IMG/VR virus record: IMGVR_UViG_3300030333_005770
Span: 1 to 64,000 of that record
Length of the DNA stretch: 64,000 nt
From: a virus
Strand: one strand, 5' to 3'
Below the pieces are notes generated by a model, which saw only the letters and a program-made list of their open reading frames with translations, made no database searches and was not told where the DNA came from. Position numbers and translations under genes: made by a program. Shown one piece after another: positions 1 through 64,000 of the stretch; the first letter of the stretch is position 1, and each line of letters starts with the position of its first letter.

Positions 1-171
1 GGTCCTAAGTCGTGGCAGAAAGGTCTCCGGGGGTTGAAGCCTAAGATGGGGTACACTGAGCGTAAACGGCAGTTAAAGGACAACGCGGTCCGGCTGTATC
101 CCGATTACAAAATAACGAACGCCACGGCTGACGCCGTTTTGATACTTGATTGGGTGCTGAGACAGAAATAA
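1..171 (+). CDS. C-terminal end of a RuvC-like Holliday junction resolvase (partial)
   Basis: The frame is open from the first base of the window to TAA at 169-171, so only the last 56 residues are visible and the start lies outside. The fragment has the layout of the end of phage RuvC-type resolvases: a basic stretch (TERKRQLKDNAVRLYP) followed by an Asp-Ala helix (ATADAVLILDW), where the last metal-binding Asp usually sits. Such enzymes cut four-way junctions before or during DNA packaging. It opens the plus-strand replication arm. The assignment rests on a short tail only, and another RNase H-fold nuclease is possible. Confidence 0.5.
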   Translation, partial: GPKSWQKGLRGLKPKMGYTERKRQLKDNAVRLYPDYKITNATADAVLILDWVLRQK

Positions 172-432
172 TTTTCCAGGGCGAGACACATGGAACTCGG
201 GGGTGTTCCGTCTCAATGAGTTCACCACGCGGTTGGTGCCGACGAGTCCGAAAAAAGTAGGCTCGCTTGAAGAAATCGGAGATCCGCGCCCTGGATTCAT
301 GCGGGCTCCAGGGGTTTCTTTACAAATTTTGCACATTTGCTTGACAGGTGTTATACATTGCTTTACTGTGGTGTTTCAAATGAGGGGCTCTCAGAAGAGT
401 TTCCTCTCTAACCCACCAAAACCCACACACAA
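172..432 (+). other. Intergenic leader region without a convincing gene
   Basis: This 261-base gap follows the resolvase stop. I see no frame here with protein-like composition. It holds a TTGACA box at 341-346 and, just before the next start codon, the leader AAAACCCACACAC (418-430), which reappears before the gene at 3562. It probably carries the promoter and 5' leader of the genes from 433 onward. Confidence 0.5.
341..369 (+). promoter_or_regulatory. Candidate sigma-70 type promoter
   Basis: A perfect TTGACA box at 341-346 is followed by a 17-base spacer and TACTGT at 364-369, which keeps only the conserved T, A and final T of a -10 box. It lies about 65 bases upstream of the ATG at 433, in a gap where a promoter would be expected. 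The weak -10 makes this tentative; it might need a phage-encoded factor. Confidence 0.35.
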
Positions 433-777
433 ATGAGTAATGTAAACAAGAACGGCACCGGTCCCGATATTGATCTTGACGATCCGAAGGGGCCCTTCCA
501 AATAGTAAACCTCACCCTATCGTTGGACGCTGAGGAAATTGAATCCATCGAGTACGGCAACACCGTACGTTGGTCCGGCACAGTAGAAGGGGTAGAGATT
601 AACCTACAGCTTATGGCTCAGGACTTCGCAAATTATTCCGCCGGAAGTCACTCCCTCTACGAGAACCGTCTGCAACAGCTCGAGGAGGCCTACGAAGCAA
701 CCCGCAAAGAGTTTGAGGATATGTCCTACGACGAATTTATGGACCAGCTTGAACAAGATAAGGAGGACGACCAGTGA
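433..777 (+). CDS. Acidic 114-aa protein of unknown function
   Basis: I do not recognise this protein. It is 114 residues, strongly acidic towards the end (many Glu and Asp), with a probable helical C-terminal half (ENRLQQLEEAYEATRKEFED). There is no Cys cluster, membrane segment or signal peptide. The ATG at 433 follows the leader AAAACCCACACAC, and the stop overlaps the next start (GTGA at 774-777), so the two are translationally coupled. As the first gene after the candidate promoter at 341 it is probably an early small regulator or accessory protein; that is inference from position. Confidence 0.7.
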   Translation: MSNVNKNGTGPDIDLDDPKGPFQIVNLTLSLDAEEIESIEYGNTVRWSGTVEGVEINLQLMAQDFANYSAGSHSLYENRLQQLEEAYEATRKEFEDMSYDEFMDQLEQDKEDDQ

Positions 778-1082
778 GTATCGACATTAAACCCGGTAGC
801 GACAGTGAAGAAATTTTCAACACTGCCGTGCAGTTAGCCTTTAGCGCGGTCGACCCTTTGGTCGAAGACAAGAACACTGTGGTCGATCTTAATTTGGCCT
901 GTGGTTTTTTCCACGGGGCCTCCATCATCCTAGCCGGTAGTTACGGTAAGGATCTTGCCCGGAATGTTTTCGAGGTGTCCTTGCAGGCCATGGATGAGAA
1001 AGATTCTGAAGGCGTGTGTTTTAATCCGGATTCACCCGAGGAGGGAGAGGAAGAGGGAGAGAAAGAGGAGCCCGAAGCGTGA
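774..1082 (+). CDS. Small acidic protein of unknown function
   Basis: 102 residues from a GTG start. A strong Shine-Dalgarno (AGGAGG, 761-766) lies 7 bases upstream and the stop of the preceding gene overlaps the start. The middle (NLACGFFHGASIILAGSYG) is mildly hydrophobic but does not look like a clear membrane helix. The last 20 residues are almost all Glu, Lys, Pro and Gly. The stop overlaps the GTG of the zinc-ribbon gene (GTGA at 1079-1082). Function unknown. The coupling at both ends says it is a real member of the early operon. Confidence 0.75.
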   Translation: MSIDIKPGSDSEEIFNTAVQLAFSAVDPLVEDKNTVVDLNLACGFFHGASIILAGSYGKDLARNVFEVSLQAMDEKDSEGVCFNPDSPEEGEEEGEKEEPEA

Positions 1083-1390
1083 ATTGCCCGTCCTGCGGCT
1101 ATGGGAGATCGAGAACAAAAGACAGCCGGCTCAGTAACGGGCACAAACGCCGACGCCGTGAGTGCCGTCATTGCGGCGAGCGCTTCACGACGAGGGAGTA
1201 CCACCAAGAGGTCGTCCTCGAACTCATCGCAGAGGTCGAAAGACAAAGAGCCCTCATCCAAACCCTCGAAAGATCAGCCACCCAAGTCCGATCTCGACAA
1301 AGGATTGCCAAAGACCGGGGGCGTAACCAACGCCGACGCGGACACGCGCCTTCAGTTGTTTATGTCGGGGAACCTGCCGCTGATACTTGA
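1079..1390 (+). CDS. NrdR-type zinc-ribbon protein
   Basis: 103 residues from a GTG that overlaps the previous stop. The N-terminus is a clear NrdR-like zinc ribbon: CPSC at residues 3-6, the conserved DSRL, a basic RRRREC run, C29-x2-C32 and the hallmark ERFTTRE. In bacteria NrdR binds DNA upstream of ribonucleotide reductase genes, but its ATP-cone domain is absent here. Instead a short coiled coil (ELIAEVERQRALIQTLE) and a basic tail follow. This points to a stand-alone phage DNA-binding or RNA-polymerase-binding protein. Its 3' end overlaps the sigma region 4 gene by 29 bases in another frame, so the pair may act together, or could even be one product made by frameshifting. Confidence 0.8.
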   Translation: MNCPSCGYGRSRTKDSRLSNGHKRRRRECRHCGERFTTREYHQEVVLELIAEVERQRALIQTLERSATQVRSRQRIAKDRGRNQRRRGHAPSVVYVGEPAADT

Positions 1391-1658
1391 AGATGGTACC
1401 GAACACTATTACGATCCGTCCCTTGGGCGCACTTACACGCTTCAGGAAATCAGCGAAGTCATGGGGGTCACCCGTGAACGTGTCCGGCAGATCGAGCAAC
1501 AGGCGTTAAAGAAGATGTTTTCGACCTTTACTTCCGTTGCCCACTCTGAGGAGATGAATGTCATGGACTGGTTTCGTGATCTGCTTGGCGCCATGGACCA
1601 AGGGGGCGATGGAGAGATGGACATGCCCGGTAATTTTCTCGGTATCCCACGACCTTAA
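1362..1658 (+). CDS. Orphan sigma-70 region 4 (helix-turn-helix) protein
   Basis: 98 residues with a nearly canonical sigma region 4.2 at residues 22-52 (TLQEISEVMGVTRERVRQIE, then QQALKKM), the part of RpoD that reads the -35 box and touches the beta flap. Regions 2 and 3 are absent, so it cannot melt promoters alone and more likely acts as a co-sigma, appropriator or anti-sigma-like factor. I chose ATG 1362. The same frame is open back to 1101, but that part is low-complexity Ser/Thr/Lys/Arg sequence that looks like a shadow of the zinc-ribbon gene. The stop overlaps the helicase start (TAATG). No clear Shine-Dalgarno is seen, so translation probably depends on coupling. Confidence 0.78.
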   Translation: MSGNLPLILEDGTEHYYDPSLGRTYTLQEISEVMGVTRERVRQIEQQALKKMFSTFTSVAHSEEMNVMDWFRDLLGAMDQGGDGEMDMPGNFLGIPRP

Positions 1659-3010
1659 TGAGCTCGAGCGCTATAAAAATGGGTAAAATTTTACAGTCTG
1701 AAGCACCAAAGCTTTTTGATTGGCAGGTCCAACACGTGGACCAGCTGACTAATGCGATGCGCCGGCACGGGTTTGCGCTGGATGGTAGTGATACAGGAAC
1801 GGGTAAGACGGTCATGGGGTTAGAGGTAGCACGTAATTTGGGACGTATTCCCTTCGTGGTATCGCCTAAAGCAGTCATTCCTTCGTGGTTGGAATGGATG
1901 AAGCGGTACCGCCCCCATGACCCGACTTACGCTTTTACCTACGACAAGCTCCGTTCCGGCAAGACTCCCTACCTCTCCCGTGTCCGGGGTAAAAAACTCC
2001 AATGGAATATCGACCCCTCCAAGACCGTGTTGATCTTTGACGAGGTGCATCGTTGCAAGGGTGACAAGACCCTCAATTCCAAGATGCTTGCGGCGGCAAA
2101 GACGGCGGGCATTCCAACGCTTATGCTTTCCGCCACCGTTTCCGGTAGCCCCGTCGACCTTCGTGCCATCGGCTATCTACTGGGGATGCATGGCTATCGT
2201 GATTGGTGGAATTGGTGTTTATCCAACAACTGCGGTCGTGGTCGATTTGGCGGGATGGTGTTTAACAACTCTGCCGTGACGATAAAAAAGTTGCACGACC
2301 ACATTTACCCTGACCGGGGTAGCCGTATCCGCATCAAGGAATTGCCCAAGGGTACTTTCCCGGAAACGATGATAGTTGCCGATGGGTACCGGATCGAAGA
2401 TACCAAAGCGTATGATGACATCTATGCCGACATGGCTGAGGAGCTTAATGAGTTGCTCGACAAGACCTCCAATTACGAGGAGACGGCGTTGACTATTCAG
2501 CTCGAAGCCCGTCAAAAGGCCGAGATTCTAAAGGTGCCGGCCTTCGTAGAGTTGGCCAAGGACGCGATCGAGGAGGGGAATAGCGTTGCCATCTTCGTCA
2601 ACTTCCGCGCCACCCTTGACGCCATCGGCGTTCGGCTTGGGTCTCTCAAAAAGGGGATCTCCACCATCGTCGGGGGCCAACGTGAGGATCATCGGGCGGA
2701 GAACATCCAAAATTTTCAAAACGACACCAATCGTATATGTCTCGCCATGATTCAGGCGGGCGGTGTCGGCCTTAATCTCCATGACGTTAACGGTGATTAC
2801 CCACGCGTCAGTTTAATTTCCCCAAGCTTTTCGGCGGTCGAGCTTCGGCAGACGTTGGGACGAGTCCACCGGGCCGGGGGTTCGACGGCATCGGTACAGA
2901 AGATCATATTCGCAGCGGATACGGTCGAGATGGGCGTCTGTCGAGCTGTCCGCCGGAAGCTTACCAATCTAGACTTGCTCAATGACGATGAGCTTAACCC
3001 AGTAATATAA
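1658..3010 (+). CDS. SNF2/DEAD-like superfamily 2 helicase
   Basis: 450 residues, a normal length for a phage SF2 helicase. Motif I (GTGTGKT) ends near residue 51, motif II is DEVH near 128, motif III is LSAT near 160, and motif VI (QTLGRVHRAGG) lies near 398. The Q-x-x-GR-x-HR pattern and the short C-terminal RecA domain resemble SNF2-like and T4 UvsW-like helicases, which remodel forks and recombination intermediates. It starts in TAATG overlap with the sigma-4 gene and stops in TAATG overlap with the small membrane protein, so it is expressed in the same early operon. Exact subfamily unknown. Confidence 0.9.
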   Translation: MSSSAIKMGKILQSEAPKLFDWQVQHVDQLTNAMRRHGFALDGSDTGTGKTVMGLEVARNLGRIPFVVSPKAVIPSWLEWMKRYRPHDPTYAFTYDKLRSGKTPYLSRVRGKKLQWNIDPSKTVLIFDEVHRCKGDKTLNSKMLAAAKTAGIPTLMLSATVSGSPVDLRAIGYLLGMHGYRDWWNWCLSNNCGRGRFGGMVFNNSAVTIKKLHDHIYPDRGSRIRIKELPKGTFPETMIVADGYRIEDTKAYDDIYADMAEELNELLDKTSNYEETALTIQLEARQKAEILKVPAFVELAKDAIEEGNSVAIFVNFRATLDAIGVRLGSLKKGISTIVGGQREDHRAENIQNFQNDTNRICLAMIQAGGVGLNLHDVNGDYPRVSLISPSFSAVELRQTLGRVHRAGGSTASVQKIIFAADTVEMGVCRAVRRKLTNLDLLNDDELNPVI

Positions 3011-3189
3011 TGACAAATACACAGCTAGCAAAACTATGGACCGGATGGTTCGCCCTGACCTTTGGGTACGGTTTTTATCACGGATTTACTAACGCCGCCA
3101 TGACCGGCTGGATCGCATGGCTTATTCAAGGCGTCTCGTTCGCGCTCACCCTATGGGTAGTCGGACGCCTTTGGAGGATAGGCCCCTGA
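3010..3189 (+). CDS. Small two-helix membrane protein (59 aa)
   Basis: A 59-residue frame begins at ATG 3010, which overlaps the helicase stop (TAATG), and ends at TGA 3187-3189. It has two hydrophobic segments, about residues 10-24 (WTGWFALTFGYGFYH) and 32-52 (TGWIAWLIQGVSFALTLWVV), followed by a basic end (GRLWRIGP). That is a two-pass inner-membrane protein with a short tail. Such tiny early phage membrane proteins often alter the host envelope or block superinfection, but nothing here identifies the role. The tight overlap and clean hydrophobic pattern argue that it is real. Confidence 0.65.
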   Translation: MTNTQLAKLWTGWFALTFGYGFYHGFTNAAMTGWIAWLIQGVSFALTLWVVGRLWRIGP

Positions 3190-3200
3190 CCTTTAGGGGC
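3182..3200 (+). terminator. Weak stem-loop at the end of the early gene cluster
   Basis: GCCCCT and AGGGGC form a 6-bp stem around a 7-base loop, overlapping the stop codon of the 59-aa protein. No U-tract follows, so it is not a standard rho-independent terminator. It could be an attenuator or an mRNA-stabilising hairpin. Confidence 0.25.
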
Positions 3201-3258
3201 GTCCCGCGTGTTTGGCTGGAAATCTAACATTATTAATTGGGGCGCCCCGCTATTTAAC

Positions 3259-3540
3259 ATGAATGAATTACCAACAGCTGAGGAGATGGAGCTTCTTGCT
3301 CGAATAACTACAATGATGGAAACCGACAAAATAACACGCTATGATAAACCAACTAAAAAGACTTCTAAGGATACTGAAAAACCTTATATCAAAGCCGCCA
3401 TCCCGCCCCCGCCAAGGCCGATCCGACACCCTTACTGGACCGCCCAGACTATAATAGGGACGCTGGTGGCGGTACATGCCGCTCTCTCGGTGGGGATGCT
3501 TATCCTCATCTACTTCCTGATCCAGACGGGTCAGTACTAA
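3259..3540 (+). CDS. Single-pass membrane protein of unknown function
   Basis: 93 residues from ATG 3259. A GTG at 3208 would add 17 residues, but the ATG gives a more natural N-terminus (MNELPTAEEMELLARI). The first 65 residues are soluble and charged, with a Pro-rich IPPPPRPIRHP. A single strong membrane helix follows (IIGTLVAVHAALSVGMLILI), ending in a short tail. The topology is that of a membrane-anchored cytoplasmic adaptor, or of a lysis/exclusion peptide. Nothing places it in a known family. Confidence 0.6.
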   Translation: MNELPTAEEMELLARITTMMETDKITRYDKPTKKTSKDTEKPYIKAAIPPPPRPIRHPYWTAQTIIGTLVAVHAALSVGMLILIYFLIQTGQY

Positions 3541-3561
3541 CAACACAAAACCCACACACCT

Positions 3562-3810
3562 ATGCCAAAAGAACCCGTAAAAATAGTAAGAGTTATGGTC
3601 ACCAACGTTGACGATTCCGTCGGCGGTCGTGCCCAGCTCTTTTTCACTAGTGCCACGGAGGCCAACAAGGTATTCCGTAGAATCAACCGGGGAAAAGACG
3701 AACGTTTCGAGCCCGAAGCGGAAGCCTTCGAGCCGGACTACCTTGACTGCACGACCACCAAAGCCGGTGTCGTCGAGTTCCTTAACAACCACTGCTCTGA
3801 ATTAGGATGA
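3562..3810 (+). CDS. Small hypothetical protein (82 aa)
   Basis: 82 residues. The ATG is preceded by the leader AAAACCCACACAC (3546-3558), the same as before the gene at 433, which suggests a shared promoter or translation leader. The sequence (VRVMVTNVDDSVGGRAQLFF) could form a small beta sheet followed by an acidic stretch. No family recognised. The stop overlaps the next start (ATGA at 3807-3810). Confidence 0.65.
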   Translation: MPKEPVKIVRVMVTNVDDSVGGRAQLFFTSATEANKVFRRINRGKDERFEPEAEAFEPDYLDCTTTKAGVVEFLNNHCSELG

Positions 3811-4079
3811 GATTTGAACGACAACACGACCCGGATCCGATGCGCCACAAGTTCCAAGAGATCGACAGCTTTGAAGATCTACCATCGGAAATATTTGAAC
3901 AGCTTGATATGCATCTAGCCAAGATGAAGGAGATGACCGATCCGGAACAGTACGGGGAGGAAGCGCTATTGAAATTCATCGCCTTCCAATCGTACCAGAT
4001 CTCCTGCCTACAGGCTGAAACAAAACAAATGTACAAGGTGATGGAGCTTATGGCTGAAGCCTTACCTGACACAAACTGA
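3807..4079 (+). CDS. Small helical acidic protein (90 aa)
   Basis: 90 residues, mostly predicted helix, acidic, with many Met and Glu (EIFEQLDMHLAKMKEMTD). It starts in ATGA overlap with the preceding gene and ends in TGATG overlap with the nuclease N-terminal half. Its place directly before the recombination-nuclease genes suggests a role alongside them, but that is only context. No family recognised. Confidence 0.65.
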   Translation: MRFERQHDPDPMRHKFQEIDSFEDLPSEIFEQLDMHLAKMKEMTDPEQYGEEALLKFIAFQSYQISCLQAETKQMYKVMELMAEALPDTN

Positions 4080-4351
4080 TGGCCACTCCGGAAGCTCATC
4101 ACGAATTAGGCCCGTCCGCATTGAAATATGTGGAGATCTGCCCGGGTTTTCGGTCTAATAACGAGACCAACGAATGGGCTGAAGAAGGGACCATGCTCCA
4201 CAGCGCCGTCGAGAACGAAGACCTGACGGGCTTGAACGAAGAACAGCGCCGTTGCGTTCGCAGGTGCTTAGACTATGTCGCCCCTATGGTGGAGGGGGCA
4301 GACATAGTTCTAAATGAACAACGAGTAGTAATACGCTATGGGAATGTCTGA
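4079..4351 (+). CDS. N-terminal half of a split DUF2800/RecB-like Fe-S nuclease
   Basis: 90 residues that match the start of phage DUF2800/Cas4-like PD-(D/E)XK nucleases: SALKYVEICPGF with the first cluster cysteine (Cys21), then GTMLHSAVE, where family members have a conserved G-x-x-x-H, and a helix leading to NEQRVVI. In intact relatives the chain runs straight on into the GT-D-x-x-I strand, which here begins only in the gene at 4552. The frame stops at 4349-4351 within a copy of a 12-13 base repeat that flanks an insertion. This fragment lacks all catalytic residues, so it is useless alone and must pair with the C-terminal half, or be dead. Confidence 0.75.
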   Translation: MATPEAHHELGPSALKYVEICPGFRSNNETNEWAEEGTMLHSAVENEDLTGLNEEQRRCVRRCLDYVAPMVEGADIVLNEQRVVIRYGNV

Positions 4352-4559
4352 GGTATTTATGCTTACCATGCTGGAAACCGGGAAGGAAGTCGCTGGAACG
4401 GCTGTTATCGGTACCGATGACGGCGTGGTCATCGAGACCAAAGAGGGGCGCATTCCCGTGTACATGTTCAAGATGACTAATCAGCTGCATAGATTATTAG
4501 CCCGCGATCGGGAAGAATGGGATGTGGCCGTGGGTATAGAGGAGGCGTGGGATGTCTGA
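4338..4559 (+). CDS. Small ORF lying inside the split nuclease gene
   Basis: 73 residues (GTAVIGTDDGVVIETKEGRI is the most protein-like part). It starts inside the first direct repeat and ends inside the second, overlapping the tail of the N-half and the head of the C-half. It is not part of any DUF2800 protein I know. Its N-terminus (MGMSEVFM) resembles the N-terminus of the C-half (MSEKIFG) because both lie on the repeat. It may be cargo of the inserted segment, or simply keep ribosomes moving to the next start. No Shine-Dalgarno is seen at its own start. Confidence 0.5.
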   Translation: MGMSEVFMLTMLETGKEVAGTAVIGTDDGVVIETKEGRIPVYMFKMTNQLHRLLARDREEWDVAVGIEEAWDV

Positions 4560-4560
4560 G
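4340..4560 (+). repeat. Imperfect direct repeat flanking an approximately 209-bp insertion
   Basis: GGGAATGTCTGAG at 4340-4352 and GGGATGTCTGAG at 4549-4560 differ by one extra A. Removing one repeat copy and the segment between them joins RVVIRYG directly to MSEKIFGTVD in one frame, restoring a single full-length nuclease. The repeat pair thus looks like the footprint of an insertion or a partial duplication that split the gene. Confidence 0.7.
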
Positions 4561-5385
4561 AAAATATTTGGCACCGTTGATATGATTATAATCAAGGGCA
4601 CCCACATGGATGTGGTGGATTGGAAGTTTGGTCGGGGTGAAATCGACGATGCTGACATCAACATCCAAGGGCAAGCGTACCTATTGGGTGCGTGGGATAA
4701 ATTCCCTGACGTAGAAACGGCAACTATTCACTTCGTCATACCTCGCCGGGATGAGGTGCTTCGGCATAACTACACTCGTGAGGATCTTGAACAAATCCGT
4801 CTGCGGATAAAAGTGATAGTTGGCAAGGCTACCTCCGACACCGTCGACCTTCGACCAAACACCGAGGGCTGTCGGTACTGCAAGCATCAGCTGACGTGTG
4901 AAGCCCTTAGTAATAAGATTCTTCCCGTAGCTAGAAAATACGCCAGTACAATCCAGGATTTCGAGCTGGAGGTCATGAAGAAATACGACCCCGCCTTAAT
5001 CGAAGACCCCAGTACCTTGGCCCAGATGTTAAACATCGGACAGGTAATCGACAAGTGGTCGAGTGCCGCTAGGAAGCAGGCTATGAAGCTTGCCGAGGAA
5101 GAAGGTGTAGAAATTCCGGGATATGATTTGCGTTGGCGCCAACCTTCTGCTAAGGTACAGGATCCTCAAGCCGCATATGAGGCTCTAGCCGATGTTTTAA
5201 CCCCCGAAGAATTTATGAAAGCCTCCTCCGTTTCCCTATCCCAGTTAGCTAAAATCTATGCTGAGAAAATGCCCCGTGGGCAGAAGACTGGGGCTCGTGG
5301 GCAATTAGAATTGATACTCGAGGAAGCCGGTGAGCTGGCTCCGGAGGAAGAGCGCATTCGTACCCCCTACCTCAAAAAACTTTAA
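4552..5385 (+). CDS. C-terminal, catalytic half of a split DUF2800/RecB-like Fe-S nuclease
   Basis: 277 residues. It carries the PD-(D/E)XK core: Asp10 in FGTVDMI, Asp23-x-Lys25 in VVDWKFGRG and a following Gln-rich helix (INIQGQAYLLGA). It also has three cluster cysteines, C107-x2-C110-x5-C116, as in Cas4/AddB-type 4Fe-4S nucleases. The fourth cysteine would have to come from Cys21 of the separate N-half. A good Shine-Dalgarno (GGAGG, 4541-4545) lies upstream of ATG 4552. Family members resect DNA ends in phage recombination, and the next gene is often a single-strand annealing or binding protein. It may work as a two-subunit enzyme. Confidence 0.8.
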   Translation: MSEKIFGTVDMIIIKGTHMDVVDWKFGRGEIDDADINIQGQAYLLGAWDKFPDVETATIHFVIPRRDEVLRHNYTREDLEQIRLRIKVIVGKATSDTVDLRPNTEGCRYCKHQLTCEALSNKILPVARKYASTIQDFELEVMKKYDPALIEDPSTLAQMLNIGQVIDKWSSAARKQAMKLAEEEGVEIPGYDLRWRQPSAKVQDPQAAYEALADVLTPEEFMKASSVSLSQLAKIYAEKMPRGQKTGARGQLELILEEAGELAPEEERIRTPYLKKL

Positions 5386-5434
5386 CTTGGCGTGTTTATG
5401 CGTCATCCAACAAAAACAAAATAGAATACTAGTA

Positions 5435-6148
5435 ATGAGTAAATCGAAACTAAGTGAAGAAACTACGACTGAAACGACTGTCCTTGCGGAAGCATCCGGG
5501 GAGACCAGCTACACCGAGGAATCCATTGGTGCAGTAACGGTGGCCGGGAGCAACCTAGTCGCAGACTTGGACGCAAGTGATATCGCGTTTCCAAAGCTTC
5601 AGATCCTTCAGGGGATCAGCAAGCTCGCTCAAGAGAGCAAGGATTTCAACGCCGGGGACATCGTTCTCGACAGCGAGACCAAGCTCGAGCAACCCTGCGA
5701 GTTCACGGTCTTGCGCATCAGCAAGATGTTTGAACAAAGCGTCAACTGGGATGACGGAGAGATCCCGATGATCAAATCCAAGGCCGATGCCGTAAAAGCC
5801 GGAGGTTCCTTCGAATGGGGCGCCAATGGCGAAAAACCGGACTGGCTTCCCATCGCAGACGCCCTCATCGCAATCAAGGGAGATGACCCGGAGGTGTTCC
5901 CGTTCGATTACAATGATGAGAACTATGCCTTTGCCGTGTGGCGGATAAAGGGTGTGGCCTATAAGAGAGCGGCCGTGAAGATGTTCACCGCTTTCCGGAT
6001 GTACTACCGAGAAGGATTTACGGTCGGTACTTTCAATCTGTCAACTACCACCGACAACTTCAACGGTAAGACTGTGGTCGTTCCCGACCTTAAGCGGGGC
6101 CACAAGAACACCCCGGAGTTCCAGGAGTGGCTCAAGGATTTTTGCTAG
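5435..6148 (+). CDS. Phage replication/recombination protein, possibly single-strand DNA binding
   Basis: 237 residues from ATG 5435; an upstream open frame from 5330 has no coding look. The N-terminal 40 residues are Thr/Glu-rich and disordered. Then comes IAFPKLQILQGISK, a motif I associate with a widespread phage family found next to recombination nucleases, followed by a beta-rich part (GDIVLDSET, CEFTVLRISK) and a region with many aromatic residues. Position between the nuclease and PolA supports a DNA-binding or annealing role; biochemistry is unproven. The family link is from memory of sequence style, not a search. Confidence 0.5.
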   Translation: MSKSKLSEETTTETTVLAEASGETSYTEESIGAVTVAGSNLVADLDASDIAFPKLQILQGISKLAQESKDFNAGDIVLDSETKLEQPCEFTVLRISKMFEQSVNWDDGEIPMIKSKADAVKAGGSFEWGANGEKPDWLPIADALIAIKGDDPEVFPFDYNDENYAFAVWRIKGVAYKRAAVKMFTAFRMYYREGFTVGTFNLSTTTDNFNGKTVVVPDLKRGHKNTPEFQEWLKDFC

Positions 6149-6299
6149 AGGTTCGCTCATAGCCTCTAAGCACCAGTGTGTGTGTTCAGGGGGGCCCCTT
6201 CCTTCGGTGCGTTTTCTCCCAATGGACGTACTTCCCTAGGGGCCCCCCGCCTCACGCACGTTAACCAACGGGGTGAACCCGTAAACATCACAAAATCAA
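6149..6299 (+). promoter_or_regulatory. Leader with a long GC-rich hairpin before the DNA polymerase gene
   Basis: GGGGGGCCCCT at 6189-6199 and AGGGGCCCCCC at 6238-6248 are perfectly complementary 11-bp arms around a 38-base loop. A smaller hairpin, ACGGG and CCCGT (6269-6283), lies nearer the ATG. There is no T-run after either, so they are more likely an attenuator, a protein-binding operator (for example polymerase autoregulation, as in T4 gp43) or part of an origin than a terminator. Confidence 0.5.
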
Positions 6300-8213
6300 A
6301 TGACTAAAAACGATATAAAAAGCGGTCACGTAGCTATTGACTTCGAGACCTACTATACAACGCAGCTGTCCATCACCAAGATGGGCACTTACCAATACGT
6401 AACGCATCCCGAGTTTGATGCTTACATGGTATCCATTTACGGCCCGGACCTCGAGTTTGTTGGCCGCCCTTCCGACTTTGATTGGAAGAGGTTGGATGGG
6501 TACACTTTAATCGCGCATAATGCCAGCTTCGATTCCCGAGTGTTCTGGCATCTTCAAGAGAAGGGAGTGATCCCCGAACTTAATGTCAGTTGGATTTGCA
6601 CCGCCGACATGTGCGTGTACTTCCAATATCAGCGGAACCTTAAGGGTGCCGCCAAGGAAATTCTCGGTGTCGAAATGGACAAGGGCGTCCGTGAAAACAT
6701 GCGGGGTAAGAACTGGGATGATCTCGCCGCCATGGACGAGCTTAAAGAGACCTTGGCTTACGCTTTGGATGATGCCAAGTACTGCTACCAAATTTGGGAA
6801 AAGCTTTGGGGGCTGTGGCCTGAGCAGGAGAGATGGTTATCTCAATCCACCAGAGACATGGCTTGGAGCGGGTTACCGGCTGACACCTCAAAATTATCCA
6901 ATTCCATTCAAGAGCTTGAACGCCTACTGTTCGAGGCTCAGCAACGGCTACCTTGGTTCGAGGAGATTGATCCGGACACCAAGAAGCCTTATGCCGTCTA
7001 CAGCAAAAAAGCTTTGGCGATTGAGTGTCGTAACCGGGGTATCGAGCCTCCTAAATCTCTTAACCGGGACAACCCCGACTTTATAGCGTGGGAGAAAAAG
7101 TACGGTGAGGAGATCACCTTCCCCGCCGACATGCAAGCGGTAGGCCGGATTAATAAGCACCTTCAGACATTGTATGCCATTCGTGACCGGATCCGTGCTG
7201 ACTGTGATAACATCAGTTATAACCTCAAATACTGGGGCGCTGACGCTACCGGTAGATGGAGTGGTGATGGGGGATTTAATATCCAAAACATGCCCCGTGC
7301 CGCACAGTATGGGGTTGACGTCCGATCCATAGTCACCGCCCGAGACGGCCGGGTCTTACTCATAGTTGACCTCGCTCAGATTGAGGCTCGCATCACCGCT
7401 TGGCTGGCTCAGAATTGGGACTTCTTGAACATGTTGAAGGACGGCACCTCTCCTTACGAGGCTCACGCCCGTCAGACCATGGGCTGGGATTCCGGTAAGC
7501 TCAAGGATGAGGATCCTGAGCTGTACACCTTGGCCAAGGTTCGTGTGTTGCAGTTGGGCTACGGCTCCGGGTGGTTCAAGTTTGCCGAGACCGTCAAGCT
7601 CTACGGACAGCAGGACATCTTGGATCGGCCTTTTACTAAGCAGGATGAGATCGCCTTTCAATCCTTTGCTGGCTCGTATCAACCCGCCAAGGCTAACCTC
7701 TACCCCCACCTGTCGACCGAAGACCGTCGGCAATGGGTCAACGCCTATATTCAGGTGGACGATTTCCGGAAAAAGAATCCCGGAATCACCGCAGGTTGGA
7801 AGCACTACGATCGTCTATTGCGCCAAGCCGCAGACAATGGGGACGACCTCCTATTCACTATTCCCAGCGGTCGTTACCTTAGGTATTTCCGCTGCCGGCA
7901 TGAGACTGACGGTATTACCACCGCCACTCAGTTAGGTAGTCTACGCCGTACCTTTACCTACGGGGCCAATCTTTTCCAGAACGCCGTGCAAGCTACGGCT
8001 CGGGATGTATTCGCTGACATGCTTTATCGTCTAGGTGTTGATGGGTATAACCCGATCATGCACGTCCATGACGAAGTTGTGATCGAGGTCGACGCCAAGG
8101 AAGCCGAGGACCATCTGAAGAATGTTATCGAAATAATGTCAACACCTCCGGCATGGGCGGAACAGGTTCCGCTTTCCGCCGAGGGTATAATCACTGAACA
8201 CTACACAAAATGA
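6300..8213 (+). CDS. polA: Family A DNA polymerase with 3'-5' exonuclease
   Basis: 637 residues, the usual size for phage PolA. The proofreading domain is intact: IDFETYY (residues 13-19), IAHNASFDSRVF and YALDDAKYCYQIW. The polymerase motifs are DLAQIEARITAWLA (motif A, about 355-368), K413-VRVL-QLGYGSG (motif B) and HVHDEVVIEV (motif C, about 586-595). The residue equivalent to E. coli Phe762 is Leu (Leu417 here). Such Leu762 enzymes have been linked in virioplankton studies to slower or temperate phages. No 5'-3' exonuclease domain is present. The stop overlaps the kinase start (ATGA at 8210-8213). Confidence 0.95.
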   Translation: MTKNDIKSGHVAIDFETYYTTQLSITKMGTYQYVTHPEFDAYMVSIYGPDLEFVGRPSDFDWKRLDGYTLIAHNASFDSRVFWHLQEKGVIPELNVSWICTADMCVYFQYQRNLKGAAKEILGVEMDKGVRENMRGKNWDDLAAMDELKETLAYALDDAKYCYQIWEKLWGLWPEQERWLSQSTRDMAWSGLPADTSKLSNSIQELERLLFEAQQRLPWFEEIDPDTKKPYAVYSKKALAIECRNRGIEPPKSLNRDNPDFIAWEKKYGEEITFPADMQAVGRINKHLQTLYAIRDRIRADCDNISYNLKYWGADATGRWSGDGGFNIQNMPRAAQYGVDVRSIVTARDGRVLLIVDLAQIEARITAWLAQNWDFLNMLKDGTSPYEAHARQTMGWDSGKLKDEDPELYTLAKVRVLQLGYGSGWFKFAETVKLYGQQDILDRPFTKQDEIAFQSFAGSYQPAKANLYPHLSTEDRRQWVNAYIQVDDFRKKNPGITAGWKHYDRLLRQAADNGDDLLFTIPSGRYLRYFRCRHETDGITTATQLGSLRRTFTYGANLFQNAVQATARDVFADMLYRLGVDGYNPIMHVHDEVVIEVDAKEAEDHLKNVIEIMSTPPAWAEQVPLSAEGIITEHYTK

Positions 8214-8776
8214 AAATATTAGGATTACATGGGCCGAAGGGGTGTGGGAAATCTACATTCGCAAAGGTACTGGTTGAAAAGTATGGGTTCGAGAGGCTGT
8301 CTTTCGCTGAACCTATAAAACGCATGCTCATAGCTATGGGCGTTCCCGAACATTGTATCAACGATCCGGTGCTGAAAGAAACACCGCTTCAAGATCTCAA
8401 GGTCACGCCCCGGTTTCTAATGCAGACGCTTGGGACTGAGTGGATGAGAAAAACCGTAGACCCTCTTGGCTGGGTACGAGTGGCCGAGTCCCGACTGAGA
8501 GCCGGCGGTAACCGATATTGGGTAATCGACGACGTTCGGTTTGTAAATGAAACGGAAATGATCCATACTTTGGGTGGAAAAGTAATTAAATTGGACGCCC
8601 CTATTGAAAATAAAGACAACCACCCTTCCGAGCAGGAATTGCCCGCGGAGGAGGTTGATTTTAGGATCACGGATTATTGGGGTGTGGACCCAGTTGAGAC
8701 AGTAACAAACTTTTTGGAGGTTGGTAGTAATGGAGCTTTTATGCCTAAAGAACTTAGTCTCGGAGCAGGTCAGTAA
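8210..8776 (+). CDS. Deoxynucleoside monophosphate kinase
   Basis: 188 residues with a P-loop at the N-terminus (GPKGCGKST, residues 8-16) and the small-kinase layout of T4 gene 1/T5-type dNMP kinases: LSFAEPIKRML after the P-loop helix, then RFLMQTLGTEWMR, and a WVIDDVRFVNE strand. It would convert dNMPs from degraded host DNA into dNDPs for synthesis by the neighbouring polymerase. The gene overlaps polA by four bases and the primase-helicase by 47 bases. The overlapped C-terminal 16 residues are probably non-essential. Confidence 0.85.
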   Translation: MKILGLHGPKGCGKSTFAKVLVEKYGFERLSFAEPIKRMLIAMGVPEHCINDPVLKETPLQDLKVTPRFLMQTLGTEWMRKTVDPLGWVRVAESRLRAGGNRYWVIDDVRFVNETEMIHTLGGKVIKLDAPIENKDNHPSEQELPAEEVDFRITDYWGVDPVETVTNFLEVGSNGAFMPKELSLGAGQ

Positions 8777-10826
8777 ACGTAAGCCTTGGGAGCTGGAGTT
8801 TGAACTCCCGGAGTTTGAAAGCTCCGAAGCCTACAAGCGTTTCGCCGCCTTACCGACCACCAAGTACAACGCTTACAGTGCCGCCGAGGGGGTTAACCCG
8901 CACGGCCGGATAAGCTCTAAAAACCCAATCAAATTTTTACACGGGGTGTGCGTAGATTGGGACGCCACCTTCACCAACGACGAGTTCGAGGAGATCGTTA
9001 CCCGGCTGATCGACCACGAGTACCCCGTAAATTACGTTTCCCGTAGTTACAACGACGGTATTCATGCCGTTTGGTTTTTCGAATCTCCGATCATGACGAT
9101 CAGCGCTTCCCACACCGTCCGTCTTTTAGATCGGATTGCAAAGGAAATGCGATTTACCGGACGTGACGCTATTGCCCGTGGATTTGATTCCGGCAACTTC
9201 AAGCGTCAGCACTACCTCCTTCACGGTAAGGATTGGCGAGCCGTGGACGTTAATGCGCGTATACCGACGGCCGATCTGAATTACCTGATATTCGAGACGT
9301 CTAAGCCCGCTGACTTCGCCGGTTTGGCGCCCGAGATTCCCTTGGATGCCGTATGGGAAGAGGTGCAGAAGGTTTGGCCGGAGCACGGGTGGCCGGGCGA
9401 GTTCAAGGAGGGGTTCCGTGGGCCTACTTTTTGGGACCCCGGCGGACAGCACAAGAGTGTTGACTCCGCCATCGTTCGGGATACCGGCATGCAGGTTTTC
9501 AACATGCCCAAGAATTTCTACACTTGGGCGGAGATTCTTAGTCCCGGTTTCGTTCGGGAATATGAAGTCGGTCGTATCGGTGAGTCCATAAAGGATTACT
9601 GGTTTGACGGGCAGAATTATTTCTTGGAATCCGGGGGTGGGCAGTATCACGACTACAAAAAGGATGACGTTTTACTAGACCTCCAATGCCGGCATAGCCT
9701 TGCAGCCCGTCCTGCTCGTAACGAAAACGTCAGCGAATCTCGTCGGGCTTTGCATATGATCCATACTACTAAGCGGGTGCAGGCGGGGATTCCCTTCGCT
9801 TTTACCAAGGCTCGGATAGTGCATCACGAGGGCAATCGGTACTTCAATACGGCTACGGTTACGCCTTTGGTTCCTGCCGATGGTGAAGCCGGCGCTTGGG
9901 GCGATGCCTTCCCAACCATTGCCTCGTGGATGGAGCACATGTTAGGGAAGGAGCAGCTTAAGCATGAGCAGGCGTGGCTGGCTTACGCATACCGTAACGC
10001 CCTTGCTGGGTCGCCAAAAAGAGGACACGCTCATTTTTTATGCGGCCCCTCTAACAGCGGTAAGACTCTATACAACATGCAAGTTCTCGGGGCCCTGTTT
10101 GGTGGTGGTATTAAAGCCTCTGAGTACCTGTGCGGAAAGAACGAGTGGACTGATCATCTGTTTGAGTTCGGCATGTGGCTGATTGATGATGAGGCCCCAT
10201 CGGAATCTCAAGCGAGCAACACCAGTTTCACAGCTAAGCTCAAGGAGCATGTCGCCAACGATACCTTTTTGATCAATGGCAAGTATCGTAAAGCCGGCCG
10301 TGCCTACTGGAGAGGTCGTATCAGCGTCACCTTGAATGATGACCCGGTATCAATGCGGTTATTGCCCGACTTGGACATGTCTATTAAAGACAAGCTGATG
10401 ATCTTTAAATGCCACGACGGGTTCGATTTCAAAAGTGACATCAAGGACAAAATCAAAGAGGAGTTGCCGGCCTTCGCCCGTTGGCTGTTGGACTACGATA
10501 TTCCACAGGAGCAACGAGAGCTGAGGTTTGGGGTCAAAGCGTACATCAACCCTCACCTCGAGAATCTCGCTATTGCCGATTCTAGGTATTCGCACATAGC
10601 GGAATTAATGAATATCTACCGGGCCACCCTTAAGGATGGGGTCTGGGAAGGCACTACTTCAGAACTGTTGCAGGTACTTAGTGCTGATGAGAAGCGGCGA
10701 GTCTTACTTAAGGATCTTAATCCTAGGAAGCTCGGATGGGGGTTGAACCACATTTTCTCTAAGGGGACCGATTGGCTTACTAAACCCAAGCATAGGGTTT
10801 GGAAGGTAGAGGGGCTTCTTGAGTGA
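8730..10826 (+). CDS. Primase-polymerase/SF3 helicase fusion
   Basis: 698 residues. I start it at ATG 8730, 9 bases after a strong GGAGG at 8716-8720; an upstream in-frame TTG at 8721 is less likely. The N-terminal part looks like an AEP-type primase-polymerase: VCVDWDA near residues 73-79 and SRSYNDGIHAVWFFE, a strand-turn-strand common in such domains. The C-terminal part is a superfamily 3-like helicase with GPSNSGKT near 438-445, WLIDDEAP near 482-489 and an Asn-containing sensor strand (GRISVTLNDDP). One protein would thus prime and unwind. It overlaps the PD-(D/E)XK gene by GTGA. Confidence 0.85.
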   Translation: MELLCLKNLVSEQVSKRKPWELEFELPEFESSEAYKRFAALPTTKYNAYSAAEGVNPHGRISSKNPIKFLHGVCVDWDATFTNDEFEEIVTRLIDHEYPVNYVSRSYNDGIHAVWFFESPIMTISASHTVRLLDRIAKEMRFTGRDAIARGFDSGNFKRQHYLLHGKDWRAVDVNARIPTADLNYLIFETSKPADFAGLAPEIPLDAVWEEVQKVWPEHGWPGEFKEGFRGPTFWDPGGQHKSVDSAIVRDTGMQVFNMPKNFYTWAEILSPGFVREYEVGRIGESIKDYWFDGQNYFLESGGGQYHDYKKDDVLLDLQCRHSLAARPARNENVSESRRALHMIHTTKRVQAGIPFAFTKARIVHHEGNRYFNTATVTPLVPADGEAGAWGDAFPTIASWMEHMLGKEQLKHEQAWLAYAYRNALAGSPKRGHAHFLCGPSNSGKTLYNMQVLGALFGGGIKASEYLCGKNEWTDHLFEFGMWLIDDEAPSESQASNTSFTAKLKEHVANDTFLINGKYRKAGRAYWRGRISVTLNDDPVSMRLLPDLDMSIKDKLMIFKCHDGFDFKSDIKDKIKEELPAFARWLLDYDIPQEQRELRFGVKAYINPHLENLAIADSRYSHIAELMNIYRATLKDGVWEGTTSELLQVLSADEKRRVLLKDLNPRKLGWGLNHIFSKGTDWLTKPKHRVWKVEGLLE

Positions 10827-11260
10827 GTGGGTGGAATGACAACAAGCGTAAAGGCACTGCATGGGAGTTTGCCTTTTACGCCCGTGCCTTAAAGGAAGGT
10901 CTCGATGTTTTCCTCCCATGCGGAGACCATCTACCCCAGGATTGCATCGTTGTAAACGGTGCCGGCACGGTCTTCAAGGTTCAGATTAAAGGCACTTCTA
11001 CAAAAGCGGTGTCCAGCCATAAGAACAGTAAGATCGAGCGTTACAAAGTCGTAGCTGCCGGTGGTTCCAATTCCAAAACACCTATTGATTGCACCAAGGT
11101 AGATGTAGTAGCTTGCTACATCCTACCTCTGGATCTTTGGTACATCATACCGTGCTTGGCTCTCAACAATGCGGTTTCTGTGTGGTTCTCCCCTAACTAC
11201 GAAGAGACGAAGTCTAAGTTTGAGGTGTACAAAGAGTCTTGGGATTATTTCAAGTGCTGA
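10823..11260 (+). CDS. PD-(D/E)XK nuclease, possible junction resolvase or endonuclease
   Basis: 145 residues from a GTG overlapping the helicase stop (GTGA). Early helix KGTAWEFAFYARAL supplies a Glu, LPQDCIVV an Asp, and FKVQIKGTS a Q-x-K strand. This is the typical order of Holliday-junction-resolvase-like or group I intron-like PD-(D/E)XK endonucleases. The last third has several aromatics and Cys and may bind DNA. It closes the replication arm together with the 23-aa peptide that overlaps its stop. Substrate unknown. A second resolvase-like gene (1-171) is present, so the two may have separate roles. Confidence 0.7.
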   Translation: MSGWNDNKRKGTAWEFAFYARALKEGLDVFLPCGDHLPQDCIVVNGAGTVFKVQIKGTSTKAVSSHKNSKIERYKVVAAGGSNSKTPIDCTKVDVVACYILPLDLWYIIPCLALNNAVSVWFSPNYEETKSKFEVYKESWDYFKC

Positions 11261-11331
11261 TGAACTTGATTGAGATCTTTGTGATCGTAATGATTGTTAT
11301 ACTGGCTTTAGACTTTATGTTTCTTAGCTAA
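11260..11331 (+). CDS. 23-aa hydrophobic membrane peptide
   Basis: ATG 11260 overlaps the stop of the preceding nuclease gene (TGATG) and the frame ends at TAA 11329-11331. The 23 residues are almost a single membrane helix (IEIFVIVMIVILALDFMFL). The last 8 bases overlap the end of the convergent gene at 11324. The translation-coupling geometry, identical to that of its neighbours, is the best evidence that it is made. Small phage peptides like this can act on membrane complexes, but the role is unknown. Confidence 0.45.
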   Translation: MNLIEIFVIVMIVILALDFMFLS

Positions 11332-11605
11332 AGAACCCCGCTTTCCGCAGCCGTACTCGTATTGATTCTTCGGAGCAGGCTAATATCCTCCCCAAAGTGC
11401 CGGGGTGATAACCCTCCAAGAATTTAGCGGAGATGAACCCCTCGTAGAACCGAAGCCTTCGTTGCATCCGCAACTGGTCAGAACCGCTGAGATAGTTCTT
11501 GTCAGACAGGTCTCTATTTACGAATGGCGGTGGTTCTGGAGTACCAAGCGCCTTCCTAACCTGATCCGCCGTTAAACCAAGCTTAGCAAGTATTTCATCA
11601 CTCAC
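11324..11605 (-). CDS. Possible helix-turn-helix regulator (93 aa)
   Basis: 93 residues from a GTG that shares one base with the stop of the gene before it (TAGTG). The C-terminal 25 residues (LGRILACSEESIRVRLRKAG) have the spacing of a helix-turn-helix recognition unit, with a basic last helix. The N-terminal half is helical and Pro-containing. It sits with a second small gene diverging from the integrase, where lysogeny regulators often lie, so it could control the integrase. No repressor family is recognised. It overlaps the 23-aa peptide tail to tail. Confidence 0.55.
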   Translation of the reverse strand: MSDEILAKLGLTADQVRKALGTPEPPPFVNRDLSDKNYLSGSDQLRMQRRLRFYEGFISAKFLEGYHPGTLGRILACSEESIRVRLRKAGFFS

Positions 11606-11853
11606 TAGAAAACTACGGAAGCCGCCGATGAATGTTTCGCAGGGAAAGTTACGGAACCTTCGGTGTTTACTTCGGTTTCGTCATCACGAAAGTCGAAAGT
11701 AATGTTCAGCTTTATAGTCGACGACATCTCCCCCTCCAGGGCCGCCAGTCGGACTTGGGGGAGTAGGTCATCGGCAACCATTTGCGCTTGTTCCCCCACA
11801 GCCCGCAATAGGTCTTTTTCAATTTTAGCTTGACGGTCTAACCAATCTTTCAT
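11605..11853 (-). CDS. Small hypothetical protein beside the integrase (82 aa)
   Basis: 82 residues from ATG 11853, chosen because the longer frame from 11895 would run through the divergent promoter. The N-terminal half is helical (KIEKDLLRAVGEQAQMVADDLL); the C-terminal half alternates hydrophobic and charged residues like a beta hairpin (SSTIKLNITFDFRDDETEV). This is reminiscent of small coiled-coil structural or regulatory proteins, but no family is recognised. A good promoter (TTGTAA-16-TATAGT) is positioned about 25 bases upstream. It is co-transcribed with the HTH-like gene. Confidence 0.6.
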   Translation of the reverse strand: MKDWLDRQAKIEKDLLRAVGEQAQMVADDLLPQVRLAALEGEMSSTIKLNITFDFRDDETEVNTEGSVTFPAKHSSAASVVF

Positions 11854-11877
11854 AAGTACCACACATAAGTTACACAT

Positions 11878-11905
11878 ACTATAACATTGTATCACAAAAT
11901 TACAA
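11878..11905 (-). promoter_or_regulatory. Divergent promoter region between the 11853 gene and the integrase
   Basis: On the minus strand TTGTAA (11905-11900) and TATAGT (11883-11878) are 16 bases apart, a good sigma-70 match for the genes at 11853 and 11605. On the plus strand TATAAC (11880-11885) overlaps it and would place an integrase transcript start near 11892. The two polymerases would compete for the same DNA, a simple switch layout. Confidence 0.5.
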
Positions 11906-11910
11906 GTATA

Positions 11911-13077
11911 ATGAAAACAAGAACTAGAGTCAGTGAGCGGACTCGTTTAGGAACGACGATTTTTCGCAGAACAGAGAAAGGGACGTGGTCATACGCCACC
12001 AAACGGAATGGGAAACATTATTTATTCCCCCTCGGTTACGACTTAGACGAGGCTAAAAAAGAGGCCGACCGAATACGGGGCATGCTTATGGTGGAGGATC
12101 CCGAAGTAGTCCGTAAACAGTTTTGCCGGAAAATAATGAGCCGGAAAAACCTCCCCATACCAACGATTGGTGAGGTCTTAGATGTTATTCGGGAGAGTAA
12201 AAACGTAAAGGATTGGAAAGTCTCCACCGTAAGAGACTACGTGGGTGCCGTTGGGTCAATCCCCCGGGTAGCTTTAAACACCCCCCGGGAAAAGGTTTTA
12301 AATATGCCGGCTGACATCCTGACTCCCGAACTGATTGAGACTTATAAAGAAAGAAAACTGGATGGTATCGTGGACCAAGGGCATCGGAAGAGCGTTATGC
12401 GAACAATCAATGGGAACATCCGTGCCTTGAAAGCCGTCTTTAGCCCCGGTATGGAATTACGTTTCAAGCATTACGACATTAGCTGGGCCATGCCCCTTAG
12501 AGACGAAGGCTTCTACGGGGGTCTTAAGAAATACTATAAATTCCCACCTTCAGAGATGGTTACCGCCGTGTTTGACCTTTGTGAGACCTTGGAGGGTGAT
12601 GAAAAAACGGCTCTTAGTTTGGCGCTTTATTTCGGTCTTCGCCGGGGAGAAATTTACCATTGCCGACGGGCATGGTTTGATACGAGAAATTCTATGTGCC
12701 GGTTGGATATAGCCGCCGAGTTGGATTTTACACCTAAAGGAGGGCATGAAGGTATGACCGTTGGCGACGAAGCCCGCGGTAAGAAAATACTCAACGAAGC
12801 GGTAGGGGAAGATTACTTGTTGGGATACCGAAAAGACAACGGGCGGAAGCTGTTTGAAGGTATAATCAAGAAGCTACACTCGGTTGGGTTTACGGTAGAG
12901 AACGGGAGACCGCTACCAATGCATGAAATGCGTAAACTTTTTGGTAGTTATATCGCCACTACTCAGAGCCTCTACGTAGCTCAAAAATACTTGAGGCATG
13001 CTGACGCCTCCACTACCGACGAAGCTTACGCCGATTTGATTGTAGATAAAGACGTGTTGCAAATGTGGGCGGCTTAA
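11911..13077 (+). CDS. int: Tyrosine recombinase (phage integrase)
   Basis: 388 residues from ATG 11911; an earlier ATG at 11887 lies within the promoter region. The N-terminal 60 residues look like an arm-binding domain (WSYATKRNGKHYLFPLG), the middle like a SAM-like core-binding domain. Catalytic residues are present: Arg in YFGLRRGEI (about 244), His-x-x-Arg in MHEMRKLF (about 338-341), His in YLRHAD and Tyr in DEAYADL (373). It should integrate or excise the phage genome. It lies alone on the plus strand between minus-strand genes, and its TAA overlaps the stop of the convergent tail gene. No excisionase or classical repressor is visible nearby. Confidence 0.9.
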   Translation: MKTRTRVSERTRLGTTIFRRTEKGTWSYATKRNGKHYLFPLGYDLDEAKKEADRIRGMLMVEDPEVVRKQFCRKIMSRKNLPIPTIGEVLDVIRESKNVKDWKVSTVRDYVGAVGSIPRVALNTPREKVLNMPADILTPELIETYKERKLDGIVDQGHRKSVMRTINGNIRALKAVFSPGMELRFKHYDISWAMPLRDEGFYGGLKKYYKFPPSEMVTAVFDLCETLEGDEKTALSLALYFGLRRGEIYHCRRAWFDTRNSMCRLDIAAELDFTPKGGHEGMTVGDEARGKKILNEAVGEDYLLGYRKDNGRKLFEGIIKKLHSVGFTVENGRPLPMHEMRKLFGSYIATTQSLYVAQKYLRHADASTTDEAYADLIVDKDVLQMWAA

Positions 13078-15035
13078 ACGTCCTGCCCCTGCAAGTAGCC
13101 CATCACCATTTCACGCAAGTTCCACGGGTGTTGTTCGTGAGCCGCAACGAACATACGTACGCGAAAACGTACGCCTCTGATGTTGGTGAACACTTTCATC
13201 TTGGGTTGAATCGTCCCCTTGTACTGACCGCTGACCAATCCCGTATCGCTTTCGACATAGGCCCAAACCCTGCCGACCGAGTTGTTTGAGAAGTTCAAGC
13301 TTACCGAATGCACTTGCTTCTCGGAGCTTTCATCAGAAAAGTGCATCCACGCAGTTTCCACGATTGCCAAGTTTGCGTCTGCAAAGTACATCGGGCTGTT
13401 TAAGGCACCGGTTCCCTGAACGGAATCCGCAAAAGGAGACGCAAGGTACTTACCACGATATAGGAAAGCACCTTCAGAGTCGGCGGCTATAAATCTTCCC
13501 GTAGGTACCGATGTTGTGTCGGGCCACGGGTCTGAAACCAGCGGAAAGTCACGATCCCGAAAGTGGTCTAAGTCGGCACGAAGAACCTCGTAATTCTTGT
13601 TTACCGCCAGCACTTGCGAAGAGTTTCGGATACTCGTAATAGCGGTGATGTCGTTGTTTACAAATGGGCCGGATAAAGACTTGGCCAGCTCCGAGTATAT
13701 GTAGGCTTTATATTTCGATGGGGGAGCCCAGCTAGTTGGAGACCCCGCGTTTAACCAAGCCTCATACTCAGTATTCTCAACGTAGAGGATATAGTACCCT
13801 AGCTCAGAGTTGTATGTTGCAAAGCTTTGGCTCAGGTCTGTGGGGAGTTCTTTGTTCCATCGACCTTTGGCCATCCAGCTGACTTGATCGGGGTCGGCAT
13901 ACGCATCTTTAGCGTCCGGCCCGCGGGTGCCTGATTCGTCTTTATAAATCTCCCCGTCAAAGCCGGTCCAGAAAGGATAAGATCCAATCTCTCCACCAAC
14001 CACATCGTGATTGACCGAGGCAGAAGCGGCTGTTAACGGGGCTTGTTCGACGCGATATCCGGTTGAAGCTTGGTTGTCTTGGGGAGGCTGAAGTAGGTGG
14101 GCACCGCCATCCGTATGGACGACTACATGGTCTCGGCCGCCGGAAAGAGCTGTTATCTCATGGCCGTCAGACATTAGAATCCGGACTTTACTCAGCCCTT
14201 TATCGGTGTACAAAGCGTCCCTGTAAGGGGTTTGTATGTCTGCGGGCTCGGAGATATAGACGGTTAAGGGCTCATCCGGGTTGCCTGCGGCAAAGATTGT
14301 CTTCTTGGGGCCCACTACAAAATACCGGCAGTTGGGGAACCTTGCGTACTCTCTGTGATACAGTTCGTCGTCCGGCTCCGCAACTCTACCCGGTATGCTC
14401 GGTGCCGTGGTATACTCCCACTGCAAGTTTTCATGCGAGATATGGATTCCAACACCACCACCGGTAGTCATAGCGTGGACACCGTCGGGCTGGACTAATG
14501 TGATTTCGTATTTTTGCCCAGCAACTAATCCCCGGGAAGGTTTTGTCTGTAGCGCTAAAATCCAATTCCCTGCAATAAAGGCAGAGTATTGGGGGAGGGT
14601 AGCGTGTATACCAACAGTAGAAGCTTCAGCGGACCCGTCACCCCAAGCTATTTCGTTGTTCCCAATAGATGATAGTGTACAGGGTCGATCCGGGTATATA
14701 GAAGACCCTAACGATATTGGAACTACTACGTTATAGGTTGAGCCTAGAGAGACTAGATCTGTATTGGCGACGGGGTTTACCCGCAGGTCTTTAACCTCTT
14801 GGGCTCGGCTAGAGAATAGCACCGAGTTTCCGTTGGCGTCGGTAGCACCCGACAGATAGTTATTTGAGTCGGGTGAGTATATTGAAACAGTACCCACGTT
14901 TTGAAATATCGGTGAGGAGCGGAGCCCACCCGGTCCGGAAGGTACGCATCCCTCGGCCACTCTAAGACTCCCCCGGTCAGCATCATCGCGGTGGGCTTGT
15001 ATGCCCGTAAAACTTGGTACTCTAAACTGTCTCAT
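13074..15035 (-). CDS. Tail structural protein, possibly nozzle/knob-like
   Basis: 653 residues, beta-rich throughout and without helices or membrane segments. The N-terminus (QFRVPSFTGIQ, then LRVAEGCVPSGPGGLRSSP) resembles the start of podoviral tail tubes and stabilisation proteins that open by listing a contact arm and a Gly-Gly-x-Arg turn. The rest could be beta-propeller blades (TYNSELGYYILYVEN). It is the last gene of the late operon and follows the tail cluster, which suits a distal tail part. The family is not certain; a tail-hub or receptor-contact role is equally possible. Its start overlaps the 47-aa gene (ATGA) and its stop overlaps the integrase stop. Confidence 0.55.
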   Translation of the reverse strand: MRQFRVPSFTGIQAHRDDADRGSLRVAEGCVPSGPGGLRSSPIFQNVGTVSIYSPDSNNYLSGATDANGNSVLFSSRAQEVKDLRVNPVANTDLVSLGSTYNVVVPISLGSSIYPDRPCTLSSIGNNEIAWGDGSAEASTVGIHATLPQYSAFIAGNWILALQTKPSRGLVAGQKYEITLVQPDGVHAMTTGGGVGIHISHENLQWEYTTAPSIPGRVAEPDDELYHREYARFPNCRYFVVGPKKTIFAAGNPDEPLTVYISEPADIQTPYRDALYTDKGLSKVRILMSDGHEITALSGGRDHVVVHTDGGAHLLQPPQDNQASTGYRVEQAPLTAASASVNHDVVGGEIGSYPFWTGFDGEIYKDESGTRGPDAKDAYADPDQVSWMAKGRWNKELPTDLSQSFATYNSELGYYILYVENTEYEAWLNAGSPTSWAPPSKYKAYIYSELAKSLSGPFVNNDITAITSIRNSSQVLAVNKNYEVLRADLDHFRDRDFPLVSDPWPDTTSVPTGRFIAADSEGAFLYRGKYLASPFADSVQGTGALNSPMYFADANLAIVETAWMHFSDESSEKQVHSVSLNFSNNSVGRVWAYVESDTGLVSGQYKGTIQPKMKVFTNIRGVRFRVRMFVAAHEQHPWNLREMVMGYLQGQDV

Positions 15036-15175
15036 TTTTTTGGTTTCTGTTTGTAAGGAAACATTTTGTTAAGGCGGGCTTGTCGTTTTTTGCACTTCCC
15101 GCAGGGCTTTATACCCACGGCTTTTGTCATCTTGGCCACGGTATCGCCTAATCCTTTTGATTCTTCTTTGCTCAT
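15032..15175 (-). CDS. Small CxxC protein of the phage tail cluster (47 aa)
   Basis: 47 residues, with ATGA overlaps at both ends (start 15175, stop 15034-15032), which strongly argues it is real. The sequence has a recognisable pattern found in many phages next to structural genes: GDTVAKMTKAVGIKPCGKC, then a basic helix and LNKMFPYK. The CxxC may bind zinc or join a metal site in a complex. The protein is very basic. Function unknown; conserved position suggests a minor virion or assembly role. Confidence 0.75.
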   Translation of the reverse strand: MSKEESKGLGDTVAKMTKAVGIKPCGKCKKRQARLNKMFPYKQKPKK

Positions 15176-16506
15176 GGTGGGTCTTCGGGGTCGTGGTCGT
15201 AAATTTCAACGTATGTCAGGCCGTTGGCGTCGTCTTGATCGTAGAAGAAACCGCCTATGAAGGGGTCGCATACTACGTTTTGATCCCAATTACCGGCCGT
15301 ATGAGAGGGGGTTAAGCTAAGAATCCATGCACCGCTCCCTCCATTTGCGGTGGAGTCCCATGACAGGGTATAACCACTGCCATCCGCTGCTTCATAGTAG
15401 CAATCGGGGTATCCCAACCAAGTCATCTCGATGGATGTGTAGGTGCCAGTGCCGTTAAGGGGGTCTAGATTGTCGGGCTCATAAAGATACAACCAAATTG
15501 TTGAATACCCTGGATCGCACTCACACTCATCATCTCCGCCGTTTCCGCCGTTTCCGCCCCCTCCTCCGCTACAACTGATACTCTGAGAAGTCCAACTTTC
15601 ACTCCCTTTACTGATCCAGCCAGATTCTGCGGAGACAAGTTCTAGACGTCCACAGTCAAACGTGAGGGTCTTCGTCTTTACGAAAGTGGTTAGAGTAAAC
15701 GTGGTTGTGGTTACGCTTAGAGTGAAGTCGTGCGAGTGGGAATTTCCGCCACTCCCGTAGTGTTCGTCAGTCGAACAGTTCAAGCTGCTAGACACTCCCC
15801 CATCGTTATCAAGCTCTTGCTTTGTATCCGTTACGAAATCCACACTCCCTGTGAAGTAAGATTGGTCTTCGAGGTCTACCGATTTTTCATGGGTGGTTAC
15901 TGGGGAAATACTGTCAATTTCACCGCAAGCGTTTAACTCTACCGCTCGCGTTTTGTACAAGATCTTAAGCGATGAGGGGCAGTCATAATCTACACCTAGC
16001 GATATATCGACCATTTGATCGAAGCTTATGCATCTAGCATCTCCAAGGCTTACTTGATGGGTGTCAGAGTACAAATCGTCGTAACCAAGAGAGGTGCATG
16101 GTGGGCAGTCTAGATCAAAATATTTCTCTTCTTGGGGGCCAATCGCGTCTATCTCCCCGCAACTATTTATGGAAAACGCACGAAGTTGCGCAATCATTTC
16201 CAAAGCATTGTAGGGGCGCCCATCATTTATCGAAACATTTTCGAGCGCCATTACGGACACGCAGTTTGATCTATTGTATAGACTTATTGTACCCAGGCTA
16301 ATAGCTCCAAGGCTTATTTTATCGCCCGCCGTCCATCCAGAAGCTATGGATACCGGCCGGTAAATTGAACATTCCGGGCATTCCAAACCGCTACCACCGC
16401 CGCCGGTAGATGAAGACCAGCCGCTAAATTGAAATTCCCAGCCGTTACCTTGTGGGTATATGTTTGTAGGGGGTGGAATAGTCCCTGAGTCTATGTCGGT
16501 GCTCAT
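15172..16506 (-). CDS. Cysteine-rich, glycine-linked structural protein
   Basis: 444 residues with 16 cysteines, unusual for a phage protein made in the cytoplasm. Two internal repeats share a pattern near residues 105-140 and 190-225 (SCGEIDAIGP versus ACGEIDSISP, each followed by an acidic strand and Cys pairs). Two Gly-rich linkers (about 30-40 and 315-327) divide the protein into an N-terminal, a central and a C-terminal beta domain. The C-terminal domain is rich in Trp and Tyr like a carbohydrate-binding module. It lies among tail genes and may be an extracellular spike or adhesin. No known family seen. Confidence 0.65.
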   Translation of the reverse strand: MSTDIDSGTIPPPTNIYPQGNGWEFQFSGWSSSTGGGGSGLECPECSIYRPVSIASGWTAGDKISLGAISLGTISLYNRSNCVSVMALENVSINDGRPYNALEMIAQLRAFSINSCGEIDAIGPQEEKYFDLDCPPCTSLGYDDLYSDTHQVSLGDARCISFDQMVDISLGVDYDCPSSLKILYKTRAVELNACGEIDSISPVTTHEKSVDLEDQSYFTGSVDFVTDTKQELDNDGGVSSSLNCSTDEHYGSGGNSHSHDFTLSVTTTTFTLTTFVKTKTLTFDCGRLELVSAESGWISKGSESWTSQSISCSGGGGGNGGNGGDDECECDPGYSTIWLYLYEPDNLDPLNGTGTYTSIEMTWLGYPDCYYEAADGSGYTLSWDSTANGGSGAWILSLTPSHTAGNWDQNVVCDPFIGGFFYDQDDANGLTYVEIYDHDPEDPP

Positions 16507-16832
16507 CAGTTAATTGGTTTTTGATCCCCTCGGCCGGGATTATTAGCAACTTGGTGGGCCTCTAAAATTACTTGGTTCCCCTCTTTATCTATGCCCGCGA
16601 TCTTATCACCCTGCTGAACTGATTGTTCGTTGGGGTCAGCTAAGTAGGTGGCGAGAGCATCTACAAAATCCTGTACATCGTCGACTCCCCATTCAAGGTT
16701 ATGCCAAAACCGGCCGGACACGTGGTGTGTTATAGGACCGCGGCTTTTTAGAGTACGCCTTAGCCACATCCTAGCGCCTTTTACTGCGGAGTAGGTCTCT
16801 GGGGGACCGTATGTTTCAGGAGACCAAACCAT
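16506..16832 (-). CDS. Small tail-cluster protein (108 aa)
   Basis: 108 residues. The N-terminus has several Tyr and Pro residues (WSPETYGPPETYSAVKG), the middle is helical (DDVQDFVDALATYLAD), and the C-terminal 40 residues are hydrophilic. The start ATG is at 16832 and the stop overlaps the next start by one base (TGATG at 16506). It lies between two large structural genes and is probably a minor virion or assembly protein. No family recognised. Confidence 0.65.
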   Translation of the reverse strand: MVWSPETYGPPETYSAVKGARMWLRRTLKSRGPITHHVSGRFWHNLEWGVDDVQDFVDALATYLADPNEQSVQQGDKIAGIDKEGNQVILEAHQVANNPGRGDQKPIN

Positions 16833-16834
16833 AA

Positions 16835-19800
16835 TTACATTGTGGTTATTTTTTCATTCCTAAAGATTTTAAAACCACTAATGGAAAGCACCTCTCTAGA
16901 ACTTGAACCCAAACAGTTACCGCTATTAGACCAAGCCGAGGCGGGCATGCCGGTATACGTTGCACTCCCCGATCGAATTGATCGACCCATAAACTCTGCG
17001 TTGGCGGCGGTTGCCCAGTTAATGGTTAGTCCGTTGGAATATGTATAGTTACTACCCCCGCCTTTTTCCAAGACATCGTCACTACCGTCATAAAATCTTA
17101 CATGCATGGCTGCTGTTGCGACCGGTGGCACATATGTGGTGTAGGAGGCAGGTGTGGTGCTGTATTCAACATCAATTTCACAAGGCCACATAACCGTGTA
17201 TGGTGGTGTTTCTACTACCCCGTGTTCAGAGGTTGACACATTCCCGGGGACAGTGAAGGCGTGCGTTTTGTAAATAGTGTAGGAATCTGCTACGGCGAAG
17301 GCTTCGGTAACGGAATAAGTTGTTATCCCATACTGATCCGTCTGTTCACTTTCTTCGACAACATCCCCACCACCGACGTGTTTTTGCCCAAGGGTAACCG
17401 TGGTCACTAAGTAATAACCCGCCCTATGAACCGTGGTTTCGCTCAGGACTACTGAGTTCCCGTTAAAGTCTTGGGAAAAAGTATTCGTAGTTTTGTGCCA
17501 AATGTCTGGGGCTACTTGATTGTACGATACGAAATCCCCGACTGCTGGAGCAGCTGGCGGGGTGGACGTTACAGTTGTCACGCTGTGTTTTTTAACAAAG
17601 GCTTTGGCGGGCAACCAGCTTTGTTCGTCCCAAGAGTCTACTTGGACGTCTGTTTTTTCCCCGATAAAATCGTCTTTACTTAAGTAAGATTTAGAACCGC
17701 TAACCTCTGCGGTAGTGTGGTCTAGGTCTAATTCAGATATTGTTGTGTATTTAACACCCTGGCTGATCCTGAAATTAGTGTCTTGAACAGCCGGCGTGTG
17801 CGTAGACCGGGAGGAATATCTGGTCTTTTGGTACCCGTCTTCCTCGGTTACTTGGATATCGAAAGCATCGGCGGGCGGGTTTGCGGTCCCAAGTATGACA
17901 TAGGTTTCGATTTGGTATGTTTTTTCCTCCCGGGTTGACTCAAGGATTTGACCGCTTCCGTGGGCATAAACCCGGGTTATCGCGGAATATATGTCATAAG
18001 TGTGGTCTCTTTCAGATATTAGAGTTCCTTGGGCGGGTGTGTTTGCAGAGTCCCAAGTGCTCCCGATTTGTGTAAGTGTGTATATTACCAAAGCCCCGTT
18101 ATTCCGGGTATCGGTTTTTGAATCTATTAGTCCGCTTTGGCTAGTGGTTATACTTACCCGCTCAATGATGTAGCCGTCTTGTTCGGATACGTCACGTTTG
18201 AGTTCGTTAGTCTGTAAAGTGGTTGGTACAGTAGCGGTCGACAGATACAGGGTGGTTATCTCCGTAACCTCGGCTTGGCCCACCTTACGGACTCCCCGGC
18301 TTATTTCCCCCGTACCCTTTGCATACACTCGGGTGATTGCTGGAAATGTCTGGAATTGGTGGTTCCGTTCCGATATAAGTGTGTAATTTGTGGGTACGTT
18401 GGCTGGGTCCCAAGCGCTACCTAATTGGGTTCGTGTTTTGATCAGTAGCGCACCGTTATGTTTGGTGTCCGTCTTGTCATCAACCAGCCCAGTTAGCGCA
18501 GTAGTTACTGTAATCGTTACAACCTCGTAGCCATCTTTTTGGTCTACTTTTCTAGACAGTTCGTTTGCTGCTAAGGTTGTACCGATAGTTGTTCCAGTTG
18601 CGCGGAGATATACCTGTTCAGTAACCTCAGTAAGCCCTACCTTTTTGGTAGATTCTCCGATCAAACCGTCCCCCCGAACAATCGTGTTTTTGAAAACATC
18701 GAACTCACCTTTAGTGTCTTCGGACTCCGAAATTATGACAAAATTACCAAGAGATGTGTGTGGGTCTCCGCTCGGGTAAACAAAGTCTACAACATTTTGA
18801 ATGGTTGCGGCTTGCCCGTAAGAAATAGATTGAATGACTTCTAGCTTATGGGTTCCCTCGTCCCCATGTTTATACGCAACGGTTGCGTCTACTACGCCTG
18901 TTGCGTTAGATACATCGACCCCTCGGATGGTGTGGAGTTCGTACCCATCCTTTTCGTCCATACTAACAAAAGTCTGTCTTGTGAAACTGGGGATAGCACT
19001 ACTGGGAACAGTCCCGTTCTCACCCGTCAAAAATTGGATGGTTTTTACTTCAACCGTATTGGGTGGTTTACCTTTGACCTCGCTTTTCTCAGAGATCAAA
19101 CCGTAGCCCTTGGCATACTTAACCGTCCACACGGTTTTCCCAACCTGCCCATAGTCAGCGTTGCCCGGGCCTTCGCTATTTTCGGTTTCAAACCATGGAC
19201 CTGTTGGTCCGGGGCCTTCGGTCGGATCAGGTGTTTGGGGTTTAGCGACTCCGCGCAGGGTTCTTATTTCAAGCTTATGGTTTGGGTATTGCCCGTGTAA
19301 GTAGTCTACTTTTTCAGAAAGAACGCCGTCTTCGTAGTATTGCTCTATAAATTCCGTGAAGACTTCCGTTTCTTTGGATTGTACAGTCCCCAATATGCAC
19401 TTGGCTCCATTCGCACTGCCGTCAGGAACCATTACAAAATCAACACCCACCCTCCCCGTTTGGTAATGTTGCGCGTAGGGGTTTTTAACTATGTAGGTTC
19501 TTTTAAGGGATAGGCGATCTTCTCCCGTTACCTGAATTTCATCGCCTCCAACCTGTACAGGTTCGCTGCTATTATCAAGCTCCTGGTACACGCGGGTAAG
19601 AATGACCTCATTTATATTCTGGCCGGGGTCAATAGACTGCTGTACTAAATAAGCCCCGGTGCCCTCAGCCGTACGATCTTCTCGATCTACTTCGTCAGCT
19701 AGAGCCCCCGCAATCTGTACATTTTTTAGATCCTGAGTGGTGGTTGCGTCAAACTCAACATCGGCGGTACCCATAGGTAGGAACACTTCCGATTCAATCG

Positions 19801-19909
19801 TGGCTTTTTCCGATATATCCCCCTGGACAACATACCGACGCGTGATTTTACGCAGCCCATTGGTATCGCGTTCGATCTTTGGGCGACCTAGTATCCGAAG
19901 ATAGCTCAT
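16835..19909 (-). CDS. Large beta-repeat tail protein/fibre shaft
   Basis: 1024 residues, almost pure beta sequence, rich in Thr, Val, Ser and Gly. A unit of about 115-140 residues recurs at least four times; each is marked by an acidic-DGY start (near residues 320, 460, 576 and 690), a G-[LV]-[VI]-D turn, TLISER and ITRVYA-G-G. The repeats near 460 and 576 are clearly paralogous over their full length. The final 150 residues differ and may be a head domain (MPASAWSNSGNCLG). Such strings of beta repeats form elongated tail shafts or fibres. It follows the head-tail adaptor gene. Fold and receptor unknown. Confidence 0.65.
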   Translation of the reverse strand: MSYLRILGRPKIERDTNGLRKITRRYVVQGDISEKATIESEVFLPMGTADVEFDATTTQDLKNVQIAGALADEVDREDRTAEGTGAYLVQQSIDPGQNINEVILTRVYQELDNSSEPVQVGGDEIQVTGEDRLSLKRTYIVKNPYAQHYQTGRVGVDFVMVPDGSANGAKCILGTVQSKETEVFTEFIEQYYEDGVLSEKVDYLHGQYPNHKLEIRTLRGVAKPQTPDPTEGPGPTGPWFETENSEGPGNADYGQVGKTVWTVKYAKGYGLISEKSEVKGKPPNTVEVKTIQFLTGENGTVPSSAIPSFTRQTFVSMDEKDGYELHTIRGVDVSNATGVVDATVAYKHGDEGTHKLEVIQSISYGQAATIQNVVDFVYPSGDPHTSLGNFVIISESEDTKGEFDVFKNTIVRGDGLIGESTKKVGLTEVTEQVYLRATGTTIGTTLAANELSRKVDQKDGYEVVTITVTTALTGLVDDKTDTKHNGALLIKTRTQLGSAWDPANVPTNYTLISERNHQFQTFPAITRVYAKGTGEISRGVRKVGQAEVTEITTLYLSTATVPTTLQTNELKRDVSEQDGYIIERVSITTSQSGLIDSKTDTRNNGALVIYTLTQIGSTWDSANTPAQGTLISERDHTYDIYSAITRVYAHGSGQILESTREEKTYQIETYVILGTANPPADAFDIQVTEEDGYQKTRYSSRSTHTPAVQDTNFRISQGVKYTTISELDLDHTTAEVSGSKSYLSKDDFIGEKTDVQVDSWDEQSWLPAKAFVKKHSVTTVTSTPPAAPAVGDFVSYNQVAPDIWHKTTNTFSQDFNGNSVVLSETTVHRAGYYLVTTVTLGQKHVGGGDVVEESEQTDQYGITTYSVTEAFAVADSYTIYKTHAFTVPGNVSTSEHGVVETPPYTVMWPCEIDVEYSTTPASYTTYVPPVATAAMHVRFYDGSDDVLEKGGGSNYTYSNGLTINWATAANAEFMGRSIRSGSATYTGMPASAWSNSGNCLGSSSREVLSISGFKIFRNEKITTM

Positions 19910-19910
19910 A

Positions 19911-20660
19911 TTACCAACCCCCGCGTTTAGTCAGTCTCAAAGACCCTTTATGTTTCTGCGGTGTGGACAAGGTATTCAACCTTTTCCGGGCGCTCATTGC
20001 GGCCTTCTCCAAGAACTCACGGTTTTGACCGTTGTACCGGGGGTCTGACAATAGTTTTTCTTGTGCGATGGGGAATAGTATATCCCATACAACATCGCCC
20101 GGAAGTCTCGGCTCATCAGTATCGTTAGAAAGTTCGGCCGGCATTATGTTTGCCCTGACACGGACTTGGTAGTCTGAGTCGGGTCTGGGGTAAACATAGA
20201 AACGGGTCTTGACGCTGTCGTCCGTCCCCTTGTCCATAGTGTCTACATAATACCACAAAGGTTGACCCTTTTCGGCTTCCTTGGTGTGGAATCGGGGCCA
20301 CCCCGGGCCTCTAAAACCGGGGGCCTTAAAATCGTGACTGTAGTGGGAACGTACACGGATTTCATCTTCGGGGCTAGAGAACGGGCTTAAGGGGCCTATA
20401 CCAAGCAATTCCGGTATCTTGTCTACGTCGATAACATCGCGGTCTAACTCTGCAAACAGTTGGTCTTCAGCAAATGTTAAAGTGATCTCTCTCGCCGACC
20501 AATGGGGTCGTCGACCGTCTATGGGTAGATAGCATTCCCGATATGCTTGATTTACATATATCCCGATTCTTGCTTGGTCTACTGGGGGCAGATCTGCTAC
20601 CCCCGACGCACCCAACATTGTGGACAGCTGATTTTTAAGATCTAAAAAGGTAATGGCCAT
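19911..20660 (-). CDS. Head-tail adaptor/connector protein
   Basis: 249 residues from ATG 20660; six upstream in-frame residues are ignored because the ATG context is better. The N-terminal helix ITFLDLKNQLSTMLG and following IYVNQAYRECY match the style of podoviral adaptor proteins (T7 gp11/P22 gp4 type), which bind under the portal. A central beta part (RFYVYPRPDSDYQVRVRANI) and a C-terminal helical pair (AQEKLLSDPRYNG) agree. Position directly after capsid and the small head gene supports this. A motif copy (ACAACCGGT) lies 35 bases before its start. Confidence 0.65.
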   Translation of the reverse strand: MAITFLDLKNQLSTMLGASGVADLPPVDQARIGIYVNQAYRECYLPIDGRRPHWSAREITLTFAEDQLFAELDRDVIDVDKIPELLGIGPLSPFSSPEDEIRVRSHYSHDFKAPGFRGPGWPRFHTKEAEKGQPLWYYVDTMDKGTDDSVKTRFYVYPRPDSDYQVRVRANIMPAELSNDTDEPRLPGDVVWDILFPIAQEKLLSDPRYNGQNREFLEKAAMSARKRLNTLSTPQKHKGSLRLTKRGGW

Positions 20661-20694
20661 AATCTTAAAATAACCCAAGAAGGGCCCGGGGCCT

Positions 20695-20703
20695 ACCGGT
20701 TGT
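20695..20703 (-). promoter_or_regulatory. ACAACCGGT motif, copy 1 (before the adaptor gene)
   Basis: ACAACCGGT on the minus strand in the short gap before the adaptor gene, its end 35 bases from ATG 20660. The same nine bases lie in three other late-operon gaps. A GC-rich GGCCCCGGGCC follows at once, which could form a hairpin in the transcript. Confidence 0.5.
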
Positions 20704-20704
20704 A

Positions 20705-21040
20705 TTACGTAGCTTCTTTTTTGGCCGTCTTTCGACCCTTGGCCTTTGGCTTTTTCTCCTCGGCCTTAGGCTCTTCTTCCTCGGCCTTAGGCTCTTCTTC
20801 CTTGGCCGATGCACAGCATTCTTTTTCCTCGCCTACCCAGACGGAGAAATAGAGGTGTTTATACATCTTACCCTGGGCTCTAAAGATATCATCCACCTGC
20901 TTCTGGCCCTCAGGCTCGTATGCATAGTGTCGAATCTCAGGATCCCACAAAAAATTGTAAGGTATGCGAGACATACCTTTTACGCGAATATTGGGGGTGG
21001 TACCCATTTGGTCTCTTTTTCCAAGGATGATTATTTTCAT
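20705..21040 (-). CDS. Small head-region protein with a Lys/Glu repeat tail
   Basis: 111 residues from ATG 21040, just after the capsid terminator. The first 65 residues look folded (IRVKGMSRIPYNFLWDPEIR). The last 35 are a charged repeat (KAEEEEPKAEEKKPKAKG) encoded by a near-exact 20-base tandem repeat at about 20758-20800. Small proteins in this position are often head decoration or connector-completion factors. The charged tail may bind DNA or a partner surface. It is likely expressed from readthrough of the terminator or from its own promoter. Family unknown. Confidence 0.65.
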   Translation of the reverse strand: MKIIILGKRDQMGTTPNIRVKGMSRIPYNFLWDPEIRHYAYEPEGQKQVDDIFRAQGKMYKHLYFSVWVGEEKECCASAKEEEPKAEEEEPKAEEKKPKAKGRKTAKKEAT

Positions 21041-21046
21041 AGTAAA

Positions 21047-21121
21047 TTTAAAAACACCAAAGCCCCTCCGGATATGCTCCGGAAGGGGCTGGGCTAGGCG
21101 GGTTAAACAAGGAAAACCCGC
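21047..21121 (-). terminator. Rho-independent terminator behind the capsid gene, with a second hairpin
   Basis: In the minus direction AGCCCCTTCCGGA pairs with TCCGGAGGGGCT across a 5-base loop (21090-21061, one bulge) and is followed by TTGGTGTTTTT. A first hairpin, GCGGGTT/AACCCGC (21121-21099), precedes it. The pair lies directly after the capsid stop and should limit readthrough or protect the abundant capsid mRNA from 3' decay. Confidence 0.85.
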
Positions 21122-21138
21122 TATGTGGTGGATGGGAA

Positions 21139-22644
21139 TTAGTTGGCAAGGGTCAGACCTGGTACTTGGCGTACCACTTCGACCAGCTGTACCGACGGGA
21201 TCCGGCCACGGGTGTCCTTGCGGGCGGCCATTCCGTAAACGGACTGGACACCTACCGAAGACAGGTGCGACTGGTTTCCAGAATTGGCGTAATCGTCGTA
21301 GTGGAAGATCTGCTCTCCGAAGACGCTACCCTTAGCGTAGTAGAGTGCATTTCTACCCATGGACAACGCGTATCCAATTGGAGTTCCGATGGCGTTAGCT
21401 TGGACGAATGTCGATCCTGGACCGAAGGCGTGGTCTCCGTTACCCTTTTCAGTACCGGCCGTCAAAGTGAGGGAAACCCACTGAAGGTTTTCGATCTTTC
21501 CAAGGTCTGAGGAGAAGTCCGTGTGCTGGTAGCTATAGAGATTGACATGGCCATTCGGGTCGATACCGAGAATGTAGAATTGCCCGGTTTCGCGAATTGC
21601 GTCCGCACCTCCACCGCCAGGAATCTTGACGTTGGAACCGAGGAAGTTTGCCATGTGATCTCCAGCTTCAGCAGCTGCTTGGTAACCCACACCGGTTGCG
21701 GTGACGTCTGCGATGTCCTCGAAGTTCGAGAAGCTGGGCAGAAGCGGGCTACCTTGACGGCCACGGGCCGTGTCCATGATGACATTGTGGTTAGCGATGA
21801 TGTTGTTGTCCCACTTGGCGTACGAACCGGTGTACAGCTTGTTGCTGTCGGAACGGACGTCAGCTTGCGTGATGGCCTCGAGGTAATCGGGGTCGGAACG
21901 CAAAGGACGAAGGCAAGCGTCAGGAGCAAAGAAGAGATAACCAGGAATGTCCTGATTGATATCTCCGCCAGTGTTCATGGGCTCACCGCCGGAGGCGATA
22001 AGAGCTTGCTTGGCTTCCTGGATGATGTCGGTCGAAAGACCTTCGGAGTACTTGAGGGCCCCATTTGCGCCGGTTCCGTAAGCTGCAAGCAGGTTGCGGG
22101 AAGCGTTGGCGGCATTCAAGCAGACCTGACGCATGACGAATTGGATGTGGTCCTGCTCGGTGCGGGCCATCCATTCGGTCATTACCTCGGCCGAAAGCTG
22201 GTCGATCGTTTTTCCGGTGAAACGCATAAGCTTGATGACTTGCGTCCAAGCGACAGCATGACGAACGAGATCGATTTCTACCGCGAAGGTATTGAAGTCG
22301 AGGCTGTCCGTGGCGTTCTTAAGCGTATCTTCCCCGCGGACACCTTGTCCACGAATAGGAGCAACGGTCGTGAAGACTACCCGGTCGGAACCACCTGCGG
22401 ACAGGTCGCGCTTCTCGGTAATAGGCTTGTCACTTCCTTCTCCCCCGATGAATTTGTCGAACACGTTTTTTTCCCGGGCATCCCGAGTTACGAGTTCGGA
22501 CCAAACTTTGGAACGCAATTCGGACTGCGGTCCGTCGAGGAGGCCTTGGTAGGATGTTATGTTTCCTTGTACCAGATCGACGTTTCCGGCGCCGGCGGCG
22601 GCGGTGATCGGGTTAGGATTTGCTGGTATAGTTTTGTCTGGCAT
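21139..22644 (-). CDS. Major capsid protein, N4-gp56 (DUF4043) type
   Basis: 501 residues, the normal size for this family. Diagnostic features are GQGVRGEDTLKNATDSLDF near residue 100-118, then EIDLVRHAVAWTQ and a helix with WMARTEQDH. Later comes an FFAPDACLRPLRSD strand and a beta-rich C-terminal half, as in HK97-fold capsids of N4-like and related phages. It self-assembles with the scaffold encoded directly upstream. A strong terminator follows it and a stem-loop precedes it, both typical of a highly expressed gene. The DNA is more evenly GC-rich than its surroundings, also a common trait of capsid genes. Confidence 0.88.
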   Translation of the reverse strand: MPDKTIPANPNPITAAAGAGNVDLVQGNITSYQGLLDGPQSELRSKVWSELVTRDAREKNVFDKFIGGEGSDKPITEKRDLSAGGSDRVVFTTVAPIRGQGVRGEDTLKNATDSLDFNTFAVEIDLVRHAVAWTQVIKLMRFTGKTIDQLSAEVMTEWMARTEQDHIQFVMRQVCLNAANASRNLLAAYGTGANGALKYSEGLSTDIIQEAKQALIASGGEPMNTGGDINQDIPGYLFFAPDACLRPLRSDPDYLEAITQADVRSDSNKLYTGSYAKWDNNIIANHNVIMDTARGRQGSPLLPSFSNFEDIADVTATGVGYQAAAEAGDHMANFLGSNVKIPGGGGADAIRETGQFYILGIDPNGHVNLYSYQHTDFSSDLGKIENLQWVSLTLTAGTEKGNGDHAFGPGSTFVQANAIGTPIGYALSMGRNALYYAKGSVFGEQIFHYDDYANSGNQSHLSSVGVQSVYGMAARKDTRGRIPSVQLVEVVRQVPGLTLAN

Positions 22645-22659
22645 AGCTAGATAAGTATA

Positions 22660-22684
22660 GGATTAATGATAGTTGAATTAATCC
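22660..22684 (-). promoter_or_regulatory. Stem-loop in the leader of the capsid gene
   Basis: GGATTAAT and ATTAATCC form a perfect 8-bp stem with a 9-base loop, between the scaffold stop and the capsid start. There is no T-run. It might be an mRNA processing or stability signal that raises capsid over scaffold translation. Confidence 0.45.
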
Positions 22685-22693
22685 CTTAACAAC

Positions 22694-23698
22694 TTACCGG
22701 CGAGGTTGAGCCCCGCCTTGTGCGCCTAACAGCTTGTACAAATCTTCAGTAGAAAGGTTAGGCAAGGCTTGCTCAACACCGGCTGCCGTTAAGGGAGCGG
22801 TTGCTGGCTGCGCTGCGGTTCCAGTCGTAAGAACTTTGGCTTGCGTCCCGAGTTGTGGAGCTTGCAAGGGTGGCGCTTGAGGCGCTTGCCCCTGTTCAGC
22901 GGCTAGTCGGGCTGAAAACTGACTCGCCATAAGTTCCGGCCACATGGGCGATTGGAACACAGCTTCTAAATCGGGATCGTCCTGAGCCTGGCTTACAAAA
23001 TCATCGAACTGTTTGCGGACGACAGAGTTGTCGTCAGCTAGTTCGGGATATTGTTCGTAAACTCTGTCCCGGCTATCCACCGCGCGTTGCTGGTGGTAGT
23101 TTTGTGCTTCATATCTCTCAGCTTCTTCTTGTCGCTCTCTCCTAGCGTACATGTTTTGAAGCGCCAGTTCCCTCTTCATAACCTCACGCTGTAATTGAAG
23201 CGCTTGGGTTGTTTCGAGTTCTTCGGCAGCTTGGTCAACCTGTTGCTCAAGTTGTGCGATCTCTTGCCGGAGTTGTTGCACTTGGCCGTCAAAAGGGTCG
23301 GGCTGATGAGCCTCGGGTGCTTGCGGCGATTCTTGGGCTTGTGGATAGTCAGTCTGATAAATAATACGCGATGCGTCTTCAAAACTTCCGGAAAAGCCTT
23401 CGGACCTGTAAAGGTCGATGACTTGTTGATCCAGCTCGTTTCGAGGACGTATCCGTCTTTTTGCCAGACGATCTTCTTCCTCCCCGACGTTAAAACCTGG
23501 GTCTTCCGGCTGTTCGCCTTCGACCTCCGGCTGATCGGTATATTCCGTCTCGTCGGTAGCAACTTCTTCAGTTGCGGGGACTTCTTCCGTAGAAGGAGCC
23601 TCGGTTAGCCCTAATGCTTCGCGGAGGTCGTTAGTTGACGCGTCCTCGATAGCTACATCATTTTGCGGGGAGTTAACCTCCGCGTTTTCAGTTTCCAT
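22694..23698 (-). CDS. Capsid scaffolding protein
   Basis: 334 residues with the classic scaffold profile. An acidic disordered N-terminal third (TEEVPATEEVATDETEYTD) is followed by a long coiled coil of Gln and Glu heptads (about residues 138-200, QVQQLRQEIAQLEQQVDQAA), then a helical middle. The tail is Gln/Ala/Pro-rich, closing with LSTEDLYKLLGAQGG, a likely capsid-binding helix. It lies immediately upstream of the capsid gene. It should fill and shape the procapsid and leave before DNA packaging. A motif copy (ACAACCGGT) lies 35 bases before its ATG. Confidence 0.85.
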   Translation of the reverse strand: METENAEVNSPQNDVAIEDASTNDLREALGLTEAPSTEEVPATEEVATDETEYTDQPEVEGEQPEDPGFNVGEEEDRLAKRRIRPRNELDQQVIDLYRSEGFSGSFEDASRIIYQTDYPQAQESPQAPEAHQPDPFDGQVQQLRQEIAQLEQQVDQAAEELETTQALQLQREVMKRELALQNMYARRERQEEAERYEAQNYHQQRAVDSRDRVYEQYPELADDNSVVRKQFDDFVSQAQDDPDLEAVFQSPMWPELMASQFSARLAAEQGQAPQAPPLQAPQLGTQAKVLTTGTAAQPATAPLTAAGVEQALPNLSTEDLYKLLGAQGGAQPRR

Positions 23699-23732
23699 GA
23701 CCCGAGAATATCTATTTTTCCGAGAAAATGTA

Positions 23733-23741
23733 ACCGGTTGT
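23733..23741 (-). promoter_or_regulatory. ACAACCGGT motif, copy 2 (before the scaffold gene)
   Basis: ACAACCGGTT on the minus strand, 35 bases from ATG 23698, the same distance as copy 1. A TATATAG lies directly upstream and could serve as a -10 box, which would put the motif at or just after a transcript start. Confidence 0.5.
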
Positions 23742-23764
23742 CTATATAAAATGGATTGCGTAGA

Positions 23765-23923
23765 TCATTTCTTACGTTCTTTCCACATTTTTCGGAAAGA
23801 TAACATAAGATGAACAAGAGTTAAGATACCACAAACAAAAGCAAGATAGGGGTTAACATCGGTCAAACCAAAGGTGGCTCCAGACCCAGCAAGGCCAATA
23901 ACAGCATTCGTTCCGTCATTCAT
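23765..23923 (-). CDS. Holin-like small membrane protein (52 aa)
   Basis: 52 residues from ATG 23923. The N-terminal half is a weakly hydrophobic Gly/Ala segment (NAVIGLAGSGATFGL); the C-terminal half is a strong membrane helix (NPYLAFVCGILTLVHLMLSF) ending in a basic tail (RKMWKERKK). A two-segment protein with a cationic end fits a class II holin that forms the lysis pore. It follows two other membrane genes in a compact cluster before the scaffold gene. No endolysin is seen in the cluster. Confidence 0.55.
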   Translation of the reverse strand: MNDGTNAVIGLAGSGATFGLTDVNPYLAFVCGILTLVHLMLSFRKMWKERKK

Positions 23924-23937
23924 TAGATTAATCTCGT

Positions 23938-24033
23938 TTATTTGCAAACCTCGAAGGTTATAATAATAAGTACAAAGACAATAACGGCAGCTACCATTTT
24001 TTGTTTTGTGGTTAAAAGCTTTATATTTTTCAT
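23938..24033 (-). CDS. 31-aa single-helix membrane peptide
   Basis: ATG 24033 overlaps the stop of the lipoprotein gene (ATGA), and the frame ends at TAA 23940-23938. A basic start (KNIKLLTTKQK) is followed by one membrane helix (VAAVIVFVLIIITFEV) and Cys-Lys. The arrangement suits an N-in inner-membrane peptide, for example an antiholin, pinholin or spanin-like partner. Its position between the lipoprotein and the holin-like gene supports a lysis role; the sequence alone does not prove it. Confidence 0.5.
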   Translation of the reverse strand: MKNIKLLTTKQKMVAAVIVFVLIIITFEVCK

Positions 24034-24506
24034 GATGGTCTTGGCGGTTCTCTAAGTTCTGGGTTATTTGCCCCCACAGTACGGGTTGGGAAGGGGGCTC
24101 GTGTTTGGTGCTTAATCGCTTCGCTCTTTGAGCATTGCCGGGCGACAAATATTGGGATAGCCAGATATGCCCCCAAGCAAACGGCCGCAATTATTAGGAT
24201 CCTTTTCACATACGAAGTGAATTGGTCAAATAACCCGGCGTGTTCACCGGCTTGCTGCCTAAGCAACGCTTCTACATCACCCTTTGAAAGGGCCTCTATG
24301 GTATCTTTGGCTTCAGTCAACTCTTCGTTACCTCTGAATATCTCGCCCGACAGACCCCCACCGGCCGCACCGACTGCCGCTCCGCCCGGGCCGGCTAACA
24401 CTGCCCCCGTTGCCCCGCCTACCGTTGCTCCAATTGTCGGGTAGAACTGCTTAAAGGAGCAGCCCGTAAAACAAATAAGCATACTAAGTATGGCAATGTA
24501 TCTCAT
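24030..24506 (-). CDS. Lipoprotein-like membrane protein with a glycine zipper
   Basis: 158 residues. The N-terminus is a signal peptide with a lipobox-like end (SMLICFTGC, Cys16). A Gly/Ala-rich segment follows (about 25-55, GATVGGATGAVLAGPGGAAV), typical of glycine-zipper membrane insertion. Next is a charged helix (LTEAKDTIEALSKGDVEALL), a second membrane helix (ILIIAAVCLGAYLAIPIFVA, about 107-126) and a polar tail. It starts after a strong terminator and heads the lysis-like trio. It may be a spanin-like envelope protein, though a lipoprotein with a C-terminal membrane helix is unusual. Phe at the -3 position makes the lipobox imperfect. Confidence 0.6.
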   Translation of the reverse strand: MRYIAILSMLICFTGCSFKQFYPTIGATVGGATGAVLAGPGGAAVGAAGGGLSGEIFRGNEELTEAKDTIEALSKGDVEALLRQQAGEHAGLFDQFTSYVKRILIIAAVCLGAYLAIPIFVARQCSKSEAIKHQTRAPFPTRTVGANNPELREPPRPS

Positions 24507-24543
24507 AAAAGAAAAAGGGCTTGGAGTATTAAACCCCAGCCCT
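24507..24543 (-). terminator. Rho-independent terminator before the lysis-like cluster
   Basis: In the minus direction AGGGCTGGGG and a CTCCAAGCCCT arm form a stem (AGGGCT/AGCCCT exact, 24543-24516) followed by TTTTTCTTTT. It ends transcription behind the 76-aa gene and lies immediately before the lipoprotein start, so the lysis genes probably need readthrough or their own promoter. Confidence 0.8.
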
Positions 24544-24572
24544 GATGGTTTAAAGTAATATGATATCTAAGA

Positions 24573-24803
24573 TCAGTCTTCAGCATCGAGAGCTTCGACG
24601 AAATCTTCCGGGGCGATTTCTTCAGTGTCCCCGGAATCGTTAACTGGGAATGGTCCGTCAGCAGAAACGGGAATGCCGTACTTGCCGTCGACCTCTATAA
24701 CCGGCCCGTAACCCGAGCTCCAGCGACCGTCAAAACGGTCATTAAGTTCAGAGTTCCGAGCGTTGGCCGCTTCTTCGGTTTCAAATATTTCTAGAGTAAT
24801 CAT
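24573..24803 (-). CDS. Small acidic protein after the fibre genes (76 aa)
   Basis: 76 residues from ATG 24803, three bases after the stop of the LamG-like gene; a TTG at 24809 is an alternative start. The sequence (MITLEIFETEEAANARNSEL, then GKYGIPVSADGPF) could be a small alpha/beta fold. The C-terminal end is acidic. A terminator follows directly. It could be a fibre chaperone, since such small genes often follow fibre genes, but nothing confirms that. Confidence 0.6.
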   Translation of the reverse strand: MITLEIFETEEAANARNSELNDRFDGRWSSGYGPVIEVDGKYGIPVSADGPFPVNDSGDTEEIAPEDFVEALDAED

Positions 24804-24805
24804 GT

Positions 24806-26185
24806 TCAAAGTCCTATGTATGTTGATTGAGTGTCGAGGTACCCGTCGAATTTTTCTTCCACGTAAGCGACCGCCCTGAGAATTTCTACATTTGAAAGAG
24901 CGACGGGCATAAGGATTTGCTCTGCTCGATTGCAGGATCCGTACAGGGGTTCAGTACTGATCGACCTAGAGACTATGCTCGGGTATACGTTGTAATCCTC
25001 GTTTTGCCCGGTGTTTGCTGCCGCTCCATTCTCCCAGTAACGGCCCAGCATGCTTTTGGTGGGTAATCCAGTAACATCCAGAACTAGAGCACCATCTATA
25101 AAGACTTTTTGGTCACCATTTCCCTGAACCCTACTAACAGCAACGTGCAAACGATCCTTCCAAGATGTGGCTACTGTTGGTAGGCTAACAGACCGTGTCA
25201 ATGAGTAGTCCGAAACTCCCGACGAGCCGCCTATCCTAAACGATGCGGTAGACCAATTATTTCCACCAGCGTAGTAACTGTCTTTTCCTACAGCCCATGC
25301 TGGTGGGTTGGGATCTATCCATGGGGATCGTGTTGACCATCTCCAGGCGTATGCGTGGGTTTCTTTGGGGTTATTACCGGGGTGAGTAGCGGTAGCCATG
25401 CTCCTCCAAGACTCATGGTAGCTCTGGTTGACTCCAAAAGTGTCTCCATAAATGTTGGCGTTGTTCGGTGCAGCGGTAAAAACCATAATTTCCGTAGTAC
25501 CTTCGTCCATTATACAGATTCTGGAATCATGATTGCCCGTATTAGTGACAGTTGGAGCAAAGTAAGCGGCAAGCGCAGTTGCGTTGTTGTTGCTCCCATG
25601 GCGCCTGGCCCAGTATTGAGCAAGCGAAGGGTCATACCCGACAATAGGAATAGCTGATTGCGTACCCCCAGCCGTGTAATCCATCACGCTAAGATTGTAG
25701 TGCGAGTATTGTCCTGGCCCGTCAATTGCGAAATCCCAAGAATCTGCCTGGTTTCCAACGTTCCCTGTATATGTCGCATTACCAAGAACTAGATGCTCAG
25801 CCTCAGCATTCAAATGCCATAGGGGCTCAGTACCCAGGAAATGAGTAACCCCCGACTGATCGCTTGGAACGTTATTTGGATATCCCAAGTCATCAGCACT
25901 GGGGAAATCGACAGGTCCAACAACATTGGGGCTGAGTGTTTCGTCAGTCCCACGTGTAAAGGATACCCGGTAAAAATACGCCGTGCCCGCGTTGGCAGTC
26001 ATGTCGGTATATTGAACACTTGTCCCTGTGGTAGGAGAGTTGTGGGTGTACAATAGATTACTGGCATCAATAACACCGCCTGGGCATGGGTCGCTACCTA
26101 CATTGCGGTAGACCTTGTATCCGTCATTATCGTTAGCACCGCTGTTGTCGTCGGTGAAGGTGAGTCGTATTCTTGATTGAGCCAT
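24806..26185 (-). CDS. Fibre/receptor-binding protein with Fn3-like and LamG-like domains
   Basis: 459 residues, beta-rich. Residues 1-95 read as a fibronectin type III-like domain (RIRLTFTDDNSGANDNDGYKV at the start, TAYFYRVSFTRG at the end). The rest contains a LamG/concanavalin-like pattern, with WDFAIDGPGQY, DRLHVAVSRVQGNGDQKVFIDG and ALSNVEILRAVAYVEE resembling its later strands. The gene follows the collagen-like protein at a 2-base distance, so the two are co-translated and may form one adhesin. Such domains bind sugars or proteins on the host surface. Direct receptor unknown. Confidence 0.65.
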   Translation of the reverse strand: MAQSRIRLTFTDDNSGANDNDGYKVYRNVGSDPCPGGVIDASNLLYTHNSPTTGTSVQYTDMTANAGTAYFYRVSFTRGTDETLSPNVVGPVDFPSADDLGYPNNVPSDQSGVTHFLGTEPLWHLNAEAEHLVLGNATYTGNVGNQADSWDFAIDGPGQYSHYNLSVMDYTAGGTQSAIPIVGYDPSLAQYWARRHGSNNNATALAAYFAPTVTNTGNHDSRICIMDEGTTEIMVFTAAPNNANIYGDTFGVNQSYHESWRSMATATHPGNNPKETHAYAWRWSTRSPWIDPNPPAWAVGKDSYYAGGNNWSTASFRIGGSSGVSDYSLTRSVSLPTVATSWKDRLHVAVSRVQGNGDQKVFIDGALVLDVTGLPTKSMLGRYWENGAAANTGQNEDYNVYPSIVSRSISTEPLYGSCNRAEQILMPVALSNVEILRAVAYVEEKFDGYLDTQSTYIGL

Positions 26186-26187
26186 GA

Positions 26188-27588
26188 TTAAACTGAGTAG
26201 TAGTATTCTATTTCGTCGGGGTCGTTATTGCCCCCCGCATTGAAGATTAGTTCCGCTTGGTAGACTATTGGACCTTTAAGTATCTCAGACCCGTCATTTG
26301 CAAGGATAACACCTTCGGCGGACAGGGTGGGAGCTACCAGGGGAGCTATTTGCAGGACATAGTCTTGAACCTCGGTATTTTGAAGGCCGGTGTCGTCCGT
26401 AACTTTTAGGGATACTTGTACGGTCTGGGTTGTATCGCCGTAAACCCCAACAGGTAAAGTTACTTGATAAGTAGCACCAGTACCAACTTCGGAGTTAAAA
26501 TTATTTGACCATTCGCGTTGCACTACGGTGCCGTCATCATCGGTACTTGTGTCGGTAAAGGTGACCGTCTGACCGTAATTGAAGTTTCCGGGTGCAGGTG
26601 TAAATTCGGAGTCTGGAGCCGTGGGGGCGACCCCGTAGACTACCCACGAGGATCCGTTCCATATGATCAGGGCTTCTTTGTCGGACTCCCATTTCATATG
26701 CCCAACATCTGTCCCGGTTCCGCGAGTTGCTCGGGTTGTGACCTCTATTTGACCAGCATCCGCACCTGGGGGGCCTTGATCGCCCTGTGGTCCTTGCGGT
26801 CCGACCGGTCCTTGAGCACCAGCGGCACCCGCTACGCCTTGCGCCCCGTCAGCACCGTCAGCTCCGTCAGTACCTGGAGCTCCCTGAGAAGCCAATAGCG
26901 CCCAGTTGGACGTGTCAACGGTAGGATCGTTGGTCGTTTGGGGACTAGCAAATTCCCAGGCCGTTCCACGGTTTCTAGGGTTGGACGGATCGTTCAATTT
27001 GCACCAAACATCCACCCCCGCGTCATCTACGACTTTTATCGTGTCCGAATTTACCGAGTAGTTAGTAATAACGTACGAGTTTGAAAGTGAAAGAGTGAAG
27101 GTATTCCCCCCACCAGGCGATCCTATGTTTGTGATCTGTAGAAACACTATGCGTTTTCCATTTTCCGTCCCGTCAACCGTATGACCAGATGGGTAGACAC
27201 CTGTTGCGTCAGCAACGTATGGGTTTACTGTAGATATGCAAAAGTACGAAGACCCGTTATGACCAACGGTATCGTTAATGTCGTATGCGGTGGCTGTTGC
27301 CCATTGGCCCTCCCAGGTCAACCCTGCTGGAGCGACCGCTCCCGCTGTGCCCGCTGGTCCTGCTGGACCCGCCGGTCCTTGAAGCCCTTGTGGGCCTGCT
27401 GGTCCTTGTGCGCCAGCCGGTCCTTGAGCGCCATCAGCGCCATCAGCGCCGTCGTTTCCTGCTGGACCTTGTGGGCCGGCAGGTCCTGTAGGTCCCGGAC
27501 CTCCGGGTGCGCCCCCCGCGTCACGCCCAAAAGGACGTACGCGGTCTTGAAAATTAAGAAACGGTTCGGTTTTTGCGTCGATGGCCAT
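26188..27588 (-). CDS. Collagen-like fibre protein with carbohydrate-binding-like and PKD-like domains
   Basis: 466 residues. Collagen-like Gly-x-y runs lie at about 26-85 and 240-280 ([19 protein letters not shown]), which should form a triple helix and make a trimeric fibre. Between and after them are an N-terminal globular unit ([20 protein letters not shown], similar to chitin-binding-type modules) and a PKD-like unit ([20 protein letters not shown]). The start has a GAGGAG Shine-Dalgarno overlapping the previous stop. Repeats at DNA level make the region prone to recombination, allowing fibre length change. It pairs with the LamG-like protein downstream. Confidence 0.75.
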
Positions 27589-27592
27589 TAAA

Positions 27593-27871
27593 TCATCTCC
27601 TCGGTTTAAACATTTCGGGGTTAGCTACTTTTCTATTTTTAACCTCTATTTTAAGGACCGTCTCCGCGATAGATAGCGGCGATAGGCTCTCAAGCGCGTT
27701 AACGACTGCCTTGAGAGCAAGAGTTTCGTCGGCTGGGGTTGATGGGTCAAGGAGCTTCCCGAGGTATCGGGATTTTTCCTTTTGAAAACGCTCATCAAGC
27801 GTCTGAAAAGCTTTATCATTGGTAAGTCTCTTAATGTCAGCAAGCTGATCGAATATAATTACGTCGGTCAT
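27593..27871 (-). CDS. Small helical protein before the fibre genes (92 aa)
   Basis: 92 residues from ATG 27871; a longer frame to 27910 has no ATG. Mostly helical and charged ([20 protein letters not shown]) with a hydrophobic middle ([23 protein letters not shown]). It may be a minor head or fibre-assembly factor. The position between the portal-side genes and fibre genes is consistent with a neck or head-closure helper. No family recognised. Confidence 0.6.
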
Positions 27872-27922
27872 AATTTTCCAAGTATCGGCATAACTACATA
27901 ATCCCCCCAATAGGGCATTAAG

Positions 27923-27934
27923 ACAACCGGTTGT
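27923..27934 (-). promoter_or_regulatory. ACAACCGGTTGT perfect palindrome, copy 3
   Basis: A perfect 12-base palindrome in the gap upstream of the gene at 27871, the only fully symmetric copy of the four. A palindrome suggests a dimeric protein binding site rather than a simple sigma-factor box. Confidence 0.5.
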
Positions 27935-27941
27935 ACGGAGG

Positions 27942-28181
27942 TTAGGCCTTGGCGGTCGGGTTGCGATTGGCTTTACTTATTCCCGTACCGTCATATAGAG
28001 CGCCTAAAGGAGCGCCATAAGCGGGAAATTCAGCGGAATAGATACGTTCCCGAGTGATAAACTCAGCGGCTACCCGGATTCGGGGGCGTAAACTTTGAAT
28101 GCGCCTATTTAATATACGCGCAGGTTGATTCCCGCGGTGGCTTTTAGTTTTGGTGGATGGTTTGGAATGAATATATCTCAT
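27942..28181 (-). CDS. Small basic protein after the portal gene (79 aa)
   Basis: 79 residues with a strongly basic first half (KPSTKTKSHRGNQPARILNRR) and Tyr/Ala/Gly-rich second half. Its ATG overlaps the portal stop (TAATG), so it is co-translated with the portal. Basic proteins here may contact DNA in the head. No family recognised. Confidence 0.6.
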   Translation of the reverse strand: MRYIHSKPSTKTKSHRGNQPARILNRRIQSLRPRIRVAAEFITRERIYSAEFPAYGAPLGALYDGTGISKANRNPTAKA

Positions 28182-30208
28182 TAGGATGGTTGTTGGTATT
28201 GGTTCTGCCCTTGCGGGTTAGAGTTACCCATGCCGGCGGCAGCGGCGGATACTCCGTCTTTCGGTTGTGGTGATACACCAGGTTCTTTAGCCGCATTATC
28301 CCCCATCATTTTCATGATTTCGGCTTCCGACTTAGGATCTGGTGGTGCCTCTTGAGGCAAAAGTTCATCAGTACGCTCATAACCCATAGCGTCAAGAATA
28401 CGCTTGAGCATGGGACGCATAAAGGGGCGCATTTCGGGAGGAGATTGGAAGTATCTCTCTTGAGTTTGCAAGGCAAGCTGGGCTTTCTCTATCGCCCGTT
28501 GACCTTGGTCCTGAGACAGAACGACCTTTGCATTTATATTTAGACCTTCGATCAACTCAGGGGTCATGGTGGCAAAATGAGAAACGTCGCCTTCCATGTA
28601 CTCAAAGACCTCTTCCTCGTCCAAAGTAGCCATGGAAATTTGTACAAGTTTGGTGAGGTGCCCTTCAAAACCCTTCACAATACGGCGCATCCATCGACGG
28701 CCAATTTTCGAAGCTTCTCGGAGGGTGGCCTCAACACCGGTAGCGGTATTCGCTGGTGCGAGTGCTTGGTAGTCTCCCTGAGCCATGTTGGAAACACCGA
28801 GCCAGAGCTGAACGATTCCAAATACGAAATCGATCAACTCTTGGGTCTTAATGTCAACATTGGGAATAGCGGCGAAGTTTAAGAAGTCGTCGATGCTGTA
28901 TTGGTCTTTAAGCTCGAATATTTTACCGGCGTGGAGTTCTACGTCTTCGGGCTCGTCCTCGACAGCATTGGGGTTGACTCCGATTATCGGGTTGGCCGCC
29001 AATTCATTCCTATAGCTTTGAGCGTTGAACTGGCGATCGACATATTCTTGGAATATAGATATTCTCTCAGGTAAGCTTTTACCACACCAGCGGTTACGCT
29101 CTTTACCAATAGACACGACGTTGTATGGTAATCTATTATCAGGAGTGAGCTTAGCTACGTACTCGTAGTATAAGATTTGTTTGGTCTCCGAATCGTAGAA
29201 CACGCAAAATTCTTGGGGGTCTCCGGTCCCAAGAACATCTCTCTTAACCCAGCACTCAACAATTGGGACTACCGGGTTTTCATTTGAATCAAAGGTAAGA
29301 TCCTCGGCCCCCTCATTCTTGTCGATATCGGAACGGGGGTTGGCGTCTTTTTTAACTTTATTGAAATAGTCGGCGTAGCTTACCCACTCCCGCTCTAAAA
29401 ACATGTCCTTAACCCAGTTCAAATCCTTATCATAAAGCTCGGCTACGATATCAGCTTTCTCAATGGATTCAGCATTACTGGGGCAGAGAAAACGATCGCT
29501 GTCTACGACCTCCGACCGTGGACCTTTGTACCGAACCTGTTGAGTGGGGACACCTTCAGGGAAAGGCATGAACTCATGCACCCCGGGTTCCAGCTTAAAA
29601 CTAGGGTCTTCGGCCAATCTAAGTTCGGTCTCACCCGTCAGCATGTTGGGCTCCGGCACGAACTCGGAATCACCCTCAAGGATCGGCCCTTTTCCGGGGA
29701 GTTCTTCAAATTGCTGAAGCTCAGCGTTGTACAAGGCATTTCTTTCGCGGTCATACCATGTAGATATGTCTTCTTCGTAGACGGCCTTTAGTACGACGGC
29801 TCGTTGGATGAAAATATGTAAATAAGCCTCTTCCAAACGCTCCCGGGTTTCCGCTCTAGTTTCTAGCTTCCAGTTAAAATATTTATCGTATGCTTCGGAC
29901 ATCTCTTCATCCCCGGCACCCTGAGCGTCAAATTTGAAATATGGGCTAGTGCCGGTAATTTCATCCTCTGCACGAGCCATGAAGTGGTCGACAACCAGAG
30001 AGGTCAGAGGTACCGATAGGTTTGATTTGTCGAAGATGGTGTCGTGGGAAATTCTATCGTCCCTGTAATTATTGTATGTCTTCCAAGATATCCTGTCCGA
30101 TTCAATTCGGTCCTTATTGTCTTCAAGCAACTGATCCACCCGGTCAGTTAGGTATTTGAAGAGCTTTTTCTCCTGCTCTTCGTTAAGCTGTAAATTGGAT
30201 TGTTTCAT
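28181..30208 (-). CDS. Portal protein
   Basis: 675 residues, in the size range of P22/N4-like portals. Recognisable elements include the N-terminal helices (WKTYNNYRDDRISHDTIFDK), KSNLSVPLTSLVVDHFMARAEDE, the wing region (YYEYVAKLTPDNRLPYNVVS), the stem/crown part (RQFNAQSYRNELAANPIIGV) and a long tail of Pro/Gln/Gly. It forms the ring through which DNA enters and leaves. It begins in ATGA overlap with the giant protein (30208/30205), which suggests that portal and ejected protein are co-translated. Confidence 0.88.
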   Translation of the reverse strand: MKQSNLQLNEEQEKKLFKYLTDRVDQLLEDNKDRIESDRISWKTYNNYRDDRISHDTIFDKSNLSVPLTSLVVDHFMARAEDEITGTSPYFKFDAQGAGDEEMSEAYDKYFNWKLETRAETRERLEEAYLHIFIQRAVVLKAVYEEDISTWYDRERNALYNAELQQFEELPGKGPILEGDSEFVPEPNMLTGETELRLAEDPSFKLEPGVHEFMPFPEGVPTQQVRYKGPRSEVVDSDRFLCPSNAESIEKADIVAELYDKDLNWVKDMFLEREWVSYADYFNKVKKDANPRSDIDKNEGAEDLTFDSNENPVVPIVECWVKRDVLGTGDPQEFCVFYDSETKQILYYEYVAKLTPDNRLPYNVVSIGKERNRWCGKSLPERISIFQEYVDRQFNAQSYRNELAANPIIGVNPNAVEDEPEDVELHAGKIFELKDQYSIDDFLNFAAIPNVDIKTQELIDFVFGIVQLWLGVSNMAQGDYQALAPANTATGVEATLREASKIGRRWMRRIVKGFEGHLTKLVQISMATLDEEEVFEYMEGDVSHFATMTPELIEGLNINAKVVLSQDQGQRAIEKAQLALQTQERYFQSPPEMRPFMRPMLKRILDAMGYERTDELLPQEAPPDPKSEAEIMKMMGDNAAKEPGVSPQPKDGVSAAAAGMGNSNPQGQNQYQQPS

Positions 30209-33200
30209 ACTGATAGATTAATACCTTGTTTTTGCATCTCGTTAATGAGTCGCGCAGCTAATAATAACCACTTTTCCTCTAGTTTTTCGACCCGTTGTGT
30301 TATCTGAACGTTTGTAAGTGTAGTTGAAGCCTTGACTTTTCTTATCTCCTCGTTCGTGCGTAAGCGCATACTTTCGAGCTTTCTGGCTGGTGCGGAGTAT
30401 TTCAGGTACTTAGCATTTTCTTTCTGGTACATTTTCTTGGCAATTGGATCGGATTTGGAATCCAACTCCTTTTCCAAGATGCGCACTTTCTCCCGGAAAG
30501 AACGGAATTTTCTTTTTGTCTGTCCACCATAAGTAGAGCCCGACCAAAATCTAGAAACGATGGGGATCCTGTTATACCCATCCGTCATAGCTTTTCCGTT
30601 AATTGCCCCCCATGTTAATAGAGCGCCTTCTTCAAGGGTGGTAAACAAACCACCGAAAACACTTTGCAAAGCATGTCTCATGTGATTACCGGCAATATCC
30701 CATTTAACATCGTTTACTTCGCTGTAATGTGCGGGATTGTCCCCGAGCAGTCCACGAATGGATCCTTTGACGTTCTCGGAACCTCCGGCGGCTTCGTTAA
30801 TCTTACGAGATAATTCTGTCCAGAACTCAGGCGTTCTAGAGGGATCCCGGGTATGTGCGGGAGTGTTTTGCCCCCACATATCTTCAAACACAATATCCCG
30901 GCCCGTAAAGTCTTTATTAGACGCCCATTCCGTGGCCCCCTTGAGAACAGTAGGTGTGACCATAGTTTGTAAATTTCCCGAACCGAAAGGATTACCCATA
31001 TCAAAAACAGCGCCCGCCATCCTCGACGTGCCTTCGAGCAAGCCAACACCGTTACGACCGCCGGATTGTGCAAATGCGGCCATATCCCCAAGCGTTTGGC
31101 CAATAGCCCACAGACCTGCGGGAAGACCAAGCGGTATGGGTAATGACCAATGATTTTCAGAACCCATATCGAGATCGTCACGCATGAACCCGGGAACCAT
31201 AAATACAATATTCTTATCCCGTTTCCAATGGCTTATTTGATCGTACTTGTTCTCGGTATCATCCTCATCTTCATCAGAAAGTATTCGATTGAGCATGTTC
31301 ATCGCGAAGGAGGTCATCACAATGTTCCCAGCCAATTCCATAGCTCCTTTGAAGCCTCGCTTCTTAAGCATGTCCCATGAACGGGCAGTAGCATTTACAG
31401 ATGCCCGGAAGAACATGTACAAGGCATTCATATGCATGGAGAAATTACCACCCTTATTGAAGTCAACAGTAACATTCCGTGAAGAGGTTGCACTTTGCTG
31501 AACGGAGGCACCGGCTCCAACCGAGGCCCAGAAGGTACTTATCCGAACGGAGTTTTCAGCAACACTGTTTAAAGAATCCGTCCAAGCCCAGAAGTTGTCC
31601 CACGTAGATTTGACATCCTGAATCTTACCCTCCCGAGCATCCTTAATTTGATCCTTCAAAAGCTCGGGTATTGGTTTATGGCGGAAGTATCCAACAAGCG
31701 CACCTTGAGATTTTGCGAACATGTACATCTTGATCGGATCACCCTCGGCAAGTAAATCCTTAGCCACCTGATCGGGGTTCTTACCTTTGAACTCACGAGT
31801 GTCGAAAGGATTCTTGTTATCAATGTTCAGAGTATTTTCAGCTTCATAAATAGCCTTACCCCACTTGTATATATTGGAAGGTTTGAGAGCTTCCCCACGG
31901 AATCTCTTGGTCTCTTCAGTCTCCCCAAGATTGATAAATGCTTGCATGAAGTCCCGGGCAAAGTTGGGAACCACGAATGCGGGGTTTTTAGAAGTTACCA
32001 TTGTGGATATGAAACGCGTAGACACGTTAAATATTTGCATCAATTCCGGTAGAGCTTCGTACCGTAAATTCTTCAATGATTGAGCCATCTCCATCCCAGC
32101 CATGGTTTCGCGGAATTGGATGTAGTGGGTTTCACCCATCCGACGGAAGACAACAATGGTTGGGTCGTTCTTATATTCTTGGCTAATCTCCTTACGAATA
32201 ACCCGCATGCGCTTGCTGGAACCTTCAACACTAAGAGCTTCGTCTTTCCAATCGTACTCGGTTTTTGGAACCTTACGCACGAAAGTTTTGAAGATCTTAT
32301 TGTATTCAGCCTTCATGAGCTCACGAACTTCTTCGTTCTTATGGAGAGCATCCAAATCAAGCCCTTGAAATTCCTTCAATTCTCTAACTTCGGGATTTTC
32401 AGGCTCAGCACCAAAAGCTATGCGACGCATGGCATCATGCATATCGGCAAAGGAATTAACAACCTCAGCCTTGTGCGCAAGAATAACGCCTTCGGAATAT
32501 GCACGTTCGGCGGCGGGGAATGCAAACTTCGGATCTGGTCCGACCTGGTTGCTCCTACCAAAAGCCCCGTGCTTTAGAAGTCCGCGAGGCATATCAAAAC
32601 CACGTCCGGAACTTCCGCTCGGGCTACCAAGCAAGCTCCAGGCTTCTTCACGTTCAAATAGAGTCTGCGTTTCCCCCTCAAACCCTTGCATAGGTGCATA
32701 TGCATAGTTCTTGTTAACCCCCGCGGGGAATTGCGGTTTCCATTTCGATTTACCAGTCCAATCAAAATACGAAGCCGCTTGGATCATTCGTTTCTCTTCA
32801 GTCGGATCAACGAGGTTAGCTGTGGTGCGGTTAGCCAAATCCTCAAGATTCATATCATAAAACTTCTGAATAGGATTATTCGGATGGTTCATGAATGCTT
32901 GGAATGCGGGCTGGTTCTCGATGTTCTTTACGGCTTCTATAGCTGCTTCGGTATCAATACCGGAATTAGGAACACCACGCTCTTCGGCTTCCTTGATCTT
33001 CTTGGCGTTCTTCTTTTTATCCTGCTTAAGATCACGGAGCATGTCCGCGTATTGCTTCTCGTGGTGAATGTTACGAGTGGGGGCATTGCGGGCTTGGAAC
33101 CAAGTACCAACGGTTTCGATGTCAACACCGCTATCGCGAATAGCTTCCATGAAAGGCTCCCGGAAATTCACACGGGCTTGTTCAACGCTGTCGTAACCCT

Positions 33201-36200
33201 TACCAAAATAGATGTGTTTCTTGTCATAGGTATTCATGGCATCCGCAACTACGGAGTTGGGGTCAATACCAGCAATACCGAGCATACGTTCGAAACCTTC
33301 CTTGATCGGTAAATCGGAATCCACGTAGTCGAGAGTGAGCCTGCGTTGATCGAAGAAACCCCGACCGGTCTTCATTGCGGAGGCCTCTTTTCGCGCCTCA
33401 TTCCATGACTTAAGCTCGTCGGTTGCTACGCTAAGTCGGGATAAGATACCCGCTTGTTCTACGGGATGGCGATTGCCCAACATACTCGATCCGAGGTAGA
33501 CATCTTTGACTTTCGCGAGGTCTCTAGCGTCTATCTTTTTGTCTGGCCGGGAGCCATGCACAAGGTCCTGTATGGCTTGGTTTCTTTTAGTCAAATCTAC
33601 CCTATCCTTTTTACTTTTGGTGGTTTTATCGAAAGTTTTGGTATTCTTCTTATCGATAATAATACCGCCCAAATCGAGAACAGCTTCTAAAAGGGTGTTC
33701 TCGACCTTAAGCCTGAGAAGTTTCTTAACTGCGGCTACGAAAGCTTGCCAGAGATTAGTGGGCTTCCACCCGGTCTTAAGATCCTTAACCGCTTCGGCTA
33801 TGTAATCGGGGGTCTTTATCGAAGCTAAATATTTTTGAAAAGCCGGATTCGAAAGACCTTCGGCTAAAAGCTCTTTAGAATTTCTAGTGGATCCGTAATC
33901 TACAATCTTAGCCTTATCACCCTCGGGTAATTTTAAATGCGCTTCCCTCAGCTCGTACTGAATTTGCTCGAGGATTTCATCGGCTCGGTACCCTTTCATC
34001 CGCTTATTTAGCGTGTCTTCACGAGCCATGTCTTCCATGACCCTCTTATCCCACTCCTCCGAGAATGGGTCCACTTCCTCCTCCATCATTTGGGCCTGGT
34101 CTCTTCTACTCTTAGTCACAGCGACTGCAAGCTGGGCCTTGGCTAAAACATGTATGAGCTCATGGATAACTGTTTTTGCGTTTGCTCTACCCGCGACTAG
34201 AGTTACATCCATGTCGGCAACTTTTGCTATTTCGTAATCGGTACCCTTGAGATTTCGATAGTCATACTCTGTGTGGGCGAGCCCGGCAAACGTGTCCGAC
34301 ACATCCGACCGGCTCTTCTTATGTTTGGGGCTTCTTAAAGTTACTAAAGTCGATCGAATGCTCTTTGAATTTAGGAGTAAATCATGGAGAGATTTAATAA
34401 AATCACCCACTCTCGGTAGGTACGCTAGCTCGGCATTAAGTGATTTTTTCAACTCGGATAAACGCTTTGCGTATCCTGTGTCTGGGAACGCCCGGGACAC
34501 ATTCCGCTGGAGCTTTTCCAAGGTTGCTGGTCTTAAGGCCCGCCGTATAAGCTTAGCCCTATTGGCGTAATCCTTACGCATTGCCAACAGTACCTTTGTA
34601 TAAAACGCGGGTCCGCTGGTGCGTAACGACTCCCGCAAGAGAGTTTCTATTTTAGCACGAGCGCCAGAGCCAAAGTGACTGAAACCGGACATATCAATGG
34701 CTGTATTTTCAGCCGCTGGCTGCCAAGGTGCCCAAACCTCCCCTCCGCTTTTCCCCCGGCCTGGGTCAATACCGAAAACCTTGAATGTTTCGGGAAAATA
34801 ACTTGAGTCAAAAGTTTCTGTCATCCAATGCCGACGGAGAAGCCTCTGTTCCTTAGTGCTAAGATTCCGAGTTTTGATGGCGCCGGGATCTATTTTCTTA
34901 TCCGTTCCGTGGATTTCATTAAAAAGCTCCGCGATCAGCGTAAGCTCCCCATCTGGGTCTTTTTCTTGGTTTAGGGCACCCCACAAATTTCTAGGGATAC
35001 CGCCGTTAGCCAGCATCTCGAGACTGTCGAAATCCATGTGGATGCTTGATCCGAGGAGTTGCTGATGCCCTGGATTCCGACGCTGCCATTCAGCAACTCG
35101 TTCAGCAACCGGATTGCCATTTTCAACTCCGCGGTCTATCTGGTCCTGCGTCGTTTGTCTAACCAATACTCCCACCAAATCTGCCTTGAGTGCCGCGGAC
35201 GCACTAGACGATGTGTTTATGCTGTCGTAAACTGTACCACCCTCCCTTGGCCCAAGTATAAAGTAATTAGCTTCCTCCCGCCCATCTTGTTGGCGGGACA
35301 TATCAATACGCAAGACATCCCCAAACCTTGCGTCCTGAACGAAAAGCTCATCATTTACAGCTAAACTCGATCCAAGGAGTTGATCATTCTGCTGACCTTC
35401 GTCCGTCGGCTCGGGTCTTTCGACCGTACCCTCATCCGGTGAGACCTCATCTATTCGGACCTCCTCCCGTTGGACCTCAGGTTTGATGTTAATCTCGTTG
35501 GTCGTTTGGGATTGTTCTTCGAGCAAGATCTGTTGGCCCTCGGCAATCTCCTTATCCAAAAGGTCGACGAAATCAGCTATGAACTCAACGTCCTCCATTG
35601 AAAGGTTTTTCAGCTTCTTAAACTTAATGGTCAGATCCTTGATCGCACCCATCAATGCATCTACCTTGAGGTAACCCTCAAAATTCTCCTTTGCTTGTAC
35701 GATCTTATATTGTGCAGCTGCTCTTTTAAGAAGGATCAATTGTTTTTTGATATCCTCACTAGCCCCACTCCCCGTGCCTCGTTTCAATAGGTTATACTTA
35801 TTCCGGATTTTTGGTAGCTCTCGCTTGAACTCTTTCCAAATCTCCGGAGTGATTACGTATTTGCGTAAGCGTTCATTAATTTGCTCGCGTGTGTGAAAAC
35901 CTGCTTTTTTCTGAGCAGCATGTATGGCGTCTTGTGCAGCCACCCAACGCTTGTGCTGGGCGGTGCCAAACATCCCCCAAGGTGTTTTGAGAAGCTTTTT
36001 TTCAAGATCATGTAGCCCCAGCTCCTTCTTAATCCTTCTAGTTATAAAGAGTTCAAGCTCCGTGGTTTCCTGTAAAAAGTCCTTGTTGGAGGGTTTGTCT
36101 TCAAAAAGAGAACCTTGTGCGGACACATTAGACATGGTCGCACCTTTGGAGAATTTCATGACTAGATCATTATACCGGTCTATCTCCTCATTCAGTTCCT

Positions 36201-39200
36201 TGAATGCCTGATCGTTCATATCCCCCAGTACGAGCGATTCAAGATTCCGCTCCAGATCTTCAATATATACCTGAAGAGTTTCGGCATTCATGTTCTTGAT
36301 CCGACGGGACATTACTTTAACTTCGTCCTTTAATCGATAGCCTGTTTCACCGGGTCCCATTGGGAGATCAAGATCTCTTTCCCCAGCTGAACCGTATATC
36401 ACATCAACCCAGTTCTCTCGGCGACTGGTATAGCTAGAAACCCCCGGTCCCGTTGGGGCTCGCTCGGTAATCAATCGACCATCTTCTGGTCCTTCACCCA
36501 TCATATAGTGGTACAGGTCTTCTTCGCCCGCCAACGCGTCCATATATGCATGATCAACCTTGGTAGCCGTTGCTTGAAGAGCGAGCAGCTTCTTAAAACT
36601 TTCAAAAGCTGCTCTTTGAGCGATATCCGTTGGTGGGGTCGATGGAATCTTCGGAGCAGCCACCGCCAATGCCAAGCTCTTCAAAAATCCACGACGCGTG
36701 GGTTTCATACTCGAGCCATACATCTGTATGGGTTTGTTCTTACGCTCGCTCTCCGAAGGCATTCCCCCGCCACCTTCCCACCGTCTCTGCGCTTCTTGGA
36801 CCGCGCGTGCTAATCGGAAAAGGTATTGACTTAAAGTTTCTGAGGATAGTACGGGTTCTCCCATTTGTACAATATCCCCCTTTGCTAAATCGTCCAAAAG
36901 TTTTAAGGGGCTGTCTTTAACGCCTAGTGTCTCCTTCGTACCAATAGAACCTGGTTCCGTGCTTGTAATCGTCGCGGTACCTTTACCCACGCTTGTAATC
37001 TCCCCGGTAAACGGAGCCATCCGCCCTTCGCCTTGTTTTTCCCATTGAGGGCCGAGAAGCTCTAAAGTTGCTCTTAGCGCTTTTAACCCGTCCGGATTAA
37101 CTTGTCCGACCTCGTCAAACCATTTAGTAATGCGCGCATCAAATGTATTACGCCAGCCGGGAAGAAGTCTTCCATTTTCATCTACGGGAAGTTCATCAAC
37201 ACTCGGAGGGTATGGCACATCATCCCAATTGTCGATCGATTTGCCGTGCCTATCGTGTGTCGTAACATGATGAAAGTATTCCGCAGTAAGTATTTCTTGT
37301 TCTAAGATGTGGTTTATCAAAGGTCGGGCACGTTCGGTTTGGTTATTAGCCCACCGGAAAATAGCATCGGTAGCCCGATTCATCTGTTCGGTAAACGAAG
37401 CCCGCATACCCTCATATGTTTGCTTATGCTCCTTATCCAGACTAGCTTCGGCTTCGTCGAGAGGGCTGTCCTCAGTTGGGTCAGCCGTGGCCGGCGCATC
37501 TACTTTTATATCTTCCTGAGGCGGAGGCTCGCCGGTTGCTTGGCCGTCATCGTCTGAATCACCAGAATCACCCATATCCGCACCGGCAAAATCCTTCTTC
37601 GTAGATTTCGTAGAATGTTCGGCGCCTTCAGCGGTAGCTTCGTCAATGTTTTGTTCTTCTCCCTGCTCCTGTTCGAGGATGGTGTGATCAGTCTGTTCAT
37701 TCCAGTAATCATGTCGGCCGGCATTAGACACGGCTCGGGCAATCGGACCGAGTGCTTTGACAAGGTTCTGGTTCAACCACTCTTGATTACCGACCATGGA
37801 TGCTGGTACGAACATCCAATCATCATCAAATCGAGAACGGGTAAGGTTTTTACGGGCATCTTCAAGTATCCTTGGAAATTCTTTCGACCAGACTTTATCC
37901 TTTACTTTATGCTCTAGCTCCTTACCCCGGGTGGAGGCTAAAACGGTACGGAAAACGCCATCTTCTTTGACACGTATCTTGATCAATTCTTCCATCAATT
38001 TGATGTTGTAATCGTCTTTGGTGGTGGGTTCTATACCCTTGCCCGCCTTTTGAGCAGCCCTACCTTCCCAATCCTGCTGGCCTTGGGTCTCTCTAAGAAC
38101 CTTGGTGTAAGCTTCTTCAAGCTTGTTTTTATTTTCCCGGACGCCCTTGTTTTTCAATACCTGATACGCTTGTTCAACACTGAAAAATCTGTAGAACTCA
38201 CCATTAACGTTTGTAACCCCGGGTACGGTAAAGAACTTAGGAGTACCGTCAGAACCCAAACCCATGCCGCTAAAGTTAGAAAGGTATGACCATTCATCCT
38301 TAGTCGAGGATTTGATGTTGATCTTTTTAGCGGTCTTACCACCGGTGGATTTTTTGCTCTTCTTGCCCTTCTTGGCTTTTACACGTGCGGTAAATTCGCC
38401 AGTTTCCAAAGCCTCAAAAATATTACTGAAGTCAGCTTCCCGGTCCTTGTTCGGTTTTACATTGCTGTAAATCCAAACATTGTCCATGGTTTTACCCTGC
38501 TTAATAAAAAAGTCTTTCAGTTGGGCCATGTCTTGAGCAACCGCCCTGGGGTCAAATTTATCTACATCAAACTGACGAACAATCTTACCTTGTGCAAGGG
38601 CGAGCTCTTGGATCTGATCTATCTTTTGGTTCTTATTCCATTCACCCTGGGAATCCGAAGTCCGGAATACATAGATAATATCTGCTTTTTGCGCATTCTC
38701 GGCCAAGGCGAGGTTATCGTATACGAAATCAGTAGTTCCTTCTTTTTGCCTCCCGACAACTTCCTTTTTATCCAAGCCATAGAGAGGGTGGTCTGGGGTA
38801 GGGTTACCCTCCTTATCTGTTGTAAAGTTTTTAGTAGTAGCACCCGATATATTGGACTTACTGTATGATTGTAGCTTAAGAGCTAAGAACTCGGACATTC
38901 CTTCACCATCTACAATGATGTTTTTAGGTACGCCAATAGCGCCAGCGTCGACGACTACCTTTTTATTTGCATCGGTATCGGTAACATCAGCAAGGTCTAC
39001 ATCTGGTAACAGGCTGTCAAAATTCGGATCGGATATATCAAATCGCTTAAGGGCTTTCCACGCTTCTTCATCCTTGGGGATAAGCTGACCGTTCTCTTCG
39101 GTAAGTAATCCGAGTTCAAGATAGAATTTTTTGAGAAGCGGGAAAATAACACGGGGGAATAATCCACCCATAGGTGCTCCGGGAGTGCCTTTACCGCCCC

Positions 39201-42200
39201 GGTCGATATTCCCAGCCATCATGAACATATCCACCCCGTAATTCATGATCTGTTCGATCAATCGACGGGGGGTCATGTGTAAACCGCTGACCAAAGAGTT
39301 ATGCCAGTAATTACCCCGGGATTCTTCTTTTGCCAACCAAGCCCGTTGGATACGGTAGTAGTCGTTTTCGAGGTTTACTTCTTCATCAGGACCGCTGGCT
39401 TCATACTCAGCATGTCGATAAACCTTGCGTTGGTTCTTGGTGTTTACCCAGCGGTCACCCCGCCAAGTAGCGGAGTCCTGAACGCCTTTTTCATTTATGA
39501 ATTTGACCTCAGTAAGTGGGGGAATACCTTCGCGAGCGAGGCTGTTTATTATGACCTCAGAGGCTTCGAGATTGTCCCGGTGCCAGCCTTTCCATTCGGA
39601 TGAGAAATATTGAGGGCCTGCTCCAGTTACTCCGCCGTACCCGATCATCTCGGCATACATCTGTACAAAATTGGTAGGAGTATCAACGGCCGCCCGGATG
39701 AAATCGTTATGGTCTTTACCCTCGTTACCGTCCTTAACTATACCGTTTGGACCTTTTATAGGATTGGACTCATCGAAAGCGTCTTTATGTTGGATATACG
39801 GACTTTCTCGGTCCAAAAAGGCATCTATTCCATCGCGGAATTTATCATGCTCATCAATAGCGAAGCTGGGGTTGTCCTGCCGGATGCGCCAACGGGTATT
39901 ACCAAAGGCTTTGATCGTGGCTTTCTTCCCTTGGTCGGTTGAATGAACTTGGGTAAAGGGATCACCAAAGATCATGGGATATCCACCCTGGACATAATGC
40001 TTTCTAAGAGCGTCCATTATGTGGTCATCTTCCTCGGTCCAAAAATCTCCAAGGCGTTCTTTTTCCCGCGCTTCCAGTCGGTCAACAAGAGCAGAGCGTA
40101 GGGCGGGTGGGTAATCCCCAATACCTCCCTTTTGATCCTTCTTATCCTTACCGCGTAAAGATTTTTCAAGAGCTTTACGGGCTTCTTTCTTAGCCGCTTT
40201 TCTTTGTCCGGAGCTCTTTTCAGCCCACGCTTTTTTTTCTTCTTCGGATCTTGATTCCTGTATAGATGCCCAATAATCATTGAAAGCATCATTCATTAAT
40301 TCGTTGTCCTTGTTCCGCATCCATTGAGCTGGGTTACCAAGCTCATGGGACTTCCACCATACATACATGGAACCAACGCCCCCGGCCCAAGAGCCTTCCA
40401 TCTCATCGGCTTCTTTATTCCAATACTCCAGCATTGCTTCAGCAATGCGGTGGGGGTATTGCCATTCCCGGAACGGATCTAATCTCTGAGACTTAGGAGT
40501 GCTACCAGATTCATCGGTGGGGTACTTACCCCCGGTGACATCCATACCAGCTGCAAATTTAAAAGAGCCGGAAGGTGCAATCTTGGCACTAGCTTCGGTC
40601 GGCTCGGCACTTTGAGAGTAAGTAGTGTCGCCCTTTCCGAATATACGATACCCAAATCGTTTTTGGGCCATCTCTTCACCCATCTCCTCAAGATACTCAC
40701 TAACCGTTCCGCGGAATTTAGCTTTCTCTTTGGCGATCCTTACCTTCTTCATGTCAAGAAGGCTGTATACAGACCCGGGCATTTCCCCGGTCATGTCACC
40801 AGTAGCTAGTCTGGATATTAGACGTTGATGAAGTTTAAAAAGCGGAATGCCCCCAGGTACTCGTTCTTCAAGAACAAGCTTATTACCATCAAGGGCAATA
40901 AAACGAGCCTCCCGAGAAGCGTTAGTTTGAAAAGAGGGGGATCTTGGGAGGCCTTTAGATTTCCATTTTTCCCACGCTTTTTCATCGCTCTTCGGCGGTT
41001 GCTTTGGTGAGAAAGCACTATATACCTTTTGTGTTTCACCACCCGGGAGCCTAAAACCTCCCCGCTCAACTCGAGCATCTGTTGACTCTTTTCCTGTTAC
41101 AAACCTAAAACCCTCGGTGACGTTTTTCTTGGTTACCCAGGGATGGAGTACGTCCTTACCCCTCTTCTCGAGTTCTTCCTTACTCAGACCACCAAGTTTA
41201 ATCGCAAGCGCCCGGGAGTCCGCATCAAGCTCATTAATATTGATCTCTACCCGACGGGTCTTTTTTCCTTTTTCATCACCCCAACCGTACATACGTCCAT
41301 AAGCAGTGGCATTACCCCAGACTTCTTGACCGTCAACTATTTTAACTTGGCCTTCCTTCCGGGTATCAGTCATGAGTGATTCAACGTATCGACGTCTCTG
41401 GTGGAGAAGGATTCTCATCCTTTGACCACTACGCAAACCGTCGTAATCCTGAGCGGCACCGGTAAAGGCTTCCCCTACCCGGCCCTGAAGAATACTAGCA
41501 ATCATCTCCTCTTCAGGAGTGGGCACGGCTGATTGTACGGTGTTATATGAAACAAAAGGATGAGTACCTTCGGGATCGTCCAGCAATCCATCCTTTTTGA
41601 ACTTGTCGTATTGACGCTTTCTTCTCTTTTCTGAGACCTTAAGAATCTGGTGAGCAAGGGTCTGAATTAAAGTGGTCCCTTCGTCGGGGGTAGCATACCC
41701 TAAATCTTTAGGGTCCCCATCGGCATCAAACCGTGTGGGTGAAAAAGTAATTTTACCCTTACCTTGATTAGACCAAGAAGCTTCGGCAGCTACGAGGTGC
41801 ATGTAATACTCATCGGGCGTGAGGAAGCTCAAATAGTCTTTTCGGAACTCGGACTTCTTAAGCTTCTTGGGATCAAAATCCTTTAGGTATTGTTTAAAAG
41901 CGGTGGGTCGGTAAATGCTGGTCTGGTATTTTTTGTCCTTAAGATTTATGTACCCGGGTTTTGTCTTTGTCGCTTTACCGGGGCGGGAATCTTTGTACGC
42001 TGTGATCTCATTAGTTCCCTCAATCAAATCCTTTAAAGTAACCCTCCTCCAGGAAATCACATTTTTCTCAACCTGTTGCACCCCATCCTCATCCGCTTCA
42101 GCCAACGGCTGTGGAGTTTCGACCTTGAGCCAATGGTTTTGATAGGGCCCTAACGCAGGTACATCAGCCCATTTAATACGGGAGTTAGAAGGGGAAATTA

Positions 42201-45200
42201 AAAATAGATAATCTCGAAGGCGTTTGATCTGTGTGCGTACGGAATCAACTCGCTTGTCCTTAGCGGCTCGGGCTTGCATCTCGAGCTGACCCTGAGAAGC
42301 ACTCATACGATCAAGAACATATTTGCGTACGCCCTTGGGATCTTTCGGATGTGCCTTTTCGGCATCCAAAACGGTGTTGTACCAGAAATTGTAAATGTTG
42401 GACTCCGCAGAGGGCTCGAAGGTCTTCTTCTTCTTATCGTACCTCCCGGACGCGAGCCGTTGTATCATGGCAAAGAAAGCCTGGCCTTTTGAATCTTCCT
42501 CGTTCACAGCGCCCAAGTCATCCCAAGAATCCGTATTAAAAGTTGTTGCGGATTCCGTGTTAAATTCGTCCTTGGCCTTTTTACGGCGAAACTTATCAAC
42601 AAGTTTGGTAAGTTTACGGGGGGTCATGTCGGGGAGTTCGATCAAGGCCTGAATAAAGCGGGGTATTGGTCCGGCTCCTTTAAAAATATGGAACGCCGGG
42701 GCTTTAGCGATAGCCTGGCCGGCTTTTTCAGGTGTGATCTTCGAAGGTTGGTTGTCCACCTTTTTGCGCAGTTTCGAAAGTGCGGAATCAATATCTTTAC
42801 CACCGAGTTCTTCCTTAATAGCATTTTCCAAATACTCGCCAAACACATCCATCAGGAGGGTCCGTCTTTCATTTTCCTTCTTTAATTCTGTCCCGGTAAG
42901 TGGGATGTCTCCCCGAGTTAAGAAAACCCCGAACTGATATTTAGGCCGGCCCTTCTTCATTTTACGCACCCGGAACCCTACATTGAACTGCCTATTAAAC
43001 TTTGCATCTTTACCCTTACCCGTAGTGAGTTTAAATTGTGCTTCGGGGTTTCCTGCGTAATCTTTTTGGTATTGGAAATTCTTAGCTACCCCAGCCCAAT
43101 ACTTAAACCTATTTAACAGGTTCTTGTAATCTTGTTGGTCCGCCTTGTTTTTGCTTTTTCTGAGGTATGCGATGCTGTCTGCAAACGCCTTTTGGCCGTA
43201 AAATATTTTAACCCCTTTAGCCGGTTGGGACTTAATTTTTACCAACCTCGCCTTACCTTTACCTCTACCTTTACCTTTCTTCTTGGGGACCGCTTCTAAA
43301 GGCCGGCCCAAGCTACCTTGCGGGCGTTTCTTTACCTTCTCAAAATTTCTTTGGTTAACACCGATGGCTCCTTCCACAGAGTCCATCTGGTTTGTCAACT
43401 CATTAATACGCTGCTGGATAGCTTCGGCAGTCATTGTCTGTAACTGCTCGTCTTGGAAATAAGCTTCCTCAATATCTTCAGGAGACGGCGTCAGTTCCGA
43501 GTCCCTCTCGGCAAGATCTTTAGTCGCTACGAGGGGGCCCAATTTTGAACGGTCTACCAACTTTTCTATGTCTACAATAGAAGCCAAAACCTCAGAATCA
43601 CTAATCTGAGAATCCAGTACGGCACGAACATATTTTTCTACAGTGGCTTCGAATCTACCAGGTATCTCATATTCCTCGGGGTTAGCTTCACGATGTTCTT
43701 CAATCTTGGCTATTACATCGGGAAATGCTTGAGCGATATTGGGATCCTCTTCAAAGATACTGTCAACCATCTCTTTTCTTTTGAGGTACATCGCTTTTTC
43801 CAATTCCTTAGGGTCTTGGATAAGCTTTTGCATGCGTTCCTGCGCAGCAAGAGTGTCTTTGTCCTGCTCATCAACAACGGCGCGTTCGGCAGTAACAAAG
43901 GCGCGCGCCTCTTCGACCGTCTTATGGTAGGTTTTTGCAGGGGTCGGCAAATTATACCCTTTTCCACCGGTACGGGTGACTGTGACTGAACCGTTTTCGT
44001 TCTGGGAAGCGGTGTATTTTGGGCGGTCTACTAGTTGCTCTATATCACGTCTTCGATCTCTTTCAGCATCCTGAATGAGGCCGGCGTCATCCGCTTTAGT
44101 CTGGACGGTCTGTACAATCTTTTCCGCTCGGGCAATATCGGGGTCTTCGGTGGCTTTAACAGGCACAGTCCCTCCATACCCATCATCCCTTGATCCTTCT
44201 TGACGAAGATACTCGGGGTCAGCCGCAATAGCTGCATCCACTTCAGCAGTGGCTTGGTCAAAGATACCACCCTCTTCCAAAACAGCGTCTGAACGACGCT
44301 TTGCCTCTTCTCGCTGCTGATCGACCGTTTGGAACATGGTGTCCTGAGGGTCGAGAATATTCGCACCCATCAAGGAGTTCACCGCCCAGATCGCACGCTC
44401 ACGGTCAAGAACATCCATGGCTGCGATCTTATTCTTAAGATTATTCAGACCCTCCTGCTCGGTAAGCCCCTCATAACCCGTAGGTAGATCGGTACGATTG
44501 TCAGCACGATTGACGTCGGATCTATATTTGAAAAAGGTTTCAAGGTCACCCATGCGGGAACCGTTGTTCGTATACCCCATGGCGTTGAGAACAGCCTGAC
44601 CAATTCGAATCTGTTGTTCCGGGGTACCTGCGTATTCTTCAGCGCCCATATAACCGGCAAAAGACGGTACGATATGCGACTCGAAAAACTGCTTGAGTGG
44701 TTTGGCAACTGATTGGTGAGCGCTGTCGCCAACCAATAAACGGGCAAATTGATAAGCAAACCATTCTTCGGCACGGACAAGCTCGGTAGACGCGTTCCAT
44801 ACGGCATCCACTTGACGTTTGCCCGCGGGATCAAGCTGGCTGTACTTGGCCTTGGGTGTCTTTACTACATATTCAGTAAGCGCATCAAGTTGAGCTTCTT
44901 TGGTAGGAAGCGCGGCATAGTAGGTGTTGATGAACGCTTCGTCGTTCTCGAACATTGATTGACGGGCAAAGTGAGCCGATTCGTGCATGAACGCACGGAG
45001 CGGATTCTTAGCCATCATTTCTTTGTTCAAATAGATAAGCGTGGCTCCAGTCTCCGAATCATACTCAAATGAACCCTCCTGAAGAATGTCGGGGGATGGT
45101 GTACGGTCGGATAGAACCCACCGGATATTCGAAAACTTCTCAGGGTTGAGCTGTTGTAAACGAGCCATGTAATCCTGAGTCCATTGACCCATTGGAGAAT

Positions 45201-47703
45201 CGTACTCAAGACCGCTTGCTTGTAATAAATGGGCGGCGGCAGCATCGGATCGTTCAAAGCTATTCCAGTCCCTAACCATACCCGCACGGGTAACGGTACC
45301 GGTCAGACCTGTGTTGGTACCCCTCGGGGTACTGAACTCTATGGCAGAGGTGCTGAGATCCATCTTGTCCGGGTTGCGCATAACCTGCGCAATCGCACCA
45401 CCCATACTCATCGGACTAGCGACATCTACGATACCTTCGGCCGCGATAGCGTGCATATCAAGGGGTTCGCCCTCTTCACGCTCCCACAGCTGAGCAAGCA
45501 ATTCACCACTCATACCACCAGCGGCACCAGCGGCCATTTCTCCAGCGGCACCACGGGCTCTTTGCCAGCGGGTAAATCTAGGTACGGAAGCTTTGGCTTT
45601 TCTCCAAGCATCCGCATTGACCAGTTTTCCACCCCGTAACTTGTTGTACTTGGTAAGGTGTCCAACCCGGCCAGCTAGTAAAGCCATCAATGCATCTACA
45701 CCACCGACACCAAGACCACGCTTATAAGCACGCTCTTTAAGACGCTCCATTATGGCGGGCGAATTAAACGCAGCCATAACGATCTGAGGATCTCCGGTAT
45801 CAATACCCAGCTCACGGAGTTCCTCCATGATGGCCCCGGCATATTCAATAGTCAAAGAAGACACACCCCAATTAAGGCGAGCGCCGAAACCAAGCCCAAC
45901 TTTAAGCCCTGCAAATCCACCCACTCCCATACCCGCCGTGGCAGTGGTACCAAGCACTTCTGGAGCAGTGTACGCATAGGCGGGTAAAAAAGCGGACAGG
46001 GACTCAACGATGAATTCTGGGATCGCTTTGGGGTTGTCAGCCAACAGACCGAAGGCGTATACGATGTCGTCAAACCAGGACTCTCCCTTGGATGGGTTTG
46101 CTTGCTGGGCTTCTTGAAGCCGCTGAAGCGCGGTGGATCCCGGAAGATCTTCTATATCTTGGGCCGCATCCAAAAAGTTCTGAAGCTCGGATTCTTGGAC
46201 GTCGTTGAGCAAGATTTCCTTAGTGAGCTTAGACATTTCGGCACTCTTGAAACCACGCTTAAGAGCATTACCAAGACCTTCAAGCAAACCAACCCGTTCA
46301 TGGCGGGAGGTGGCTTGCTCATACAGACGGCTCACCAATCCGGCATCACCAGCGGTATATAGAGCTTGATGATAGTGGTCACGGGCGGCATTCATTGCAT
46401 CCCGTGCATTGTTCCGTTCGTCCGGATCACCACCGCCAGCCATCCGAATAAAGTCTTGTTGGGCGAGCTGGTAAGCATCCCGGGTGGCATATACGTTCTT
46501 TAAGAACTTGGTAGCACGAAGACGCTCATCACCACCCATGCTTTGGAAAGCTTCCTCGAGAGATTGGCCCTTGTACTCGGTAAGCCCGGCCTCACGCATC
46601 CTGGCAATATCCAAGATATCCTCGTCCTCACGGCTAAGACCGCGGGGATAAATAGCTTCTTTTCGGGGCATCATATACCCCTTGTCCCGAAGCGCACGAA
46701 TACGCTCGGCCATGGATCGACTATTTAAGAAGCCTTCAAGATCACCCTTTTGCGCCGCGGACAAACGCTTGGTTTGGCGGGCCATCGACTTGGTACTGGC
46801 TCCACCATAAGTGGATACCCAGCGGGGGTCGATCTTGTTGATGTTTAAAATGTCACCAGTCTTTGGATCGAATCGTGGGGCTTCCCATTTATACGAACCA
46901 AGCATCTGATCAAGCTCAGTGTCATCAAGTTTTTGACTACCTTTAAGAGCTTTTCGAGAAGCAGCAAGCTCCTCGAGTTCCATCTTCTGTTCAAAAGGAA
47001 TGCTGAGCAAACGCTCCTGCATATAGTCCCGCTCACGGGCAAAGTGATCAGCGCGTTCTTGACGGGCTTCGTATTCCCCACGTAAGCGTTCGTATTTCTC
47101 ACGTAGGCCATTACGCGCACTAAAAGGATTCCATAGCTCAGATTGCTCACGAGCCATAAGGGTTTCATCAGAGGGTCCGCTTGAGAACAGCCCATCCTGG
47201 TCAGGAGAACTCGCCAATTTTTGATTAGTGGCGAAATCGTTATCCAACCCTTGGATATAAGAATCTACATCAAAGTCTTTACCGTAGGTTTCGAACCTAC
47301 CCATTTCCGTACCAAAAGGTACGAGCTCATTCTCTAAGAAATCTTCATACCGTTTTTTCCAAACACTGGCTTGCGTGTTATGATCTCTTGCGAAACCGTC
47401 TAGTTGGGTAAAGAATTTATCAGCTTCCTCATATTCATCCAGCGCGGAAAAGGACATCGCCGGTTTATGGGCAAACTTCTTATCCCACCGACCATCCGGA
47501 TCGTATGTTTCATGAGATTGAAAAGTCGGGAGCTTATCGTGCTGAGCAATAGGGCCCGTAGACTGTGAAGCCGGACCAGTACCGGGGTCAAAAGGCTGCC
47601 ACTGGCGCTGGATCGGTTTACTAAGAAACCGGGTCAGCCCTGCTTTTTCGAACTCATCCTCCTCGTAGTCGTCAAGCAGCCCTATATTATCAAATAAGGA
47701 CAT
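30205..47703 (-). CDS. Giant polyvalent, probably ejected virion protein (5832 aa)
   Basis: One unbroken frame of 17.5 kb. Visible parts in order: charged helical N-terminus; a Gly/Ala hydrophobic, membrane-active-looking segment (about 555-700); zincin motif HESAH (907-911); several charged regions; a SLOG-like segment (about 2960-3110; ADIIYVFRTSDSQGEW); a NADAR domain (about 3130-3295; YLSNF, SVEQAYQ and the later RTVLAST-x-E block); a Tat-like signal (MKPTRRGFLKSLAL from 3666); a helical stretch; a second zincin HELIH (4514-4518); and a C-terminal domain of about 750 residues resembling LPD38 (NPAFVVPNFARD, SRNVTVDFNKGG). This is the architecture of phage polyvalent proteins that enter the host with the DNA. 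It lies between portal and another large virion protein, and its stop overlaps the portal start. Confidence 0.85.
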   Translation of the reverse strand: MSLFDNIGLLDDYEEDEFEKAGLTRFLSKPIQRQWQPFDPGTGPASQSTGPIAQHDKLPTFQSHETYDPDGRWDKKFAHKPAMSFSALDEYEEADKFFTQLDGFARDHNTQASVWKKRYEDFLENELVPFGTEMGRFETYGKDFDVDSYIQGLDNDFATNQKLASSPDQDGLFSSGPSDETLMAREQSELWNPFSARNGLREKYERLRGEYEARQERADHFARERDYMQERLLSIPFEQKMELEELAASRKALKGSQKLDDTELDQMLGSYKWEAPRFDPKTGDILNINKIDPRWVSTYGGASTKSMARQTKRLSAAQKGDLEGFLNSRSMAERIRALRDKGYMMPRKEAIYPRGLSREDEDILDIARMREAGLTEYKGQSLEEAFQSMGGDERLRATKFLKNVYATRDAYQLAQQDFIRMAGGGDPDERNNARDAMNAARDHYHQALYTAGDAGLVSRLYEQATSRHERVGLLEGLGNALKRGFKSAEMSKLTKEILLNDVQESELQNFLDAAQDIEDLPGSTALQRLQEAQQANPSKGESWFDDIVYAFGLLADNPKAIPEFIVESLSAFLPAYAYTAPEVLGTTATAGMGVGGFAGLKVGLGFGARLNWGVSSLTIEYAGAIMEELRELGIDTGDPQIVMAAFNSPAIMERLKERAYKRGLGVGGVDALMALLAGRVGHLTKYNKLRGGKLVNADAWRKAKASVPRFTRWQRARGAAGEMAAGAAGGMSGELLAQLWEREEGEPLDMHAIAAEGIVDVASPMSMGGAIAQVMRNPDKMDLSTSAIEFSTPRGTNTGLTGTVTRAGMVRDWNSFERSDAAAAHLLQASGLEYDSPMGQWTQDYMARLQQLNPEKFSNIRWVLSDRTPSPDILQEGSFEYDSETGATLIYLNKEMMAKNPLRAFMHESAHFARQSMFENDEAFINTYYAALPTKEAQLDALTEYVVKTPKAKYSQLDPAGKRQVDAVWNASTELVRAEEWFAYQFARLLVGDSAHQSVAKPLKQFFESHIVPSFAGYMGAEEYAGTPEQQIRIGQAVLNAMGYTNNGSRMGDLETFFKYRSDVNRADNRTDLPTGYEGLTEQEGLNNLKNKIAAMDVLDRERAIWAVNSLMGANILDPQDTMFQTVDQQREEAKRRSDAVLEEGGIFDQATAEVDAAIAADPEYLRQEGSRDDGYGGTVPVKATEDPDIARAEKIVQTVQTKADDAGLIQDAERDRRRDIEQLVDRPKYTASQNENGSVTVTRTGGKGYNLPTPAKTYHKTVEEARAFVTAERAVVDEQDKDTLAAQERMQKLIQDPKELEKAMYLKRKEMVDSIFEEDPNIAQAFPDVIAKIEEHREANPEEYEIPGRFEATVEKYVRAVLDSQISDSEVLASIVDIEKLVDRSKLGPLVATKDLAERDSELTPSPEDIEEAYFQDEQLQTMTAEAIQQRINELTNQMDSVEGAIGVNQRNFEKVKKRPQGSLGRPLEAVPKKKGKGRGKGKARLVKIKSQPAKGVKIFYGQKAFADSIAYLRKSKNKADQQDYKNLLNRFKYWAGVAKNFQYQKDYAGNPEAQFKLTTGKGKDAKFNRQFNVGFRVRKMKKGRPKYQFGVFLTRGDIPLTGTELKKENERRTLLMDVFGEYLENAIKEELGGKDIDSALSKLRKKVDNQPSKITPEKAGQAIAKAPAFHIFKGAGPIPRFIQALIELPDMTPRKLTKLVDKFRRKKAKDEFNTESATTFNTDSWDDLGAVNEEDSKGQAFFAMIQRLASGRYDKKKKTFEPSAESNIYNFWYNTVLDAEKAHPKDPKGVRKYVLDRMSASQGQLEMQARAAKDKRVDSVRTQIKRLRDYLFLISPSNSRIKWADVPALGPYQNHWLKVETPQPLAEADEDGVQQVEKNVISWRRVTLKDLIEGTNEITAYKDSRPGKATKTKPGYINLKDKKYQTSIYRPTAFKQYLKDFDPKKLKKSEFRKDYLSFLTPDEYYMHLVAAEASWSNQGKGKITFSPTRFDADGDPKDLGYATPDEGTTLIQTLAHQILKVSEKRRKRQYDKFKKDGLLDDPEGTHPFVSYNTVQSAVPTPEEEMIASILQGRVGEAFTGAAQDYDGLRSGQRMRILLHQRRRYVESLMTDTRKEGQVKIVDGQEVWGNATAYGRMYGWGDEKGKKTRRVEININELDADSRALAIKLGGLSKEELEKRGKDVLHPWVTKKNVTEGFRFVTGKESTDARVERGGFRLPGGETQKVYSAFSPKQPPKSDEKAWEKWKSKGLPRSPSFQTNASREARFIALDGNKLVLEERVPGGIPLFKLHQRLISRLATGDMTGEMPGSVYSLLDMKKVRIAKEKAKFRGTVSEYLEEMGEEMAQKRFGYRIFGKGDTTYSQSAEPTEASAKIAPSGSFKFAAGMDVTGGKYPTDESGSTPKSQRLDPFREWQYPHRIAEAMLEYWNKEADEMEGSWAGGVGSMYVWWKSHELGNPAQWMRNKDNELMNDAFNDYWASIQESRSEEEKKAWAEKSSGQRKAAKKEARKALEKSLRGKDKKDQKGGIGDYPPALRSALVDRLEAREKERLGDFWTEEDDHIMDALRKHYVQGGYPMIFGDPFTQVHSTDQGKKATIKAFGNTRWRIRQDNPSFAIDEHDKFRDGIDAFLDRESPYIQHKDAFDESNPIKGPNGIVKDGNEGKDHNDFIRAAVDTPTNFVQMYAEMIGYGGVTGAGPQYFSSEWKGWHRDNLEASEVIINSLAREGIPPLTEVKFINEKGVQDSATWRGDRWVNTKNQRKVYRHAEYEASGPDEEVNLENDYYRIQRAWLAKEESRGNYWHNSLVSGLHMTPRRLIEQIMNYGVDMFMMAGNIDRGGKGTPGAPMGGLFPRVIFPLLKKFYLELGLLTEENGQLIPKDEEAWKALKRFDISDPNFDSLLPDVDLADVTDTDANKKVVVDAGAIGVPKNIIVDGEGMSEFLALKLQSYSKSNISGATTKNFTTDKEGNPTPDHPLYGLDKKEVVGRQKEGTTDFVYDNLALAENAQKADIIYVFRTSDSQGEWNKNQKIDQIQELALAQGKIVRQFDVDKFDPRAVAQDMAQLKDFFIKQGKTMDNVWIYSNVKPNKDREADFSNIFEALETGEFTARVKAKKGKKSKKSTGGKTAKKINIKSSTKDEWSYLSNFSGMGLGSDGTPKFFTVPGVTNVNGEFYRFFSVEQAYQVLKNKGVRENKNKLEEAYTKVLRETQGQQDWEGRAAQKAGKGIEPTTKDDYNIKLMEELIKIRVKEDGVFRTVLASTRGKELEHKVKDKVWSKEFPRILEDARKNLTRSRFDDDWMFVPASMVGNQEWLNQNLVKALGPIARAVSNAGRHDYWNEQTDHTILEQEQGEEQNIDEATAEGAEHSTKSTKKDFAGADMGDSGDSDDDGQATGEPPPQEDIKVDAPATADPTEDSPLDEAEASLDKEHKQTYEGMRASFTEQMNRATDAIFRWANNQTERARPLINHILEQEILTAEYFHHVTTHDRHGKSIDNWDDVPYPPSVDELPVDENGRLLPGWRNTFDARITKWFDEVGQVNPDGLKALRATLELLGPQWEKQGEGRMAPFTGEITSVGKGTATITSTEPGSIGTKETLGVKDSPLKLLDDLAKGDIVQMGEPVLSSETLSQYLFRLARAVQEAQRRWEGGGGMPSESERKNKPIQMYGSSMKPTRRGFLKSLALAVAAPKIPSTPPTDIAQRAAFESFKKLLALQATATKVDHAYMDALAGEEDLYHYMMGEGPEDGRLITERAPTGPGVSSYTSRRENWVDVIYGSAGERDLDLPMGPGETGYRLKDEVKVMSRRIKNMNAETLQVYIEDLERNLESLVLGDMNDQAFKELNEEIDRYNDLVMKFSKGATMSNVSAQGSLFEDKPSNKDFLQETTELELFITRRIKKELGLHDLEKKLLKTPWGMFGTAQHKRWVAAQDAIHAAQKKAGFHTREQINERLRKYVITPEIWKEFKRELPKIRNKYNLLKRGTGSGASEDIKKQLILLKRAAAQYKIVQAKENFEGYLKVDALMGAIKDLTIKFKKLKNLSMEDVEFIADFVDLLDKEIAEGQQILLEEQSQTTNEINIKPEVQREEVRIDEVSPDEGTVERPEPTDEGQQNDQLLGSSLAVNDELFVQDARFGDVLRIDMSRQQDGREEANYFILGPREGGTVYDSINTSSSASAALKADLVGVLVRQTTQDQIDRGVENGNPVAERVAEWQRRNPGHQQLLGSSIHMDFDSLEMLANGGIPRNLWGALNQEKDPDGELTLIAELFNEIHGTDKKIDPGAIKTRNLSTKEQRLLRRHWMTETFDSSYFPETFKVFGIDPGRGKSGGEVWAPWQPAAENTAIDMSGFSHFGSGARAKIETLLRESLRTSGPAFYTKVLLAMRKDYANRAKLIRRALRPATLEKLQRNVSRAFPDTGYAKRLSELKKSLNAELAYLPRVGDFIKSLHDLLLNSKSIRSTLVTLRSPKHKKSRSDVSDTFAGLAHTEYDYRNLKGTDYEIAKVADMDVTLVAGRANAKTVIHELIHVLAKAQLAVAVTKSRRDQAQMMEEEVDPFSEEWDKRVMEDMAREDTLNKRMKGYRADEILEQIQYELREAHLKLPEGDKAKIVDYGSTRNSKELLAEGLSNPAFQKYLASIKTPDYIAEAVKDLKTGWKPTNLWQAFVAAVKKLLRLKVENTLLEAVLDLGGIIIDKKNTKTFDKTTKSKKDRVDLTKRNQAIQDLVHGSRPDKKIDARDLAKVKDVYLGSSMLGNRHPVEQAGILSRLSVATDELKSWNEARKEASAMKTGRGFFDQRRLTLDYVDSDLPIKEGFERMLGIAGIDPNSVVADAMNTYDKKHIYFGKGYDSVEQARVNFREPFMEAIRDSGVDIETVGTWFQARNAPTRNIHHEKQYADMLRDLKQDKKKNAKKIKEAEERGVPNSGIDTEAAIEAVKNIENQPAFQAFMNHPNNPIQKFYDMNLEDLANRTTANLVDPTEEKRMIQAASYFDWTGKSKWKPQFPAGVNKNYAYAPMQGFEGETQTLFEREEAWSLLGSPSGSSGRGFDMPRGLLKHGAFGRSNQVGPDPKFAFPAAERAYSEGVILAHKAEVVNSFADMHDAMRRIAFGAEPENPEVRELKEFQGLDLDALHKNEEVRELMKAEYNKIFKTFVRKVPKTEYDWKDEALSVEGSSKRMRVIRKEISQEYKNDPTIVVFRRMGETHYIQFRETMAGMEMAQSLKNLRYEALPELMQIFNVSTRFISTMVTSKNPAFVVPNFARDFMQAFINLGETEETKRFRGEALKPSNIYKWGKAIYEAENTLNIDNKNPFDTREFKGKNPDQVAKDLLAEGDPIKMYMFAKSQGALVGYFRHKPIPELLKDQIKDAREGKIQDVKSTWDNFWAWTDSLNSVAENSVRISTFWASVGAGASVQQSATSSRNVTVDFNKGGNFSMHMNALYMFFRASVNATARSWDMLKKRGFKGAMELAGNIVMTSFAMNMLNRILSDEDEDDTENKYDQISHWKRDKNIVFMVPGFMRDDLDMGSENHWSLPIPLGLPAGLWAIGQTLGDMAAFAQSGGRNGVGLLEGTSRMAGAVFDMGNPFGSGNLQTMVTPTVLKGATEWASNKDFTGRDIVFEDMWGQNTPAHTRDPSRTPEFWTELSRKINEAAGGSENVKGSIRGLLGDNPAHYSEVNDVKWDIAGNHMRHALQSVFGGLFTTLEEGALLTWGAINGKAMTDGYNRIPIVSRFWSGSTYGGQTKRKFRSFREKVRILEKELDSKSDPIAKKMYQKENAKYLKYSAPARKLESMRLRTNEEIRKVKASTTLTNVQITQRVEKLEEKWLLLAARLINEMQKQGINLSV

Positions 47704-47716
47704 GTCGAGCTACAAG

Positions 47717-50700
47717 TTAGCGGTTCTTACGCCTCTGATCCCGCTTCTTCTCCCACTTAGACTTTCTGGCAGTTCCGGCTTTGGTGTGCTTTTTCGAAGA
47801 ATATTTCTTAGACTGCCCTGCTGGATTACTGACTGTCTTTTTAGGTTTTGAAGACTTTTTAGGTTTTGACTTACGCGCTGTAGTCCAAGGGTTTGGCTTG
47901 GCCTTAGCTTTAGGTTTCGCCTTGGCTACCTCTTTCATCGTGTTGACGGATTTAAATTGATCCATCATAGCTCGGTTGGGCCCCATATTACGGTGGCTAA
48001 GAATCCTTCCATCCTTTACAAACCTTTCGTTACTCTTCATACCACCGGTAAACAGATCAGCGTTTTTATTTACCGAGCTTGGGATAGGCAGGGCGACTGA
48101 TGCTGATTTCGTAGAGGGCGGATCTCCAGGACCCCGGGGGGACGGATCGGGCTTCCTGTCTCTAGCGGCTTTTTGCGCGTCGCTCAGTTCTTTACGGCCT
48201 TTGCGGTTCCGGCTACTAGAAGACTTACCCGGCTTCTTAAGAGATTTTTTCCTACCAGCCGTTGACCCGGGATTGCGCGGCGACATTCTCCCGGACGGTT
48301 TCCTGATATTATCCTTCTTAGGAGTAGTTGACTTCTTACCCTTCTTAGGAGTGGTTGACTTCTTACCCTTAGCCGGACGGGTCCCTTGTACTCGGGGTTT
48401 AGCCCTTCCTAGAGAGCTGTCACGGCCCCCTGGGGTACGGCCTGCGGGGGCCGGTGTGGTTAGATTTGCTTTGGGAGCGGCGGAAGCGGAAGCAGGGCTA
48501 GCGCCGCTAGCACCGCGTCCTGGGACATGGGCCGCTGGAGGTGGAGCTGTCTTAATACCATCTTTCGCTTTCCCAGCCTGTTCTCGGGCAGCTCCGGATT
48601 GAGGCGTTCTTTTTGCCCGGCCCACGGATTCAGGAGTGCCTCCTGTATACTTAGGCTTGGCTTTGCCTCCGGTTTTAGTGGCGGACTGAGCCAAAGTCGA
48701 CAAGGCTTTCTTGTCCTTACCACGGCTGAGGATAGCGCGCGCTAGAGCCGCAGCAGTAAGACCACCTCCGAGTATGGCCGCAGTGCCGGTACCGTCGGGA
48801 GTCCAAGGACGATTACCTTCGGGAGTGTAAGGAGCATTAGGATCGGGAGCGGGCTCTTCTGGAGCGGGAGCAGCTGGAGCTTCCGGAGGGGTATCCGATA
48901 CATACTCGGGAGTCCCCCGATTGAGATATTTAAGAGCATCCGCACGGGATTGAAAGCCCATGTCGGGATAATTCTGGTCATCAGAACCGATACGTACGGT
49001 ACCCTCATTCATACGATGCTGACCACCAAATTGATCGGTGTACATACCCTTACCAGAAGCAGAATTAGCTTCCTCAGGTCGAAGACCGGAACCAGGACCG
49101 TATTGTTGAAGATGGCTATAAATCGCGTCTCCTCCGGCTATAGGTGCGGGGGCAGGCCCTTGATCATATGGATCATCGGGATCTTGCCCGGCTGGACCAG
49201 GAGCTGGTGCTTGTGGACCAGGAGCTGGCGGAGCTGGCGGCGTTGGTGCTTGTGGACCCGGGGCTGGTGGAGCTGGCGCTTGTGGACCCGGAGCTGGTGG
49301 AGCTGGTGGGGGTGGGGCGGATGAATTGCTATCTAGGCCCGCTTCAGGTTGGCCCCCGGGAGGAGGCGGTCCTTTCTCCCACTCATCGATAGGCATCGCT
49401 GGAGGAGCGCCGGCGGGACCGGCGGGACCGGGTTGACCGGCGGGACCGGTTTGACCTGCGGGATTTGCAAGGCCGTACTTTGCACGGACACGATCACGAA
49501 CATGTTGAGGGATTTCAGCATTACGATTTGGATCCATAAGGAATCCAGAACCTCCCCCATAGGGGTCGGCGTAAGCAGGGTCATCGCTCTCTCCAGTTAG
49601 AACCTGTCGGGCAGTGTCCATACCCCCGGCATTATCAAAGGCTTTACCTGTTTCAATGGTGGTAACGCCCCCGGTACCATCAAGATTCCGGTCAATCATA
49701 CCAGTCCCTTGATTTCGCATACCAGTAGCATCACTAAATTGCTGATTGGTCATTCCTCCGGTGTCGAAAAAGTTATTATCAGCTTGTCCACCAAGCATGG
49801 GTTGGGGCTTACCCGCGGCGGCATCACCACTGTCAAGCCACTGCTGGGTCATGCGTTGTTGGAGAGCGTCCATTCTATCCCTCTCATCATTCGCATGGCT
49901 TTGCTTGATGTTAAAGTTTCGGATCATTTGCTGCTTCTGACCGGGATTCAAAGCATCCCAAGCACCGGCTTGGCGACCACCCGTGGTGTCATAAGCTTGC
50001 TTGTACTTATCCATACCACCGGTCTTCTCGAGGTGGTCCATTACGGTTTGGGCTTTGAAGTCCGTCATTTCCTGACGACGCGCAGCATTTCTCATATACT
50101 CCTCTTGGGCCAGATCCTTAGCATTCATGTTGATCCGACGATGCTCCATAGCTTTTTGAGCAGCTGTGGCGGATGGATCGTTAAGAGTGGCTCTCGTTTG
50201 TTCCCGTTGGATCTGATCGGGAGTGGGCCCCCCTGCGGGTGCATTACCTTCCTCCATCTCTCTCCCAATACGGTCCGAGTTTCGTTGATCCGTAGTCATA
50301 CCATGACCGGGATTCTGGGGGGCATTTTCCAGCTCCTCATCGTCACCCATAAATTGGCCCGCAACAAAGCCAATACCTCCGAGGGTGGCGCCACCCTTCA
50401 AAGCGGTTTTTCCCCAACCGCCCTTCTTGGCAGCTTGTTCAGTACCCTCGGCAACACTCGAGCCAAGCATATTTGGATTACCCCCCTTACCAAAAGCTCC
50501 TGTCCCGGCCCCAGCCTGTCTGGCGGCGTGCGCCTGCATCTTGGGATTAGATGTGGCCCGGCCGGTGGCTTTAGGCCCAAACCCTTGATATTTGGCAAAT
50601 TTACCACCCGCTCCACCTAGAGCTCCCGGAGCACCTTTAAGACCTTTTACACCCAAGGACGCTAACCGGCCAACTGGGATTACGGAAGCGGCCGTAACAA

Positions 50701-51031
50701 GGTCAGTAGCATTCCAGTCACGGTCGTAACCCTCATGCCCTAACAGATCGCCACGGACGGCATCGACACCCATACCACCAATCGATCCAATAGTACCGGC
50801 GGTCCAATCCCCGGCGGTCTTTAGACCTTTAGTAAACCAAGTGTCGTCTTTGGTATGACCAAACCAGTCATCGCGCCATTTGTTAATAGCGTCCTCGGAC
50901 TTAGTAGTACGATCTTTTTGGAACCAGCCCCCCACGGTTTCAAGGGCGCCTTTCTTTTCTTCCGGTTTCTTCTTAGAGACTCCAGGAGCTCGGTACTTAA
51001 TCTTATTTGGGTCGTATCCTCCGTAATTCAT
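47717..51031 (-). CDS. Large low-complexity internal or structural virion protein (1104 aa)
   Basis: 1104 residues. The N-terminal third has Gly-rich, partly hydrophobic segments (IGSIGGMGVDAVRGDLLG, LGGIGFVAGQFMGDDE). The middle is Met/Gln/Asp-rich helices. Then come a short collagen-like run (about 520-540), a Pro/Ala repeat (PAPPAPGPQAPTPPAPPAP, about 572-614), and a final 300 residues dominated by Lys, Arg, Ser and Pro with KGKKSTTPK repeats. It resembles an ejection or DNA-binding head protein more than an enzyme. It shares the LGSS motif (189-192), with the same TCG-AGT codons, with the giant protein next to it. No known family. Confidence 0.7.
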   Translation of the reverse strand: MNYGGYDPNKIKYRAPGVSKKKPEEKKGALETVGGWFQKDRTTKSEDAINKWRDDWFGHTKDDTWFTKGLKTAGDWTAGTIGSIGGMGVDAVRGDLLGHEGYDRDWNATDLVTAASVIPVGRLASLGVKGLKGAPGALGGAGGKFAKYQGFGPKATGRATSNPKMQAHAARQAGAGTGAFGKGGNPNMLGSSVAEGTEQAAKKGGWGKTALKGGATLGGIGFVAGQFMGDDEELENAPQNPGHGMTTDQRNSDRIGREMEEGNAPAGGPTPDQIQREQTRATLNDPSATAAQKAMEHRRINMNAKDLAQEEYMRNAARRQEMTDFKAQTVMDHLEKTGGMDKYKQAYDTTGGRQAGAWDALNPGQKQQMIRNFNIKQSHANDERDRMDALQQRMTQQWLDSGDAAAGKPQPMLGGQADNNFFDTGGMTNQQFSDATGMRNQGTGMIDRNLDGTGGVTTIETGKAFDNAGGMDTARQVLTGESDDPAYADPYGGGSGFLMDPNRNAEIPQHVRDRVRAKYGLANPAGQTGPAGQPGPAGPAGAPPAMPIDEWEKGPPPPGGQPEAGLDSNSSAPPPPAPPAPGPQAPAPPAPGPQAPTPPAPPAPGPQAPAPGPAGQDPDDPYDQGPAPAPIAGGDAIYSHLQQYGPGSGLRPEEANSASGKGMYTDQFGGQHRMNEGTVRIGSDDQNYPDMGFQSRADALKYLNRGTPEYVSDTPPEAPAAPAPEEPAPDPNAPYTPEGNRPWTPDGTGTAAILGGGLTAAALARAILSRGKDKKALSTLAQSATKTGGKAKPKYTGGTPESVGRAKRTPQSGAAREQAGKAKDGIKTAPPPAAHVPGRGASGASPASASAAPKANLTTPAPAGRTPGGRDSSLGRAKPRVQGTRPAKGKKSTTPKKGKKSTTPKKDNIRKPSGRMSPRNPGSTAGRKKSLKKPGKSSSSRNRKGRKELSDAQKAARDRKPDPSPRGPGDPPSTKSASVALPIPSSVNKNADLFTGGMKSNERFVKDGRILSHRNMGPNRAMMDQFKSVNTMKEVAKAKPKAKAKPNPWTTARKSKPKKSSKPKKTVSNPAGQSKKYSSKKHTKAGTARKSKWEKKRDQRRKNR

Positions 51032-51060
51032 AACACAAAATTATACTAGATTTTATGCGG
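51032..51060 (-). promoter_or_regulatory. Candidate promoter between terminase and the 1104-aa gene
   Basis: The 29-base gap after the terminase stop contains TATAAT on the minus strand (51045-51040), a perfect -10 box ending 8 bases before ATG 51031. That would give a very short or leaderless transcript. No good -35 is seen. It could equally be a chance AT-rich spacer. Confidence 0.3.
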
Positions 51061-52812
51061 CTACAACCGCTTGTGACTGCCCGTCAAGCCCCTAGGCACT
51101 CGAGTATACCCGTCAGGGCACATAAGAGTTGGGTTCTTGCGTAACATACGTGTGGTGATCTTCTTTTTCTTGGGTCTTTTGTAGGAAGACGCCAGATCCA
51201 TATTGTAAAGTGCGATAGCAGCCGCTAGGACATGGTCATCATGATGCCCCGGAGCCGCTTCGGGCTTCCCTTTGTCATTAATTACGAACACCTTCATCTC
51301 ATGAAGAACGTCCTTATCGGGAATATCAAAGTTACCCTCCATCAACTCGGCGGCCATATGGTCAATAACCGTCTTTCGGGTGATCTTGTCAGTACTCCAC
51401 CCAAAACTCTTTTCCACCATACCGCTGGAATCATTGACCTTTCGACGGCGGTATACGCTCAAGCCCATCTCTAAAAGGTATTTAAGAAGAGCAAGACCGG
51501 AATTATTTACTTCGGGAACGATAAAAGCCCCGCCATACCACCGAGCAGCGCCCTCGAGCTCATGCGCGAGTATGCCTATATCAAGACGGGAATGGTGAAC
51601 GGCTACCAATCGAGGCACATGCCAGTTACCATGCCAGTCTTCATAGGGAGCTTTCCAGACCTGAACGCTGTGATAATCGGGATCAGCGGCCAAACCCTGC
51701 TGCTGTTGGTCCTCCCCAGTACAAGTATCGGCGGAAATTAGGTATTTGGAGTCATATACAGGTTCTTCATAAACCTTCCAGCCACCCGCCGGATCCCTCC
51801 GGAAGGAGCCTTTGTCACCGTCTTGCACGGACATTACCCCTGTTTGGTAAGTAACATCCTCGGCGGCGGCCCGCATGTCCTTAATACATTGGATATGGAA
51901 CCGGGGGCGGCTGGACATGAGGAAACATTCTTCCGGGTCGGAAGGATATTCCTGTCTAAACTTACTTATATCCCCATTACATTTGTCCTGAAGAGTCCTA
52001 CGACGCCAATGCATGTTTTCCCAAGTGACGTCAAAACGATCCATCTCGGATTTCTCGTCATCAGTCAGGGTATCCTTGAAAATTTGAAGTTCAACTTCAG
52101 ATTTGAAAGGAATGGTAGAGTCATCAAATTCATACCAAGCGGCAAATATCTTGGCCCATTCGTTGTCTTGTACCCAAGTACGGTAAAACCAGCCGGCAGG
52201 GCCATTGGGGGTGGAGTCAGCAATAACCAAGGAAACGTTATCCCCGTCGTATAAAGACTGCAAATACCCCAAAGCCGGGTCTCTTTCCCCAGCCATAGGC
52301 CAAAACGCGACCTCAGTCATGTTACCGACCTGAATGGTACCGGAACGGCCAGCATTCTTAGATCCAGCGGTCTCCTTACCATAAGCACTCTTGCTCTTCA
52401 ATTTGATCAAATCCGCCAGACTACCACCGTCGGCTAACGACCCTCCGCCTTCGTCCCACGGGAAAAGGTCATTCTCCGCGTACCGGCGGTAAATCTCGAA
52501 AACCTTGTCACTCGTGCCACTAATATCCCCCATCAAGGAACCATTCAAATTCTCGTGCTTACGCATGTGGTGGTACGTAAGTGCTTGGGCGCAGGTCGAT
52601 GCACCCTTTTGCCGGGGTTTCAGGATGATCATCTTGCACGGCTTGCCCTCAAGCTGGCATTTTCGGTAATGCGCGAACATTCGCTTTTGCAAGGTATTGG
52701 CCACGGGCTTGATATCCTTACCCCGTTTGTCCTTAATAACCCCAAAAGTACCGAACCAGACCTCTGGATCGATACGTATAAGATCAGCTAACTGCCTATC
52801 GTGTTCGGTCAC
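51061..52812 (-). CDS. Terminase large subunit
   Basis: 583 residues. The ATPase part has a Walker A-like KPRQKGAST (about 65-73), EVAFWP as the Walker B/catalytic Glu area (about 167-172) and the coupling motif ADSTPNG (about 199-205). The RNase H-like nuclease has YLISADTC (about 353-360), EVNNSG (about 428-433) and HHDDHVLAAAIAL (about 517-529). It packages and cuts phage DNA at the portal. The start is GTG 52812, overlapping the previous stop (GTGA). All catalytic residues expected for the family appear to be present. Confidence 0.92.
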   Translation of the reverse strand: MTEHDRQLADLIRIDPEVWFGTFGVIKDKRGKDIKPVANTLQKRMFAHYRKCQLEGKPCKMIILKPRQKGASTCAQALTYHHMRKHENLNGSLMGDISGTSDKVFEIYRRYAENDLFPWDEGGGSLADGGSLADLIKLKSKSAYGKETAGSKNAGRSGTIQVGNMTEVAFWPMAGERDPALGYLQSLYDGDNVSLVIADSTPNGPAGWFYRTWVQDNEWAKIFAAWYEFDDSTIPFKSEVELQIFKDTLTDDEKSEMDRFDVTWENMHWRRRTLQDKCNGDISKFRQEYPSDPEECFLMSSRPRFHIQCIKDMRAAAEDVTYQTGVMSVQDGDKGSFRRDPAGGWKVYEEPVYDSKYLISADTCTGEDQQQQGLAADPDYHSVQVWKAPYEDWHGNWHVPRLVAVHHSRLDIGILAHELEGAARWYGGAFIVPEVNNSGLALLKYLLEMGLSVYRRRKVNDSSGMVEKSFGWSTDKITRKTVIDHMAAELMEGNFDIPDKDVLHEMKVFVINDKGKPEAAPGHHDDHVLAAAIALYNMDLASSYKRPKKKKITTRMLRKNPTLMCPDGYTRVPRGLTGSHKRL

Positions 52813-53093
52813 CTATTAAGTGGATGGTTGCCGGTTCCGAACTTTTTTTCGGCCTTAACCTTGTTAAAGAGGTCATCCAGCTTTTTATCCCTATCCACGT
52901 CCTTTTTCTTCCTCTTCTCGTCGGCGAGGAGCCTTTTATAATCCCTTTGGGCGTCCTTTTTGCTGCCTAGTTTCTTATTGAGCTTCCGCTCGGCCTTACT
53001 TGGTTTGTATTTGGGGCCATCGGGTATAAAAGGTTCGATTTCCGCTTCGCTAGTCCCGGACTTCCTACCGTGATCTGTGCTTTTGTTTTTCAT
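52809..53093 (-). CDS. Charged linker-like protein before terL (94 aa)
   Basis: 94 residues, more than a third Lys, Arg, Asp or Glu, with a long basic helix (KAERKLNKKLGSKKDAQRDY). The ATG at 53093 has a strong GGAGG Shine-Dalgarno (53102-53098). Its stop overlaps the terminase start (GTGA). It may serve as a terminase or DNA-binding cofactor. Family unknown. Confidence 0.65.
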   Translation of the reverse strand: MKNKSTDHGRKSGTSEAEIEPFIPDGPKYKPSKAERKLNKKLGSKKDAQRDYKRLLADEKRKKKDVDRDKKLDDLFNKVKAEKKFGTGNHPLNR

Positions 53094-53103
53094 GGCCGGC
53101 CTC

Positions 53104-53187
53104 CTAGTACCGCTTCTTAGCGGGTTTCTTTCGGGAGGTCTTCGCTTTGCGGGACACCTTCCGGCTCTTTTTCTTGGTTCTCTTCAT
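53104..53187 (-). CDS. 27-aa extremely basic peptide
   Basis: ATG 53187 to TAG 53106-53104. 16 of the 27 residues are Lys or Arg (KRTKKKSRKVSRKAKTSRKK), and an AGGAAA Shine-Dalgarno-like stretch lies 5 bases before the ATG. It overlaps the last 71 bases of the gene at 53117 in another frame. A protamine-like peptide next to the terminase genes could help to condense DNA. The frame may also be chance from a Lys/Arg-rich region. Confidence 0.4.
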   Translation of the reverse strand: MKRTKKKSRKVSRKAKTSRKKPAKKRY

Positions 53188-53308
53188 GTAGTTTCCTAAT
53201 GGCATTATTTTTATTCTCCCGGATACGATTGAGCTTACGAGCATAAGCTATCCGTTGCTTGATCTGCTCGTCGCTATTTATGAATTTGATGGTTTCCAAG
53301 TCCCACAC
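53117..53308 (-). CDS. Small helical hypothetical protein (63 aa)
   Basis: 63 residues, mainly one charged helix (SDEQIKQRIAYARKLNRIRE) with a Glu/Pro tail. Its start overlaps the stop of the previous gene by one base. The tail of the gene also encodes the 27-aa basic peptide in another frame. Function unknown; it belongs to the packaging cluster. Confidence 0.55.
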   Translation of the reverse strand: MWDLETIKFINSDEQIKQRIAYARKLNRIRENKNNAIRKLHEENQEKEPEGVPQSEDLPKETR

Positions 53309-53520
53309 TATATAGAATCCTCTTCACCATCCTCAGGGTCAAAATCGGCATCAAAAGCGACATCAATGTCGAAAAAGCGATCGACGGCATACGAAGCGGT
53401 TTCCGCCATCGACTCGTCGTCAAGATCGCTCTCCTCATACCAACGTATGAATACGCTGAGGACCTCATTAAAAAACTGTTTACACGCCGGACTCATCTTT
53501 TCGTATTCGGAATCCTTCAC
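53308..53520 (-). CDS. Small acidic protein in the packaging cluster (70 aa)
   Basis: 70 residues with 24 Asp or Glu, especially the last 30 (FDIDVAFDADFDPEDGEED). The N-terminal helix (MSPACKQFFNEVLSVFIRWY) is amphipathic. The start overlaps the stop of the zincin gene (ATGA at 53520-53517). Strongly acidic small proteins can mimic DNA or bind basic partners, such as the basic proteins encoded next to it. No family recognised. Confidence 0.6.
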   Translation of the reverse strand: MKDSEYEKMSPACKQFFNEVLSVFIRWYEESDLDDESMAETASYAVDRFFDIDVAFDADFDPEDGEEDSI

Positions 53521-54716
53521 GCGTGCATCCTCCCTGTAAAAAATCCCGGAGGCTGTTGGGCGTCATTCTTCGAAATTTTCATCATCGAGCGGAGCTTGTC
53601 CAACAGCTCGGGGTCTTTTCTATACTCTTCCAAAGGAATCACAGGCCTGAAGGGATGCCCAGACCCTTCAATTAGCGGGATCTTTTTCTTACCGGATTTG
53701 AAATCTTTTAACTCCTCGCCAACGAGAGCCTTGTCAGACCCCCGAAGGTACCGGGCATCGGCCGCCCCCGTTCCGTCATGGTAAAAATCACTAATCATGT
53801 GGTCAATCTCAGCCTCAGTAGGTTGCCAATTAGATTGAGGGGTAGCCTGGAGGAACTTTTGATAATCGATCAAAAGCTGTTTGTCTTTAGCGTTGGCGGG
53901 ATCATCCCACCATTTAGTAGCCCCCTCGCGGTCGTCTTTAAGGCGCTTACGCATATCCTCATACCTTCGAGGCATCCGATCATGGTAATGCTGGCGTTTG
54001 ATTTGAGACATTTCGGGAACAATTTCCGTAGTCTTGCCCGCATGGTCCAGCATACCCGAAGCGTTTATACCATGCATAGTACCCCCAATCCGCTTTTTCA
54101 TCTCGGGGGTCAACCACGTATTACGTCGAAAGTCCATATGGTGGGTAGGATAAATATGGTGGGCCGCTTCGTGGATCTCGGTCCCATACCTAGTCTCAGC
54201 GCCCCCGGAGTCGGCAGCAAAATGCGCTATCTCGGGCGGTTCTTTTGAGTTCCAGCCGCGATACCAACTTACAACCCCCTCCTTCGGTTTCTTGTAGTAC
54301 GAGTGGCGGATAATGTCATCATACCGATCACCCGGGTGAGGAGGTAGGTATTTACGCTGACCGTCGGCAGTCAACTCAGTATGGGCAGCTTTGGAAGCTC
54401 CTTGGAGAATTTTCTCACGATCCTCGACATAAAAACGGCCGCGCTCGGGTAATCGGCTGACATCGCTTTTAACGGCGGCATCAAAATCCATCAAATCGGT
54501 CTTATAACGCCGGCCGTACCCCATCTCTTTGTTGCGGTTAAGGGGCCTCCTATTATAAACTACAGCCGCATCTTTGGGGTCAGTAGCAGTAAAAGGGGCG
54601 CCTCCGGGCGATTTGGCAGCATACATGAGCGCAGTATCGCGCATCTTGGAGTCTAGAGGGCTCAGATCTTCCTCGAAGAAATTCAAGCCCTTAAGCGATA
54701 CTTTAGCGTCACTCAT
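53517..54716 (-). CDS. Zincin-like metallopeptidase or structural protein in the packaging cluster
   Basis: 399 residues from ATG 54716; a longer frame to 54758 overlaps the terS gene too much. A zinc site HEAAH (182-186) follows a strand (AETRYGTEI) as in gluzincin/zincin folds, and a third ligand could be His or Glu in the next 60 residues (HHMDF or EIVPEMSQIK). The rest is rich in Arg, Lys and Asp. It lies between terS and terL, where other phages carry prohead proteases, but those are usually serine enzymes. A peptidase processing head or internal proteins is the best guess. Confidence 0.6.
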   Translation of the reverse strand: MSDAKVSLKGLNFFEEDLSPLDSKMRDTALMYAAKSPGGAPFTATDPKDAAVVYNRRPLNRNKEMGYGRRYKTDLMDFDAAVKSDVSRLPERGRFYVEDREKILQGASKAAHTELTADGQRKYLPPHPGDRYDDIIRHSYYKKPKEGVVSWYRGWNSKEPPEIAHFAADSGGAETRYGTEIHEAAHHIYPTHHMDFRRNTWLTPEMKKRIGGTMHGINASGMLDHAGKTTEIVPEMSQIKRQHYHDRMPRRYEDMRKRLKDDREGATKWWDDPANAKDKQLLIDYQKFLQATPQSNWQPTEAEIDHMISDFYHDGTGAADARYLRGSDKALVGEELKDFKSGKKKIPLIEGSGHPFRPVIPLEEYRKDPELLDKLRSMMKISKNDAQQPPGFFTGRMHA

Positions 54717-55104
54717 CGGTGGACTCCAATAATTGGGCTTCTTTGGCCGATTCGGCATAAACGTCGATGATTTGACCTAAGGCAGCACCAGAATCGCGTA
54801 AACGGGCCATAATTTCGGCCGGAGAGGCGGATTTTTGGGTATCATCGTTGATATTGATCTCCGCACGGGTGGCTGGTTTGCCAAACCCGTATTCGAGCAT
54901 GAGCCTGGCACTGGTCAAACGGGTGCCGTGGTCGGCTTTTTCAGCATATTCGACGCCCCGTTGGCCATCCTCCCTGTTTTTACGGACAACGGTCGTTGCT
55001 TGAAGGCCCTCACGGAGAGCGTCAACGGCTTTAGCAAAGTCATCGTCCTCAATAAAACGATGGATGTCCTCTCTAAGTTTCTTTACCGAATTTTTACGTG
55101 ACAT
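54709..55104 (-). CDS. Terminase small subunit (putative)
   Basis: 131 residues from ATG 55104; an alternative ATG at 55146 would add 14 residues. The pattern fits small terminases: basic N-terminal helices (SRKNSVKKLREDIHRF), a central DNA-binding-like region and GTRLTSARLMLEYGFGKPATRAEI, a sequence often seen in TerS-like phage proteins. A helical C-terminus could form the ring core. It is the first gene of the late operon and is preceded by a non-coding, possibly structured region. Overlap with the zincin gene is 8 bases. Confidence 0.6.
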   Translation of the reverse strand: MSRKNSVKKLREDIHRFIEDDDFAKAVDALREGLQATTVVRKNREDGQRGVEYAEKADHGTRLTSARLMLEYGFGKPATRAEININDDTQKSASPAEIMARLRDSGAALGQIIDVYAESAKEAQLLESTDE

Positions 55105-55537
55105 TTTTGGCGATATGGGTTCCCTATTCCCACACATAATACTCATTTGGTACCCCCCTGCCTACCGGTTGTGTTCGATTGGGAGACCGCCGAAAAGGAT
55201 ACCTTTTTATTTAGGTGATTACTAGGCGGATGCGAGCGGTAGTGATAGTGGTACCACACGGAGGGTGGGGGCATTGTCACCCGCGGATAAGCATCCGACT
55301 GTATCAGGGAGTGCAGAGTCAGTGCGACGTAGGAGTACGGATTCTGTATGTACCTGATACGAATGGACTTAGGCCATGACGCGCACAGTATTCGGAATCC
55401 GCAACTGTGAACAGGAGGTCGGGCGTCGACTGAGGGACGAAGGAGGCCCCTACCCCTGAGCACTTGTAGGGAGGATAATGTGTGCTAATGGGCTAAGTCA
55501 ACAGAAAAATGGATTGGACTTGACCAAGTCTCAAGAC
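55105..55537 (-). promoter_or_regulatory. Structured non-coding region before the late operon
   Basis: More than 400 bases with no plausible gene on either strand. The visible inverted repeats are GTATCAGG with CCTGATAC (about 55295-55353) around a nested CAGAGTC/GATTCTG pair, and CGGATT with AATCCG further on. It also contains the ACAACCGGT motif and a GTGGTACCAC palindrome. Lying between a strong terminator (55538-55582) and terS, it is the natural place for the late promoter and for a packaging site or a small structured RNA. I found no tRNA in it. Confidence 0.45.
55164..55172 (-). promoter_or_regulatory. ACAACCGGT motif, copy 4 (before terS)
   Basis: ACAACCGGTAGGC on the minus strand, 60 bases before ATG 55104 of the terS gene (18 bases before the alternative ATG 55146). 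It shares ACAACCGGTAGGC, 13 bases, with copy 1. Confidence 0.5.
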
Positions 55538-55582
55538 AAAAAAAAGCGCCCACCTCCACGACCTTGGCGTGGAGATGGACGC
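55538..55582 (-). terminator. Strong rho-independent terminator
   Basis: In the minus direction a 15-bp stem (arms 55582-55568 and 55560-55546, fully paired allowing G-U) with a 7-base loop is followed by eight T. It ends the right-hand minus-strand block behind the gene at 55596 and separates it from the late operon. Confidence 0.9.
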
Positions 55583-55595
55583 AAGTCCTAGGGGA

Positions 55596-56060
55596 CTATG
55601 TCGCCTGTGGTGGAGGCGTCAGCGTATGCTGCGCCGGTACAACAGCCGGGACGGCCTGTGCCACTTGTGTGGAGCCCGGTTGAGGGTTCAAAACACGTAT
55701 CAGATCGATGTTATCGGTCTGGGGACGAGACCCAACTCGGTTGGGATCGTACTTCGGATTCGGCGAAGACGTAATCCGGAACTGGACATGCACCGCTTGT
55801 CCAGCGGCAAGAGCAGACTTGATCTGCTGCTTGATCGTAAGCATTTCCTGCGGGGATGCGAACTCGACGGGGTCGTTAATCGACCCGTCCCAACGAGCGC
55901 CATTTCCAATGGCGTCGTCGGCGTGGTGATACTTCACCATGCCTTTGTGGTCGGGCTGCGTTTCGCAGACGAGCGCATTATCCGTAAAGGAACTTACGGT
56001 GCCGGTATGTACACCGGCGGGTAACCACTGAGTGGTACCAGAAGACTTATATGATTTCAT
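55596..56060 (-). CDS. Hypothetical protein at the end of the early minus-strand block (154 aa)
   Basis: 154 residues. The first 60 look beta-rich (WLPAGVHTGTVSSFTDNALV), then a helix (ASPQEMLTIKQQIKSALAAG) and a strand (AVHVQFRITSS). The last 40 residues are Pro/Val/Ala/Gln-rich and probably unfolded. It follows the CATGTCCATAT motif and is closed by a strong terminator, so it may form its own transcript. No family recognised. Confidence 0.65.
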   Translation of the reverse strand: MKSYKSSGTTQWLPAGVHTGTVSSFTDNALVCETQPDHKGMVKYHHADDAIGNGARWDGSINDPVEFASPQEMLTIKQQIKSALAAGQAVHVQFRITSSPNPKYDPNRVGSRPQTDNIDLIRVLNPQPGSTQVAQAVPAVVPAQHTLTPPPQAT

Positions 56061-56117
56061 ATATCCTTTCTTTTAGGTTATTGTTTAGTGAACACCTTAT
56101 AATATTTATTAATTATA

Positions 56118-56128
56118 ATATGGACATG
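56118..56128 (-). promoter_or_regulatory. CATGTCCATAT motif with TATAAT, candidate promoter
   Basis: CATGTCCATAT on the minus strand is followed at once by TATAATTAATAA, an excellent -10-like sequence, 58 bases before ATG 56060. The same 11 bases occur before the rIIA-like gene. They probably mark phage promoters of this block. Confidence 0.5.
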
Positions 56129-56178
56129 ACGAAAGTCATTGGATGAGCCTGTATGATAGTACTCTGGACACATCTGAC

Positions 56179-56571
56179 TTAGGTTATGTCGTATAGGCGT
56201 TCTGCTAGTGGGCTGAGCTTACGCATCGTATCAAGTTTCCAGGCGAAATGCTCCATTGTTGGGTATTGTCCTGTTGATTGGGACAACTCCGGCCAATTGG
56301 GATGAGCTTTGGATGTGGGATACCAGTTAGTAGATGCGTGCGCATGGTATGTGTATTGGTGTTGTTGATTAACTCGGGACCAATTCAGTCTAAAGCATAT
56401 GGAATTGTATTCCGGATATATGTATAGACCATTCTTCATATCGCATTTTCGAGTTGAGCTTGGAATAATCTCCATTTGAGCTTCGTCTTCGGGGGATATG
56501 TTGGCTCTGAGTTTCCGACTGCTCAACCAGATGATTGGCAGTGGTAGTGGTATTTGTGCTGGTGTTGTCAT
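56179..56571 (-). CDS. Hypothetical protein after the rIIA-like gene (130 aa)
   Basis: 130 residues from ATG 56571, overlapping the rIIA-like stop (ATGA); an upstream open frame to 56676 lies wholly inside the rIIA-like gene. The sequence is rich in His, Tyr, Asn, Pro and Ser (NQQHQYTYHAHASTNWYPTS) with no membrane segment. The ending (MEHFAWKLDTMRKLSPLAER) is helical. Being coupled to rIIA it may help in the same exclusion function. No family recognised. Confidence 0.65.
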   Translation of the reverse strand: MTTPAQIPLPLPIIWLSSRKLRANISPEDEAQMEIIPSSTRKCDMKNGLYIYPEYNSICFRLNWSRVNQQHQYTYHAHASTNWYPTSKAHPNWPELSQSTGQYPTMEHFAWKLDTMRKLSPLAERLYDIT

Positions 56572-58802
56572 CGTTGTAGGTAGTTGAGGATATCGCGAGC
56601 GGCGTCTTTCTTGTCGACTTGCCATCCGACGTTTAGGTATTTGAGCATTGGGTGAGCCTTGGTTATAGCTTCCCACATAGTTTCCGGTTCATCTACTCGA
56701 TCTCGTAGACCAAACCATTGGGCCACCCATCCGATAGTAGATGCTTCCCATGAGGTTAGCTTGTCTGGTAGATCGTCCTTAGTGTAGCGATGTCGGACAG
56801 TATTGAGGAAGTCAGACCAATCAAGCAATAGGAAGAACTCTTTAGATCGGGGGAAGGTGTTATGCCTTTTGATCTGATTAAAGCACCGTTCTTCTGTGTG
56901 TTGCATGTTCCATGTTACATTTGCCCATGAGGCCAGCTTGAACATTTTCCGGTTGGCGTTCTTGATTATCGAGAACCATTCTTTATACCACTCATCGATG
57001 GTCATCCATTCATCAGTAAGCTTACTAAGGTAATGCTTCTTGACTCCATGGATTGTAGGCATTTCTGCATTGTATCGGTTGCAGATCATTTCGATGGCCG
57101 TGATCAGTTGTTCGAACCGGTCTTCTTCTAGGTTATAGATTCCTCCATCCCAAGAGAATCGATCAAGAGGGATATATAGATATTTCTCTTCACCGGTCAG
57201 TGGGTTTTTCCATTTGTTGATGACGTCGTGTTTAATGATGCGTCCGTTAGCAGTTTTACTTGGCCTTAAATGACAAGTATCAATCTTAACATATTCAGTA
57301 GGCGTACCATCGGCGTTCTTCTTAGTGCGTTGGGCTTTGAGGGGTTCGATATGCTTGAGGTTGATGAGGTCATCTTTTAGGTGTGTCCAATCGAACTCGG
57401 TAGTATATCCGGTCGATAGGTTGACCCGGATGTTACCTTTCAGTACTGCGAGGGGGACAGCTGTTGCGACTTGTTCCCGGGTGTAGATACCTGAGATGGT
57501 ATTAATCTTCTTCATTGGAATCATGTAGTAGACAGATTCTTTATCCCACCCGGCCTCGTGTTGTAGTGTGCGTACCCGGCGTGTTGCTTGGGCTTGGCTA
57601 ATCTTATCGGGATTATACCGGCAGTAGTAATGCTTAGGTCGTATCTTTAGATGAGTCTCTTCGGACTTACTGTTTACATAGTCTCCGGAACGATATCTAT
57701 GCTTGCGTACGTGGGCTACGATAGCTAGTGGGGCCGAGAAGAACTTCAATAAGTCTTTACCATTCCATTTGGCATGCATGAATACTTTTTCGCGAATGGC
57801 GTCAGGCAATGAACTGATGATAGTTTCTGCGGTGTGACAGGCTTCTATGAAGGTTTTGGATCCGGCAATGTCATTGGTTAGCTGTTTTTGTAAGCTTTGC
57901 AGGACTTTGTTTGCTTCGATCTCAATAGCTTGGCAGGTGCGGGGGGTGTACTCTAAGGATTCCCGGGATGCTGCAATGTCAAGAGCCCCAACATTGAATT
58001 TAATAATGAGGTTCTTGCAGGCCAGGATGTTGCTATTACCTTTGAAATTACTGGAGATTTTATCAACGTCTATTTCATAAGGTATGTTACCCATGAGTGC
58101 TTTGGTCTTACCCATGTTGCGGTAGTATCCGGTTTCTTCGGTCCTAAGTAGGAACCAATTGTCACCAGTGCTGAGGATGTCTAGGGGCTTGATATCAATA
58201 TTGCATTCGGGCATGACCTTGAAGTATGGGAATAATTCACGGGCATACTTTTCGAACTCTTGGACATCTTGGTTATGAACCGCGGCGGAGACTTCAACAC
58301 CTTGTTCACCGGGTGCGGGTACTGTTGCGACATGGAACAATTCACCTTGTGATGATTCATCAATGACGGCTGTGTAATCGTTACGATTTTGGCCATCGAA
58401 GGTGCTTATTGTGAATTGGTCTGTGTATGAGAAGAAGGCTTTACAACCAATACCTAGGCATCCGGTGTAGTCATTGGATGAACGTTTGGTGCTAGCGCCG
58501 TACATGATATAAATCTTGCGCACTTCTTCGTCGGTTAGGCCGGAACCATAATCTCTAATCTTGATGACCGGTGATGATAGTGTCGGCAGGGTTACTTTGA
58601 TGGGGGTTGTTTCGATGCCTGCTTCAACATGAGCATCAATAGCGTTGGTGCAGTATTCGCGTAGGACAGCGAGCCATTTGTTGGAATAGATCTTTGATCT
58701 TAGTATTCCTATGACATGGGACATGTCTTCTTTTTGGATACCAAAGCCGGAAGCATTGGCTAGGTTTGTTGAACGTGTGTGTTCGGGTGTGGATAATTTC
58801 AT
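56568..58802 (-). CDS. rIIA-like protein, GHKL ATPase
   Basis: 744 residues, close to T4 rIIA (about 725). The N-terminal GHKL/Bergerat ATP site is intact: Glu49 and Asn53 in REYCTNAIDAH, Asp84-x-Gly-x-Gly in IRDYGSGL and G-x-G-x-K at 117-121 (LGIGCKAFFSY). Hsp90-like middle features follow (SRESLEYTP). In T4, rIIA and rIIB act at the host membrane and block rex exclusion and superinfection. The rIIB-like gene lies upstream on the same strand, separated by 71 bases that hold the CATGTCCATAT motif. Confidence 0.85.
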   Translation of the reverse strand: MKLSTPEHTRSTNLANASGFGIQKEDMSHVIGILRSKIYSNKWLAVLREYCTNAIDAHVEAGIETTPIKVTLPTLSSPVIKIRDYGSGLTDEEVRKIYIMYGASTKRSSNDYTGCLGIGCKAFFSYTDQFTISTFDGQNRNDYTAVIDESSQGELFHVATVPAPGEQGVEVSAAVHNQDVQEFEKYARELFPYFKVMPECNIDIKPLDILSTGDNWFLLRTEETGYYRNMGKTKALMGNIPYEIDVDKISSNFKGNSNILACKNLIIKFNVGALDIAASRESLEYTPRTCQAIEIEANKVLQSLQKQLTNDIAGSKTFIEACHTAETIISSLPDAIREKVFMHAKWNGKDLLKFFSAPLAIVAHVRKHRYRSGDYVNSKSEETHLKIRPKHYYCRYNPDKISQAQATRRVRTLQHEAGWDKESVYYMIPMKKINTISGIYTREQVATAVPLAVLKGNIRVNLSTGYTTEFDWTHLKDDLINLKHIEPLKAQRTKKNADGTPTEYVKIDTCHLRPSKTANGRIIKHDVINKWKNPLTGEEKYLYIPLDRFSWDGGIYNLEEDRFEQLITAIEMICNRYNAEMPTIHGVKKHYLSKLTDEWMTIDEWYKEWFSIIKNANRKMFKLASWANVTWNMQHTEERCFNQIKRHNTFPRSKEFFLLLDWSDFLNTVRHRYTKDDLPDKLTSWEASTIGWVAQWFGLRDRVDEPETMWEAITKAHPMLKYLNVGWQVDKKDAARDILNYLQR

Positions 58803-58842
58803 AGTGTGTGAGTTTGGTGGTTAATAGTATGGTGAGCCTTTT

Positions 58843-58853
58843 ATATGGACATG
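58843..58853 (-). promoter_or_regulatory. CATGTCCATAT motif with TATAAA, candidate promoter of the rIIA-like gene
   Basis: The minus strand reads CATGTCCATATAAAAGG, with a TATAAA -10-like box, 41 bases before ATG 58802. It is the second copy of the 11-base element seen at 56118-56128. Confidence 0.5.
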
Positions 58854-58873
58854 CTCAGGTCCAACCATGATTA

Positions 58874-59827
58874 CTAACCTAAATAGGGTGTGATTATGTA
58901 ATCGTTATGAGTGTCAGACCAGTCGATGTAGATTTCGTGGTAGATGTCTTGAAACTCCTGTGCCCGGTGCACTTCATCGGGGGATATGTTTCGAAACTTC
59001 TTGGCCATTTTCCGGAAGAGGATAGGTTTACCCTTCTTGATCTTTTTATGGATATACTTGTTGATCTCATCAGAACGATTTTGATCTCCAGAGTATAGGC
59101 CGTCGTCAAGCTTTTCCCGGGCATGGCATTCACCGATAACTTTGTATCGGCAGACACGAAGCTTTTGGTATTCTGAACAGTGAGGTACCGATACAGCATC
59201 TTTAGGGTTGAAGGATACTTGCATTAGGCGACCGTTGTGGCCCCAGCTGTCAGCATATTCATGGGATCCGATATGGAATCCGGCTGAGCAACCGTGGTCA
59301 ACAGAATCATCTACATTGGCGCGATCCATTTGATTGATGCAACCGATGCTGTTATCAAACTTACCGGAATAGATGTCGGTATAGTCGTTGTTGACACCTT
59401 TGTATCCGATGACATCGCCGTCTTCATTGATGGGCATGTTGGAATGTTCAAGGAATTTATACAGTTGTTTCCGGCTGTTGTAGCTGGGGTTCTGCATAAG
59501 TTTTTCAATGAAGCGCATCCATGGTCGTGGATCGGCGAGGCCGTCGTCGAGTAGGTTGAGCAGTTTTTGAGCAGCGGCGTTGTTTACCGGTTCATTCCTG
59601 TAGTATATGCTGTTATCTCGGATGGTAATTTGGCCTTCACTTATCTTAGCTAAGGACTTACCGGGATTCAGATGGTCTTTGATTTCGTCATAGTGCCCAT
59701 CAAGCAGACAACGTTTTAGGTCCGGGTAGTTAACGGCTGTGGCCGGTATTGTGTATGATTCTCCTTCGTAGGAGAGCGTTATGCAATTATCTGTAATCAG
59801 ATATGGTGGTGGTGTGTTTGTATTCAT
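58874..59827 (-). CDS. rIIB-like protein
   Basis: 317 residues from ATG 59827, which overlaps the stop of the glycosylase-like gene (ATGA). The C-terminal half has the rIIB pattern: GYKGVNNDYTDIYSGKFDN, then HGCSAGFHIGSHEYADSW and FNPKDAVSVPHCSEYQKLRV with CRYKVIGEC. In T4, rIIB partners rIIA at the membrane. The N-terminal 100 residues are a smaller beta-rich domain. Directly downstream is the rIIA-like gene. Together they suggest a rII-type exclusion function in this phage. Confidence 0.85.
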   Translation of the reverse strand: MNTNTPPPYLITDNCITLSYEGESYTIPATAVNYPDLKRCLLDGHYDEIKDHLNPGKSLAKISEGQITIRDNSIYYRNEPVNNAAAQKLLNLLDDGLADPRPWMRFIEKLMQNPSYNSRKQLYKFLEHSNMPINEDGDVIGYKGVNNDYTDIYSGKFDNSIGCINQMDRANVDDSVDHGCSAGFHIGSHEYADSWGHNGRLMQVSFNPKDAVSVPHCSEYQKLRVCRYKVIGECHAREKLDDGLYSGDQNRSDEINKYIHKKIKKGKPILFRKMAKKFRNISPDEVHRAQEFQDIYHEIYIDWSDTHNDYIITPYLG

Positions 59828-60417
59828 GATTCTATTAGGTAGTTTGCCCAGTATAGTGAGTCGGGCTGTTGTTGGATTTGATCCCAGAAGATATTCCGGC
59901 TGATGACAGGTGGAATGTTCTTCTCGTTTGATTTGGTGATCCAGTAGTTTTCGTAGTACTGGTATTGTGGAATGGACACGGTTTGATCTACTTGTGTCCA
60001 TCCGAATGCTTTCAACATATGTCGATCAAGGCATATGCATTGAGCTGTGGTTGGGTGTAACATTTCAATGGCGAAGCTGGTCTTGGCTGGGCCAAGCTTT
60101 GGTAACTTCGACATGAGTTCGTTACGCCATTGTTGCCAATCGGCGTTGGGTACAAAGGCCAATGGGTTTGTATTCCATTGGTAATGTAGTCCATTAATGC
60201 CAGTGGCTTTGATGTTGAACATACCCCCGGAGCTCGATGATAGTAGTTTTTCGAGCTTGGATATGGGAGTTGTGGTATCTTCGTGTTTGATTTGATCGTA
60301 TTGTTCGCAACTACGTTCCCAAGGGGTGTGAACAGTGCAGTAAGCAAAGCGCCATCGGTTTAACGCTTGTCGTGGGGTAGAGGGTCGGATTTTAGTCCAA
60401 TCCTTAACGTATTTCAA
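59824..60417 (-). CDS. HhH-GPD DNA glycosylase-like protein 1
   Basis: 197 residues if started at TTG 60417, 8 bases after the stop of the GP88-like gene. The frame is open to ATG 60621, but that extension overlaps the previous gene by about 200 bases and is low-complexity, so the start is uncertain. The core has the helix-hairpin-helix LPKLGPAKTSFAIEML and LDRHMLKAFG, which keep the Lys and Asp of bifunctional EndoIII-type enzymes. The N-terminal helix pair (RWRFAYCTVHTPWERSC) fits the glycosylase layout. There is no 4Fe-4S Cys set. It may remove, or help to install, modified bases. Confidence 0.6.
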   Translation of the reverse strand: MKYVKDWTKIRPSTPRQALNRWRFAYCTVHTPWERSCEQYDQIKHEDTTTPISKLEKLLSSSSGGMFNIKATGINGLHYQWNTNPLAFVPNADWQQWRNELMSKLPKLGPAKTSFAIEMLHPTTAQCICLDRHMLKAFGWTQVDQTVSIPQYQYYENYWITKSNEKNIPPVISRNIFWDQIQQQPDSLYWANYLIES

Positions 60418-60424
60418 AACAACA

Positions 60425-61240
60425 TCATTTGTTAGACTGTTGAAGAATCTTGTTATACGCTTTTTGCACGCTCTGGGAATTGTCCGTAGTGTTGTACCCG
60501 GTCCAGTTGTGCTCTTTTTTGAGAGCTTGGAGGGCTTTGGATGCGGATGATCCTGCGGGTTGGCATCCGTGGATGAGGTGTCCGAAGGATCGTCCGGGTT
60601 TGTAGGCGTGGGAATCGTCATGATCTAGTTCTAGTCCTTTCTGTTTTGCTTCTTCGAGTGAGTATACTACTTCAGCTGATTTTAGTTTGTGGATATCGAT
60701 GAGGTCATCGAACTTGCCACCACGTGAAGCATTGAGCTCGAAGTTGCTTGGTATTAAGTTCATGTGCATGACCCAAAGATCTATTCGTTTGGTGTAGGAA
60801 TAGAATTGGGTAGGATCAAACAGGCGTGCTAAATCCATCCATGCGAGGAAGTAATCTTCTTTGAAGAAGTCACCTCCGACATGAGCTCTGACGATTGGTC
60901 GTTGTTGATGATTTTCAATATATGTATCGTGTAGGGGTTGGAGGGATTCTGATAGTAGTTTCAGGATCTTCTTGTGCCCTAGTCGACGTAGGATATTGAA
61001 GTTATTCCACCTTAGGTTGCGTATGTGCTTGTGCCTTGCTTCTTGCATGGCGGCATAGCAACGGTAGATTTGGTTAGGTCCGTCCGTAATTTTGCCTGTT
61101 TGGGCATCGGCGCGGGCGAGACATTGCATCGCTGCTGGGCAGCTGTGTCCAGATGGAAGGCTGAAGTGCAATACTCGGGAAGGTAGCTTGATGTTACCTT
61201 GATTCCATTTTAGAGATGGCTGTATCTTTGACTTAGTCAT
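60425..61240 (-). CDS. GP88-like phage protein
   Basis: 271 residues. It shows a pattern I associate with phage GP88-type proteins: HFSLPSGHSCPAAMQCL with two Cys, IYRCYAAMQ with a third, then VRAHVGGDFFKEDYFLAWM and FYSYTKRIDLW, and a late Cys (HGCQPAG). The three early cysteines could hold a metal or Fe-S cluster as in radical-SAM-like folds, but the activity of this family is not known to me. It sits between a zinc-ribbon gene and the glycosylase-like gene, which hints at nucleic-acid chemistry. The stop lies 8 bases before the likely TTG start of its neighbour. Confidence 0.6.
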   Translation of the reverse strand: MTKSKIQPSLKWNQGNIKLPSRVLHFSLPSGHSCPAAMQCLARADAQTGKITDGPNQIYRCYAAMQEARHKHIRNLRWNNFNILRRLGHKKILKLLSESLQPLHDTYIENHQQRPIVRAHVGGDFFKEDYFLAWMDLARLFDPTQFYSYTKRIDLWVMHMNLIPSNFELNASRGGKFDDLIDIHKLKSAEVVYSLEEAKQKGLELDHDDSHAYKPGRSFGHLIHGCQPAGSSASKALQALKKEHNWTGYNTTDNSQSVQKAYNKILQQSNK

Positions 61241-61448
61241 ATAGGTTGTGACCTTTGCGAAACCATTTCGTGCATGAGAAGCATGCTATTTTGAAACGCA
61301 ATGCGCGTTTATTGATATAGTTTTCTTTGCAACTCGGGCATAATACAAATGATTCGCATTCGGCTTTAATTTCCAGAGCCTCTCGAACCTGCGCAGCAGA
61401 GTATTTCTCTCTGTTACGCAGGATCTTGTAGGCTCCGGCGGGGTTCAC
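61233..61448 (-). CDS. Small zinc-ribbon protein (71 aa)
   Basis: 71 residues from GTG 61448, two bases after the stop of the DUF932-type gene. C37-x2-C40 (LCPSCKENY) and C55-x2-C58 (CFSCTKWF) form a classic zinc ribbon; the N-terminal 30 residues are a charged helix. The stop overlaps the GP88-like start. Such ribbons bind DNA, RNA or RNA polymerase. Nothing identifies the exact partner. Confidence 0.7.
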   Translation of the reverse strand: MNPAGAYKILRNREKYSAAQVREALEIKAECESFVLCPSCKENYINKRALRFKIACFSCTKWFRKGHNLYD

Positions 61449-61450
61449 AA

Positions 61451-62263
61451 TTATACCAACTCGAAATCAACGGCCTCTGCTACGGCCTCTTCGTATTCAT
61501 TAGTGGAATCAATCCGGGCATCGATGGCATCCTTACAGTAATCGGTGAAGGTGTTATGCAATCGGATAGACCGGTCGGTAAGCATTGATGGAGACGTCTT
61601 CTGAACTTCAGTGAAGGCATTGAACAAAGACCAGCAGTTACGAGGTTCAAAGGCCTCATGCTGGGGATTGTCCCATTCCTCGATGACAGCTTCAAGCTTA
61701 GAGCTGGGCAAAGCTTTGTTTCGCATGCTTTGCATTATGACATCGTGGGCCTGGACGTCGTTCAGGGTTGTGTCGGCGTAGGCTTCATACCGGATTTCTT
61801 GGTAGTTCCATTTGTCAACGACTTGAAGAACCATGTGGCCAATCAGACTACTTAGATCCCGGAGGATGTGACGGGTGTGCTTACGATTCATCTTAACTTC
61901 ACCGGTGAAGGCCAGGTTATCGCATACGAATACGCGTGATCCGGCAACCAATCCGGCACTGAAGTGTTTGATGTGGCTGTTTCGGATACCGACAACATTT
62001 TGGAAGGTACCGTTACCTTCGGAATCCTGACGTTCGATATTGTAGAGGGCAAAGAGATCATTGCCTTCATGATTCAATCCGTAATGCCGGTCAGTGATAG
62101 TAAGACTATGCTTGTTAAGAACATTATCGATGGTGTTCAGCAGGGTCTCATGCGGTATCGGGTAGTGAGTAGCGGTAGGCGCTGGCGTTTCGATGGAGCA
62201 TACATCGGAGTAGTTAGCTCCGGTACCTCCACAGTGTAGATATAGTCTATTATTATCGCTCAT
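61451..62263 (-). CDS. DUF932-family protein
   Basis: 270 residues. The centre carries the DUF932 signature: HYGLNHEGNDLFALYNIE, then RNSHIKHFSAGLVAGSRVFV-CDNLAF and KMNRKHTRHILRDL. Family members are common in phages and plasmids and have no settled role. Early position next to anti-host genes suggests host-directed or DNA-related activity. The ATG at 62263 overlaps the stop of the gene before it (ATGA). Confidence 0.7.
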   Translation of the reverse strand: MSDNNRLYLHCGGTGANYSDVCSIETPAPTATHYPIPHETLLNTIDNVLNKHSLTITDRHYGLNHEGNDLFALYNIERQDSEGNGTFQNVVGIRNSHIKHFSAGLVAGSRVFVCDNLAFTGEVKMNRKHTRHILRDLSSLIGHMVLQVVDKWNYQEIRYEAYADTTLNDVQAHDVIMQSMRNKALPSSKLEAVIEEWDNPQHEAFEPRNCWSLFNAFTEVQKTSPSMLTDRSIRLHNTFTDYCKDAIDARIDSTNEYEEAVAEAVDFELV

Positions 62264-62481
62264 GATATTATAGTTAGTTGTGGTGTATGGTTTACGTTAT
62301 AGGCCCAACCTTGGATAGTTATTAAAGGTTGAGACTTGTTGTGTTTTGATTCAGTAGGTACTGAAACAGTGATGTTTTGGGTTAATAAACATTTGCCTCG
62401 CCAATGTACGGTTAGGCATTTGTTTGGTTTATTGTAATGGAAGAAGAATCTATATTTTCTCTTCCGTGGTTTGGAGGCCAT
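62260..62481 (-). CDS. Small conserved phage protein (73 aa)
   Basis: 73 residues, basic, beta-type (RKYRFFFHYNKPNKCLTVHW, then RGKCLLTQNITVSVPTES). I associate this HYNKP...VHWRG...VPTES pattern with a small family in marine phages, but it has no known function. The start overlaps the end of the WYL_2-like gene by 32 bases and its stop overlaps the DUF932 gene (ATGA). Confidence 0.6.
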   Translation of the reverse strand: MASKPRKRKYRFFFHYNKPNKCLTVHWRGKCLLTQNITVSVPTESKHNKSQPLITIQGWAYNVNHTPQLTIIS

Positions 62482-62830
62482 GATCGTTGGTGTTGGTTAT
62501 GGCTGTGTCCACAGGATCGGAGATAGGATCCGGATCTATGTGATGAACTTTACCGTTACATTTGACGTATAGTATGGTGTCTAAGTTGAGAGCTCGCCAA
62601 GCGGTCACGTTTTCCCAGGTGTTCCATCCACGCAGGTTATGCATGAGGTACACAGGAAGTAGTGAGTTATCCGGTTGAGAGACTCTACGGCCGGTTCCTT
62701 TGATGGATTTCTTGACGTATCGTCGGACGTTAGCGGTTCTGATTGACCCGTCTTTCTTAATCCAGCAGACATGGAATATGTTACTGCCGAATGAACGGAT
62801 GAGATCTAGTATTTTAGTACGGTTATGCAT
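62450..62830 (-). CDS. WYL_2-like (DUF2693) SH3-barrel protein
   Basis: 126 residues from ATG 62830, which overlaps the glycosylase-like stop by 8 bases; a longer start at 62875 is possible. The core (FHVCWIKKDGSIRTANVRR, then YVKKSIKGTG) followed by a strand ending in DTILYVKCNGKVHHI has the small SH3-like barrel pattern of WYL_2 proteins. They are common in T4-like phages and may bind nucleic acid or nucleotides. The C-terminal 25 residues look disordered. Confidence 0.6.
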   Translation of the reverse strand: MHNRTKILDLIRSFGSNIFHVCWIKKDGSIRTANVRRYVKKSIKGTGRRVSQPDNSLLPVYLMHNLRGWNTWENVTAWRALNLDTILYVKCNGKVHHIDPDPISDPVDTAITNTNDHGLQTTEEKI

Positions 62831-63425
62831 GGTAGTTGTGGTATCTGGGTGCTTGTTCTGGTTTGTTGTTGGCATAAGCTTGCCATATAGCTGTGTCTAA
62901 TTCACTAGGTGACATGTCTAATTGACATGACCGGCCAAGGAATAGAGCTTCAAGATCTTGATAGTAGTTTTCGTCTTGAGGTGTGGTGTCGGGTATCTCG
63001 GCATTAGGCCACTCGAGCTTTAACCATTTTAGTACATGGGTGTCGAGTACGGCTACTTCGGCATATTCACGACTGTGAGCAATGAAGAAGCTAGCTGTCT
63101 TGGGGCCGATTCCGGGTATGTTAGTCAGTTCATTACGATTGATGGTATATAGTTGACCACCGTTCTTGAACGTATTGCGAATAGACTTCCAACATTTGGA
63201 TAGACGATCGTATTGGCCAAGCCCAACGGTTTTCATGATTTTGCGTAGTGCATTTCCATGGAGGTCGAGGGTTGTTAGATCTCGGTTTTTGAACAGACGA
63301 TTAAACTTCGCAGTCTGTACATCTGATCGTTTGCCGGCTACGGTAGTAGTCCATAGCAGGAACAGTAGTAGATCACTCGGACTTCGATTGAAGTTGGTGA
63401 TTTGATTTTGGTTTATTGCTTTCAT
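62823..63425 (-). CDS. HhH-GPD DNA glycosylase-like protein 2
   Basis: 200 residues from ATG 63425. The helix-hairpin-helix IPGIGPKTASFFIAH carries the catalytic-type Lys and the following VLDTHVLKWLK the catalytic Asp, as in EndoIII/MutY relatives. The N-terminal helices (SPSDLLLFLLWTTTVAGKRS) agree. No C-terminal 4Fe-4S motif is present; only one Cys remains in that region. A second such protein lies 2.4 kb away, so the phage likely handles a modified or damaged base. Damage repair, hypermodification or attack on modified host DNA are all possible. Confidence 0.75.
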   Translation of the reverse strand: MKAINQNQITNFNRSPSDLLLFLLWTTTVAGKRSDVQTAKFNRLFKNRDLTTLDLHGNALRKIMKTVGLGQYDRLSKCWKSIRNTFKNGGQLYTINRNELTNIPGIGPKTASFFIAHSREYAEVAVLDTHVLKWLKLEWPNAEIPDTTPQDENYYQDLEALFLGRSCQLDMSPSELDTAIWQAYANNKPEQAPRYHNYHA

Positions 63426-63522
63426 GGTTCGTAGGATTTTGGCAGTAACCAATTGCCATGGTTATTAATAAGCAGACCAGGATTGTGCCCCAATCTGCTT
63501 TGTGGTTATAAAAAGATTTCAT
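63373..63522 (-). CDS. Possible 49-aa membrane or secreted peptide
   Basis: ATG 63522, just after the terminator T-run, to TGA 63375-63373. A hydrophobic stretch (GTILVCLLITMAIGYC, about 12-27) follows a short charged start, so it could be a signal-anchor or exported peptide. The last 53 bases overlap the glycosylase-like gene in another frame. A TATAAC box near the start hints at a promoter here. Evidence is limited and it may not be expressed. Confidence 0.35.
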   Translation of the reverse strand: MKSFYNHKADWGTILVCLLITMAIGYCQNPTNHESNKPKSNHQLQSKSE

Positions 63523-63524
63523 GT

Positions 63525-63594
63525 TAAAAAAAAAGAGCCCGACCCACGCATACCATAGGACGACAGAAACCTATGATAGTACGTGAATCGGGCT
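63525..63594 (-). terminator. Strong rho-independent terminator behind the DUF2828-like gene
   Basis: In the minus direction AGCCCGA...CATAGG pairs with CCTATG...TCGGGCT (63594-63536, with an internal mismatch region) and nine T follow (63534-63526). A further small hairpin GACGCT/AGCGTC (63600-63615) precedes it. It should isolate the DUF2828-like gene from the genes downstream. Confidence 0.85.
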
Positions 63595-63632
63595 GAAAAG
63601 ACGCTTGACAGCGTCCGGGTGCAGGTGCGTGG

Positions 63633-64000
63633 TTACGGGGCTTTGACGCCCCAAGAGTTAAAGCTGAGGTTCAGCTTATCGATAGCGTTCACAATAGGAG
63701 CATAACGCTCGTTATCGAGAACAGCGGCCTTCATGAAGGACTCTGGATTGTAGTCATTACTAAAAGCCATGGACAGGATGGTGGGTGAGCGACCGCTAAT
63801 CAGGATGACACCGTCGTCATTCTTGGTAGCAGGTACTTGATTACCGCGAGAACATACATTCCAGAACACAATGGTTGGAAGGGTAAGACCGGCCATCTCT
63901 GCATGCGTACGCATAGCATCGAGGTTGGTGGGACTATTCCCGTAGTAGTTATCGGTGGCGGCATTGAACTCCATATCGGATACAATAACTAGATTGTCCG
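63633..64000 (-). CDS. C-terminal part of a DUF2828-like (TROVE/vWA-type) protein
   Basis: The frame enters from the right edge and ends at TAA 63635-63633; 122 codons are visible, the start lies outside. DNLVIVSDMEF resembles a von Willebrand A-type metal site, followed by LPTIVFWNVCSRGNQVPAT, GVILISGRSPTILSMAF and a final helix, which is the order of the DUF2828 C-terminus. Such proteins resemble Ro60 and may bind small RNAs. It is the first gene of the visible right-hand block and is closed by a strong terminator. Identity rests on the C-terminal pattern alone. Confidence 0.6.
   Translation of the reverse strand, partial: DNLVIVSDMEFNAATDNYYGNSPTNLDAMRTHAEMAGLTLPTIVFWNVCSRGNQVPATKNDDGVILISGRSPTILSMAFSNDYNPESFMKAAVLDNERYAPIVNAIDKLNLSFNSWGVKAP

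Follow-up and report, generated by a model that had tools for sequence, protein, structure and literature searches.

Defences that act through NAD or ADP-ribose, among them Thoeris and DarTG, are a major part of bacterial immunity. Does a giant protein of this marine phage hold a counter to them that could enter the host together with the phage DNA? The stretch that we analysed, here called the window, covers 64,000 of the 69,086 bases in a virus record. The initial annotation had drawn attention to positions 37798-38760, where it saw a SLOG-like segment and a NADAR domain inside a protein of the ejected type. This interval encodes residues 2982-3302 of a 5,832-aa giant. If delivered ready-made, such a module is predicted to be able to counter ADP-ribose-based bacterial defences upon entry. 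The gene and the region in question are laid out as follows.

30205..47703, minus strand: ORF of the 5,832-aa polyvalent giant protein (P0001), with C-terminal matches to LPD38 and phrog_14770/616
38401..38949, minus strand: SLOG-like domain (cpYpsA-type fold), aa 2919-3101, from the structural match to 3imk
38335..38400, minus strand: Lys/Ser-rich linker from the SLOG-like domain to NADAR, seen in the sequence and as low pLDDT at model residues 214-227
37828..38334, minus strand: NADAR domain, aa 3124-3292, from hhalign and from the AF2 model with its matches to 8bau and 2b3w
37654..37821, minus strand: conserved segment past NADAR, aa 3295-3350

Judged by profile comparison and modelling, residues 3124-3292 are a divergent, well-preserved NADAR domain. 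Domains of this kind in giant phage proteins escape standard annotation. The PF08719 NADAR model had no match anywhere in the virus record, and the segment matched neither NADAR nor SLOG in Pfam, PHROGs or NCBIfam. Profile methods gave a clear signal. With hhalign, the sequence of the giant alone matched a phage NADAR profile with a probability of 96.7 (P 4.2e-10, aa 3121-3305). When 185-aa segments were slid along the whole giant, a single NADAR peak appeared, and the best P among segments not overlapping it was 0.078. A profile of five giants, the one in the window and four kin, matched NADARs with a probability of 98.6 (P 1.3e-15). Conversely, when NADARs of the gp30.3 and YbiA types were made into a profile without the giants, hmmsearch recovered all five with it, the giant of the window being the weakest (E 9.9e-5). 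The reference NADARs gathered were phage YbiA-like and gp30.3-like sequences; the E. coli YbiA sequence used is that of PDB 2b3w except for one residue. Running hmmsearch --max across all giants yielded no additional NADAR at E < 1e-3. A match in the L082 giant (E 0.004) was located in the C-terminal backbone and was considered to be due to chance.

Searches for relatives by single sequence were negative. Neither the segment nor its surrounding 1,800 aa had a tblastn match in 50,697 phage records, a PDB sequence search with the segment returned no relevant match, and IMG/VR scans using the segment or the C-terminus as single sequences returned none. A further IMG/VR scan recovered only giants that were already known. 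No giant-type NADAR was confirmed in 84,980 species genomes, which were searched with narrow patterns.

The fold of the region was predicted with AF2 for aa 2895-3345 from 23 sequences; a model from the single sequence was discarded (mean pLDDT 47.7). In the NADAR part, pLDDT is mostly 81-97. Foldseek placed 8bau, the P. nicotianae NADAR-ADP-ribose complex, and YbiA at ranks 1-2. Comparison with VIA gave Z 14.4 for 8bau (rmsd 2.2 over 142 residues) and Z 12.6 for YbiA (2b3w). True NADARs were in the AF2 alignment, which makes the NADAR part of the model dependent on the assignment, and it is the profile results that serve as independent evidence. Thus, the proposed NADAR domain is borne out by the single hhalign peak together with the fold match, and the structural check that had been suggested for it came out in its favour.

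Is the active site still there? We followed the residue assignment of PMC11543638 and located these positions by alignment.

38173..38175, minus strand: catalytic Glu3177 (E43 of the P. nicotianae NADAR), invariant in 20/20 aligned NADARs
38152..38154, minus strand: catalytic Lys3184 (K50 of the P. nicotianae NADAR), Lys in 19/20 aligned NADARs and Arg in 1/20
37909..37914, minus strand: Glu3264-His3265, third catalytic position
37888..37899, minus strand: Asp3269..Trp3272 (D130 and W133 of the P. nicotianae NADAR)

The loss of catalytic residues that might have spoken against the initial annotation did not occur: Glu3177 and Lys3184 are both kept, with the lysine seven residues past the glutamate as in the NADAR superfamily. 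For the third catalytic position, PMC11125620 reports Glu where the NADAR is of the YbiA type, Asp where it is linked to DarT1 and His where it comes from a phage. The position is His in all five giants and in gp30.3; the preceding Glu is found among giants only in the window. Glu3177, Lys3184, His3265, Asp3269 and Trp3272 are also kept in the four kin giants. As these residues are invariant despite only about 30-40% identity among the five, their retention suggests selection for activity. At other positions the domain departs from the P. nicotianae enzyme. The equivalent of R79 is Lys, and the two residues that touch the pyrophosphate in 8bau, W89 and R93, have no counterpart in any of the five giants; the window has a gap and Asn there. 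Members of the gp30.3 type do not align there either, and W89 and R93 are typical of YbiA-type members rather than defining for the superfamily.

With phage-type NADARs such as gp30.3 of T4, the NADARs of the giants share the profile match, both catalytic residues (Glu and Lys) and the His at the third position. However, gp30.3 is a small free-standing protein, whereas these domains lie inside giant proteins and form their own clade, and unlike gp30.3 they retain the Asp..Trp pair of YbiA-type NADARs. With YbiA (2b3w) and the P. nicotianae NADAR (8bau), the domain of the window has in common the fold, the S-N-F motif, E43, K50, D130 and W133. It differs from these two in lacking W89/R93 equivalents and in a His that takes the place of E125 or sits next to it, and identity in the structural alignments is 16-25%. 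In a midpoint-rooted maximum-likelihood tree, the giants formed one clade that joined gp30.3 with support 96, and YbiA-like sequences lay apart. This placement is tentative because the branches are long.

Ahead of NADAR lies the SLOG-like segment. Model residues 25-207 (aa 2919-3101) matched 3imk, a cpYpsA-type SLOG protein, with Z 9.6 over 136 residues, and the next entry reached 6.4. Confidence in this part of the model is lower (pLDDT about 40-85). As it was built only from giants, the match to 3imk was not driven by outside SLOGs. The same structure, 3imk, also matches the Pfam-recognised SLOG of the L124 giant (E 7.7e-13). In sequence, by contrast, the segment has lost the GGQTGAD-type nucleotide-binding motif and the GS-x-LT motif and has VDGEGMSEF and QGEWNKNQKI instead; against a three-sequence SLOG profile its hhalign probability was 0.8, which gives no sequence-profile support. 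It thus shares the fold of cpYpsA SLOGs such as 3imk and the L124 domain (PF12694), but not their motifs. We call the segment SLOG-like, and not a member of SLOG, because these motifs are gone, and the loss of the nucleotide-binding motif means that a role as an enzyme is not supported for it. The annotated SLOG-like segment is therefore supported by its fold. The interval originally marked includes all of the NADAR domain but only the second half of the SLOG-like domain, which starts upstream. The two are adjacent, as had been claimed, with the linker at 38335..38400 between them.

Could the giant be present at entry? Its gene lies among virion and packaging genes, flanked by terminase and portal genes, and comparison with kin giants divides it into conserved ends and a variable middle.

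51061..52812, minus strand: large terminase, upstream of the giant (phrog_24361 / phrog_2)
43354..47703, minus strand: conserved N-terminal backbone, aa 1 to about 1100-1450
44971..44985, minus strand: HExxH zincin-like motif, aa 907-911, in the N-terminal backbone, from motif comparison
33463..43353, minus strand: variable cargo zone, about aa 1451-4747; in blastp most kin giants share only the ends
30217..33462, minus strand: conserved C-terminal backbone, aa 4748-5829
30757..31254, minus strand: LPD38 (large polyvalent protein associated domain 38), aa 5484-5649 (PF18857, E 1.7e-21)
28181..30208, minus strand: portal protein, directly downstream of the giant (phrog_1216, E 1.6e-28)

A single 1,104-aa ORF (47717-51031, minus strand) separates the large terminase from the giant; it has no Pfam or PHROGs match. 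Within the giant, Pfam recognised only LPD38 and PHROGs only the C-terminal backbone. The protein is thus very large and multidomain and has an LPD domain, as in phage polyvalent proteins. It resembles those proteins (PMC5512222) and the DarB-like giants of Bcep22-like phages in its huge multidomain build, LPD38, its place in a virion gene cluster and a homologous C-terminal backbone. This backbone is shared with gp69 of Burkholderia phage JC1 (E 1e-9; one stretch, 22% identity), a 4,515-aa protein of which 51 unique peptides were seen in virions purified on CsCl (PMC9144972). This homologue in purified virions is the best, though indirect, sign of packaging, and it makes it plausible that the giant is packaged and its domains are pre-delivered. 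The view of the giant as an ejected-type carrier was thus upheld by LPD38, the position between terminase and portal, and the virion homologue.

NADARs are known from phages, and packaging of some has already been proposed in general terms (PMC9503650). Viral NADAR and SLOG domains are typically standalone outside RNA-virus polyproteins (PMC9503650). The survey of polyvalent proteins (PMC5512222) names neither NADAR nor SLOG in its main text. Within the open-licence literature, an LPD38 giant that holds NADAR next to a SLOG-like domain appears to be new as a variation on this known theme.

Kin giants were found through the terminase and then by alignment of the C-terminal backbone. There are about 21 distinct ones, up to 5,832 aa long. 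Their ends are conserved (aa 1 to about 1100-1450 and about 4750-5829 in the numbering of the window), being mostly 30-43% identical, with L085 and L090 more distant. The N-terminal HExxH motif of the window recurs in the 19 kin giants that have the N-terminal part covered. NADAR, in contrast, is carried by only five of the approximately 21 giants; besides the window, these are L092, L122, L124 and L127 (phmmer E 1e-8 or better). L097 provides a natural experiment, as the same carrier has the module in some kin and cleanly lacks it here: the SLOG-like and post-NADAR segments of L097 are both kept and are joined through a Lys/Glu-rich linker, with no NADAR core. Other giants differ elsewhere in the middle. 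The giants L088 and L090, otherwise distant from each other, have two middle pieces in common (52-56% identity) in differing settings, L090 also has helicase-like pieces, and L134 has DUF4326 in its cargo zone (aa about 1646-1734). Because the middle varies in these ways between kin, we conclude from the comparison of sequences that it is an exchangeable cargo zone. The L124 giant has a cpYpsA SLOG (PF12694, Pfam E 2.1e-23) directly after NADAR, at aa about 1596-1775. In a cpYpsA search of the kin records only L124 was above the cut-off, and a weak candidate in L134 (15 bits) was left as unconfirmed.

Our preferred model, to which we give a probability of about 0.55, is that a SLOG-like and NADAR module in the exchangeable zone of a virion-type polyvalent protein hydrolyses an ADP-ribose linkage early, with soluble signals as the likeliest substrate. 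The giant would be packaged and ejected with the phage DNA. Its NADAR domain would then hydrolyse the N-glycosidic linkage of ADP-ribose early in infection, and the SLOG-like domain may bind or position an ADP-ribose-type ligand without catalysing. The likeliest targets would be soluble ADP-ribose-derived defence signals or toxins, with ADP-ribosylated guanine in phage DNA as a second choice. Three lines lead us to favour soluble signals, which suit the data no less than DNA marks of the DarT type. From the company that phage NADARs keep, namely SLOG, Macro and DUF4326 domains, it has been argued that soluble ADP-ribose derivatives are what they chiefly encounter, and DUF4326 itself has been linked to SLOG and NADAR (PMC9503650) and to Macro. 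Matching partners recur in the cargo of kin giants, with SLOG next to NADAR in L124 and DUF4326 in L134; a search of the virus record for a Macro domain found none. Additionally, a phage NADAR that removed ADP-ribose from guanine in vitro gave no protection from DarT1 in cells (PMC11125620).

This last result also bears on the DNA-directed alternative, in which the module would arrive as a ready-made antitoxin and clear ADP-ribose off guanines of the incoming phage DNA, opposing DarT1-like toxins. Removal of ADP-ribose from guanine in vitro is a property of NADARs generally, one from a phage included (PMC11125620, PMC11543638), the catalytic Glu and Lys are kept with His in the phage position, and a phage mimic of an antitoxin against DarTG is reported from another setting (PMC11481870). 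However, the aspartate at the third position and the extra lysine (K115) that mark DarT1-linked NADARs (PMC11543638) are absent from the window, which has His and Gln instead. Together with the failure of the tested phage NADAR against DarT1, this makes the antitoxin role unlikely, perhaps one chance in four. The domain might instead be a remnant, a worn-out non-catalytic spacer or ligand-binding piece of a structural virion protein. The lost W89/R93 equivalents, the lost SLOG motif and the failure of Pfam to recognise the domain would all suit such decay, yet decay would hardly leave Glu, Lys, His, Asp and Trp invariant in all five copies borne by giants, at identities of only about 30-40%, and we consider it improbable. 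Least probable to us is a function outside defence, either reversal of the phage's own ADP-ribosylation or housekeeping of NAD, riboflavin or RNA repair. E. coli YbiA does work on riboflavin intermediates (PMC11543638), and PMC5512222 describes ADP-ribosyltransferases (ARTs) as common in polyvalent proteins. Nevertheless, Pfam and PHROGs scans of parts of the window showed no ART, NAD-salvage or RNA-repair domain, of which divergent ones could escape such scans, and the patchy presence of NADAR among the giants fits conflict better than housekeeping.

Beyond this locus, a wider hypothesis, for which we would give less than even odds, is that marine phages load the exchangeable slot of a conserved ejected carrier with ADP-ribose-processing modules (NADAR, SLOG and DUF4326) and so meet the NAD-based immunity of the host before any gene is expressed. 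The NADARs of the giants might then form a third branch in phages, next to those of gp30.3 and of the YbiA-like proteins, with a substrate of their own.

The cargo zone of the giant has other motifs. There is a second HExxH at aa 4514-4518 (34150-34164, minus strand), and the region around it (aa 4217-4684) is 36% identical to the L122 giant, which itself has two such motifs. In mid-giant, at aa 3669-3675 (36679-36699, minus strand), a Tat-signal-like TRRGFLK is followed by a hydrophobic stretch; a comparable SRRNFLK is found in the cargo of the L082 giant. Elsewhere in the window, homologues of rIIA and rIIB adjoin each other at 56568-60001 (minus strand), and a Gene product 88 family protein, a DUF932 protein and a weak match to Ogg-HhH DNA glycosylase cluster at 60425-63452 (minus strand). 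Finally, the window encodes an integrase at 11887-13077 (plus strand), and thus the phage may be temperate.
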